From an uncultured bacterium (lineage in GTDB: Bacteria > Verrucomicrobiota > Kiritimatiellia > RFP12 > UBA3636), in contig CADBEF010000001.1 in assembly GCA_902793555.1 (NCBI GenBank), positions 1 to 41,402 on the forward strand: 41,402 nucleotides of DNA. Direction: 5' to 3'. A program made the position numbers and the translations under genes. The notes beneath the pieces were generated by a model, which saw nothing but the letters and a program-made list of their open reading frames with translations, ran no database searches and was not told the DNA's origin. This document shows, piece by piece, positions 1 to 41,402 of this stretch. How positions within the stretch are numbered: the first letter of the stretch is position 1; every line of letters begins with the position of its first letter.

Positions 1-1
1 G

Positions 2-1171
2 GCGCTCGGCGACGGCGCCGCCTCCGCGACGCTCTACTACGACGTCTCGACCTCGTCGACGTTCCCGTCCGGCTCCACGACGTCGACCGCGATCCAGAGC
101 GGCATCCTGCCCGGCGCCCTCCCGAAGGTCGGAACCGCGACCGTGACGGGGCTCTCCGCGGAGACGACCTACTACGTCCGCGTCCGCGCCGTGAACCACG
201 CGAACAAGGTCGGCACGTCCGCGACGATGACCGTGGAGACGCCGCCCGTCGGCGACCCCGAGGTCGCCGTCGACATGACGAGCGTCCTGCAGCGCGCCGC
301 CACCGCGTCGATCTCGATCGCCACGCTCGGCGAAGCCGCCGCGAGCGCCACGATCACGGTCGAATACGGAACGTCGACGAGCTACGGCTCCACCGCGACC
401 GTCTCCGGCACGCCCGCCGCCGGCGCGGTCCTCACGGCTTCGTTCGAGAACCTCGCGACGGAGACGACCTACTACGTGCGCGTCACCGTCCGCAACGACG
501 CGGGCAAGACCGGCGTCGCGACGACGAGCTTCCGCACGCTCGAGCCGAACGACCCCGCGTTCACCCACACGGTGACGCCGTCCTACACCGCGGCCTCGTT
601 CTCGCTCGACGTGACGAAGATCGGCAACGGCGCGACCTCCGCCTCCGGCTACATCCGCTGGGGCTCCTCCTCCGCGCTCTCGCCCGAGCTCGGCCGCGCG
701 CCGCTCTCGAGGATCGTCGCGCCCGGCCCGATGTCCGGCGCCGCGACCCGCCTCTCCGCCGACACGACCTACTACTACGAGGTCGTCGTCACGAACAACC
801 TCGCGGGCCAGACCGCCAAGACGGGTTCGTTCAAGACGGCCAGCGCCCAGCCCCTGCCGCTCGGCCAGGGCTACTACGAGGGCGGACTACGAGGGCGGGT
901 TGCTGATGGGATACTTCAAAGGAGTCTACGATTACAGCAGCCTTGCGTCGGAAAGCGCTCTCGTCGATCTTTCCTGGAACAGCAAGCCGGCCAACCAGAC
1001 ACACGAGGAGTCGTTTGCGCCGGGTCCGATTTCCTGCTACGGTCGCCGGGAAGACTCGTGGAGGAACCCCTTCGACGGAGCCGAGTACTCCTGGAAAAAC
1101 GAATCGTCCATGTGGCCCTACGCGTTCGTCTACGAAGGCGAAATGTGGATGGAGGCTGGCGTTTCGTATAA
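2..1171 (+). CDS. Fn3-like repeat surface protein, 5' part (partial, frameshifted)
   Basis: The frame is open from base 2, so the gene begins before the window. The product consists of Fn3-like beta-sandwich repeats of about 90-100 residues, each ending in a recognisable strand such as GLSAETTYYVRVRAVN, NLATETTYYVRVTVRND or RLSADTTYYYEVVVTNN. These are extracellular adhesin or scaffold-type repeats. The authentic frame stops making sense at about 886, where a 13-bp tandem duplication shifts it; residues encoded from about 887 to 1171 are Arg-rich out-of-frame sequence and are not real protein. Removing one 13-bp unit joins this frame directly to the downstream frame that ends at 4553, so both pieces are one gene in origin. 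No signal peptide can be judged because the 5' end is missing. The substrate or partner is unknown. Confidence 0.75.
   Translation, partial: ALGDGAASATLYYDVSTSSTFPSGSTTSTAIQSGILPGALPKVGTATVTGLSAETTYYVRVRAVNHANKVGTSATMTVETPPVGDPEVAVDMTSVLQRAATASISIATLGEAAASATITVEYGTSTSYGSTATVSGTPAAGAVLTASFENLATETTYYVRVTVRNDAGKTGVATTSFRTLEPNDPAFTHTVTPSYTAASFSLDVTKIGNGATSASGYIRWGSSSALSPELGRAPLSRIVAPGPMSGAATRLSADTTYYYEVVVTNNLAGQTAKTGSFKTASAQPLPLGQGYYEGGLRGRVADGILQRSLRLQQPCVGKRSRRSFLEQQAGQPDTRGVVCAGSDFLLRSPGRLVEEPLRRSRVLLEKRIVHVALRVRLRRRNVDGGWRFV
873..898 (+). repeat. Perfect 13-bp tandem duplication causing a frameshift
   Basis: The unit ACTACGAGGGCGG occurs at 873-885 and again at 886-898 with no mismatch. Bases outside the pair do not continue the repeat. 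Thirteen is not a multiple of three, so the second copy moves the reading frame. Deleting one copy gives the in-frame reading GYYEGGLLMGYF across the junction. It may be a real slipped-strand mutation, a phase-variation site, or an assembly error. Confidence 0.9.
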
Positions 1172-4100
1172 CTTCGCGAGTTGCTTCTTCCCGATCCAGT
1201 TGATGTACGTCGACGGGCGGGAGGTCGTCAAGGAAAGCGACGGCGGAGGCAAGTATCCCTTCGTAGCCGATGCGTTCGTTCCCGATTTTACCGGATGGCA
1301 CGAGGTGAAAATCTCGCACGCCATCACCAAATGGAACGGAGGCGGCGCCTGCGGGCGCGCCTACAACGTAGGGGAGGGCGATGCTTCTCCGTTCTATCCG
1401 ATTGCCTACGGCCTTGCGTGGAACACGAACGGCCCGACGACCGTGACGACGTCCAACACGAACCAGTGGCAGAAGCTCCTCGACACCGGCAACCGCCACC
1501 TCTTCCGCGCACGCGGGACGAAGCCGGCGATGGCGTTCCTCGACCAGGAGCCGACGTGGACGGCCAGCTCCATGACGGTTCCCGTCCGCCTCGACACGAT
1601 GTACGACGGCCTGACGCTCACGGTCTACGCCTCCCGCTCGCCGAACGCGTGGTACTTCGAGGACCGCTGGGAGAAGACGGTCGTCGTCGGCTCCACCGGC
1701 GACGCCGGCGCCAAGACGATGAACGCGCTCGTCTCCGGCATTGACGCCACGGTCGACTGGTACGTCTCCATCCGCCTCTCCGACGGCGCGAACTACGACT
1801 ACTGGTCCGACCCAGTGAAGTTCACGCCGCAGATCGTGCAGCAGCCGCCCGCCGGAAACGTGACGGTCGGTACGCCGACGTTCACGTCGAACACCGCCAC
1901 GGTGAACGTGACGAGCCTCGGCGACGAGACCGGCACCGTCGCCATCGTCCTCGAATACGGAACCGACCCGACCTTCGCCGATCCCGACACGAAGACCGGC
2001 ACGGCCGTCTCCGCTCCCGGCTCGCAGAACTTCTCGCTGACCGGGCTCCAGCCCGGGCGGACCTACTACGTCCGCGCGCGCCTCACCGGCTCGGCGCTCG
2101 GCCTCGAGACCGTGACCGAGGCCGTCTCGTTCACGACGCCCGCCTACACGCCGCCCGTCATCGCGTCCGTCTCCGCGAGCGCGACCGAGGCCACGTCCGC
2201 GACGATCTCGGTGAACGTCTCGTCGCTGGGACAGGGAAGCGAGGACGCCACGATCGAGGTCTACGTCTCCACCGGCGCGTTCGGCACGACGCCGACCGCC
2301 ACGCGCACGATCAACGCGGCGGGGTCGGAGACGTTCACGATCAACGGCCTCCAGGCGGGCACCGCCTACTTCGTCAAGGTCGTCGTGACGGGCTCCAACC
2401 GACTCTCCGCGACGGATACGACCGCCTCGTTCGTGACGGGCACCGTCCATCCGCCCGCCGGCACGCTCGCCGTGTCCGGCGTCGGCCGCGCGGGCGCGAC
2501 CGCGACCGCGACGCTTTCGTCGCTCGGCGACAGCACGGGCGCCGTCGCCGTGTCGGTCGAGGTCTCGACCGATCCGGCCTTCTCGCAGAAGACGACCGTC
2601 GCGGGCGGCTCCCTGGCCGCGGCCGGCGAGCAGGTCCTCGCGATCGAGGGGCTCGCGGGCGAGACGACCTACTACGCGCGCGCCGTCTTCGCGGGCACGC
2701 GCGGCGGCTCGCCGCTCGTCGGCTACTCCGAGACCGTGTCCTTCACGACGCTCGGCGCGCAGGGGCCCGCGGCGACGCTCTCGTTCAACCAGATCTCGTT
2801 CGACGGCGCGATGGCGGTCGTCCGCGTGACGTCGCTCGGCGACGACGCGACCACGGTCTCGATCGCCCTGGAGGTCGCCGACAACCAGGCGATGGAGGAC
2901 GCGGCCGGCGCCGGATCGAGGACCGGCGCGGGCGTCGGCGACTCGTCCTTCTCGCTCGACGAGCTGCTCCCGGGCCGGACCTATTGGGTCCGCGCGACCG
3001 TGACCGGCGCGCCGTCCGGGCTCGCGACCGTCGTCACGGGCAGCTTCTCCACGCTCGCCTACGGCGCGCCCGCGCTCGGGACCGTCACGGACGAGACCAC
3101 GTTCGACACCGTCGAGCTGACCCTTCCGGTGACCGACCTCGGCGCCGGCAGCGACTCGGTCTCGATCGTCGCGCGCCTCACGACCGACGACCACTTCGTC
3201 GGCGGCGTCGAGAAGACGGCGGCCCTGTCCAAGGCCGGTTCCGTCTCGTTCTCGTGGGACGGCCTCGAGGCCGGAACGTCCTACTACTGGACGATCGTCG
3301 CGACCGGATCGAACGGCGAGTCGACCACGCTCCAGGGCCAGACGCAGACGCGCTTCCACGCGCTGGCGCTCGGACCGGCGTCCGCGACGCCGGCCGACGA
3401 CGGACGCTCGGCGACGCTGTCCGTCTCGATCCTCAACCTCGCCTCGCCGCCCGCCACGATGGCGCTCTTCGTCAACGGCACCGAGGTCCGGTCCGAGGGC
3501 GGCATCACGGCCGCGCGCGCCTTCGATTGGCAGATCGGTACCGTGGCCGGGACGCTCTACCGGTTCGAGTTCCGCGCCACCGCGGGTGGCGAGACCGTCG
3601 TCTCGGCGGGCTCGTTCACCGCGCCCTCCGTCGGCGACTGGTTCAACGTGCGCTGGGCCGAGGACGGCTACGCCGCGGGGACCGCGTGGAACACGGAGGC
3701 CGCCGTCGGCGCCTCGGGCGGCCGGTGGACGCGCCCGGCGGGCGACGAATCGGCGTTCGACGGCGCTCGTCTCGTCCTCGCCCCTCCGGAGGAGGATGTC
3801 GCCGTCCTGCGCTTCACGCCGACCAACGCGGTCTCGAACGCGTCCGACTTCACCATCCGCGGCGAGACCGTCGTGACCGCCGGCGCGCGGCCGGAGGGCA
3901 TCCCCGGCGGCGCGATCGGCGCGCTGCTCTTCCTCGAGGAAGGCCCCGCCGTCTGGACGGGCGAGGGCTGGACGCCGCTCACGGGCGACGCGCCCGAATC
4001 GGGCGACACGGTCTCCTGGAAGCTGGACGTCAAGGTCTCGGGCGAAGGCGCCCCGGCCGTCCGCTACACGATCGACGGCACGGTCCGCTCCACCGCCGAG

Positions 4101-4553
4101 GAGATGACGCGGACGTGGATTCCGCTTCCCGTCGGAACGAAGACCCTCACCGCCGTCGGCTTTGCCGGCGGCGGCAAGGTCGGCAACTTCCGCGGCTACT
4201 ACACCGCGACCGTCGTCGGGCGCTTCGAGAAGCCTCACTTCGGCGACGGCTCCGTCTCCGGCGAGGGCGGTTCCGCGCTTTCCGTCGTCACCGACCCCGC
4301 CACCGGCGCCACCACCTTCGCCGTCTCGATCGACAACGCGTCCGACGACGCCGTCTACGGCGTCTACGCCGCCGAGGCGGTGACCGGCCCCTACGTCCGC
4401 GTCGCGAACCCCGGCGTCGCGCGGGACGGCACCGTCCGGACGTTCACCATCGACGTCTCCGACGGGGAGGACACGCAGTTCGTCGTCATCCTCGCCGCCG
4501 AATCCGAGGCCGACCTCCCGGCCCAGTTCGACGACCCGTCGCAGTTCGACTGA
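900..4553 (+). CDS. PA14-like and Fn3-like repeat surface protein, 3' part
   Basis: This is the continuation of the gene broken at 873-898; the TTG at 900 and ATG at 906 are only nominal starts. Order of regions in the 1217-residue reading: about 1-200, a PA14/GLEYA-like carbohydrate-binding-type domain (a sensor strand with MYVDGREVV, then TGWHEVKI); about 200-910, seven or so Fn3-like repeats with GLQPGRTYYVRARLTG-type ends; about 910-1110, a jelly-roll-like region; then a C-terminal tail that ends in an acidic stretch. There is no LPxTG, PEP-CTERM or obvious membrane anchor. The PA14-like stretch (about 905-1400) looks less GC-rich than the repeats on either side, which could mean it was inserted later. 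The gene is followed after 28 bp by another secreted protein. Its role is probably adhesion or polysaccharide contact; this is inference. Confidence 0.8.
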   Translation: MLMGYFKGVYDYSSLASESALVDLSWNSKPANQTHEESFAPGPISCYGRREDSWRNPFDGAEYSWKNESSMWPYAFVYEGEMWMEAGVSYNFASCFFPIQLMYVDGREVVKESDGGGKYPFVADAFVPDFTGWHEVKISHAITKWNGGGACGRAYNVGEGDASPFYPIAYGLAWNTNGPTTVTTSNTNQWQKLLDTGNRHLFRARGTKPAMAFLDQEPTWTASSMTVPVRLDTMYDGLTLTVYASRSPNAWYFEDRWEKTVVVGSTGDAGAKTMNALVSGIDATVDWYVSIRLSDGANYDYWSDPVKFTPQIVQQPPAGNVTVGTPTFTSNTATVNVTSLGDETGTVAIVLEYGTDPTFADPDTKTGTAVSAPGSQNFSLTGLQPGRTYYVRARLTGSALGLETVTEAVSFTTPAYTPPVIASVSASATEATSATISVNVSSLGQGSEDATIEVYVSTGAFGTTPTATRTINAAGSETFTINGLQAGTAYFVKVVVTGSNRLSATDTTASFVTGTVHPPAGTLAVSGVGRAGATATATLSSLGDSTGAVAVSVEVSTDPAFSQKTTVAGGSLAAAGEQVLAIEGLAGETTYYARAVFAGTRGGSPLVGYSETVSFTTLGAQGPAATLSFNQISFDGAMAVVRVTSLGDDATTVSIALEVADNQAMEDAAGAGSRTGAGVGDSSFSLDELLPGRTYWVRATVTGAPSGLATVVTGSFSTLAYGAPALGTVTDETTFDTVELTLPVTDLGAGSDSVSIVARLTTDDHFVGGVEKTAALSKAGSVSFSWDGLEAGTSYYWTIVATGSNGESTTLQGQTQTRFHALALGPASATPADDGRSATLSVSILNLASPPATMALFVNGTEVRSEGGITAARAFDWQIGTVAGTLYRFEFRATAGGETVVSAGSFTAPSVGDWFNVRWAEDGYAAGTAWNTEAAVGASGGRWTRPAGDESAFDGARLVLAPPEEDVAVLRFTPTNAVSNASDFTIRGETVVTAGARPEGIPGGAIGALLFLEEGPAVWTGEGWTPLTGDAPESGDTVSWKLDVKVSGEGAPAVRYTIDGTVRSTAEEMTRTWIPLPVGTKTLTAVGFAGGGKVGNFRGYYTATVVGRFEKPHFGDGSVSGEGGSALSVVTDPATGATTFAVSIDNASDDAVYGVYAAEAVTGPYVRVANPGVARDGTVRTFTIDVSDGEDTQFVVILAAESEADLPAQFDDPSQFD

Positions 4554-4581
4554 TCGAACCCTTGCACCAGCACGCATCACA

Positions 4582-6705
4582 ATGAAAAGAATCCTCCCCC
4601 TCCTCCTCGCGCTCTGCTCGCTCGCCCTGCCGGCCTCGGCGGCAACGGTCAACTACTTCTGGAACAACTCCGGCACCGACATGAACAGCCCGTCGAGCTA
4701 CTCGCGCGTGGACACCGGCGAGGTCTCGACCGTCCTGCCCGACAGCGATGACCTCGTCTGGTTCCACGGTCTCCCGGAAAAGCAGCCTCGCCTGACGTCG
4801 AGCCTCTCGCTCTACGGCATCCGCTTCGCCAGCACGAACGATGTCAGCAAGGGCAAGTTCTACGCCTCGACGGACGACGGCCTGAACGGCTACAACCATT
4901 GCGGCTGGGTCCTGACGGGCGCGGAGGGCGCGGTCCTCACGCTGACGAGGAACGCCAACCTGGGGCAGAGCGAAAACAACCAGTGCGTGATCGCGTCCTG
5001 CTCCTACGGCACGAACCGCGTCGAATGCCCCGTCCAGTTTCCCACTGCCGCGAAGATCATGGGCAACGCCGGGCGTCTCGTCCTTGCCGGCCCGATTTCC
5101 CAGCCCGAAAACGGCACAACACGCCTGATGGATTCCGGCGGGACCGGCGGAGTTGTCCTCGCTGCCGCCAATCCGAACTTCCTGGGCTTTCTCGACACCT
5201 CGAACGGCAACATCGAACTCGCGCATACCAATGCCATCTGCGCCGTCAAGCGCGTGGGTCTGGTCTCCTCCAGCGGCGGCGGCACTTACCGCTACTTCCG
5301 CAATCTGACCGGCGGCGAACTGGTGGACAGTCATCCGTTCGAATTCTGGATGGAAAAATGCGAGGCCACAGTCTTCGCCGGTCCGCCGATGCGCTTCCCC
5401 GCCGCGACGCTCTGCCCGGACTCCGGACAGAACCGCACCATCTGGGTCGATACATCCCTTACGGTCGGTGATGTCTCCAACAGGAACGTTAGTGCCGGGA
5501 CGACCGCCGGACGGTACGCCGCGCTCGACTACTACGGCGCAGGATCGCTTCATGTGCTCGGCGACTTCGGCCCTAGCGATCTTCCGGGCGTGACGAACGT
5601 TCTTCGGCTCCTTGGCGGGACGGTCGTCCTTCACGATCCGCAGACCTTGGCGGCGACACCGGTCGCGGTCGGTCAGAAGGGGACGAATTCACGCCGTCCG
5701 CGCCTCGGTATCTCTCAGGACCTTTCCGTCAAGACGGGGCTTGTCCCCGGAGGCGAAATCTTCTATTACGAAAACTGCAACTACGGCGGCTGGGCCGCTT
5801 ACGGCGGCGACCACACGGTCACGATGGAGGCCGCAACCGACGGCGTGCTGAAGCTGCGTGGCTGGAAGGGCGACACGACGGGCCTTTCCGCAAATGTGAG
5901 CAATTGGAACGGCAGCGACTGGTGGATTGTGCCCGGCGACTTCAATTTTGGCGCGGAAGACGCGGACGGCACGGTCACGCTCGCCCACGACATCGATGTG
6001 AATCTGGGGGACAGCAACGCCACGTTCGGGCTCGGCGCATTCCAGGGCGATGCCTTTGTCGCGGGCCGCATTGCCGGGTCGATCACCAACTCGGTTTCCG
6101 GCTTCCTCCCCCGCTGGATCCGCAAGGACGTGGGCGACGGCGCGGTGGCCATCGACGGGCCGGTGTTCATCACGGGCGGACACTACGTCTCTTCGGGCGG
6201 CCTCCTCTTCAACGGCCCCACGGCCGGTTCCGTGACGGCCCGGATCGGCGGCTGGCTCGGCGGCACGGGGACGGTCCACGCGGTGACGGTCCAGAGCGGC
6301 GGCGCCCTCCGTCCGGGCGAGCTGGGCGGCACGCTCACGTCCGATGGCGCGGTCACGATGGCCGACGGAGCGAAGCTGATCGTTGATATCGGAGACGTCT
6401 CCGACAACGGCGACGTGCATGGCTGCCTGAATCTCACGGGGCGCTCGGTCGCGCTGAAGGCGAACGGCACGGTCACACTCGTACCGAACCTTGTCGGCAA
6501 GCTCACGGGCGGCCGCACCGTCAAGATCCTCGACTGGTCGGGGGCGACGAATCCCACCGACACGTCGCTCTTCAACATCGGGAACTGGACGGTCGACGCC
6601 GATCCGGAAGTCTACTCCAAGGCCGAGCTCTCGGTCCAAGGCCAGGCGATGTATCTCAAGTTCGCCCTCGCGAACTGCGGCGGGACGATGCTCCTGCTCT
6701 TCTAG
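4582..6705 (+). CDS. Secreted autotransporter-associated beta-strand repeat protein
   Basis: A 707-residue protein with a clear Sec signal peptide (KR start, hydrophobic LLLALCSLALP, cleavage after ASA at about residue 20). The C-terminal third (about 530-640) shows the Gly-rich pattern of autotransporter-associated beta-strand repeats (PF12951-like): GGLLFNG, then GGTGTV, VTVQSGGALRPG and VTMADGAKLIVDI. The middle is rich in short beta-strand-like segments and is probably a parallel beta-helix. There is no C-terminal outer-membrane beta-barrel and no PEP-CTERM motif; the protein ends in a short hydrophobic LLLF. Proteins of this type are abundant in Verrucomicrobia, Lentisphaerae and Kiritimatiellota. 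The ATG at 4582 is chosen because it gives the signal peptide; no clear Shine-Dalgarno precedes it. It lies 28 bp after the Fn3 gene and may be co-transcribed. Confidence 0.8.
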   Translation: MKRILPLLLALCSLALPASAATVNYFWNNSGTDMNSPSSYSRVDTGEVSTVLPDSDDLVWFHGLPEKQPRLTSSLSLYGIRFASTNDVSKGKFYASTDDGLNGYNHCGWVLTGAEGAVLTLTRNANLGQSENNQCVIASCSYGTNRVECPVQFPTAAKIMGNAGRLVLAGPISQPENGTTRLMDSGGTGGVVLAAANPNFLGFLDTSNGNIELAHTNAICAVKRVGLVSSSGGGTYRYFRNLTGGELVDSHPFEFWMEKCEATVFAGPPMRFPAATLCPDSGQNRTIWVDTSLTVGDVSNRNVSAGTTAGRYAALDYYGAGSLHVLGDFGPSDLPGVTNVLRLLGGTVVLHDPQTLAATPVAVGQKGTNSRRPRLGISQDLSVKTGLVPGGEIFYYENCNYGGWAAYGGDHTVTMEAATDGVLKLRGWKGDTTGLSANVSNWNGSDWWIVPGDFNFGAEDADGTVTLAHDIDVNLGDSNATFGLGAFQGDAFVAGRIAGSITNSVSGFLPRWIRKDVGDGAVAIDGPVFITGGHYVSSGGLLFNGPTAGSVTARIGGWLGGTGTVHAVTVQSGGALRPGELGGTLTSDGAVTMADGAKLIVDIGDVSDNGDVHGCLNLTGRSVALKANGTVTLVPNLVGKLTGGRTVKILDWSGATNPTDTSLFNIGNWTVDADPEVYSKAELSVQGQAMYLKFALANCGGTMLLLF

Positions 6706-6714
6706 TTCCCCTCG

Positions 6715-6753
6715 GCGCGCGTGGCGAGGTGCGCCGCACCCCGCCACGCGCGC
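6715..6753 (+). terminator. Long perfect hairpin after the surface-protein genes
   Basis: Left arm 6715-6726 pairs perfectly (12 bp) with 6742-6753; after one A/C mismatch (6727/6741) a further 5 bp pair (6728-6732 with 6736-6740) around a 3-nt loop. It starts 10 nt after the stop codon of the secreted protein. There is no U-tract on either strand, so it is not a textbook intrinsic terminator. It could be a U-less terminator, a 3'-end stabiliser, or a bidirectional block between two transcription units. Confidence 0.6.
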
Positions 6754-6815
6754 ATGAAGTCGGCCTCCCGGCGGCGCGGTTTCCCGCGCCGCTCGGCCTC
6801 GGCGCGCGCGCGCGT

Positions 6816-6844
6816 TTGCTTCGGACGCGCGTATCTGCTAGAAT
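6816..6844 (+). promoter_or_regulatory. Sigma70-like extended -10 promoter of the export operon
   Basis: TTGCTT at 6816-6821, a 17-bp spacer, then TAGAAT at 6839-6844 preceded by TGC (extended -10). Exactly 7 nt separate the -10 from the ATG of the permease gene at 6852. The A of the ATG is the first purine at a normal initiation distance, so a leaderless transcript is predicted. Confidence 0.7.
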
Positions 6845-6851
6845 TCCGCGC

Positions 6852-7661
6852 ATGCAAGCGACGCCGTCCCAGCCCGATTCCCCCTGCCGGCCCTACCGCC
6901 GGCCCGGATTCGTCCACGACGGTTTTCTCGTCGCGGAGCTCGTGAAGCGGGACTTCAAGGCGCGCTACGACCGCAGCGTGCTGGGGATGTTCTGGTGCGT
7001 CCTGCAGCCGACGCTCACGATGGGCCTTCTGTATGCGGTCTTCTCCCTCTTCTTCCGGCACTCGATTCCGAACTTCCCGCTTTACCTCATCTCGGGCATC
7101 GTGTTCTACCAGTTCTTCGTCGAGACGACGACCACGGCGATGCAATCCATCCAGGAGAACGCGGCGCTCATCGCCAAGGTGAAGGTTCCCCTTTGGACGT
7201 ATCCGGTCACCCGGGCCGTGTCGAGCCTGATCAACTTCCTCTTCGCCCTGGTCCCGCTGTTCTGCGTCGTCCTTCTCACGCGCGCGCCCCTGCGCCCGAC
7301 CATGCTCCTGCTTTTCTACAGCACGGCCAGCATGCTCGTTTTCGCGCTCGGCGTCGGGCTCTTCCTCGCCGCCCTCGCCGTCTTCTTCCACGACGTGAAG
7401 TTCCTGTGGGGGTTCGCCTGCATGCTCTGCATGTACGCGACGCCGATCTTCTACCCGGAGAAGGTCCTCATGCAGGGGCACCACTGGATGGTCTATTTCA
7501 ACCCGATCTACCACATGATCCACTTTTCGCGCCTCGCGCTGAACGGACAGGTTCCGACGGCGACGGAGTTCGCGGCCTGCGCGGTTTTCGCGCTCCTCTC
7601 GATCGTGGCGGGGACGCTCGTCTTCCGCTCGCTCAAGAACAAGTTCGCCCTCGCCCTCTGA
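6852..7661 (+). CDS. wzm: ABC-2 type polysaccharide export permease (Wzm/RfbA-like)
   Basis: A 269-residue inner-membrane permease that would translocate a lipid-linked polysaccharide together with the adjacent ATPase. It has the ABC-2 (PF01061) plan: an N-terminal amphipathic segment with LVKRDFKARYDRSVLG, followed by six hydrophobic segments, with the typical sequence GMFWCVLQPTLTMGLLYAVF at the first and YATPIFYPEKV late in the protein. The length matches O-antigen, teichoic acid and capsule exporters. The start at 6852 is preferred over an upstream in-frame ATG at 6729, because the promoter -10 lies at 6839-6844 and the sequence before 6852 forms the end of the hairpin region and is Arg-rich junk. 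The ATPase gene begins 3 nt after the stop, indicating an operon. Confidence 0.92.
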   Translation: MQATPSQPDSPCRPYRRPGFVHDGFLVAELVKRDFKARYDRSVLGMFWCVLQPTLTMGLLYAVFSLFFRHSIPNFPLYLISGIVFYQFFVETTTTAMQSIQENAALIAKVKVPLWTYPVTRAVSSLINFLFALVPLFCVVLLTRAPLRPTMLLLFYSTASMLVFALGVGLFLAALAVFFHDVKFLWGFACMLCMYATPIFYPEKVLMQGHHWMVYFNPIYHMIHFSRLALNGQVPTATEFAACAVFALLSIVAGTLVFRSLKNKFALAL

Positions 7662-7664
7662 GCC

Positions 7665-8885
7665 ATGGACACGCTCATCGAAGCCAGAAACCTGAGCCTC
7701 CGCTTCTCCGCGCCGACGGAGAAGAAGGGGAGTCTCAAGAAATGGGTGCTCGACGCCCTCCGCGGCCGGGTCCGGAGCCGACACTTCCTCGCGGTGGACG
7801 ACGTCTCCTTCCGCATCGACCGCGGCGAGGCCGTGGGCCTCGTCGGCCGCAACGGCGCCGGCAAGAGCACGCTCCTCAAGCTCGTCACGGGCATCGTCAA
7901 CCCGACCTCCGGCTCGATCGCCGTCCGCGGCCAGGTCGCGCCGCTGCTCGCGCTCGGCAACGGCCTCGACCCCAGGCTCACCGGGCGCGAGAACATCTAC
8001 CTGAACGGCGCGATTCTCGGCTACGAGAAGGCGTATCTGCGGGCGCACGAGAGGGACATCATCGACTTCTCCGAGCTCGGCGACTTCATCGACGCCCCCG
8101 TCCGGACCTATTCCTCCGGGATGACGATGCGTCTCGCCTTCTCGATTGCGACGGCCGCCTCGCCCGAAATCCTCATCCTCGACGAGGTCCTCGCCGTCGG
8201 CGACGCCGCCTTCCAGGCCAAATGCCGCGCCCGGATCGGGGAGATCATCGCCGACGGCGCCACCGTTTTCTTCGTTTCCCACAACCTCAAGGACATTCAG
8301 GAACTCTGCACGCGCGCCATCTGGCTCGACCACGGCCGCGTCATCTGGGACGGCTCGGCGGACGACGTCTGTCCTGTCTTCGGGCAGTTCGCGGCGTTGC
8401 CGTTTCTCTCGCTCTCCGAGTTCCTTCCGGGCGGGATTTCCGACGGAACCGTTCCGGTCGTCCGGTTCCGCAACAAGCGCGACGGGCGCCATCTGCTCAC
8501 CGCGGTCCGCGAAGAGATGAAGAACATCGTCTTGAAGCTGTCGGAGTGGGTCTGCGAAGGCGTTGTCTTCCGGACCTTTCCGGAAGCCGGCCCCGGAACC
8601 GTTCCTCTCCTGCGGTTCCTGAATCTCTCCAACGGCGTCCACGCCCTTGCCGTCGGCGAGGGCGAGGCCGCTCCCTACCGGGAGCGCCCCGATCTCTGGA
8701 AATACGAGAAGGTCGTCGGCCACGTCTTTCCCGTCGCGGCTCCGGGCCTTGTCCCCGTCCACCGCCTCGCCCGTCCGGATCTTCCCGGCATCCGCATCGC
8801 CGTCGGCGACTCCGAGCGCGGCGCCTTCCTCTCGACCGATCCGTCCCTTTTCGTTTTCGGAAAGCCATTCTACGTCCAACCATGA
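7665..8885 (+). CDS. wzt: Polysaccharide export ATPase (Wzt-like) with DUF5648-like C-terminus
   Basis: A 406-residue ABC ATPase that would power export of the polymer. Walker A GRNGAGKST (about residues 61-69), signature YSSGMTMRL (about 148-156), Walker B EILILDEVLA (about 168-177) and H-loop FFVSHN mark a complete nucleotide-binding domain in residues 1-240; the early TYSSGM and LALGNGLDP features are those of Wzt/TagH/KpsT-type exporters. From about residue 250 to the end the protein carries three repeats that resemble DUF5648 (PF18885): VPVVRFRNKRDGRHLLTA, then VPLLRFLNLSNGVHALAV, then a degenerate VPVHRLARPD. In the family the core is VYRFYN...HFYT. This replaces the usual Wzt carbohydrate-binding domain. 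The stop overlaps the next ATG by 4 nt (ATGA), so translation is probably coupled. Confidence 0.9.
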   Translation: MDTLIEARNLSLRFSAPTEKKGSLKKWVLDALRGRVRSRHFLAVDDVSFRIDRGEAVGLVGRNGAGKSTLLKLVTGIVNPTSGSIAVRGQVAPLLALGNGLDPRLTGRENIYLNGAILGYEKAYLRAHERDIIDFSELGDFIDAPVRTYSSGMTMRLAFSIATAASPEILILDEVLAVGDAAFQAKCRARIGEIIADGATVFFVSHNLKDIQELCTRAIWLDHGRVIWDGSADDVCPVFGQFAALPFLSLSEFLPGGISDGTVPVVRFRNKRDGRHLLTAVREEMKNIVLKLSEWVCEGVVFRTFPEAGPGTVPLLRFLNLSNGVHALAVGEGEAAPYRERPDLWKYEKVVGHVFPVAAPGLVPVHRLARPDLPGIRIAVGDSERGAFLSTDPSLFVFGKPFYVQP

Positions 8886-11800
8886 AGTTTCCGCCCGCCT
8901 CCCTCGTCACGCTCGTCCGGCTCCTGCGTCGCGACGGCTTCGCCTTCTTCGGCAAGTGCGTTCGATACGGCTCCTCCCGCGACGCCTGGCTCTGGCTCTT
9001 TCGCGGCGGACGGTTTCGGGAGGAGGCGTCCAGTTCCGTTTTCGTTCCCAAGACCGTCCCGGACGCGGACGACGCCGAAGAACGCGAGGCGAGCCTCCGC
9101 GTGCTCCGCGACTGGAACCCCGAGATCAGCGTCGTCGTCGCCAGTTACAACTACGCGCATCTGATCGGCGAGACGCTCGACGCCCTGGAAGCGCAGACAT
9201 ACCGCAATTTCGAGGTCCTGGTCATCGACAACGCCTCGCAGGACAACAGCGTCGAGGTCATTGAAAAATACGTGAAGCGCGATTCCCGCTTCTCGCTGAC
9301 GGTCCACGAAGTCAACCTCGGGCTTCCCGGCAGCGTGAAGCACGGAGTCGACCTTGCGAAGGGCGAATTCGTCGCCTTCTGCGAGGCGGACGACATATGG
9401 ACGCCGGACCACCTCGAGAAGAAGGTCCGGCTCCTCCGCGAGCACTGGGGGAGGCCGAACTTCGTCATCAACGACATCGAGCCGTTCGGCGAGCCGGGGC
9501 GCATCCGGGAGATTCTTCCGATGATGGAGACGCGACGTCCCATGCTCGCTCGGACGAGGAACCGCATTCCTCCGGAGGAGTTCCGCAAGCGCAACTGGAT
9601 CTTCACGTTCTCCATGTGCATGGTCCGTCGCGAAACGCTGCTGCGGTGCGACATGCTTTCCGTTCCGCGGCCGTCCAACCTCGACTGGTGGCTGTGGCGG
9701 CAGATCGGTCTTGAAAACGACGTGTACTGCGTCCACGAACCGCTTACGAAATGGCGGCTCCACCGGGCCTCGTACACCTGCCGCGACGACAACGCCCGCA
9801 TGACGGCGGACGGATACGACATGATCGCGGCGATGGACCGGCTGCTCGTCCGCGCGCATCCGGTCCAGGCGGAAGCCTTGCGCGCCTTCCTGCGGCCGGA
9901 GGACGCCTTCCGTTGCGAAAACGGGAGGCTTCTCCTCGACGGCGCCGGCATCGAAGGACCCCGTTTCACCGTCGCCGTTCCTTTGATCGGCTCCGCCGCC
10001 GCCCTCGCGCGCACATTCGAATCCATTGCTTCGCAAACCTATGGCGCGTTCGACGTCCGTCTCGTGGGACGCTGCCCGGATCCCGTCTCGGACGACGCGG
10101 CGGCCCGTCTCCGCGCGACTCTCGGACCGGGAGTCTCCGTCCGCCTCGTGGCGTGCCCGTACGCCGATCTCTCGGCCTTGATCGACGCAGCCTTCCCGGG
10201 GGCGGACGGGGACTGGGGCCTCCTGGTCCTTCCCGGAGACGTTCTCCGCCCCGAGGCGTTGCAGACATTTGCCTCCCGCATCGTCCTCGATCCGGACGCC
10301 GACGGATTCTGGGCAACGGCGCGCTGCCTGGAATCCAACGTGAAGTTCGCCCCCCTTCCGGACGCGACGCCCACCCCTTTCGCCGCGCCGGGCGCGTTCG
10401 TGTTCCGGTTGTCCGTTCCGGAGCCGGCCGACGCCCCCGGGTTCCCCGATTTTCCGGAACTGCGGCTTCTTCTCCGGACCGTTTCGGGCCGGAAGGCCGT
10501 TTTCGTCGACCATGCCGTTCTCCTCCACGACGACGCGCCGGACGGTCTCGACCCCTTTGGCCGCCGGATCTTCGCGGCTGCGGCCGCGTTCGCGCAATTC
10601 CGCGGGGATCCGCCGCCGCCCGCCATGCCCGCGGATCCGTTCAAGGACATGCCCCTGGTCTCCCGCTCCCGTTTCTTCGACGGGGCCTACTATCTCCGCG
10701 ACAACGCCGATGTCGCCCGCGCGGGAATGGAGCCCTTCGTTCACTATGCCCGCTACGGGACCACGCCGGACCGGAATCCGTCCGTGCAGTTCATCGGCGA
10801 CGAATACCTCGCCGTGAATCCCGACGTCGGCTACGCCAAAGTGCATCCGCTCGTCCACTACGAACGACACGGGCGCACGGAGGGCCGCCTGATCTCCTTT
10901 CTGGAGAACGACCGCGCCCCGTCGTTCCCGAAGGGCGCCGTGCCGCTTTCCAGATCCTTCGGAACGCACGCTCCCGAGAAGCGGCGGACGGCCGTCTTCG
11001 CGGGCTATTCGGGCGACGGAAGGATTCCCGAGACCGATCTGGAATACCTTCGCGGACTGCGGGAGGTCTGCGACAACGTCGTGTACGTCTGCAACAACCC
11101 GGTCTTCCCCGACGAGGCGGACAAGCTCGACGGCCTCGTGGGCGCCGCCCTCTTCGAATGCCACGGCGAATACGATTTCGGCTCCTACAAGCGCGGATGG
11201 CTCCTCGCGAAGGAGGCGGGGCTGCTCGATCCCTCCGCCTGCGACGAGGTCGTGTTCGCGAACAACTCCTGCTACGGCCCCGTCTTTCCGTTTTCGCGGA
11301 CGTTCGCGGCGATGTCCTCCCGTTCCTGCGACTTCTGGGGGCTCGCCGCGTGCCGCGTGCTCGGGCGCGACCACCTCCAGTCGTTCTTCCTCGTGTTCCG
11401 CCGCAAGGTCCTCGACGGCCCCGAGCTCGACTCGTTCCTCCGCGCCGTGACGCGCCAGCCGTCCCGCGGCTACATCGTGATGTGCTACGAGTTCGAAATC
11501 ACGAAGCGGCTCGCGGACGCCGGCTATTCCTTCGACGCGCTCGTCCCCGTTTCCTTCCACGCAGAAAAGGGCGCCGTGCCCTCCCGGATGCCCGTGACGA
11601 CGATGGAGCAATACGGTTTCCCGATCCTCAAGGCGAAAGTCGTGAACGGCGATTCGCGTGAGAGCGTCGACCATGCGCTGGAGATCGTCCGGAACGCCAA
11701 TCCGAAGCTCGCCGCCATGATCCGGCGCGGATCGATGGAGCGGCGCCATCCGCGCGTCTCGGTCGAGGAGCACCGGGCTTCCTTCGCGGCGACCGTCGCC

Positions 11801-13000
11801 CGGATCGCAGCGAAGGCCGCGGCCGGAGAACCGGTCCGGGCCGTTTTTCCGGTTTCAAACCCCTCCATGTTCCCCGCCCGGCCCCTGTTCGACGCCATGC
11901 GGGCGGATGCCCGGTTCGACGCCCGGATCGTCGTCGTCCCCGACATGCGCGGCCTGGACCGGGATCCGGCGGCAGCGCGGCGGGCGTGCCGCGAGGAGCT
12001 GGACCGGTCGATCCCCGCGGACCGGTTCCTCGACGCGGAGCCGGACGAGTTCGGCCTCTATCCCGACGTTCTCGCCGACGCCGACATCGTCTGCTATCCG
12101 TCTCCCTACGACCTCTCGTGCTTCCGGTTCAACCCCCACTATGCCGTCGGTCGTTCCTTCCTCCCGATCCACGTCAACTACGGCTTCTACCGGTCGGTCT
12201 ACGACCGGGACATCGTGGGGCGCCAGAACTACGCCTGGTTCTGGAAGGCGTTCTTCGAGTGCGAGGCGACCGCGAAGGAGTACGCGGAGCACTCGATCCT
12301 GAAAGGCGCGAATGCGGAAGTCGTCGGCTACGTCAAGATGGACGCGCTTGCTTCCGCGAAGCCGTGGCCGCGCAACGGGAATCGGAAGCGCGTCCTGATC
12401 GCCCCGCACCACTCCGTCGAGGGCGGCGCGAACGACACGCTCGCGCTCTCGAACTTCCAGCGCTACGCGGACTTCTTCCTCGCGCTTCCGAAGCGCCACC
12501 CGGAGCTGGACTTCGTCTTCCGCCCGCACCCGTTCCTCTTCACGGTTCTCTCCCATCCGTCCAGATGGGGGCAGGAGAAAGTCGACGACTGGATCGCCCG
12601 GATGAAGGCGCACCCGAACGTCCGCTGGAGCGACGAAGGGGACTACTTCCCGGTATTCGCGTCGTGCGACGCCTGCGTCCAGGACTGCGGCTCGTACCTC
12701 GTCGAGTGGTTCTACACCGGCAAGCCCTGCTGCTACATGCTCAAGGATCCCTCCGACATCGACGCGAAGTTCGCGCCGCTCGGCAAGGACTGCCTCTCGC
12801 ACTGCCACCTCGCCTACGACGAGGCCGCGATCGAGTCGTTCCTGCGCGACGTCGTCGAAAGGGGCGCCGATCCGAAGGCCGCCGTCCGGGACGAATTCCG
12901 CAAGACCGTCATGGTCAACTACCCCCACGCCGCCGACGCGGCGCTCGCGTCGATCCGCCGAGCGCTCGGCATGGCGCAACTGCCTTCTTCCCCGAAATGA
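8882..13000 (+). CDS. Giant modular glycosyltransferase: GT2, GT2-like, RgpF-like, CDP-glycerol transferase-like
   Basis: A 1372-residue cytoplasmic polymer-assembly enzyme. Visible modules: a short N-terminal region (1-75) shared with the gene at 24395; a GT2 GT-A domain (about 78-345) with SVVVASYNYAHLI, VLVIDNASQDNS and an acidic CEADDIW metal site; a second degenerate GT2-like domain (about 360-570) lacking an obvious DxD; a YLxxNPDV and HYxxxGxxEGR repeat region (about 597-670); a rhamnan-synthesis-F-like domain (PF05045-like, about 700-900, with YDFGSYKRGW and NNSCYGPVFPF); and a C-terminal CDP-glycerol glycerophosphotransferase-like domain (PF04464-like, about 980-1365, with [18 protein letters not shown] and [13 protein letters not shown]). 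The start overlaps the ATPase stop. The gene ends in a 4-nt ATGA overlap with the next. Sugar specificity cannot be read from the sequence. Confidence 0.88.
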   Translation: MKFPPASLVTLVRLLRRDGFAFFGKCVRYGSSRDAWLWLFRGGRFREEASSSVFVPKTVPDADDAEEREASLRVLRDWNPEISVVVASYNYAHLIGETLDALEAQTYRNFEVLVIDNASQDNSVEVIEKYVKRDSRFSLTVHEVNLGLPGSVKHGVDLAKGEFVAFCEADDIWTPDHLEKKVRLLREHWGRPNFVINDIEPFGEPGRIREILPMMETRRPMLARTRNRIPPEEFRKRNWIFTFSMCMVRRETLLRCDMLSVPRPSNLDWWLWRQIGLENDVYCVHEPLTKWRLHRASYTCRDDNARMTADGYDMIAAMDRLLVRAHPVQAEALRAFLRPEDAFRCENGRLLLDGAGIEGPRFTVAVPLIGSAAALARTFESIASQTYGAFDVRLVGRCPDPVSDDAAARLRATLGPGVSVRLVACPYADLSALIDAAFPGADGDWGLLVLPGDVLRPEALQTFASRIVLDPDADGFWATARCLESNVKFAPLPDATPTPFAAPGAFVFRLSVPEPADAPGFPDFPELRLLLRTVSGRKAVFVDHAVLLHDDAPDGLDPFGRRIFAAAAAFAQFRGDPPPPAMPADPFKDMPLVSRSRFFDGAYYLRDNADVARAGMEPFVHYARYGTTPDRNPSVQFIGDEYLAVNPDVGYAKVHPLVHYERHGRTEGRLISFLENDRAPSFPKGAVPLSRSFGTHAPEKRRTAVFAGYSGDGRIPETDLEYLRGLREVCDNVVYVCNNPVFPDEADKLDGLVGAALFECHGEYDFGSYKRGWLLAKEAGLLDPSACDEVVFANNSCYGPVFPFSRTFAAMSSRSCDFWGLAACRVLGRDHLQSFFLVFRRKVLDGPELDSFLRAVTRQPSRGYIVMCYEFEITKRLADAGYSFDALVPVSFHAEKGAVPSRMPVTTMEQYGFPILKAKVVNGDSRESVDHALEIVRNANPKLAAMIRRGSMERRHPRVSVEEHRASFAATVARIAAKAAAGEPVRAVFPVSNPSMFPARPLFDAMRADARFDARIVVVPDMRGLDRDPAAARRACREELDRSIPADRFLDAEPDEFGLYPDVLADADIVCYPSPYDLSCFRFNPHYAVGRSFLPIHVNYGFYRSVYDRDIVGRQNYAWFWKAFFECEATAKEYAEHSILKGANAEVVGYVKMDALASAKPWPRNGNRKRVLIAPHHSVEGGANDTLALSNFQRYADFFLALPKRHPELDFVFRPHPFLFTVLSHPSRWGQEKVDDWIARMKAHPNVRWSDEGDYFPVFASCDACVQDCGSYLVEWFYTGKPCCYMLKDPSDIDAKFAPLGKDCLSHCHLAYDEAAIESFLRDVVERGADPKAAVRDEFRKTVMVNYPHAADAALASIRRALGMAQLPSSPK
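12662..12975 (+). repeat. Inverted repeat copy A (3' end of modular transferase gene)
   Basis: The last roughly 310 bp of the 8882-13000 gene match, in inverted orientation, 31057-31370 at the end of the minus-strand transferase gene. By eye there are about 20 differences. Upstream of this tract the two genes diverge clearly in protein sequence, so the match points to recent duplication or gene conversion. Confidence 0.85.
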
Positions 13001-15180
13001 CGAACAGCCCCCGACTCCATCGCAACATTCTCCTCTCCGCCACGCTCCTTCTGGGCGCCGCGATCTTCGTTCTGGGACAAGACGTCTTCCATTCAAAAAC
13101 AGTGGACGTCACGCTCGGCATCCGCTCGCGGACCGACTCTTTCTGCCAGGTCTTCTGGACCGAGAAACCCGGAACTCCGTTCACGCCGGGGCGGTCGAAA
13201 CTCGCCCGAGTTTTCTCGGAGGGTTCCGTCGCGACGTTATCCCTTCCGGCGAAACGGATCGAGCGACTGCGCGTGGACTTCGGGGCGGGGAACACGGCGT
13301 TCCGGGCCGGGCCGGTTCTCGTATCCGGTTCCGAAAGAACGACGCTGGACTGGAACGATTTCGACGCGCGGCACGACATGAAAAGCTTCACGGTCGACGC
13401 GGGGGGAGCGGTCGACGCCGTCCCCTCCGGAATCGACCCGTACGCCGTCCACAACCGTCCGATCGGCATTCGTTGCCGTCGCACCGTCCACCCCATGACG
13501 ACGGCATGCTTCGCCGCGTTGATTCTTCTGGTCTGCCTGCAGGTCGCACGCCCGAACCATCCCGTCCGTTCGGAAACGGAGCCGGATTCAGCGCGCGCGC
13601 GCCGGCTTCGGATCGCGCGCATTTCGGCCCTTTCCGCCTCGTCGGTCCTGTTCGTTCTGCTCGCGTGGCAGAGCGACGACGCATTTCACGGATATGCGAT
13701 GGCCCGGAACTTGGCGAACGGGAACGGATTCGTCTACAACGCCGGCGAACGAGTCTCCGCCTCCACTTGTCCGTTCTTCACGCTGCTCGTCTCCTTGGCG
13801 TATTTCCTCACGCGTGAAATGTTCGTCACTTCGCTTGCCGTCGACCTGCTCTGCAGTCTGGCAGCGGTGGGCCTGCTCTTCTTCCGGTTCTGCCGCACGC
13901 CCTGGCAGGTCGCAGCGGCCTTTCTCCTGTGCGCCGGAAAGTGCTTCGTCACCTACACATCGGGAGGACTGGAGAACGGAATGCTCTACCTTCTTGCGGG
14001 TTGCATGGTCTGGCTTTCGCTTCTGCGGAGCCGGGGGGCTCCCGTCGTGTTCCTGCATGCCCTCGTCGCGGGGCTCCTCGCCGGAACGAGAATGGACATC
14101 ATCCTGGTGTTCCTCCCTTATCTGGTCTGGGTGTTCTTCGTCCGCCGAAACGAAATCGGCCGGGGAAGGGCGGTTCTCCTCGGCGTCCTCGGGTGCGCCC
14201 CGTTCTTCCTCTGGGAGGCCTTTTCCCTCTTTTACTACGGAACCCCGTTCCCCAACACGGCCTACGCCAAACTGGGGACGGGCATCCCCGTCATCCGCTA
14301 TTTTCTGCGGGGCCTGTCGTATTTCCCCGCGACCATGATCGTCGATCCCGGCGTCGTTCTCGTGCCCTTCTCCGTCATCCTTGTCGTGTGGTTGCGAACC
14401 CGGGACACCGGGGCCCGGCTTCTGGGAATCGGGATCGCCCTCTATTTCTGTTACGTCGCCCGGATCGGCGGAGACTTCATGCTTGGGCGTCATTTCACCG
14501 TCATCTATTTTCTGGCGGTCTGCCTCCTTTTTGTCGCGGGGGACGCGTCGTCCGGCGCCAATCCGCGGGTCGCCTGGATCGACCGGGTCGGCCGTTCCGG
14601 CTGGTTCCGGACGGCCCTGCTGGGGGGGGCGCTGGTCTTCCTGGGCTGGTCCGCATGCGTCCGGGAGGTTCGCGGGGGCGAGTTCCTCCGGGGAGTCGAC
14701 TTCCCGGTTCCCGGCATGATGATCGACGAACGGGCCCACTATTTCGCCAGAAACGGACTGGTCCCCAATCTCGTTTCCCGGATCCGCGACGGCCGTTGGC
14801 TGTTCGTCCGGCCCGGCGCTCTGCCGGATTCGGTTCGCGACGCCGGACGGAAACGGGCACTCGTCGACGTCGCGTCGGGCATTCGGGTCTTCTGCAATCC
14901 GGACGTGTACTTGACCGATTCGTTCGCCTTGGGCGACCCCTTCCTCGCGCGTCTGCCGGCGGCCCCCGTGACGGGGTACAAATTCCGGATCGGACACCTC
15001 AGGCGAATCGTTCCGGACGGATACGCGGAGTCGGTAGCCAACGACGACAACGAAATCGCCGACCCGATTCTCCGCGACTACTACGACCGGATCGTTCTCG
15101 TGACACGGGGGCCGCTGTTTTCGCGGAAACGCCTCGCGGCCATTGCAGACCTCAATCTGCACCGGCCGGAGTTCCGGTGA
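12997..15180 (+). CDS. GT-C membrane glycosyltransferase, ZomB/AftB arabinofuranosyltransferase-like
   Basis: A 727-residue polytopic membrane protein. After an N-terminal membrane anchor (about 10-30) comes an extracytoplasmic beta-rich domain (about 35-165), then another anchor and a multi-spanning GT-C core. The core begins with SDDAFHGYAMARNLANGNG at about residue 225, matching the DDAF..Y..RNL..G.G motif that opens AftB/ZomB-type transferases and holds the putative catalytic aspartates. Further matches are NAGERVSAST, YYGTPFPNTAYAKL and GGDFMLGRHF. A soluble C-terminal region (about 570-727) follows. Family knowledge suggests transfer of a sugar from a polyprenyl-phosphate donor outside the cytoplasmic membrane; the sugar is unknown. 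The start overlaps the previous stop (ATGA). The G+C looks lower than in the transferase upstream. Confidence 0.8.
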   Translation: MTNSPRLHRNILLSATLLLGAAIFVLGQDVFHSKTVDVTLGIRSRTDSFCQVFWTEKPGTPFTPGRSKLARVFSEGSVATLSLPAKRIERLRVDFGAGNTAFRAGPVLVSGSERTTLDWNDFDARHDMKSFTVDAGGAVDAVPSGIDPYAVHNRPIGIRCRRTVHPMTTACFAALILLVCLQVARPNHPVRSETEPDSARARRLRIARISALSASSVLFVLLAWQSDDAFHGYAMARNLANGNGFVYNAGERVSASTCPFFTLLVSLAYFLTREMFVTSLAVDLLCSLAAVGLLFFRFCRTPWQVAAAFLLCAGKCFVTYTSGGLENGMLYLLAGCMVWLSLLRSRGAPVVFLHALVAGLLAGTRMDIILVFLPYLVWVFFVRRNEIGRGRAVLLGVLGCAPFFLWEAFSLFYYGTPFPNTAYAKLGTGIPVIRYFLRGLSYFPATMIVDPGVVLVPFSVILVVWLRTRDTGARLLGIGIALYFCYVARIGGDFMLGRHFTVIYFLAVCLLFVAGDASSGANPRVAWIDRVGRSGWFRTALLGGALVFLGWSACVREVRGGEFLRGVDFPVPGMMIDERAHYFARNGLVPNLVSRIRDGRWLFVRPGALPDSVRDAGRKRALVDVASGIRVFCNPDVYLTDSFALGDPFLARLPAAPVTGYKFRIGHLRRIVPDGYAESVANDDNEIADPILRDYYDRIVLVTRGPLFSRKRLAAIADLNLHRPEFR

Positions 15181-15213
15181 ACGACGCGGAAGGACCGGAG
15201 GGGGAACACGGAC

Positions 15214-16413
15214 ATGAAAACCAAAATCGCGATCGTCGGCGCCGGACCGTCCGGCTTGACTTTGGCCCACGCGCTCCTGCGGCGCGGCATCGGGGACTTT
15301 CTGGTCCTGGAAAAGGAAGCGGACGCGGGCGGCCTCTGCCGCACGCGCATCGTCGACGGAAGCCCGCTCGATGTCGGCGGCGGGCACTTCCTCGACGTGC
15401 GTCGCCCGGCCGTCACCGAATTCGTCTTCGGATTCCTTCCCGAGCGGGAATGGAACCGCTTCGAGCGCGATTCCCGCATCTCGATCCACGGGCAGACGAT
15501 CGGCAGCCCGTTCGAAGCGAACGTCTGGCAGCTCGACGAGGCGCACCAAAAGCGGTATCTGGCCGACATCGCCGCGGCGGGTTGCAACACGGGCGCGCCG
15601 ATGCCGGAGAAATTCACGGACTGGATCTACTGGAAACTCGGCAAGGGCATCGCGGAAGACTACATGCTGCCCTACAACCGGAAAATGTTCGGCGACGACC
15701 TGGACGCCCTCGGGACCTATTGGCTCGACAAGCTTCCGAGCGTCTCCTACCAGGACACGCTCCGCAGCTGCGCGGAACGCCGCCCTCACGCGGTCCAGCC
15801 GGGCCACGCCGTTTTCTTCTACCCGAAATCGTTCGGCATCGGCGAAGCCTGGCGGCGCATGGCGGAGGCGCTCGGCCCGCGTCTCCTCCTCGGGACGCCC
15901 GCGCGGACGCTCGACGTCGCGGCGCGGACCGTGAACGGGGAAATCGAGGCGGACGTCGTCGTGAACACGGCACCGTGGCCCGCGTTCGAGCGGATCGACG
16001 GCCTCTCGCCGGAGGCCCGCACGGCGATTTCGCGCCTCCGGCACACGTCGGTCGACGTCGACTACGTGCCGGAGACGCTCGACACGCCCGCGCAGTGGAT
16101 CTACCTGCCCGACCCGGCCCTTCCGGAACACCGGCTGCTCGTCCGCTCCAATTTCGTTCCCGGAGCGCGCGGACACTGGCGGGAGACGCGCCGCGAACGC
16201 AACGTCCCGCTCCGCCCCGGGGCGTTCCGGCACTCCTCGGAGTATTCCTATCCGCTCAACACGGTCGGCAAGAACGAGGCGATGGCGGCGTTGCTGGCGG
16301 AAACCGCGGCCAGCCGCGTCTTCGGCCTCGGCCGCTGGGGCGAGTGGCAGCACTACAACACCGACGTCGTCGTGGAGAAAGCCCTCGCGATGGCGGAACG
16401 TCTCGCGCCGTAA
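15214..16413 (+). CDS. FAD-dependent oxidoreductase, UDP-galactopyranose mutase-like
   Basis: A 399-residue flavoprotein. The N-terminal Rossmann motif is VGAGPSGLTLAHALL (residues 7-21), followed by an acidic residue at the end of strand 2 (LEKEADAGGLCRT) and DVGGGHFLD, typical of the amine oxidase / UDP-galactopyranose mutase superfamily. YNRKMFGDDLDALGTYWLDK (about residues 149-168) resembles the mid-region of UGM-like proteins from polysaccharide clusters. Full UGM function is uncertain, because most such proteins are named only as NAD(P)/FAD-dependent oxidoreductases. A good ribosome-binding site (GGAGGGG at about 15197-15203) lies about 10 nt before the ATG. It is 33 nt downstream of the GT-C gene and converges with the minus-strand GT2. 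Confidence 0.8.
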   Translation: MKTKIAIVGAGPSGLTLAHALLRRGIGDFLVLEKEADAGGLCRTRIVDGSPLDVGGGHFLDVRRPAVTEFVFGFLPEREWNRFERDSRISIHGQTIGSPFEANVWQLDEAHQKRYLADIAAAGCNTGAPMPEKFTDWIYWKLGKGIAEDYMLPYNRKMFGDDLDALGTYWLDKLPSVSYQDTLRSCAERRPHAVQPGHAVFFYPKSFGIGEAWRRMAEALGPRLLLGTPARTLDVAARTVNGEIEADVVVNTAPWPAFERIDGLSPEARTAISRLRHTSVDVDYVPETLDTPAQWIYLPDPALPEHRLLVRSNFVPGARGHWRETRRERNVPLRPGAFRHSSEYSYPLNTVGKNEAMAALLAETAASRVFGLGRWGEWQHYNTDVVVEKALAMAERLAP

Positions 16414-16421
16414 CGCCGACG

Positions 16422-16443
16422 CCGCCGCCCGTTCCCGCGGCGG
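16422..16443. terminator. GC-rich hairpin between convergent genes
   Basis: 16422-16428 (CCGCCGC) pairs with 16437-16443 (GCGGCGG) around an 8-nt loop in the 30-bp gap between two convergent stop codons. It has no U-tract, so it is only a candidate bidirectional terminator. Confidence 0.35.
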
Positions 16444-17220
16444 TCACTCCGCGAGCAGGAGCGACGAACGGCGGGAAAACCGGACGCGGAAGGCCGTCTT
16501 GAAGTAGCGGAAGTTGGCGAAGAAGGAATTCTGGGATTCGCCTTCGGGACGGGGTTTCCAGTTCGCCGGAATCTGCACGAAGGGGACTCCGAGCCGGAGC
16601 GGGACGACCGAGGTTTCCAGGAAGAACGGATGGCGCAGCTCCTTCCAGTCGATCGCCCGCATGAGCGCCGACGGAAACAGGCGGAAGGCGTAGGTCAGGT
16701 CGTTCAGCCGCGTCAGGAACAGCGCGGAGATCATCTTCTGGAAGATCGCGTTGCAGACGATTTTCACGCGGCTGTAGCCGGAGAAGCCGCCCCCGGCCAT
16801 CCAGCGCGAGGCGGTGATCACGGCGCCGGGGATCTCTTTCGCCTTTCCGATCATGCGGCCGACGGCCTCGGGCGGCGTTTCGAGATCGGCCGACATCATC
16901 ACGCAGTGGCTTCCCGCGACTGCGGGAAACGCGCTCCGGTAGGCGCCGCCGGCAAAGGGAAGCGTCTGGTACAGGATGCGGACGGGCGGACTCCCGTCGG
17001 ATTCCGACACGAGAGCCTCGGCCGTCGCCCGGCAACCGGGGGTCGTCTTCTCCGGGTGGAGGAGGATCAGGATTTCCGCCAGATCCTCTGGGTGGCAGGC
17101 CTTCTTGAGCTGCTCGACGGTTTCGCGGAGCGAAAAGGTCTCGTTGACGGCTGCGACGAGAATGCTGGCGTTGTCGAACGAACCGGGAAGGAGGCTGGAA
17201 ACGGCGTGGTTGACTTTCAT
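16444..17220 (-). CDS. Family 2 glycosyltransferase, polyprenyl-phosphate sugar synthase-like
   Basis: A 258-residue GT-A enzyme resembling dolichyl/undecaprenyl-phosphate mannose or glucose synthases. ASILVAAVNETFSL starts the fold; MSADLETPPEAVGRMI (about residues 109-124) corresponds to the DADLQHPPE metal-binding motif of DPM1, with the first Asp replaced by Ser; the ASRW and LTYAFRLFP segments match the acceptor region of the family. There are no clear transmembrane segments. It would make polyprenyl-P-sugar donors for the GT-C membrane proteins encoded nearby. The ATG at 17220 is preferred over an upstream in-frame ATG at 17256, because the -10 element at 17228-17233 lies only 7 nt before 17220 and the extension would sit inside the promoter. 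Confidence 0.85.
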   Translation of the reverse strand: MKVNHAVSSLLPGSFDNASILVAAVNETFSLRETVEQLKKACHPEDLAEILILLHPEKTTPGCRATAEALVSESDGSPPVRILYQTLPFAGGAYRSAFPAVAGSHCVMMSADLETPPEAVGRMIGKAKEIPGAVITASRWMAGGGFSGYSRVKIVCNAIFQKMISALFLTRLNDLTYAFRLFPSALMRAIDWKELRHPFFLETSVVPLRLGVPFVQIPANWKPRPEGESQNSFFANFRYFKTAFRVRFSRRSSLLLAE

Positions 17221-17227
17221 GCGCGCG

Positions 17228-17256
17228 ATTCTAGCAGACTCGCGGCGACAGCGCAA
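17228..17256 (-). promoter_or_regulatory. Extended -10 promoter of the minus-strand GT2, predicted leaderless
   Basis: On the minus strand, TTGCGC (17256-17251), a 17-bp spacer and TAGAAT (17233-17228) preceded by TGC. The ATG at 17220 follows after exactly 7 nt. It is back-to-back with the plus-strand promoter starting at 17261. Confidence 0.7.
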
Positions 17257-17260
17257 ACGC

Positions 17261-17290
17261 TTGACGCTACCTCCTCCGGAGTGCTAGCAT
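17261..17290 (+). promoter_or_regulatory. Extended -10 promoter of the RMD-like gene
   Basis: TTGACG at 17261-17266, an 18-bp spacer and TAGCAT at 17285-17290 preceded by TGC. The predicted start at about 17297 gives a leader of about 16 nt. GAGG at 17299-17302 lies 10 nt from the ATG and may serve as a ribosome-binding site. Confidence 0.65.
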
Positions 17291-17312
17291 CCTCCGACGA
17301 GGATTACCGGAA

Positions 17313-18272
17313 ATGAAAGCAATCGTTCTGGGCTGCACCGGCATGGTCGGCGGCTGCTTCGCCCGAAAGATGGTCGAGCGCGGATGGGATGTCACGGGCG
17401 TCGCCCGCCATACCGCGATGGGGCGCCAACTCGTCGAGCGCCCGTATCCGTTTGTCGGATGCGACATCCTGGACCGCGAGAACCTTCTTGCCGTGTTCAA
17501 GCGGATCCGCCCCGACCTCGTGGTCTGCATGGCGGCGCAGGCGTTCAACGGAACCTCGTGGGAGGCCGAACGCTATACCTACCTCGTGAACGTCGAAGGG
17601 ACGCGCAACGTCCTGTCGGCCCTGCACGAGGCCTGCCCCGACGCGAAGCTCCTGCTCGCGTGCAGCAGCGCCGAGTACGGCGACGCCACGCGCTCCGGCG
17701 CCGCCCTCCGCGAGGACGTTCCCCTGCACCCCCTCACGCCCTACGGCGTGACGAAGGTCGCGACCGAGATGATGGGCTACCAGTACTTCCGCAACTACGG
17801 AATGAAGGTGTACCTGCCACGCATGTTCATCCACGTGGGTACCGGGCATCCGCCGGCGACGGCCATCCAGAACTTCGCGCGCCAGATCGCGCTCGCCAAA
17901 GCGGGCCGGGGCGACGGCGTCGTGCGGACCGGCCGGCTGGACACGGCCCGCGACTTCATCGACGTCCGCGACGGCGTGGAGGCCATGTTGACGCTCCTCG
18001 AGCGCGGCGAGCCGGGAACGCCCGTCAATATCTGCAACGGCGAGGCGCCCACGATCCGCCACGTCTTGGACGAACTTCTCGACATCGCCGGCGTCTCGCC
18101 GCGCGTCGAGCAGGCGCAGTCGCTCCTCCGTCCGTCGGACGAGATGGTCCTGCTCGGAGACAACACCCGGCTCCGCTCGCTCGGTTGGTCGCGCCGCTAT
18201 ACGCTCCGACAGACGCTCGAAGGCGTGTTCGAGGACTGGGACCGCCGCGTGCAAGCCGGCAATCTTTCTTGA
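17313..18272 (+). CDS. rmd: NAD-dependent epimerase/dehydratase, GDP-6-deoxy-D-mannose reductase (RMD)-like
   Basis: A 319-residue extended short-chain dehydrogenase. GCTGMVGGCF (residues 8-17) is the nucleotide-binding glycine motif; CSSAEYGD carries the active-site Ser; YGVTK is the catalytic Tyr-Lys pair. Segments typical of RMD, which reduces GDP-4-keto-6-deoxy-D-mannose to GDP-D-rhamnose, are AAQAFNGTSWE, YQYFRNYGMKV, FARQIA, TARDFIDVRDGVEAM, SLLRPSDEMVLLGDN and LGWSRRYTLRQTLE. The length equals the family norm. No GDP-mannose 4,6-dehydratase (gmd) is in the window, so the substrate must be supplied elsewhere. A different NDP-4-ketosugar reductase or epimerase is possible. It has its own promoter, divergent from the GT2. 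Confidence 0.8.
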   Translation: MKAIVLGCTGMVGGCFARKMVERGWDVTGVARHTAMGRQLVERPYPFVGCDILDRENLLAVFKRIRPDLVVCMAAQAFNGTSWEAERYTYLVNVEGTRNVLSALHEACPDAKLLLACSSAEYGDATRSGAALREDVPLHPLTPYGVTKVATEMMGYQYFRNYGMKVYLPRMFIHVGTGHPPATAIQNFARQIALAKAGRGDGVVRTGRLDTARDFIDVRDGVEAMLTLLERGEPGTPVNICNGEAPTIRHVLDELLDIAGVSPRVEQAQSLLRPSDEMVLLGDNTRLRSLGWSRRYTLRQTLEGVFEDWDRRVQAGNLS

Positions 18273-18286
18273 TCGAAACAGCCGGG

Positions 18287-18312
18287 AACCGGCCCGCTGA
18301 AAGATCGTTCGG
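18287..18312 (+). repeat. Short repeat shared with 23893-23918
   Basis: This 26-bp stretch differs from 23893-23918 at 3 positions. A perfect 14-mer, TCGTCCGGTTCGAC, is also shared (18335-18348 and 23911-23924). Both sites lie just upstream of extended -10 promoters. They could be remnants of a duplicated upstream region. Confidence 0.5.
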
Positions 18313-18368
18313 ACGGCTTTCCGCAGTGCGGACGTCGTCCGGTTCGACGGGCAGGATCTCCGCCAAGG

Positions 18369-18397
18369 TTGCCTTTGGCCGCTGAAAATGCTATCCT
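18369..18397 (+). promoter_or_regulatory. Extended -10 promoter of the 18469 operon
   Basis: TTGCCT at 18369-18374, a 17-bp spacer and TATCCT at 18392-18397 preceded by TGC. The predicted start at about 18404 gives a leader of about 65 nt that begins with a hairpin. Confidence 0.6.
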
Positions 18398-18409
18398 TTT
18401 CTCCCGTTG

Positions 18410-18430
18410 GCCGGATGGACGCCATCCGGC
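18410..18430 (+). other. Perfect 9-bp hairpin plus TTTT in a 5' leader
   Basis: 18410-18418 pairs perfectly with 18422-18430 around a 3-nt loop; TTTT follows at 18434-18437. It lies a few nt after the predicted start of transcription and about 40 nt before the ATG at 18469. It could be a weak terminator/attenuator, a terminator for read-through from the RMD gene, or a 5' mRNA stabiliser. Confidence 0.55.
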
Positions 18431-18468
18431 GCCTTTTGTAGCCCCGGCGGCTTTTCCGGAATTTCGCA

Positions 18469-20028
18469 ATGAACCATCGGACAATCGCCATCGTCGGCGC
18501 CGGCCCCGCCGGACTCACTGCCGCCTACGAGCTGCTCTCCCGCGCGCCGGGCCGGCGCGTCGTCGTGCTCGAGGAATCCCGCGCCTTCGGCGGCATCTCC
18601 CGCACCGCGCTCCACAACGGCAACCGCATGGACATGGGCGGCCACCGCTTCTTCACCAAGGTTGCCGCGGTGAACGACTGGTGGGACCGGATGCTCCCTC
18701 GCCAGGGCGCGCCGTCCTTCGACGACAAAACGCTCGGCCGCCCGTGCTCCCTTGCGGCCGGGGGCCCCGACCCGGAGAAAACGGACCGCGTGATGCTCCG
18801 CCGCAACCGCGTCTCGCGCATCCTCTTCAACGGGAAGTTCTTCGACTATCCGATTTCGCTCAAGTCCGCGACGTTCGCGAACATGGGGCTCAGGACGACG
18901 GTCGTGGCGGGGTGCAGCTACCTTAAGGCCGCGCTCTTCAAGCGCGAGGAGAAGTCGCTCGAAGACTTCTACGTCAACCGGTTCGGGAAGAAGCTCTACT
19001 CGATGTTCTTCGAGAACTACACGGAGAACCTCTGGGGGCGACATCCCTCGAAGATCGACCCGTCCTGGGGCGCGCAGCGCGTCAAGGGCGTGTCCGTCCT
19101 CGCCGTCGTGAAGAACGCGCTCCTCAAGCCGTTCCGGAGGAAGGGTGGAGCCGTCGAAACCTCGCTCATCGAGGAGTTCTCCTACCCGAAGCTCGGCCCC
19201 GGCCAGCTCTGGGACGCGACGGCGGAGGAAATCCGGAAGCTCGGCGGCGAAATCCTGCTCGGCGCGAAGGCCGTCGCTTTCCGCCGCGGCGGTCCCGGCG
19301 GCGCGATTTCGGCCGTCGTCTACGAGCAGGGCGGTCAGCGCAAGGAACTCGCCTGCGACGCGCTCGTTTCGTCCATGCCGATCAAGGACCTCGTCGCGGG
19401 ACTGCCCGACGTCCCCGCCGAGTCCGCGCGCATTGCCGCGGGCCTCCCCTACCGCGACTACATGACCGTGGGCGTCCTCGTTCCGACGCTCAAGCTCCGC
19501 AACAAGACCAAGATTCCGACGCTCGGCGGCATCGTGCCGGACAACTGGGTCTACGTGCACGACCGCTCCGTCAAGATGGGCCGGTTCCAGATTTACAACA
19601 ACTGGTCGCCCTACATGGTTTCAAAGCCGGCGGAAACGGTTTGGGTCGGCCTCGAGTACTTCTGCAACGAAGGCGACGCGCTCTGGTCGATGTCCGACGC
19701 GGACTTCGCGGCGCTGGGCGTCCGCGAGATGGCCTCGCTCGGCATGATTGACACGGAGTCGGCCGCTCTCGACACGCACGTCGAACGCGTGAAGAAGGCG
19801 TATCCGGCCTACTTCGACACCTACGCGGAATTCCCGAAGCTCCGCGCCTGGCTCGACACGATCCCGAATCTCTACTGCGTGGGTCGCAACGGCCAACACC
19901 GCTACAACAACATCGATCACAGCATGTGCACGGCGTTCGAAGCCGTCCGGGCGATCCTCGCCGGCTCCTCCGACCGCAGCGCCGTCTGGAACGTGAACAC
20001 CGAAAAGGAGTACCATGAAGGCCGGTAG
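18469..20028 (+). CDS. NAD(P)/FAD-dependent oxidoreductase, UGM/protoporphyrinogen-oxidase-like
   Basis: A 519-residue flavoprotein. VGAGPAGLTAAYELL (residues 8-22) is the FAD Rossmann motif, then VVLEESRAFGGISRT and MDMGGHRFF, which is the GGHRFF signature of UDP-galactopyranose-mutase-like sugar cluster proteins. ENYTENLWGRHPSKI and GQLWDATAEEI are typical of this long subgroup, often annotated only as FAD-dependent oxidoreductase. The C-terminal CVGRNGQHRYNNIDHSM closes the FAD site. It is a distant relative of the 15214 flavoprotein. Its substrate is not known; it could be a nucleotide sugar or a polyprenyl-linked sugar. The end overlaps the start of the next gene by 14 nt, and AAGGAG at 20005-20010 near its end serves as ribosome-binding site for that gene. 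Confidence 0.8.
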   Translation: MNHRTIAIVGAGPAGLTAAYELLSRAPGRRVVVLEESRAFGGISRTALHNGNRMDMGGHRFFTKVAAVNDWWDRMLPRQGAPSFDDKTLGRPCSLAAGGPDPEKTDRVMLRRNRVSRILFNGKFFDYPISLKSATFANMGLRTTVVAGCSYLKAALFKREEKSLEDFYVNRFGKKLYSMFFENYTENLWGRHPSKIDPSWGAQRVKGVSVLAVVKNALLKPFRRKGGAVETSLIEEFSYPKLGPGQLWDATAEEIRKLGGEILLGAKAVAFRRGGPGGAISAVVYEQGGQRKELACDALVSSMPIKDLVAGLPDVPAESARIAAGLPYRDYMTVGVLVPTLKLRNKTKIPTLGGIVPDNWVYVHDRSVKMGRFQIYNNWSPYMVSKPAETVWVGLEYFCNEGDALWSMSDADFAALGVREMASLGMIDTESAALDTHVERVKKAYPAYFDTYAEFPKLRAWLDTIPNLYCVGRNGQHRYNNIDHSMCTAFEAVRAILAGSSDRSAVWNVNTEKEYHEGR

Positions 20029-21649
20029 AACGACGGCGACCGCGGCGGCGGCGGCATTCCTTTCGGTTGCGTGTGCCGTCGTCCTGCGCTGGCTCTGGTC
20101 CGGCGTCTTCCTGTCGGAATTCCAGGCCGACACAGCGGACAACCTCTTCTGGGCGGCGGCCCAGCGCGAGGCGGGTTCGCTCGCGAGTCCGACGTTCGCT
20201 TACGGCTATTTCATCCCGCTCGGCGGCAACCTGCTCATCCGGCCGTTTCTCCCGGTATTCGGAACGGGCGTGACGGCGTTGCGCGCGGGCATGACGCTGT
20301 TCGTCCCGCTCTTCGCCTTCGCATGCTACCGTCTGTTTCGGTCGTTCTCCTGGAAACGCGCGGAAAGCCTGTTCGCAACGGCCCTTCTCTTCGCCGTTGC
20401 GTCGGCCTCCCTCAAGATGCGCGAAATCCATTTCGGACACGTTCTCTACTACAGCTTGGGAACGGTCTTCCTGTTTCTCGGCTGCGCGCTGGCGCCGGAC
20501 GTCCGGGGGAACGGCGCCGGAAGCCCCCGCCGCGCCCGCATTCTCCGCGGCGCGCTCTTCGCCCTGGCGCTGGGGTGGGCCGCTTCGTGCGGGCAGCCCC
20601 TGCTGCTCTACGCCGTCGTGCCGGTTCTCGGGGCGTGGGTTCTCGTCCGGCTCGTCGACCGCGAGCCGCTGGCGCCGGCGGAAGACGGCCTTCGGATCCT
20701 TCCGGGTGCCGTCGGGGCCGTTGTCGGACTGGTCCTCTTCAAGGCACTCTCGCGGGGCGTTTGCGTCTCCTCCGGCTACAACGACTACTACGAGGCGTTT
20801 TCCCCGCTCGCCTCGTGGTTCCGCAACGTGCAGATCCTCCCCCAGGAGTGGATTTCCCTTCTCGAGCCCCTGCCGAGGATGCGGATCGCGATTGCGAGTT
20901 CGACGGGGCTGCCGCATGCCCTCCGGATCGCGACGGCCCTTTTTCTCGGGCTCGCGCCCGTCGCCGCGCTCGTCCGGATCCGGACGTTCTCCGTCCGGGA
21001 GCGGACGTTCGTCGTCGCGCACTGGATTCTCGCGTCGGAGATCCTGTTTTACTGGATCTTCGGAAACATCTCCAACGCGAACTGGCGTCTTTGCCCGCTC
21101 GTTCTCTCCGCGACGGCGGTCGCGGCGTGCCTCGTCCGGAACGGACTCGCCGGAACGGGCGTTCCCGTGCGGCGCTTCGCCGCCTGCGGCGCCGCCTTTC
21201 TTTTCGCGTTCTGCGTCTTTTCGTTCGTCCAGACAAGCACGCGGCGTTGCGAACGGAACACGTGGCGGGGTCCCGAAACGCTGCTTCCGACGCTTGAACG
21301 GGCCGGCGTCCGCGACGGGTATTGCTCGGACTACTGGTACGCAAACTCGGCGACGGCGGTTTCCGGAAACCGTTTCCGGCTCCGAGAGGTCCGGTTCAAC
21401 GGAAAGACGGGCCGATGGGAGCCTCGGCTCCACAATGCGGACGCCCGCTGGTACGAACCCGACCCGGCCCGGACGGAGTCGGTTTTCGTCTGCCATCCGA
21501 ACGAGGAGGTGCGGGCGCCGACGAACGGCCTGCGCGGACGTTTCGCCTGCATCCAGAAGACCGCGCGTCTCGGACGCCCCGAGCCCCTCGTCGTTCGCGT
21601 CTACGACGGCGACTGCATGAATCCGGCCCGCGCCTCCGACGAACCGTGA
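20015..21649 (+). CDS. Polytopic membrane protein, GT-C glycosyltransferase-like
   Basis: A 544-residue inner-membrane protein with about ten hydrophobic segments and a soluble C-terminal region (about 400-544). The first loop after the N-terminal anchor has SEFQADTADNLFWAAAQ, where paired acidic residues sit where GT-C enzymes carry catalytic Asp. This, the size and the cluster context suggest transfer of a polyprenyl-linked sugar, but no named family is recognised with confidence. A well-placed AAGGAG precedes the ATG. It overlaps the flavoprotein gene by 14 nt and its TGA overlaps the GTG of the next gene, so the three genes form an operon. Confidence 0.7.
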   Translation: MKAGRTTATAAAAAFLSVACAVVLRWLWSGVFLSEFQADTADNLFWAAAQREAGSLASPTFAYGYFIPLGGNLLIRPFLPVFGTGVTALRAGMTLFVPLFAFACYRLFRSFSWKRAESLFATALLFAVASASLKMREIHFGHVLYYSLGTVFLFLGCALAPDVRGNGAGSPRRARILRGALFALALGWAASCGQPLLLYAVVPVLGAWVLVRLVDREPLAPAEDGLRILPGAVGAVVGLVLFKALSRGVCVSSGYNDYYEAFSPLASWFRNVQILPQEWISLLEPLPRMRIAIASSTGLPHALRIATALFLGLAPVAALVRIRTFSVRERTFVVAHWILASEILFYWIFGNISNANWRLCPLVLSATAVAACLVRNGLAGTGVPVRRFAACGAAFLFAFCVFSFVQTSTRRCERNTWRGPETLLPTLERAGVRDGYCSDYWYANSATAVSGNRFRLREVRFNGKTGRWEPRLHNADARWYEPDPARTESVFVCHPNEEVRAPTNGLRGRFACIQKTARLGRPEPLVVRVYDGDCMNPARASDEP

Positions 21650-23601
21650 AGCCGATCGTTCCGGCCGTCTTCCTTGCGCTCTTTGCGGTGCTCGTCGCGG
21701 CGAAAGTCCACGGATTCTCCGTCGGCGTCTGGAACCTTCGCGCCTACGTGCCCGACACCGTCCCGTCCTATTCTTTCCTGGAAATCGGCGTCCCCCGGCC
21801 GATCCGTTCCGACGAGTGGAGCGTCTCGACCCCGCAGGTCCTAGCGCAGTGCGAGAGTCCCGATTTCTTCCCGCGCGTGAACCGGCGCGTGGACGGCGGG
21901 ACGGACATGTTTCTCGCCACGCCCTGCAATCCGGTGTGGGATTGGACCGTTCCCGGCCAGTTCCAAAACTGGGGCTATTTCCTTTTCGGGGCCGAGCGGG
22001 GTCTGGCCTGGAACTGGTGGTGCCGCTATCTCGGCATCCCGTTCTTCGCCTATCTCTTCTTTCTCGGCTGGCTGGGGCGCGACCGGCTCCTTGCCGTCAC
22101 GGCCTCCCTCGCCGTGGCGCTCGGAGCGCCGACACAGTGGTGGGACACGACACTGCCCTATCTGCTCCTCTACTTTTTTTCCGGACTTGTTTTCTTCCGG
22201 ATCGTCGTTTCGCGGGACGCGCGCGTCCTCGCGAAGGGGCTCGCCTCGCTCGGGCTGTTCGTTTCGCTCGCGTCGTACGCCTTCGCCGGCTATCCGCCCT
22301 TCGCCATTCTTCTCTTTCCGGCGTTCCTGTTGCTCGGCTGGCAGGTTTGGAGACGCGAGAATCCGCCGGGCGCCGTCCCCGCTCCCGTCCGGGGGCGCGG
22401 GGCCTTCCTGTTGCGTCCCCGGTTCTGGCTGGCGGCGGTCCTTCTCGCTCTTGCGGCCGAATTCGCCTATTTTGCCGTCGTCCACGCGGACACGCTCCGG
22501 ACGATCGCCGGCTCCGCCTATCCGGGCCGGCGCTTCGCCCTCGGCGGATCGTTCCATGATTTCCTCCGGCACCGGGCGCTGGAAGCGGTCTGTCCGTTCT
22601 TTTCCTGGCCGGGTTTCAACGTGAATCCGGACTTGTGGAGCGAACCGAACGTCTGCCGGGCGGCACGATGGTTCGTTCCCGGAACGGGGTTGGTTTTCCT
22701 CTTCGCCCTTCGGTGGCCCGGATTGCTCCGCCTTCAAAGGAGCGACTGGCTGCTCGCCGCCGCGGGACTTTGGCTTTTCGCCTGGAGCGCCTTTCGCTTC
22801 CCCCCATCTCTTGCGCGGGCATCCGGCATGTTCCCGTTTCCCGCCCATCGCGCGGAAGTGGTTGCCGGTTTTTATTTTCTCCTGTTCTCGTTCCGCACGT
22901 TCGTCCAATCGGGCGGACCGGCTCCCGACCGCCGCCGCCCCGCCGCGCTCGCAGCGGCGCTTTCCGTCGCGATTCTCGTTTGTGGAGTCCTGCTTCCGGG
23001 CGGGAAAGGCGGGTTTTTCGTGGGGCGCGCCGGCATCCTCTTTCTTGCCGGCGGGGCAGTTTTGTGCGCCGCCGTCACGGCGGGGCTCGTCTCGGGCGTC
23101 CGCTGGCTGTTCTGCTGCGGTTATCTCGCGCTGTCGATCGCCGGTGGCGTCATGGTCCATCCTCTTTCCGTCGGCATTTCCCCCTTGCGGGACAAGGAGC
23201 TCGCCGTGCTTGTCCGGGAGATCGACGCCCGGGAACCGGGCCGCTGGATGGCGAACGAGCCCTTTGTCGGGAATTTCCTGCTGGCGCAGGGGGTTGATTG
23301 CCGCCCGGGGACCCAACAATACGCGAATCCGGACTTTTGGAACGTCCTCGATCCGGAAGGGGCGTACGAGCGCGAGTGGAACCGCTACGCCCACTGCGCC
23401 GTCGCCCTGTCTCAGGATGGGACGTTCCATGCGAAAGCCGCCGGCGTCGTTCTCCGTTTCGCGGTCACGGAACGGAACTTGCGGGATCTCGGGATATCGC
23501 ATCTGGTGTGGTTCGGCAAGAAGCTTCACGAACCCTGGCTGCGCTACGAAGGCCGCAGCCGGCTTCACTTCGTCTACACGCTCTTGCCGGAGCGGGACTG
23601 A
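21646..23601 (+). CDS. Large polytopic membrane protein, paralogue of 28776-30797
   Basis: A 651-residue protein. GTG at 21646 is chosen because it overlaps the previous TGA (GTGA) and immediately precedes a membrane anchor. It begins with GFSVGVWNLRAYVPDTVPSY and RPIRSDEWSVSTPQVLAQ in the first extracytoplasmic loop, then FLATPCNPVWDWTVPGQFQ, a multi-spanning core with GAPTQWWDTTLPYLLLYFF, and a soluble C-terminus (about 520-651) ending in WLRYEGRSRLHFVYTLLPE. The same landmarks occur in the minus-strand gene at 28776-30797 and, more distantly, in 26299-28809. The RSDEW motif recalls an uncharacterised family of membrane proteins (DUF7657-like; from memory). A GT-C or modification role is inferred from context. 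Confidence 0.75.
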   Translation: MKPIVPAVFLALFAVLVAAKVHGFSVGVWNLRAYVPDTVPSYSFLEIGVPRPIRSDEWSVSTPQVLAQCESPDFFPRVNRRVDGGTDMFLATPCNPVWDWTVPGQFQNWGYFLFGAERGLAWNWWCRYLGIPFFAYLFFLGWLGRDRLLAVTASLAVALGAPTQWWDTTLPYLLLYFFSGLVFFRIVVSRDARVLAKGLASLGLFVSLASYAFAGYPPFAILLFPAFLLLGWQVWRRENPPGAVPAPVRGRGAFLLRPRFWLAAVLLALAAEFAYFAVVHADTLRTIAGSAYPGRRFALGGSFHDFLRHRALEAVCPFFSWPGFNVNPDLWSEPNVCRAARWFVPGTGLVFLFALRWPGLLRLQRSDWLLAAAGLWLFAWSAFRFPPSLARASGMFPFPAHRAEVVAGFYFLLFSFRTFVQSGGPAPDRRRPAALAAALSVAILVCGVLLPGGKGGFFVGRAGILFLAGGAVLCAAVTAGLVSGVRWLFCCGYLALSIAGGVMVHPLSVGISPLRDKELAVLVREIDAREPGRWMANEPFVGNFLLAQGVDCRPGTQQYANPDFWNVLDPEGAYEREWNRYAHCAVALSQDGTFHAKAAGVVLRFAVTERNLRDLGISHLVWFGKKLHEPWLRYEGRSRLHFVYTLLPERD

Positions 23602-23751
23602 CGGCGCCCTTCGCGAATCGCGCCGGCTTCCGATTCCGCGGTCAACGGACGGATTCCGGCGCCGGGGGTGGGACGAAGTTGCGGTTCCCAGGACAGAATG
23701 GAGGTTCCGGAATCGTTTGTACGTTCCGGCCGGATCGCAAGCCATTCATCG

Positions 23752-23862
23752 GCCCGCTTTGGCGAGTGCGATGCATGGATTGTCGAAGGCGAGCCGTTCC
23801 CGATGACCCAACATCCCCTGTTGGCCGGCGTTCCGACCGTCAACGCGGGATATCTGTATCCC
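23752..23862 (+). pseudogene. Remnant of a membrane-protein paralogue in a 394-bp gap
   Basis: The gap 23602-23995 has no intact gene. Bases 23767-23862 translate to CDAWIVEGEPFPMTQHPLLA followed by GVPTVNAGYLYP, which lines up with GAWLVEGADFPMNQYPLL and GAATINAGNLYP near the C-terminus of the 26299-28809 protein. Similarity stops at a run of seven C (23860-23866) and no start or membrane segments precede it. It looks like a deletion scar of a lost paralogue. The rest of the gap holds the repeat at 23893-23918 and the tagD promoter. Confidence 0.7.
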
Positions 23863-23892
23863 CCCCGTCGGCCGGGACGGCGGCGTCGTGCG

Positions 23893-23918
23893 AACCGGCC
23901 CGATGAACGATCGTCCGG
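23893..23918 (+). repeat. Short repeat shared with 18287-18312
   Basis: It matches 18287-18312 at 23 of 26 positions and continues into the shared 14-mer at 23911-23924. Both copies lie upstream of a promoter of the same type. Confidence 0.5.
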
Positions 23919-23959
23919 TTCGACCGGCGGGAACCGCCGGAACCATTGCCGGAAATGCA

Positions 23960-23988
23960 TTGCCTCCTCCGCCGGTTCCTGCTAGAAT
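23960..23988 (+). promoter_or_regulatory. Extended -10 promoter of tagD, predicted leaderless
   Basis: TTGCCT at 23960-23965, a 17-bp spacer and TAGAAT at 23983-23988 preceded by TGC. The ATG at 23996 follows after exactly 7 nt. Confidence 0.7.
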
Positions 23989-23995
23989 GGCCGCC

Positions 23996-24391
23996 ATGAA
24001 ACGCGGAATCACATTCGGCACGTTCGACGTTTTCCACTACGGACACCTCCGGATCCTGGAGCGCACGCGCGAGCTGTGCGACTACTTGATCGTCGGCGTC
24101 TCGAGCGACGAGCTCAACTTCTCCAAGAAGGGGCGCAACCCCTGGTACTCGTTCGAGGAGCGCGCCCGCATCGTCGGCGCCCTCAAGTGCGTCGACGAGG
24201 TGTTCAAGGAGGAGTCGCTCGACTTCAAGGCCGACTACATCAAGAAATACAAGGCCGACGTCCTCGTCATGGGCGACGACTGGGCCGGCAAGTTCGACTG
24301 GGTGATTCCGCTCACGGGCTGCGAGGTGCTCTACCTTCCGCGGACTCCGGCGATTTCGACGACGGCGATCATCGAGCGGATCCGCGGATAA
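23996..24391 (+). CDS. tagD: Glycerol-3-phosphate cytidylyltransferase-like protein (TagD)
   Basis: A 131-residue nucleotidyltransferase that would couple glycerol 3-phosphate to CTP, giving CDP-glycerol. GTFDVFHYGHLRILERT (residues 8-24) holds the HxGH motif; SFEERARIV and LPRTPAISTTAII supply the second nucleotide-binding motif (R-T-x-x-I-S-T-T). The length and the sequence KADVLVMGDDWAGKFDWV match TagD, not RfaE2 or PPAT, although other small cytidylyltransferases (ethanolamine-phosphate type) cannot be fully excluded. It starts an operon with a modular glycosyltransferase 3 nt downstream. The genes at 8882 and 31047 encode CDP-glycerol-transferase-like domains that could use the product. 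The leaderless promoter fixes the start. Confidence 0.85.
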   Translation: MKRGITFGTFDVFHYGHLRILERTRELCDYLIVGVSSDELNFSKKGRNPWYSFEERARIVGALKCVDEVFKEESLDFKADYIKKYKADVLVMGDDWAGKFDWVIPLTGCEVLYLPRTPAISTTAIIERIRG

Positions 24392-24394
24392 CCC

Positions 24395-26302
24395 ATGGTC
24401 CGCGCCGTTTTCACCTTCTTCTCCTCGCTGTTCCGGCGCGACGGACTCGCCACTGTCGGGAAAATCTTCTGCTACGCCCTTTCCCCGAGGGCCTGGTGCT
24501 GGCTATTCAAGAGCCTGCGATACAGACGGATCGTGAAGGCGGCCGGCCTCGTCGACGAATCGTGGTACCGGCGCGAATACCCCGAAGTCGCGGAAAAGGG
24601 GATCGACCCCGTCCAGGATTTCCTGATGCCGCCTCACCCGTGCACGAGGATGCCCAATCCGGACTTCGTTCCGGGTGAATACGCCGCCGTGAACTACGAT
24701 GTGAAGGAGTGCGGAGTCCTCTGGGCCGTCCACTACGCGAAGGACGGCATGCGCGAAGGGCGCCCGGTTTCCACGCTGGAAAATTATCAAAAGCCGTTTC
24801 CCGTCGGTTCCGCCGAACTTCGACGCGAGTTCCCGGCGGTGCCGGCCGTCCACCGGCGGACTGCGGTCTTTGCGTCATTCTCCGGCGATGGGCGGATCCA
24901 GGAAACTGTCCTATACTATCTCCGAGGTCTCCGCGAGGTTGTCGACAGCATCGTTTTCGTCGCCAACAACCCGATCTTTCCGGACGAGATCGGGAAACTG
25001 GACGGACTCGTCCGGCTCGCGGTCTTCCGGCATCACGGGTGCTACGACTTCGGATCCTACAAGATCGGCTGGAACGAGGCGAAGGCGCTCGGGCTTCTCG
25101 AGCCGGACGTCTGCGACGAACTCGTCGTTTGCAACGACTCCTGCTACGGCCCCGTGTTCCCGTTCTCCGGGGCGTTCGCCGAAATGGATCGCCGCAACCG
25201 CAAGGCGAAGCCGGACGGGCGGTTCGACTTCTGGGGCATGACCGCCATGCGGATCTACGGGAGGGATGCGATTCAGTCGTTTTTCTACGTTTTCGGAAAA
25301 TCAGTCCTCGAGGGAAACAACCTGGACAAGTGGTTCTCGAATCTCCCGGAATACCGTGACCGGGGGCGAGTCGTGTTCAACTGCGAGTCAATGCTGACGA
25401 ACGATCTGGCGAATTCGGGGTTCCGCTGGGATTCGCTGGTCCCCGAGTCGTTCCATCTGAAGAAAAAGGCAACGCCGACGAAGCATCCTCTCGCATTGCT
25501 GCGTGATTTCCGCATGCCGCTCGTCAAGGCGAAGGCGCTCAAGGGCGACTGTCTCGACGACATGTCCGCGATTCGGACATTTCTCGCCGGCGCCAATCCC
25601 GATCTGGCCCGGCTTCTGCACCCGGAGGCGGTTTCCGTACAAGGAAAGAGACGGTCCCCCGCCAAGACGGCCCGGGAGTCCCATGTTCCTTCCTTGCCGA
25701 GAAAAGTCGCGGCGGTTCGAGCCGCCCACGGCGAAGGAAGCCCCCTCCGGATTCTTTTCCTGACAGTATCGACCGCATCGATTCCCCAACGTCCATGGCT
25801 GGATGCGTTTTGCGGCGAATCGGGGTTCCGGACGCGCATCGCCGTCGTCCCCGATTTGAGAATCGCGGATTTTTCAGGTCGATTGTCCGCGATGCGCGCC
25901 GCGCGAGCGGCTCTTTTCGCGACGTTCGGAAAAGACCGGGTGGTCAAGCCCGAAACCGATTCGGCGGACGAATGGTCCGACCTGACGGCAGACGCGGACG
26001 TCGTCTGCTGGGAAACGGCGGAAGATGCCTCGGACTTCCGTTACAACCCCCACTACGCCGTCGGCCGCGACTTCCTCCCGGTCCTCTTCTTCGACCGCCG
26101 GATGGCCGGCCCGTATCCGTTGGAGAAAGAGTTCGCGCGGCAGAACTACGCCTATTTCTGGAAGGTGCTCTTTTTCGACCGCGAGGCGTTTGACCTCTAC
26201 GCGAAGCACTCGATCCGGAAAGGGGAAAATGCCGTTCTCGTCGAAGGCGGCAACGCCGCGGCGGCGGTCACAGGGATGTTCAAAGATTGCCTTTTGAAAT
26301 GA
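24395..26302 (+). CDS. Modular glycosyltransferase: RgpF-like plus truncated CDP-glycerol transferase-like
   Basis: A 635-residue cytoplasmic protein. Residues 1-45 resemble the N-terminus of the 8882 protein (LFRRDGLATVGK against LLRRDGFAFFGK). Residues about 49-125 hold the YRREYPEV and HYAKDGMREGRP repeat region; about 154-370 a rhamnan-synthesis-F-like domain (GDGRIQETVLYYLRGLRE, YDFGSYKIGW, NDSCYGPVFPF). From about 450 it follows the N-terminal half of the CDP-glycerol-transferase-like module (FRYNPHYAVGRDFLP, RQNYAYFWKVLF) but stops at about residue 635, before the HHSVEGG, RPHPF and [10 protein letters not shown] motifs. The catalytic half of that module is therefore absent. It overlaps the next gene by 4 nt (ATGA). 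Confidence 0.82.
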   Translation: MVRAVFTFFSSLFRRDGLATVGKIFCYALSPRAWCWLFKSLRYRRIVKAAGLVDESWYRREYPEVAEKGIDPVQDFLMPPHPCTRMPNPDFVPGEYAAVNYDVKECGVLWAVHYAKDGMREGRPVSTLENYQKPFPVGSAELRREFPAVPAVHRRTAVFASFSGDGRIQETVLYYLRGLREVVDSIVFVANNPIFPDEIGKLDGLVRLAVFRHHGCYDFGSYKIGWNEAKALGLLEPDVCDELVVCNDSCYGPVFPFSGAFAEMDRRNRKAKPDGRFDFWGMTAMRIYGRDAIQSFFYVFGKSVLEGNNLDKWFSNLPEYRDRGRVVFNCESMLTNDLANSGFRWDSLVPESFHLKKKATPTKHPLALLRDFRMPLVKAKALKGDCLDDMSAIRTFLAGANPDLARLLHPEAVSVQGKRRSPAKTARESHVPSLPRKVAAVRAAHGEGSPLRILFLTVSTASIPQRPWLDAFCGESGFRTRIAVVPDLRIADFSGRLSAMRAARAALFATFGKDRVVKPETDSADEWSDLTADADVVCWETAEDASDFRYNPHYAVGRDFLPVLFFDRRMAGPYPLEKEFARQNYAYFWKVLFFDREAFDLYAKHSIRKGENAVLVEGGNAAAAVTGMFKDCLLK

Positions 26303-28809
26303 CGCAGCGTTTCCGGGGAAACAAGCCGGGCATCAATCAATCCGTTCGCATTCTCGCGGCCGCCGGCTTCGCCATCTTCGCCGCGGCGGGCATCGCGACT
26401 CTCATGGAAGTTCGCGGCCTTCTCGGACGACCGCATTCCGTCCTTCTCGACCTCTCGGCCGCGGAGACGGACCAGTGCGTCGTCGAGCGGGGCGAAATGA
26501 CATCGTCCGGAAACGACGCCAAGCTCGTATGGAACGGTTTCTCGGGCGATGGCATCCGGCTTGACATTGCGGTCGAGGCCGGTGAAGGCACATTTCTCGA
26601 CGTGTTCTGGGGAACGCCGGACCAACCCGCCTTTTCGTCCTCCCGTTTTTCCCGAGTGCCATTGTCCGCTGGAGACAATCGGTTGGCCATTCCGATACGT
26701 GGCAAGATCCGTCGCTTGCGCCTCGATTTCGGAGACGCCCCCGGACAGAAGTTTCGGGTTTCGTCCATTCGGGCTCGAAGCGGACTGCGGCTGGACCGTC
26801 CCTGGTCATGGAGCGTGTTCGGACTCCGATCCGCCGTCCTGTTCTTCCCGGTCTTCCTTCTGCTCCTCCACGTGGCGTTTCCGGCCGGTCGCATCTGGTC
26901 TTTCATTGACCGGAACCGGGTTGCGCTGGCCGGGTCGATCCTCGTGTTCGCCGTTGCCTTCGAGTTGCACGGTTCCTCGATCGGAATGTGGAATCAATTC
27001 GTTCCAAATGGCAACGCCGAACCGCCCCTTTTCGGCGTCGAGCGCCCGATCCGGTCCGACGAATACGCCGTGTTCACCCCGATGACGCTCGCCCAGTCGT
27101 TCGCGAAGCCCGCGTGGCCCTATTTCAACGACATCCCCCGCGCCGCCCCGACGGACATGTTCTCCGTCTACGCGCAACCGGTCCGGCACCCGCTTCTCGT
27201 CTTCCGTCCGTTTCTCGCCGGTCATGTCCTCTTCGGGTTCGAACGCGGGCTCGCCTTTTTCTGGTTCGGCCGATGGCTGGCGCTTCTGCTCCTGATGTAC
27301 GAATTGTTCAAACTTCTGACTGACGGCTTCAAGCCGCTTGCCGCCATCGCCTCGCTGCTTGTCGTTCTGTCCCCGGTCGTGCAATGGTGGGGAGCCATCA
27401 ACGCCTTGGCCGAAATGCTTGTTTTCGGATCGGTGTTCGTGCTTTGTCTCGACCGGTTCATGCGAGGAACCTATTTGCGAGACCGATGGCTTCCCGTCGT
27501 CGGGATGGGCTACTCCTGCGTCGCCTACGCGATGACGCTCTACCCGGCCGCGCAGGTTCCGTTCGCCTATGCGTTCGGCGCCTTGTCTCTCTGGACGGTC
27601 CTGCGTCGCGCGAAAGGATTCCGAGCGGACGCCGCCACGTGGGCCTTCGCCGGGGTCGTTGTCCTTGCGGCAGCAGGGATTCTGGGATGGTATCTGCATC
27701 TTTCCGGCGAAACGTTCCGTGTTATGTCCGATACTGTCTATCCGGGAAGTCGCTTCGATTGCGGCGGCGGGTTCCGCAAGGGATTCGGTCTTTTCTGGGG
27801 CAATCTGCTCTTCCCGTGGACTTCCTCCGTCTTCGAGGATGGAAACTCGTTCAACCGGGCGATGTTCCCGGACTTCTTCCCGCTCGGATTCGGTCTGGCC
27901 GCGTTCCTGCTCGTCCGGCGCCGCGTTCGTGATCTTCTTTCAGCCCTACTGGTCATTGTCGCCATCGTCCTTTCCCTCTACTGCGTGACAGGCTTTCCCC
28001 GATGGTTGGCCGGTCTTTCGCTTCTGTCCCGCTCGACGGCGCCTCGCGCATTCGTCGCGCTCGGATTCGTCCAGCTGCTGTTGCTGCTGCGTTCCGTCTC
28101 CCTGCTCCGATCCCCGCTTTCCGTCCGTGACGCCGCTCCGATCTCGGCCTGTTTCGCGGCCGTGGCGATGCTTCTCGCACATTTGAGCTATCCCCGTTAC
28201 CTTTCCGCGATCTCTTTGCTGGTCGTGGGAGCCTTTGCCGCGACAGGATGCTGGAATCTCCTACGCCTACATGCATCGCCGGGAAGGGCGTCGCTGTTTT
28301 TCGCAGCCCTCGCATTTTGCGTGGGAGCGTTCGTCAACCCGATCCAGCGCGGAGATGCGGGTGTTTTCGCCTCGGAACTGGCCCGAACGATCCGGGCGAT
28401 TGCTGGGAACGACGGCGGCGCCTGGCTTGTCGAAGGAGCGGACTTCCCGATGAACCAATACCCTCTCTTGTCCGGCGCCGCCACCATCAACGCCGGCAAT
28501 CTGTATCCCGTTCTGGAACGTTGGCGGGAACTTGACCCGACGGGGACCGCGGAAAAGACGTGGAACCGTTACGCGGTCGGGATCCGGTTCGACGTGAAAC
28601 CCGGCGCGCCGACGTCGATTTCCCTGACGGGGTTCGACACCTTCCGTGTCGAAATCTCGCCCGATTCGCTCGTGGAACTAGGCGTGAAACACGTTTTGAG
28701 CCGCCGCGACCTGTCTTTTTCGCCAGACGGTCCGATCCGGTTTCTCCCCGTTGCCCGTTCTTCGGGATGGATCGTTTACTCGGTTCCGTCCGCGTCGTCG
28801 GCCCGTTGA
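26299..28809 (+). CDS. Large polytopic membrane protein with N-terminal beta domain
   Basis: An 836-residue protein. ATG at 26299 overlaps the previous TGA; an alternative TTG lies 12 nt upstream. Residues about 15-35 form a membrane anchor, then an extracytoplasmic beta-rich domain (about 45-165, with KIRRLRLDFGD), equivalent to that of the 12997 protein (RIERLRVDFGA). A long multi-spanning core follows, with HGSSIGMWNQFVP and RPIRSDEYAVFTPMTLAQ in the first large loop, then a soluble C-terminus (about 700-836) with VEGADFPMNQYPLLSG and EKTWNRYAVG. It is a divergent paralogue of 21646-23601 and 28776-30797. Its last 34 bp overlap the convergent minus-strand gene. An extracytoplasmic sugar transfer or modification role is inferred from the cluster. 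Confidence 0.75.
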   Translation: MTQRFRGNKPGINQSVRILAAAGFAIFAAAGIATLMEVRGLLGRPHSVLLDLSAAETDQCVVERGEMTSSGNDAKLVWNGFSGDGIRLDIAVEAGEGTFLDVFWGTPDQPAFSSSRFSRVPLSAGDNRLAIPIRGKIRRLRLDFGDAPGQKFRVSSIRARSGLRLDRPWSWSVFGLRSAVLFFPVFLLLLHVAFPAGRIWSFIDRNRVALAGSILVFAVAFELHGSSIGMWNQFVPNGNAEPPLFGVERPIRSDEYAVFTPMTLAQSFAKPAWPYFNDIPRAAPTDMFSVYAQPVRHPLLVFRPFLAGHVLFGFERGLAFFWFGRWLALLLLMYELFKLLTDGFKPLAAIASLLVVLSPVVQWWGAINALAEMLVFGSVFVLCLDRFMRGTYLRDRWLPVVGMGYSCVAYAMTLYPAAQVPFAYAFGALSLWTVLRRAKGFRADAATWAFAGVVVLAAAGILGWYLHLSGETFRVMSDTVYPGSRFDCGGGFRKGFGLFWGNLLFPWTSSVFEDGNSFNRAMFPDFFPLGFGLAAFLLVRRRVRDLLSALLVIVAIVLSLYCVTGFPRWLAGLSLLSRSTAPRAFVALGFVQLLLLLRSVSLLRSPLSVRDAAPISACFAAVAMLLAHLSYPRYLSAISLLVVGAFAATGCWNLLRLHASPGRASLFFAALAFCVGAFVNPIQRGDAGVFASELARTIRAIAGNDGGAWLVEGADFPMNQYPLLSGAATINAGNLYPVLERWRELDPTGTAEKTWNRYAVGIRFDVKPGAPTSISLTGFDTFRVEISPDSLVELGVKHVLSRRDLSFSPDGPIRFLPVARSSGWIVYSVPSASSAR

Positions 28810-30797
28810 CGCCGCGTTTCTTCCGGGGGGGCGGGTTCTGTTGGATCCGGAAGCACCGTGTAAACGAATCGAAGCCTGCTCCTGCCTTCGTACTTGAGCC
28901 AGTCTTCGTGGAGCTTTTTTCCGGACCAAACCAAGTGCTTGATTCCCAATTCGCGGATGTTGCGTTCGGAAATGGTCGATCGAACGACGTCCGGACGCAA
29001 TGCCGAAACCGTCGGCGCGTCGTCGGCCGACAATTCAAAAAGCCGATGGGCGTAGCGGTTCCATGCAGACGAATGCATGCCGTCCGGATCGATGACAGTC
29101 CAAAAATCTCGCGGAGTGTATGTCTGCGTTCCGGCGAAGCATTCCAAACCCTGTGCGAGAAGAAAATTCCCGGTTATCCAATCGTTTGAAATCCACGGCC
29201 CGCGATCCTTGGCGTCGATTTCGCGGACGAGAACGGCAAGTTCTTTGTCGTACACCGGGGAAAGCCCTTTCGAAATCGGGTGGACAAGAGCGCCCGGAAG
29301 GCACAACGCCGCATATCCCGCGCAAAAGATCCTTTTCGATTTGGCGAACAGGCCGAAAACAACGGCCGCGACGGCAGACAGTCCGAAAGACAGAAGAACA
29401 AGTCCCTTTCCGGAAAGGAAACAAACGCCCGCCGCCTGGGGAACGAACAGCCCCATGACAACCAGCAATACGGTGAAAAAGCCGATAATGAAGGCGATTT
29501 GCCGGTCTGGCTTTTCGGTCCGGATTCCGTAGAACAACCGGAAAACGGACAGAAGGAAAACGAACGAAGACATCGTCTCCGCCCTGCGTTGCGAAAAGAG
29601 GAACAAGCCCGACGCTTTTGCCAGAATCCGGGGAAAGGGAAATGCCGCCCAAGCCAGAAGAACGGCTCCGTAGACGATCAACGCTACGTCCGGCCAAGCC
29701 AGGCGGAGCCGCATGCGCTTCCGAAGGACCAGCAGAGCGAAAAGGGCGGCTTCCGGAACGAAATAATGGGCTGCATCGCAAGGGTTGGATCCGTCATACG
29801 GGCCCAGATCCGCCTTGAACGAGGCAAGCGGCGTCAACGCGGAAACAAAATCGAGAACGGCATGGCGGACAAAAAACGGAAACGGGCCGCCGGAAAAAAA
29901 ACGGCTTCCCGGGTAGGCGGAACGACGGATGGCGTCCAAAGCCGTCGCATGGACAACCGCATAGTAGACGATTTCGAAAACAACGAGCAGAAAAACGGTC
30001 GCAATTGCGGTTTTCGTCCTTTTTTCCGCGAACGCGGACCGGCCTTTCGGCTCGACCGGACGAGCACATTCGACCGAGTGCGCAAAAAGAACGATGAACG
30101 GAGGAAGCAACAACAACGCGAAGACGGGATATCCGACAAAACAAAACGAAGAGACCGAAACGAAGAGACCGGCGGCATTCAACCAAAGACGTCCCGAGCT
30201 TTTTGCGATTGACCGAATGAACACCAGTCCGGCAAAAAAATACAACAACAGGAAAGGAAGTGTCGTGTCCCACCATTGAGTCGGCGCGCCGAGCGAGACG
30301 GCAAGAGCCGCCGTGGCGGCGAGAATCCGGTCGTTGCCAAACCAACCGAGAAAAAACAAGTAGGCGAAAAGGGGCAGGCCGAGAAAACGAGTCCACCAGT
30401 TCCATGCGAGACCGCGTTCCGCTCCGAAGAGAAAATACCCCCAGTTGTGGAACTGGCCGGGAACGGTCCAATCCCAGACTGGATTGCACGGTGTTGAAAG
30501 AAACATGTCCGTCCCGCCATTCACGCGCGGGTTCGTCTTCGGAAAGAAGTCGGGACTGGCGCATTGGGCAAGAACGAACGGCGTCGAAACGGCCCATTCG
30601 TCGGAACGGACGGGACGGTCGGTTCCGACATGCGGACGGGAATAGGAAGGAACCGTATCGGGCACGAACTGGTTCCATGCTCCAATGGAAGATCCGTGCA
30701 ATCCGGCCGCGACGAGAATGGAAAACAGCAGGACAACGGCGACAACAAGCCCATTCTCGGGAGGTCGAAGGAAAAAGGCCGGAAGGAATCGTTTCAT
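28776..30797 (-). CDS. Large polytopic membrane protein, paralogue of 21646-23601
   Basis: A 673-residue protein; ATG at 30797 is preferred to a TTG one codon upstream. Landmarks are HGSSIGAWNQFVPDTVPSYS, RPVRSDEWAVSTPFVLAQ, FLSTPCNPVWDWTVPGQFH, GAPTQWWDTTLPFLLLYFF and a soluble C-terminus ending LRFVYTVLPDPTEP. Long blocks are near identical to the 21646 protein, so the two arose by a fairly recent duplication. The gene is visibly richer in A and T than its neighbours, with runs of A on the plus strand, which suggests a different history. The stop lies inside the 3' end of the convergent gene 26299-28809 (overlap 28776-28809). The upstream GT2 remnant ends 19 nt before this start, so it probably inherits the promoter at 31004-31033. 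Confidence 0.75.
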   Translation of the reverse strand: MKRFLPAFFLRPPENGLVVAVVLLFSILVAAGLHGSSIGAWNQFVPDTVPSYSRPHVGTDRPVRSDEWAVSTPFVLAQCASPDFFPKTNPRVNGGTDMFLSTPCNPVWDWTVPGQFHNWGYFLFGAERGLAWNWWTRFLGLPLFAYLFFLGWFGNDRILAATAALAVSLGAPTQWWDTTLPFLLLYFFAGLVFIRSIAKSSGRLWLNAAGLFVSVSSFCFVGYPVFALLLLPPFIVLFAHSVECARPVEPKGRSAFAEKRTKTAIATVFLLVVFEIVYYAVVHATALDAIRRSAYPGSRFFSGGPFPFFVRHAVLDFVSALTPLASFKADLGPYDGSNPCDAAHYFVPEAALFALLVLRKRMRLRLAWPDVALIVYGAVLLAWAAFPFPRILAKASGLFLFSQRRAETMSSFVFLLSVFRLFYGIRTEKPDRQIAFIIGFFTVLLVVMGLFVPQAAGVCFLSGKGLVLLSFGLSAVAAVVFGLFAKSKRIFCAGYAALCLPGALVHPISKGLSPVYDKELAVLVREIDAKDRGPWISNDWITGNFLLAQGLECFAGTQTYTPRDFWTVIDPDGMHSSAWNRYAHRLFELSADDAPTVSALRPDVVRSTISERNIRELGIKHLVWSGKKLHEDWLKYEGRSRLRFVYTVLPDPTEPAPPEETRRQRADDADGTE

Positions 30798-30816
30798 CAA
30801 GAGGCCCGGTGTCTCG

Positions 30817-30996
30817 TTACCGGTATTTCAAGATGCACCAGATGGCGCGGAAGCCGTCCTTCCATCCGATGTGCTTGCCCTCCTTGTAGGTGCGGCCGTT
30901 GTAGGAGATGCCGACTTCGTTGATGCGAGGCCCTGGCGCGGGTGACGTGCGAGGTGATCGTCCGGAGAGGATGAAGTCTGCGGAAATGTCGTTCAT
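30817..30996 (-). pseudogene. C-terminal remnant of a polyprenyl-P-sugar synthase GT2
   Basis: A 59-codon reading frame. The last 35 or so residues ([20 protein letters not shown] onwards, then [15 protein letters not shown]) match the C-terminus typical of DPM1-like GT2 enzymes, where this tail follows a catalytic domain of about 200 residues. The first 24 residues are unrelated low-complexity sequence rich in Ser, Arg and Pro. The promoter and ATG are intact (TAGAAT, 7 nt, ATG), so the catalytic body seems to have been deleted internally while both ends stayed. It may still be transcribed and translated as a short peptide. In an intact operon the enzyme would have fed the membrane protein encoded next. 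Confidence 0.75.
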
Positions 30997-31003
30997 GGGC
31001 CGC

Positions 31004-31033
31004 ATTCTACCACGAACGAGTACCAGGTCGCAA
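31004..31033 (-). promoter_or_regulatory. Extended -10 promoter in front of the GT2 remnant
   Basis: On the minus strand, TTGCGA (31033-31028), an 18-bp spacer and TAGAAT (31009-31004) preceded by TGG. The ATG at 30996 follows after exactly 7 nt, so a leaderless message is predicted. Confidence 0.65.
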
Positions 31034-31046
31034 GAAGATATGAGCG

Positions 31047-32657
31047 TTACGAGCCGGCCATGCCCAACGCACGCTTGATCGAGGCGAGCGCCGCGTCGGC
31101 GGCGTGGGGGTAGTTGACCATGACGGTCTTTTGGAACTCGTCGCGGGCGGCGGCCTTCGGATCGGCGCCCTTTTCGACGACGTCGCGCAGGAACGACTCG
31201 ATCGCGGCCTCGTCGTAGGCGAGGTGGCAGTGCGAGAGGCAGTCCTTCCCGAGCGGCGCGAACTTCGCGTCGATGTCGGAGGGGTCCTTGAGCATGTAGC
31301 AGCAGGGCTTGCCGGTGTAGAACCATTCGACGAGGTAGGAGCCGCAGTCCTGGACGATGGCGTCGCACGACACGAACTCGGAGAAATAGCCGCCGCCGCC
31401 GCTCCACGCGGCGTTGGGGCGCGAGAGGAAACGCGCGCGCCAGGCGTCGCATTTCGCCGGGCCCCAGAACTTCGGCCTCGACAGCACGGAAAACAGGAAC
31501 GGATGCGGCCGGAAGAGGAAGTCCAGCTCCGGGAAGCGCGCGGGCAGGTCCGCGAAGAAGTCCGCGTAGCGGAGAAAGTTCGAGAGCGCGAGGGAATCGT
31601 TCGCGCCGCCTTCGACCGAATGGTGCGGACAGAGCAGGACGCGCTTGCGTTTCGCGTCGCGCGGGAACGGTTCCGCCGCGGCGAGGGCGTCCATCTTGAC
31701 GTAGCCGACGACTTCCCCGTTCGCGCCGCGGAGGACCGAATGCTCGCGGTATTCGGCGAGCGTCGCGTCGCACTCGAAGAACGCCTTCCAGAACAGCGCG
31801 TAGTTGCGGCCCGCCATCACGTGCCGGTCGTAGAGGGAGCGGTAGTAGCCGTAGTTGACGTGGACCGGCAGGAACGGACGACCGACGCACCAGCGCGGAT
31901 TGTACTTGAAATCGGAGAGCTCGTAGGGGGAGGGGTGGCAGACGAGGTCCGCCCCGAAGCCGGCGAGCACGTCGGGCCATGCGCCGTCCGGACCGCGCGC
32001 GACGGGGAGGAACGCGTCGGCCGGATACGCTTCCGCCAGCGCCGCGCGGCAGCGTTCCATCGCCGGGGCCGGGTCGCCGCCCGCGATGCCGCGCAGGTCG
32101 GGGACGACGGCGGCCCGCGCGTCGAAACGCGGGTCGCGGCGCATGGCGTCGAACAGGGGGCGCGCCGGGAACATCGCCGCGGACGCGACGAAGAACACGG
32201 CCCGGACGCGCCCGCCGCGCGCGGCCTTCGCGCGGACGGCGTCGACAACCGCGGGGAACGCGGCCTGGTGTTCCTGCGGGGACGGGAAGCGCCAATCCGC
32301 CCCGGCGGCGCCTCCGGGCTGGAGAAAGGAAATCCGGCACCCGCGGCGGCGGCCGCGGCGCTCGTAGTGCGCGAGCGGGTTTTCGCCCGGGGGGAGTCCG
32401 TTCAGGGCGGCGTATTCGGCGCCGCAGAAGCCGGGACCGGGGTCGAGCCCGGCCGGGTGCCCGACGACGAGGTAGTGGAGCGCGGGGTCGACGCCGGACG
32501 CCGCGACGTCCGGATGCTCGCGCAGGTACCAGGCGCGGTCGAACAGGGGCGAACGCGCGACGATTCCGCGGTCGCGCAACCCGCGCAACGCGAGCGCGAG
32601 GCCGCGCGGATTCGCGGCGTAGCGGCGGAACATGTCGGACAGATCGCGCGTTTTCAT
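31047..32657 (-). CDS. CDP-glycerol glycerophosphotransferase-like enzyme with NPDV/HY-GxxEGR module
   Basis: A 536-residue protein without GT2 or RgpF domains. Residues about 40-110 form the YLREHPDV and [10 protein letters not shown] repeat region. From about 140 onward is a PF04464-like module with [61 protein letters not shown] and [13 protein letters not shown], that is, all motifs missing from the truncated 24395 protein. In family terms it would transfer glycerol phosphate (or another polyol phosphate) from a CDP-activated donor. The last 310 bp are nearly identical to the end of the 8882 gene. It is a one-gene unit with its own promoter, divergent from queA. The 33-nt leader is pyrimidine-rich and lacks a Shine-Dalgarno. 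Confidence 0.82.
31057..31370 (-). repeat. Inverted repeat copy B (3' end of transferase gene)
   Basis: Near-identical inverted copy of 12662-12975, about 18 kb away. Homology this long and close can support recombination that inverts or converts the DNA between the copies. Confidence 0.85.
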
Positions 32658-32696
32658 CGCGGAAGAAGGAAGGCGGGGGCGCGCCCGCGGGGCAGG

Positions 32697-32726
32697 ATTC
32701 TAGCAGAGCACGAGCCCGCCGCGCAA
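32697..32726 (-). promoter_or_regulatory. Extended -10 promoter of the 31047-32657 gene
   Basis: On the minus strand, TTGCGC (32726-32721), an 18-bp spacer and TAGAAT (32702-32697) preceded by TGC. The predicted leader is about 33 nt. Confidence 0.6.
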
Positions 32727-32742
32727 GCGCCCGGATTGCGCA

Positions 32743-32772
32743 TTGCGTCCGCGGCGCGGCGTGTGGTAGACT
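32743..32772 (+). promoter_or_regulatory. Extended -10 promoter of queA
   Basis: TTGCGT at 32743-32748, an 18-bp spacer and TAGACT at 32767-32772 preceded by TGG. The ATG at 32782 follows after 9 nt, so the leader is 0-3 nt. Confidence 0.6.
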
Positions 32773-32781
32773 CCCGGCCCC

Positions 32782-33837
32782 ATGAAGACGTCCGATTTCG
32801 ACTACGCGCTCCCGCCGGAGCTGATCGCGCAGGTGCCGCCGAAGGAGCGCGGCACGTCGCGCATGATGGTGCTCCACCGCGACACGGGCGCGGTCGAACA
32901 CCGGAACGTGGGCGACGTCGTGGACTACCTCGACCCCGCGGACCTGATGGTCTTCAACGACACGCGCGTCTTCGCGGCGCGCGCGTTCGGGCGCTGGGAG
33001 GACACGCCCGGCCGCGTCGAGGTGCTGTTCGTCGAGCCGAGCGGGCTGCGCCCCGGCGCGTGGACCGCCCTCTGCCGCTCCTCGCGTCCGATGAAGCCGG
33101 GCCGCGCGATGCTGCTCGCGGACGGCGAAATCCGCGCGACCGTGCTCGACAAGAGCGAACGCGACGGGCACGTGGACCTGGCGCTCGAGTACGAGGGCGA
33201 CTTCTTCGAAATCCTCGACCGGACGGGCGTTCCGCCCGTGCCGCCCTACATCCGGCGGGGGCCGGGCGATCCGCTCGTCGGCCTCGACCGCGAGCGCTAC
33301 CAGACGGTGTACGCCCGCGAGACGGGCGCCGTGGCCGCGCCGACCGCCGGCCTGCACTTTTCGGAAGAACTGCTCGCGAAAATCGACGCGAAGGGCGTGG
33401 CGCGCGCGTTCGTGACGCTGCACGTCGGGCCCGGCACGTTCCGGCCCGTCAAGGCGGAGACGGTCGAAGAGCACGTGATGGACAGCGAGCGCTACGAGAT
33501 TCCGGAGCGCACCGCGGCGGCCGTTGCCGCGTGCCGCGCGCGCGGCGGACGCGTCTTCGCCGTCGGCAGCACGAGCGTGCGGACGCTCGAAACGAGCGCA
33601 CGGGCGCACGGCGGCGCGGTCGTCGCCGAGAAGGCGCGCTCGTCGATCTTCATCCATCCGCCCTACGAGTTCCTCGCCGTGGACGCGATGCTCACGAACT
33701 TCCACCTGCCGCAGTCGACGCTGCTCATGATGGTGTCCGCCCTCGCCGGCCGCGAACGCGTGCTGGCCGCCTACGAAGAGGCGATCCGCGAACGCTACCG
33801 CTTCTACAGCTACGGCGACTGCATGCTGATCCTGTAG
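32782..33837 (+). CDS. queA: tRNA preQ1(34) S-adenosylmethionine ribosyltransferase-isomerase
   Basis: A 351-residue enzyme of queuosine synthesis that moves the ribosyl part of SAM onto preQ1 in tRNA, forming epoxyqueuosine. Family hallmarks are the N-terminal [19 protein letters not shown], then [73 protein letters not shown] and the C-terminal [21 protein letters not shown] with [13 protein letters not shown]. The length is normal and the gene looks intact. It stands alone on the plus strand with a nearly leaderless promoter and converges, 10 bp apart, on the lipoprotein gene. Confidence 0.97.
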
Positions 33838-33847
33838 CCCGTCCGCC

Positions 33848-34777
33848 CTACGGTTCGGCGCGGAGCGCGGAGTCGGGGAAGGAGACGTTTTCGAAGTGCA
33901 GGCGCGTGCGATGGCCCGTGCCGAGCGTCTCGACCTCGAGGTCCTTGAAGATCCAGTGGTCATCCACCTTCTGGACGGCGCGCACCCAGAGCTTGCGCGT
34001 CTCGCGGCCCGTTTCGTCGAGCTGCGCGGCCTGCATGACGACCTTCTGCGCGCGGTCGACCCAGAGGCGGGCCTTGGCGCAGCCGGGCAGGGGAGCGGCC
34101 GGTTCGACGTCGAGCAGGTCGCAAACGCGGCCCTTGAGGCGGTCTTCGCCGGCGAGCGCGGGATTGCGCCAGTTCACGAAGTCGATCCCGACGTCGAGCC
34201 ACGTCACGTCCGTGCCGAGGATCGTCTCGGCGGGCGAGGCGGGCGGCGCGCCGCCGTCCGTGCGCTCGACGACGAGCCCCTTGGCGGGATCGCGCGAGGT
34301 CCGCGCGGCGAGGAGCGTCGCGCCCGACTTTCCGTCCGACAGGCGATAGGCGGTCGGCGTGTCGGGCGTGCGGTAGTCGGCCGCGACTTCGAAGCCGCAT
34401 TCGAGGATCGAGACGCCGTAGCGCTTTCGCATGTTGAGCGTGCCGGAGAGGAAGACGCGTTCGCGCGGCATGCGGGCGGCGCATTCGGCCAGGAGGGCCG
34501 CGCCGTCGGTCGGCGCCTCCGCCTCGTCCGACCCGTCGCCGAGCAACGCGGCCGCAGCCGGCGCGGGCTCGGTCCCGAGCGGCGCGTCGGGAGCGGGGGG
34601 ATCGGCGAAAACCGGGGCCGAAGCCACGGGCGCGGAACCGGCTTCGCCGGCCGGGGCGGGCTCCGGCGGCAGGAGGTTCGGGATCGTCCGGTCGAGCGGC
34701 GACGACGCGCAGGCGGAGAGGAACAGCGCGCCGTTGGCGGCGGCCAGGAGGGCGAAATGGCGGATCGTGCGATTCAT
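33848..34777 (-). CDS. Lipoprotein with LolA-like (outer membrane lipoprotein-sorting) domain
   Basis: A 309-residue predicted lipoprotein: lipobox LSAC with Cys23, followed by Ala, which does not carry the Asp that signals inner-membrane retention. Residues about 28-90 are a Pro/Ala/Gly-rich linker. The rest resembles the PF17131-type 'outer membrane lipoprotein-sorting protein' fold, clearest at the end: [40 protein letters not shown] and [13 protein letters not shown]. Such proteins bind lipid or lipoprotein acyl chains in the periplasm; the exact job is unknown. It begins 42 nt after the PNP stop and is probably the last gene of the tolB-pal-PNP unit. Confidence 0.78.
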
Positions 34778-34819
34778 GGACGTGGGGCTGTCGACGGCCG
34801 CCGTTCCGGGCGTGGCGGG

Positions 34820-35647
34820 CTAGCCCTCCAGCAGGTCGAGGAAGTCCAGAACGAGGCGGGAGAGGCGGCCGGCGTGGCGCGTGGCGCAGTCGACGACGTC
34901 GTCGCCGTCGAGGAGCTTGCCGGTGACGCCGGCGGCCATGTTGGAGACGAAGCTCACGCCGGCGACGCGCATGCCGCAGGCGCTCGCGACCATCGCCTCG
35001 GGGACGGTGGACATGCCGACGACGTCGGCGCCGAGGATGCCGAAGGCGCGGATCTCGGCGGGCGTCTCGTAGGCCGGGCCGCAGGAGAGGACGTAGACGC
35101 CGTCCGTGAGGCCGAGGCCCTGGCGCGCGCCGGCGGCGCGCAGCAGCTCGATCAGGGCCGGGTCGTAGACGCGGCTCTGGTCGGGGAAGCGGGGGCCGAA
35201 CTCCGGGTCGTGCGGGCCGCGCAGCGGGGTGAGCGGCGAGAGGCGCAGGTGGTCGCGCAGGATCACCATGTCGCCGGGTTGCAGCGAGGCGCGGATGCCG
35301 CCGGCGGCGTTCGTGACGAGGAACACCGGCGCGCCGAGGCGCTTGGCGAGGACGGCGGGCATGACGACCTGCTCCCACTCGCAGCCCTCGTACCAGTGGC
35401 GGCGGCCGCAGAAGACGAGCACCTCCCCGCCGCGCTTCGTGCGGGCGAGGAGGAGGCGTCCGGCATGGCCGACGACCGTCGCCGCGCCGAAGCCGGCGAT
35501 GTCCGAATAGGGGACTTCGCGGACGATCTCGAGGCCGGCGGCGGCCTGGTTCCAGCCGGAGCCGAGCAACAGCGCCGCGAAGGGCTTCGCGGCGCGCAGT
35601 TCGGGCGGGAGCGAGGCGAACGCCTCGTCGAAGACGCGCTTGTCCAC
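34820..35647 (-). CDS. punA: Purine nucleoside phosphorylase (class II/MTAP family)
   Basis: A 275-residue cytosolic enzyme that phosphorolyses purine nucleosides for salvage. Family motifs: LLLGSGWNQAA (phosphate loop, usually GSGLG), CGRRHWYEGCEWEQVVMPA (normally GRxHxYEG), VTNAAGGIRASLQPGDMV, GPRFPDQSRVYDPAL, CGPAYETPAEIRAFGILGAD and VGMSTVPEAMVA. The GTG at 35647 (VDKRVFDEAF) is chosen because it lies 8 nt after the pal stop and gives the normal length; the frame stays open into pal, but that extension is Arg-rich shadow sequence. The family also includes methylthioadenosine phosphorylase, so the preferred nucleoside is uncertain. Confidence 0.92.
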   Translation of the reverse strand: MDKRVFDEAFASLPPELRAAKPFAALLLGSGWNQAAAGLEIVREVPYSDIAGFGAATVVGHAGRLLLARTKRGGEVLVFCGRRHWYEGCEWEQVVMPAVLAKRLGAPVFLVTNAAGGIRASLQPGDMVILRDHLRLSPLTPLRGPHDPEFGPRFPDQSRVYDPALIELLRAAGARQGLGLTDGVYVLSCGPAYETPAEIRAFGILGADVVGMSTVPEAMVASACGMRVAGVSFVSNMAAGVTGKLLDGDDVVDCATRHAGRLSRLVLDFLDLLEG

Positions 35648-35655
35648 GGCGCGGC

Positions 35656-36198
35656 CTAGCGCTGGAAGAACGCGAAGTCGCCGCGGCGGTTGAGGCGCCA
35701 GACGGCCTCGCCGCCGCCGGGGACGGCGGGCTTCTCCTCGCCGTAGCTCACGGTCTGGATGCGGGCCGGCTCGATCCCCTGCGCGACGAGGGCGTTGCGG
35801 ACCGACTGCGCGCGGAACTCGCCGAGCGACATGTTGTACTCGGTGGTGCCGCGCTCGTCGCAGTTGCCCTCGACGAGGAGGACGACGCCCGGGTTCTGCA
35901 TGAGGAAGAGCGCCGCGTTGGCGACCTTGCCCTGCTCGGAGGCGGGGATCGCGGACTCGTTGTAGGAGAAGTAGACGGGCGCGATGCCGGCCGCGGCGGG
36001 CGGCACGACGGGCGCGAGCTTGCTGAAGTCGATGTTGCCGAGCGGGAGGTCGCCGGGCGCCTCGAGGCCGCCGGGAAACTCGCTTTCGACGATCGTGCCG
36101 TCGTCTTCGGCGGGAGGGGCCTTGGGCGGGGTGCGGCAACCGGCGGCGAGGGCGAGAGCCGCACAGGCGGCCAGCGGAACGCGGAGGAGGTTTTTCAT
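35656..36198 (-). CDS. pal: Peptidoglycan-associated lipoprotein Pal (OmpA domain)
   Basis: A 180-residue outer-membrane lipoprotein of the Tol-Pal system. The lipobox is LAAGC with Cys21, followed by an acidic, Pro-rich linker. The OmpA-type peptidoglycan-binding domain starts at about residue 75 (PVYFSYNESAIP) and holds VEGNCDERGTTEYNMSLGE, the canonical Pal motif with the Asp and Arg that bind diaminopimelate, then RAQSVRNALVAQGI and VSYGEEKP. The domain ends LNRRGDFAF. It follows tolB after 67 nt. No tolQ, tolR or tolA are in the window. Confidence 0.93.
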   Translation of the reverse strand: MKNLLRVPLAACAALALAAGCRTPPKAPPAEDDGTIVESEFPGGLEAPGDLPLGNIDFSKLAPVVPPAAAGIAPVYFSYNESAIPASEQGKVANAALFLMQNPGVVLLVEGNCDERGTTEYNMSLGEFRAQSVRNALVAQGIEPARIQTVSYGEEKPAVPGGGEAVWRLNRRGDFAFFQR

Positions 36199-36265
36199 GT
36201 GGGTGTTTTTGGGTTTGGTGTGATGTGGAAAGGGGAACGGTTGAAACGGTGAAAACGGACGGGGG

Positions 36266-37540
36266 TCAAGGGAGGGTGCGGACCCCGTTGTCGCTCCAGC
36301 TGGGCAGGTACCAGTCGCCGGCGATCGGCATGGGGATGTTGCGGGGCGGGTCGCCGAGCGTGTCGAGGACGACGAGGAAGCGCTGGCGGCCGGCGGTGCG
36401 GGTGCAGACCAGGTGCCGGCCGTCCGGCGCCCAGGAGGGGTCTTCGTAGTCCGTTCCGTCGGCGGGGCTGACCGCCTCCGGGACGGCGGGCGTCTTCGAC
36501 GGGTCGACGACGTAGACGCGGTAGCGGCCGCCGGAGCGCCCGCAGAAGGCGATGCGGCCGTCGGGTCCCCATTCGGGCGCGACGTTTTCGCGGATCGTCC
36601 CGTCGTAGACGAGTCGGCGCGGCTGGCGGCCGGCGAGCGCCATCGTGTAGATGCGGGGGACGCCGCCGGCGTCCGAGACGTAGGCGAGCGAAGCGCCGTC
36701 CGGCGACCAGGTCGGGCTCGCTTCGCTGTCGCGGCCGCGCGTGAGGCGGTCGAGCACGCGGCGCGTGGCGGGGTCCACGAGATACAGGTCCACCATGCCG
36801 GAACGCGAGAGGACGATCGCGGCGGCGCCGGTGCGCGGGTTCTTGACGGCGCCCTGGTTCATGCCGGGCTGCGTGGAAACGTAGGTGCGCTTTCCGGCGC
36901 CCAGATCCACCTGCATGACGGCGGGCGTGCCGGTGAGCCACGTGGTGTAGAGGAACGAATTGGCGCCGGGGTTCCAGTTCGGGGAGAGGCAGAGCTTGCG
37001 GTCGGAGGTGACGGCCGAGGGGCGGCCGCCGTCCGCGTCGCACGCGTAGATTTCCGTCTCGGCCGCGCCGGCGCGGCGGCCGACGAAGAGGATGCGCGAA
37101 GAGGCCATCGGCTTCTTGCCGGCGACGTCGGCCACGACCGCGTCCGCGACCGCGTGCGCCGCGTCGCGCACGCCGGCGGTCGTCGCTTCCTTCGACCAGG
37201 TCCGCGTGCGCGTCCCGGCCATCCAGGTCGCGGTGACGGTCGCCGAGAGGCCGGAAACGGACGTGCGGACGGAGCCGGCGAGCGAGACGTTGCCGCCGGG
37301 GTTGTCGGTCGGAACGAACCAGCCGGAGAGCTCGAGGTCCTTGCGGAGGACCTGCAGGAAAAGCCGCGCGGCGTCGGAACCGTCCCCCCGGAGGGCGTCG
37401 AGGGACAGCGCCTGTTTGCCTTTCGGGACGGCTTCTCCGGAAACGACGATCGGCGCGGACTGCGCGCGCGCCGCGCCGGGGACGAGCGCCGGCGCGCACG
37501 CGAGAAGCGCGAGGGCGGGGAGGAAACGGGTCGGAGACAT
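36266..37540 (-). CDS. tolB: Tol-Pal system periplasmic beta-propeller protein TolB
   Basis: A 424-residue periplasmic protein. The ATG at 37540 starts a Sec signal peptide (SPTRFLPALALLACAPAL, cleavage after ARA); a 20-codon upstream extension has no signal-like character and lies across the promoter. The N-terminal alpha/beta domain (about 30-160) contains FLQVLRKDLELSGWF, and the C-terminal six-bladed propeller shows repeats such as NPNW-like LCLSPNWNPG, EASPTWSPDGASLAYVSD, NVAPEWGPDGRIAFCG and YEDPSWAPDGRHLVCT. Pal is encoded next, as usual. The promoter at 37572-37600 gives a leader of about 25 nt without a Shine-Dalgarno. Confidence 0.95.
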   Translation of the reverse strand: MSPTRFLPALALLACAPALVPGAARAQSAPIVVSGEAVPKGKQALSLDALRGDGSDAARLFLQVLRKDLELSGWFVPTDNPGGNVSLAGSVRTSVSGLSATVTATWMAGTRTRTWSKEATTAGVRDAAHAVADAVVADVAGKKPMASSRILFVGRRAGAAETEIYACDADGGRPSAVTSDRKLCLSPNWNPGANSFLYTTWLTGTPAVMQVDLGAGKRTYVSTQPGMNQGAVKNPRTGAAAIVLSRSGMVDLYLVDPATRRVLDRLTRGRDSEASPTWSPDGASLAYVSDAGGVPRIYTMALAGRQPRRLVYDGTIRENVAPEWGPDGRIAFCGRSGGRYRVYVVDPSKTPAVPEAVSPADGTDYEDPSWAPDGRHLVCTRTAGRQRFLVVLDTLGDPPRNIPMPIAGDWYLPSWSDNGVRTLP

Positions 37541-37571
37541 GGAAAAAGGGAGGTCGTGGAAACGGGAGCCG

Positions 37572-37600
37572 ATCATATCACATCGTCCCGGCGGGGGCAA
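37572..37600 (-). promoter_or_regulatory. Extended -10 promoter of the tolB-pal operon
   Basis: On the minus strand, TTGCCC (37600-37595), a 17-bp spacer and TATGAT (37577-37572) preceded by TGA. It fits the same consensus as the other promoters in the window. Confidence 0.65.
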
Positions 37601-37613
37601 ACGAAAACGGCGG

Positions 37614-38450
37614 CTAGCCGAATTTGCCGAACCGGGTCGGCGCGCGGCGTTCGTAGCGGATGCGCGGCTGTTCGAGCTGGAGGGCGTACCAGAGGTCGCC
37701 GAAACCGGCGTTGTTGAACTCGCGCGGACGGTTGTTCGCGAGCAGGTCGCGGTTGCGGGGCAGGGTGGTGTTCGCGCCTTCCTCGACGCTGTTGTCCTGG
37801 CAGGCCTGCACGAGCAGTTTGTACGCTTCGTCGAGCTTGCCTTCCTTGACGAGCATCCACGAGTACGCCGCGTAGAGCATCGCGCTCTGGTTGTAGCGGC
37901 AGCGGGCCTTCGCCTTGCGGAAGGTCTTTTCGACCGCTTCGAGGCCTTCTTTTTTCGCGTACTGCCGGGCCATCTTCATGGCGGCCGTGTTGGGATCGAC
38001 GACGAGGCACTTGGGCAGCAGCGCGTCGACCTTGTCGAACTCGCCGAGCTGGTAGTGGAACTGCATGCGCGTCGTGTTGATCTGCCGCTGCATGAACGGG
38101 ACCCAGTTGCGGAAGCGCTCGAGGGCGGACGTGCGGGCGATCGCCTCGCGCAGCATGTCCTTCTGCTCGCGCTGGAGCTTTTCCTGGAATTGCCGCGGAT
38201 CACCCTTCGGGTGGAATTGGTAGTCCTTGATTTTCGCCTGGAGCCGTTTCTGTCCGTCTTCCAGGAAAAGCTGCATGTCTTTCATGGCCGCCATGATGCG
38301 GCGGCGAAGGATCCAGTTCACGGCCGCGAACGCGGCGACGAACGCGAGAATCGCGAGGAAGACGGTCCAGAACCAGTTGAGGCCGGCGGGGCCGCGAAGC
38401 GCGGCGCCGGCGGCAAGGGAGACGGCAAAGGCGATGAGGAGGGAGTACAT
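37614..38450 (-). CDS. Membrane-anchored TPR-like protein of unknown function
   Basis: A 278-residue protein not assigned to a named family. Two hydrophobic segments near the N-terminus (about 2-20 and 26-50) form a hairpin-like anchor; then comes a charged, probably coiled-coil region (about 55-105, rich in Lys, Gln, Glu). The remainder looks alpha-helical with tetratricopeptide-like spacing (FHYQLGEFDKVDALLPKCL, MLYAAYSWMLVKEGKLDEAY). Its start, MYSLL at 38450, is preferred; the frame runs on upstream through the heptamer repeat and then through the GH30 region as an out-of-frame shadow, so the repeat lies in its leader. It may act in envelope scaffolding, but nothing in the sequence fixes this. 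Confidence 0.75.
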   Translation of the reverse strand: MYSLLIAFAVSLAAGAALRGPAGLNWFWTVFLAILAFVAAFAAVNWILRRRIMAAMKDMQLFLEDGQKRLQAKIKDYQFHPKGDPRQFQEKLQREQKDMLREAIARTSALERFRNWVPFMQRQINTTRMQFHYQLGEFDKVDALLPKCLVVDPNTAAMKMARQYAKKEGLEAVEKTFRKAKARCRYNQSAMLYAAYSWMLVKEGKLDEAYKLLVQACQDNSVEEGANTTLPRNRDLLANNRPREFNNAGFGDLWYALQLEQPRIRYERRAPTRFGKFG

Positions 38451-38453
38451 GGC

Positions 38454-38572
38454 GAATGCTGAATGAGGAATGCTGAATGATGAATGCTGAATGTTGAAGG
38501 ATGAATGCTGAAGGATGAATGCTGAATGATGAAGGATGAAGGATGAAGGATGAAGGATGAAGGATGAAGGAG
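38454..38572. repeat. Heptamer microsatellite, 17 units
   Basis: The stretch divides exactly into 17 seven-base units on the plus strand: an alternation of GAATGCT with GAATGAG, GAATGAT, GAATGTT and GAAGGAT, then a homogeneous run of five GAAGGAT and a final GAAGGAG. It fills nearly all of the 125 bp between the GH30 stop and the next ATG. Seven is not a multiple of three, so copy-number change would not keep a reading frame. Heptamers of this ATTCATC-like kind recur in intergenic DNA of verrucomicrobial and planctomycete relatives (from memory). Confidence 0.95.
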
Positions 38573-38575
38573 GGC

Positions 38576-39922
38576 CTACCAGGTCACCGTGGCGATGGAG
38601 TGCGCGGGCAGCTCGAGCGGTGCGAGGAGGCCGCGGAAGCGCAGGTTCGGACGCAGGGCGCGGTCGGTGCGGTTCAGGAGCACGGCGGCGTAGGTGCCGT
38701 CCGCGTTTCGCGCGGCGACGGCGTCCAGGTCCGTCGTCCACCGGCTGCAGCCGAGGCGCACGGCGCCCGGGCGCAGGAAGCGCGAGAAGTGCGCGATGAA
38801 GCGGTACGACGGTTGCACGAGGAGCTTCCGGCACGCGTCGTCCGTGCGGAGCGGCGCGTTGCAGAAGTTGCCGACGTGGTTCGGGCCGCCCTGTCCGTCG
38901 AGCAACACGTTCCAGTCGATCCAGCGCGTCATGCCGGCCTCGAGGTTCCCGACGATGTCGTGCGCATACATCTCGCCCTGGCGCCACAGGTCCGACTCGG
39001 TGCGCTCGTGGATGCCGCAGCAGCACTCGGAGAAGAGGACGTCCTTCTCCGGCCAGCGCTCCTTGAACATCCGCAGCTGCTCGAAGTGGTCGCCGGAGTA
39101 CCAGTGCACCGCGATGCCGGCGACGAACGCCGCGGCCGCGGGGTCGCCGAGCAGCGCGCGGGCGCGCTCCAGCGTCCGCTCCTTGTTGTGGTCCCAGAAG
39201 TAGAGCCCGATCTTCTTCGAGAGGCCGGCCTTCTTCAGCGCGGGGCCGAGGTGGTCGCGGACGAAGTCCCGCGTCTCCTCCGCGGTGAAGACGCACGAGT
39301 CCCACGTCTGGCGCGCCTTCTCCTCGTTCTGCACGGTGAAGGCCGAGAGCGGGAAGCCCTCGCGCGCCATCGCCTTGGCGAACTTGGCGAAGAAGAGCGC
39401 CCACGCGCCGCGGCACTCGGGCTTGAGCGAGCCGCCTTCGTTCATCCGGCCGTTCGTCTTCATCCACGCGGGCGGGCTCCACGGCGAGCCGAGGAGCCAG
39501 AGGGGCTTGCCGGCGGCTTTCCGCGCGGCGGCGAGGAGCGGGAAGATCGCCTCGCGGTAGTGCGCGACGGAGAAGTCCTTCAGGGCGAAGTCGCCGGTCG
39601 TGTCGTCGCACGACCAATTGCCGAGCGAGAAGTCGCAGCTGTTCATGTGCACCCGGGCGAGCGTGTAGCCGAGGCCCTTCTTCGGGTCGAAGCACAGTTC
39701 GACGACCTTGCGGCGCAGCGCGGCGGGGAGTTTCGCCCACGTGACGGCGGCCGATTCGGTGAGCGCGCCGCCGAAGCCGCGGACCGTCTGGTACTCGAAG
39801 TCGTCCTCGACGCAGACGAGGTCGTTTTCGGCCCAGTGGTTGCGGTCCGAAAACGCGGCGGCCGATTTCTTCGCGAAGGAGCCCGAATCCCGGGCGGTGG
39901 TGAATACGGTGGCTTTGATCAT
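38576..39922 (-). CDS. Glycoside hydrolase family 30 (glucosylceramidase-like)
   Basis: A 448-residue retaining glycosidase. The (beta/alpha)8 barrel opens with YQTVRGFGGALTESAAVTW (about residues 44-62), then RVHMNSCDFSLGNWSCDD, GSPWSPPAWMKTNG and FTVQNEEKARQTWDS, where the Glu after QN is the predicted acid/base. LFSECCCGIHE holds the predicted nucleophile Glu, and NVLLDGQGGPNH matches the later barrel strand. A small beta-sandwich follows at the C-terminus (about 380-448). The start at 39922 (MIKATVF) gives no signal peptide, so the enzyme is predicted to be cytoplasmic, which is uncommon for GH30. The substrate is probably a beta-linked oligosaccharide; the linkage cannot be read from the sequence. 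It has its own promoter. Confidence 0.9.
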   Translation of the reverse strand: MIKATVFTTARDSGSFAKKSAAAFSDRNHWAENDLVCVEDDFEYQTVRGFGGALTESAAVTWAKLPAALRRKVVELCFDPKKGLGYTLARVHMNSCDFSLGNWSCDDTTGDFALKDFSVAHYREAIFPLLAAARKAAGKPLWLLGSPWSPPAWMKTNGRMNEGGSLKPECRGAWALFFAKFAKAMAREGFPLSAFTVQNEEKARQTWDSCVFTAEETRDFVRDHLGPALKKAGLSKKIGLYFWDHNKERTLERARALLGDPAAAAFVAGIAVHWYSGDHFEQLRMFKERWPEKDVLFSECCCGIHERTESDLWRQGEMYAHDIVGNLEAGMTRWIDWNVLLDGQGGPNHVGNFCNAPLRTDDACRKLLVQPSYRFIAHFSRFLRPGAVRLGCSRWTTDLDAVAARNADGTYAAVLLNRTDRALRPNLRFRGLLAPLELPAHSIATVTW

Positions 39923-39957
39923 GGGAGGAAGGGAAAGGTGGGACGGAAACGTCCGGC

Positions 39958-39986
39958 ATTCTAGCAAAAAGCGCCGAGCGCGGCAA
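39958..39986 (-). promoter_or_regulatory. Extended -10 promoter of the GH30 gene
   Basis: On the minus strand, TTGCCG (39986-39981), a 17-bp spacer and TAGAAT (39963-39958) preceded by TGC. The leader of about 28 nt is pyrimidine-rich with no Shine-Dalgarno. Confidence 0.65.
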
Positions 39987-40006
39987 CGCCCGCGCGGAGG
40001 CGCCGG

Positions 40007-41402
40007 CTAGCGGAAGAGGGCGAGCAGTTCTTCGGGCGAGAGGGCGGCGGAGCCGGCGCCGGAGAGAAGGTCCGCGGCGATCGAACGCTTGGTCCCGTGG
40101 AGCGCGAGGACCTTTTCCTCGACGGTGCCGGCGGCGACGAGGCGGTAGACCGTGACCGGGCGCGTCTGCCCGATGCGGTGCGCACGGTCCGCGGCCTGGT
40201 CCTCCACGGCGGGGTTCCACCACGGGTCCAGGAGCACGACGTAGTCCGCGGCGGTGAGGTTGAGGCCCGTTCCGCCGGCCTTGAGCGAAACGAGGAACAG
40301 GTCGCCGCCTTCGCCGCGCTGGAACGCGCCGACGAGGCGCTCGCGCTCCTTCGCGGGCGTGGAGCCGTCCAGGTAGAGGTGGTCGAATCCTTCTTCGGCG
40401 AGCCGGTCGCGGACGATGGCGAGGAAGTCGGTGAACTGGCTGAAGACGAGCGCGCGGTGGCCGCCGTCGCGCAGTTCGCGCGCGAGTTCCAGGAAGGCGT
40501 CGAGCTTGGCGGCGGCGGGGAAGTCCGGCACGACGAGCGAGGGGTGGCAGCAGAAGCGGCGCAGGCGCGTGAGCTCGGCGAGGATGCGGATGCGGTCCTC
40601 GGGGCGGTTCGCGTTTTCCAGCGTCTCGACCGCGCGGCGGCGGCACGCTTCGTAGGCGCTCGCTTCGGCGGGGCCGAGCGGCACGCGCAGGACGACTTCC
40701 GTCTTGGGCGGCAGGTCGCGCAGGACGTCGCCCTTGAGGCGGCGCAGGACGAGCGGCGCGGCGAGGCGCTTGAGCGCCGCGGTCGCCCGGCCGCCTTCGC
40801 CGACGAAGCGCCGCGCGAACGCCTCGTGCGAGCCGAGAAGGCCCGGGTCGAGGAAGTCGAAGAGGCTCCAGAATTCGGAGAGGCGGTTCTCGACCGGCGT
40901 GCCGGTCGCGGCGACGCGCACGGCGGCGCGGAGCTTGCGAACGGCCTTGGCGCGCTGCGTGCCGGCGTTCTTGACGGCCTGCGCCTCGTCGAGCGCGAGG
41001 ACGTTCCAGCCGACGGCCTCGAAGCGCTCGGTGCGCGAGACGAGGAGCCCGTAGGAGGCGAGGACGACGGAACGCGGCCCCGCCGCGGCGTGGTCGCGTT
41101 CCATGGCGTTCACGACCTCGATCGACGGCGCGAAGCGGCGCAGTTCGGACGCCCAGTTGGCGACGACGGAGAGCGGCGCGACGACGAGCGACGGGCCGTC
41201 CGCGGCGCGTTCGAGCAGCAGCGCGATCAGCTGCACGGTCTTGCCGAGGCCCATGTCGTCCGCGAGGCAGGCGCCCAGGCCGCACGCGGCGAGGCGCGAG
41301 AGCCAGGCGTAGCCGTCGAGCTGGTAGGGGCGCAGCGTCGCGCGCAGGCCGGCGGGCGGCGGAACGGGCGCCGCGAGGCGGGCGCGCAGCTCGGAGGCGC
41401 GC
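40007..41402 (-). CDS. SNF2-family DEAD/DEAH-like helicase, C-terminal part (partial)
   Basis: The gene runs off the window; its frame is open to the last complete codon at 41401. The visible part is the whole SNF2 motor: YQLDGYAWL (Q motif region), CLADDMGLGKTVQLIALLLE (motif I), VVAPLSVVANWASELRRF (Ia), LALDEAQAVKN (DEAQ box, motif II), AATGTPVENRLSEFWSLFDF (III), then the second RecA-like lobe with ALVFSQFTDFL, YLDGSTP, FLVSLKAGGTGLNLTAADYV and DPWWNPAVEDQAADRAHRIG (motifs V and VI). It belongs to the bacterial RapA/HepA-like SNF2 group, whose N-terminal half (often with a SWIM zinc finger) would lie outside the window. An ATP-dependent role on DNA or nucleoprotein is expected. Confidence 0.93.
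   Translation of the reverse strand, partial: RASELRARLAAPVPPPAGLRATLRPYQLDGYAWLSRLAACGLGACLADDMGLGKTVQLIALLLERAADGPSLVVAPLSVVANWASELRRFAPSIEVVNAMERDHAAAGPRSVVLASYGLLVSRTERFEAVGWNVLALDEAQAVKNAGTQRAKAVRKLRAAVRVAATGTPVENRLSEFWSLFDFLDPGLLGSHEAFARRFVGEGGRATAALKRLAAPLVLRRLKGDVLRDLPPKTEVVLRVPLGPAEASAYEACRRRAVETLENANRPEDRIRILAELTRLRRFCCHPSLVVPDFPAAAKLDAFLELARELRDGGHRALVFSQFTDFLAIVRDRLAEEGFDHLYLDGSTPAKERERLVGAFQRGEGGDLFLVSLKAGGTGLNLTAADYVVLLDPWWNPAVEDQAADRAHRIGQTRPVTVYRLVAAGTVEEKVLALHGTKRSIAADLLSGAGSAALSPEELLALFR

Follow-up and report, generated by a model that had tools for sequence, protein, structure and literature searches.

Capsule polymerases of TagF-like type, with teichoic-acid-like polymers as their products, were described from Gram-negative bacteria in 2018 (PMC5974469) and taken into preparative use in 2021 (PMC8262930). 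Teichoic-acid-like capsules formed by such enzymes are found in Actinobacillus, Neisseria and Campylobacter (PMC5974469, PMC8262930, PMC11924219), and in 2025 the C. jejuni HS:1 polymer was made by a reconstituted synthesis that combined a glycerol-3-phosphate cytidylyltransferase with a TagF-like/GT4 polymerase (PMC11924219). The window analyzed here is a 41,402-nt stretch, contig 1 of a 325-contig genome whose close named relatives are Kiritimatiellae/Verrucomicrobia MAGs. An initial annotation had proposed that it encodes a glycerol-phosphate-bearing surface glycan in a diderm and that no described system has this set of parts. The latter statement was too strong, and wrong in kind, because Gram-negative TagF-like capsule polymerases and the C. 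jejuni HS:1 system are published (PMC5974469, PMC8262930, PMC11924219), although no description was found of the exact part set, in which RgpF is fused to a divergent TagF-type module. A literature search found no paper joining Kiritimatiellota with teichoic acid.

Gene content and exporter of the cluster

The membrane subunit of a Wzm-type ABC exporter was located at window positions 6732-7661 (+ strand, start uncertain; PF01061 ABC2_membrane, 1.9e-15), followed by a Wzt-type ATPase at 7665-8885 (+; PF00005 ABC_tran, 1.9e-21), which bears out the exporter of the initial annotation. The best NCBIfam models for the ATPase were those of galactan Wzt/RfbE and TagH exporters, both below cut-off. 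Its C-terminus (window 8454-8780) matched DUF5648 (PF18885, 2e-13), which would occupy the position where Wzt-type ATPases usually have a glycan-binding domain and is possibly a new export-recognition domain.

The exporter genes are followed by a candidate multidomain polymerase (8882-13000, +), which carries GT2 (PF00535, 2.5e-32), RgpF-N (PF05045, 8.2e-26) and a full TagF-related module. A GT2 glycosyltransferase was found at 16444-17256 (-; PF00535, 3.1e-9), and an NAD-dependent sugar epimerase/dehydratase, a probable sugar-donor enzyme, at 17313-18272 (+; PF16363, 1.1e-48; PF01370, 7.3e-46). A TagD homologue, the predicted glycerol-3-phosphate cytidylyltransferase (23996-24391, +), precedes a gene for an RgpF-N glycosyltransferase joined to the N-terminal half only of the TagF-related module (24395-26302, +; PF05045, 2.9e-26). 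A stand-alone full module, preceded by a short N-terminal stretch, is encoded at 31047-32657 (-). The three module proteins are named below by their first coordinates (8882, 24395 and 31047). Genes of LolA-like, OmpA-family and TolB-type propeller proteins lie at 33848-37600, in agreement with an outer membrane and with the Tol-Pal, diderm setting of the initial annotation.

Three paralogous large membrane-type proteins (21652-23601, 26287-28809 and 28776-30800) carry DUF7657 and DUF7654 and may be membrane glycosyltransferases of the glycan pathway; no mention of DUF7657 was found in a literature search. Two further long membrane-type proteins inside the cluster (13003-15180 and 20015-21649) had no Pfam match.

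The TagF-related module and the TagD homologue

Pfam searches returned GT2 and RgpF in 8882, RgpF alone in 24395 and no match in 31047. PF04464 (Glyphos_transf, the TagF/TarL family) was matched by none of these proteins nor anywhere in the genome; genuine PF04464 proteins are present in some relatives. A C-terminal module of ~400 aa is common to 8882 (residues ~969-1362) and 31047; of this module, 24395 has the first ~186 aa. Profile comparison (hhalign) with PF04464 proteins aligned the C-terminal half of the module (E 2.1e-6, probability 89), a match that weakened with a wider alignment (E 2.9e-4, probability 40). Individually, 22 of 64 aligned module sequences matched PF04464, the best at 5.8e-7. 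The 31047 module also matched three Vibrio alfacsensis plasmid proteins (E 5e-23), which are named as CDP-glycerol glycerophosphotransferase family in RefSeq. Its AlphaFold model was confident (pLDDT >90 almost throughout), with two domains in a GT-B fold. UDP-GlcNAc 2-epimerases, themselves of GT-B fold, stood at the top of the PDB fold matches, which included S. aureus TarL solved with CDP-ribitol (E 2.9e-8). Single-sequence and profile searches of the module against the PDB gave nothing meaningful, phage records contained no module homologues, and DNA of a distant relative was not found in E. coli genomes.

TagF-type enzymes have two catalytic histidines, one of them in the N-terminal half. 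The conserved histidines of the module family (H345, H346 and H385) all lie in the C-terminal, donor-side half, where H385 aligns with the C-terminal catalytic histidine of the PF04464 family. No histidine was conserved in the N-terminal half among the 64 sequences and no counterpart to that of TagF was found there; since global profile placement of the TagF WHG histidine was unreliable, the claim is limited to the absence of any conserved one. Given the profile, fold and homologue matches together with this absence, the module is best called a divergent, uncurated branch of the TagF superfamily and not a PF04464 member. The last ~270 bp of the 8882 and 31047 modules (~12690-12970 and 31074-31370) share 92-98% DNA identity, which falls to 65-83% immediately upstream, a pattern suggestive of a recent duplication or gene conversion.

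The RgpF (PF05045) matches in 8882 and 24395 are significant but cover profile positions 1-208 of 503 only. The unmatched C-terminal half of the profile is replaced by the whole module in 8882 and by half of it in 24395; same-genus orthologues of 24395 share the half-module and stop at about the same place. A good structural model was obtained for 24395, with weak, GT-A-type PDB matches. Because it keeps the N-terminal half of the module alone, 24395 is chiefly an RgpF-type glycosyltransferase by prediction, and because the donor-binding half is missing it would not work as a CDP-glycerol transferase by itself. The three CDP-glycerol-transferase modules first annotated thus stand as distant homologues in 8882 and 31047, at full length and outside PF04464, but as an N-terminal half in 24395; the RgpF glycosyltransferase domains in two of the three proteins (8882 and 24395) had gone unmentioned.

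The TagD homologue is an ORF of 131 aa, with possible extension to a GTG at 23888. The glycerol-3-phosphate cytidylyltransferase model TIGR01518 was its best NCBIfam match (128.7 bits, 1.3e-37), exceeding the RfaE/HldE domain by 52 bits and falling 37 bits short of the curated equivalog cut-off (165.4 bits). B. subtilis TagD (1coz) was the best solved relative (E 2.3e-35). The motifs HxGH, K44, GDDWxGKFDW and RTxxISTT were all intact, with HYGH and RTPAISTT aligned to 1coz. In a tree of 78 domains, which is rough because the alignment is short, the clade of this protein was sister to the TagD/TarD clade (joint support 97/86). The protein is therefore a credible glycerol-3-phosphate cytidylyltransferase, as first annotated, though below the curated cut-off. 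Assignment as HldE or as an ethanolamine-phosphate cytidylyltransferase was disfavored by score and by the same short, rough tree. A second TagD-like paralogue in the genome (G000:C40:17380-17772, L066) is 58% identical and belongs to a clade with GADY instead of GDDW; the two paralogues often stand in one cluster in relatives, and the second may act on another substrate.

Cytidylyltransferase linkage and the proposed pathway

Genome contigs were scanned with the module alignment, which yielded 71 homologous loci labeled from many phyla (Kiritimatiellota, Bacillota, Pseudomonadota, Bacteroidota, Thermodesulfobacteriota, Gastranaerophilales and Parcubacteria; MAG taxon labels are possibly wrong). 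Flanks of up to 10 kb were fetched as neighborhoods. A cytidylyltransferase was nearby in 54/71 loci (TagD-like in 41, IspD/TarI-like in 11, a fused NTP transferase in two), and no locus had both TagD-like and IspD-like genes; the 17 loci showing none include several on short or truncated contigs. Among the 40 TagD-like loci above 120 bits, the nearest TagD-like gene was on the module strand in 36 and within 600 bp in 21. Two IspD/TarI-like proteins were scored and fell near, just under, the D-ribitol-5-phosphate cytidylyltransferase cut-off, with an IspD score about equal. The Vibrio module homologue stands after a 'phosphocholine cytidylyltransferase family' gene. As a control, 14 loci around RgpF genes of the same order, without the module, were treated likewise; none of this small set carried any such cytidylyltransferase (0/14 versus 54/71; Fisher p 7e-8, for loci that are not phylogenetically independent). 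Chance linkage of the module with TagD was rejected on this control.

Some neighborhoods differed in composition. At L126:11183-13000 and L140:11163-12980 an NTP-transferase fused to a CobD/HisC-like aminotransferase adjoins the module, a hint that the donor there may be an amino-alcohol or a phosphonate. At L123, L127, L138 and L139 the module is followed by two different TagD-like genes ~1.4 kb apart. On an Oscillospiraceae-labeled contig (L101, Bacillota), RgpF-module, TagD, full RgpF and Wzm/Wzt genes occur together, which suggests either that the cluster has been transferred horizontally among gut phyla or that the contig was mis-binned.

A CDP-activated donor best explains why interchangeable types of cytidylyltransferase stand beside one transferase; the module would accordingly draw on phospho-alcohols in CDP-activated form. 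In related clusters of other Kiritimatiellota families a TagD gene adjoins the one for RgpF-module, the co-occurrence suggested as a check in the initial annotation, and the same arrangement is seen on two Bacillota-labeled contigs. Both TagDs tested from such positions in other families passed the TIGR01518 cut-off, so glycerol phosphate is the likeliest group here. The product of the cluster is probably an exported surface glycan that contains phosphate, with glycerol phosphate drawn from TagD-made CDP-glycerol. The glycan first proposed is thus retained as the best reading, given the credible TagD and a module that reads as a divergent CDP-alditol-type transferase with the linkage counts above, but with 24395 no longer counted among its CDP-glycerol transferases.

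In the proposed pathway, TagD would convert CTP and glycerol-3-phosphate to CDP-glycerol. The modules at the C-termini of 8882 and 31047 would be divergent GT-B phosphotransferases, handing the glycerol phosphate of CDP-glycerol on to a sugar, and sugars would be added by the GT2 and RgpF domains, so that 8882 would be a multidomain polymerase of a glycosyl-glycerol-phosphate repeat or of a glycerol-phosphate-bearing chain. It would either alternate sugar and glycerol-phosphate transfer or place glycerol phosphate on the chain, with 31047 as a second transferase. The 24395 protein would add a sugar, its half-module serving as an acceptor or docking part, and Wzm/Wzt (6732-8885) would take the glycan across the inner membrane. 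The sequences themselves show the domain content, a predicted GT-B fold, the cytidylyltransferase linkage and the half-truncation; from these features we infer which donor is used, in what order the steps run, how the polymer product is built and how it is anchored.

Three other explanations were weighed. That glycerol phosphate is a side decoration outside the backbone of a rhamnan-like or other neutral glycan, after the manner of the rhamnose polysaccharides of streptococci, is conceivable but rather doubtful. RgpF domains in two proteins together with Wzm/Wzt export, a dTDP-sugar isomerase (RmlC family) elsewhere in the genome and published glycerol-phosphate-decorated rhamnose polysaccharides (PMC11754754, PMC12235971) agree with it, yet the RgpF profile is matched over its N-terminal ~208/503 positions only, and module and glycosyltransferases lie in one chain in a polymerase-like manner. 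The source of glycerol phosphate also differs, since in streptococci it comes from phosphatidylglycerol, outside the cell, and not from CDP-glycerol. It is unlikely that the substrate of the TagD homologue is a different phospho-alcohol or a phosphonate (e.g., ethanolamine phosphate) that, once activated, is transferred by the module, giving a glycan with phosphate or phosphonate that is not teichoic-acid-like. The sub-cut-off score and sister position of the window TagD, the divergent paralogue pair and the pairing of homologous modules with other cytidylyltransferase types speak for such a substrate; the retained motifs and the above-cut-off TagDs adjoining two equivalents of the RgpF-module genes speak against it.

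The module might also be a hexose-phosphate transferase or an ordinary GT-B glycosyltransferase acting on a UDP- or GDP-sugar, with TagD belonging to a separate pathway in the same region. Some TagF-like domains of capsule polymerases do move hexose phosphate from UDP-sugars (PMC5974469), and UDP-GlcNAc 2-epimerases head the fold matches, but this is improbable, given that cytidylyltransferases of three kinds accompany the module across phyla, that the TagD-like and IspD-like kinds exclude each other and that the RgpF controls have none. A CDP-glycerol-dependent glycan is thus kept as the preferred reading of the cluster. For a wider generalization the balance is about even: the module would define a widely distributed and uncurated transferase family for CDP-activated phospho-alcohols, in which the accompanying cytidylyltransferase sets the donor (glycerol, ribitol, an amino-alcohol or a phosphonate as candidates), the N-terminal TagF histidine is dispensable, and Kiritimatiellota have an RgpF/GT2-fused phosphoglycan polymerase.

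Comparison with known systems

If these readings are true, phosphate-containing teichoic-acid-like surface glycans would extend to a diderm phylum for which we found none reported, and one transferase family, mostly missed by curated models, would explain glycans of this kind in numerous uncultured bacteria of the gut. The accompanying cytidylyltransferase would then be a simple rule for predicting the phospho-alcohol on a glycan.

The closest described enzymes are A. pleuropneumoniae Cps1B, Cps3D, Cps7D and relatives (PMC5974469, PMC8262930), in which a glycosyltransferase domain (GT-A or GT-B) is joined to a TagF-type domain in a diderm cytoplasm; the same kind of fusion is found in 8882 (GT2, RgpF and module), with a module that is distantly TagF-like. 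As in the window, serotypes 3 and 7 have a predicted enzyme for CDP-glycerol synthesis within the cluster itself. In contrast to the Actinobacillus enzymes, the window module is a divergent branch mostly missed by the Pfam model, and RgpF-N lies between GT2 and module in 8882. The Actinobacillus-type enzymes have all TagF active-site motifs (PMC5974469), whereas the window module shows no conservation of the N-terminal catalytic histidine. C. jejuni HS:1 (HS1.11 cytidylyltransferase and HS1.09 polymerase; PMC11924219) likewise pairs a glycerol-3-phosphate cytidylyltransferase with a multidomain protein in which a TagF-like domain is fused to a glycosyltransferase, but HS1.09 has GT4 and TPR repeats where 8882 has GT2 and RgpF-N.

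The wall teichoic acid enzymes of Bacillota (TagD and TagF/TarL) resemble the window proteins in the homology of TagD and in the TarL-like GT-B match of the module; they differ in that the window belongs to a diderm host, its module lies outside PF04464 and glycosyltransferases are fused to it. Streptococcal rhamnan RgpF (PF05045) shares its N-terminal domain with 8882 and 24395, whereas its C-terminal half is unmatched in the window proteins, which continue instead with all or half of the TagF-related module. Glycerol-phosphate polymers of diderms are already known; what is new is the phylum, together with a divergent module that is widely distributed and is here fused to RgpF.
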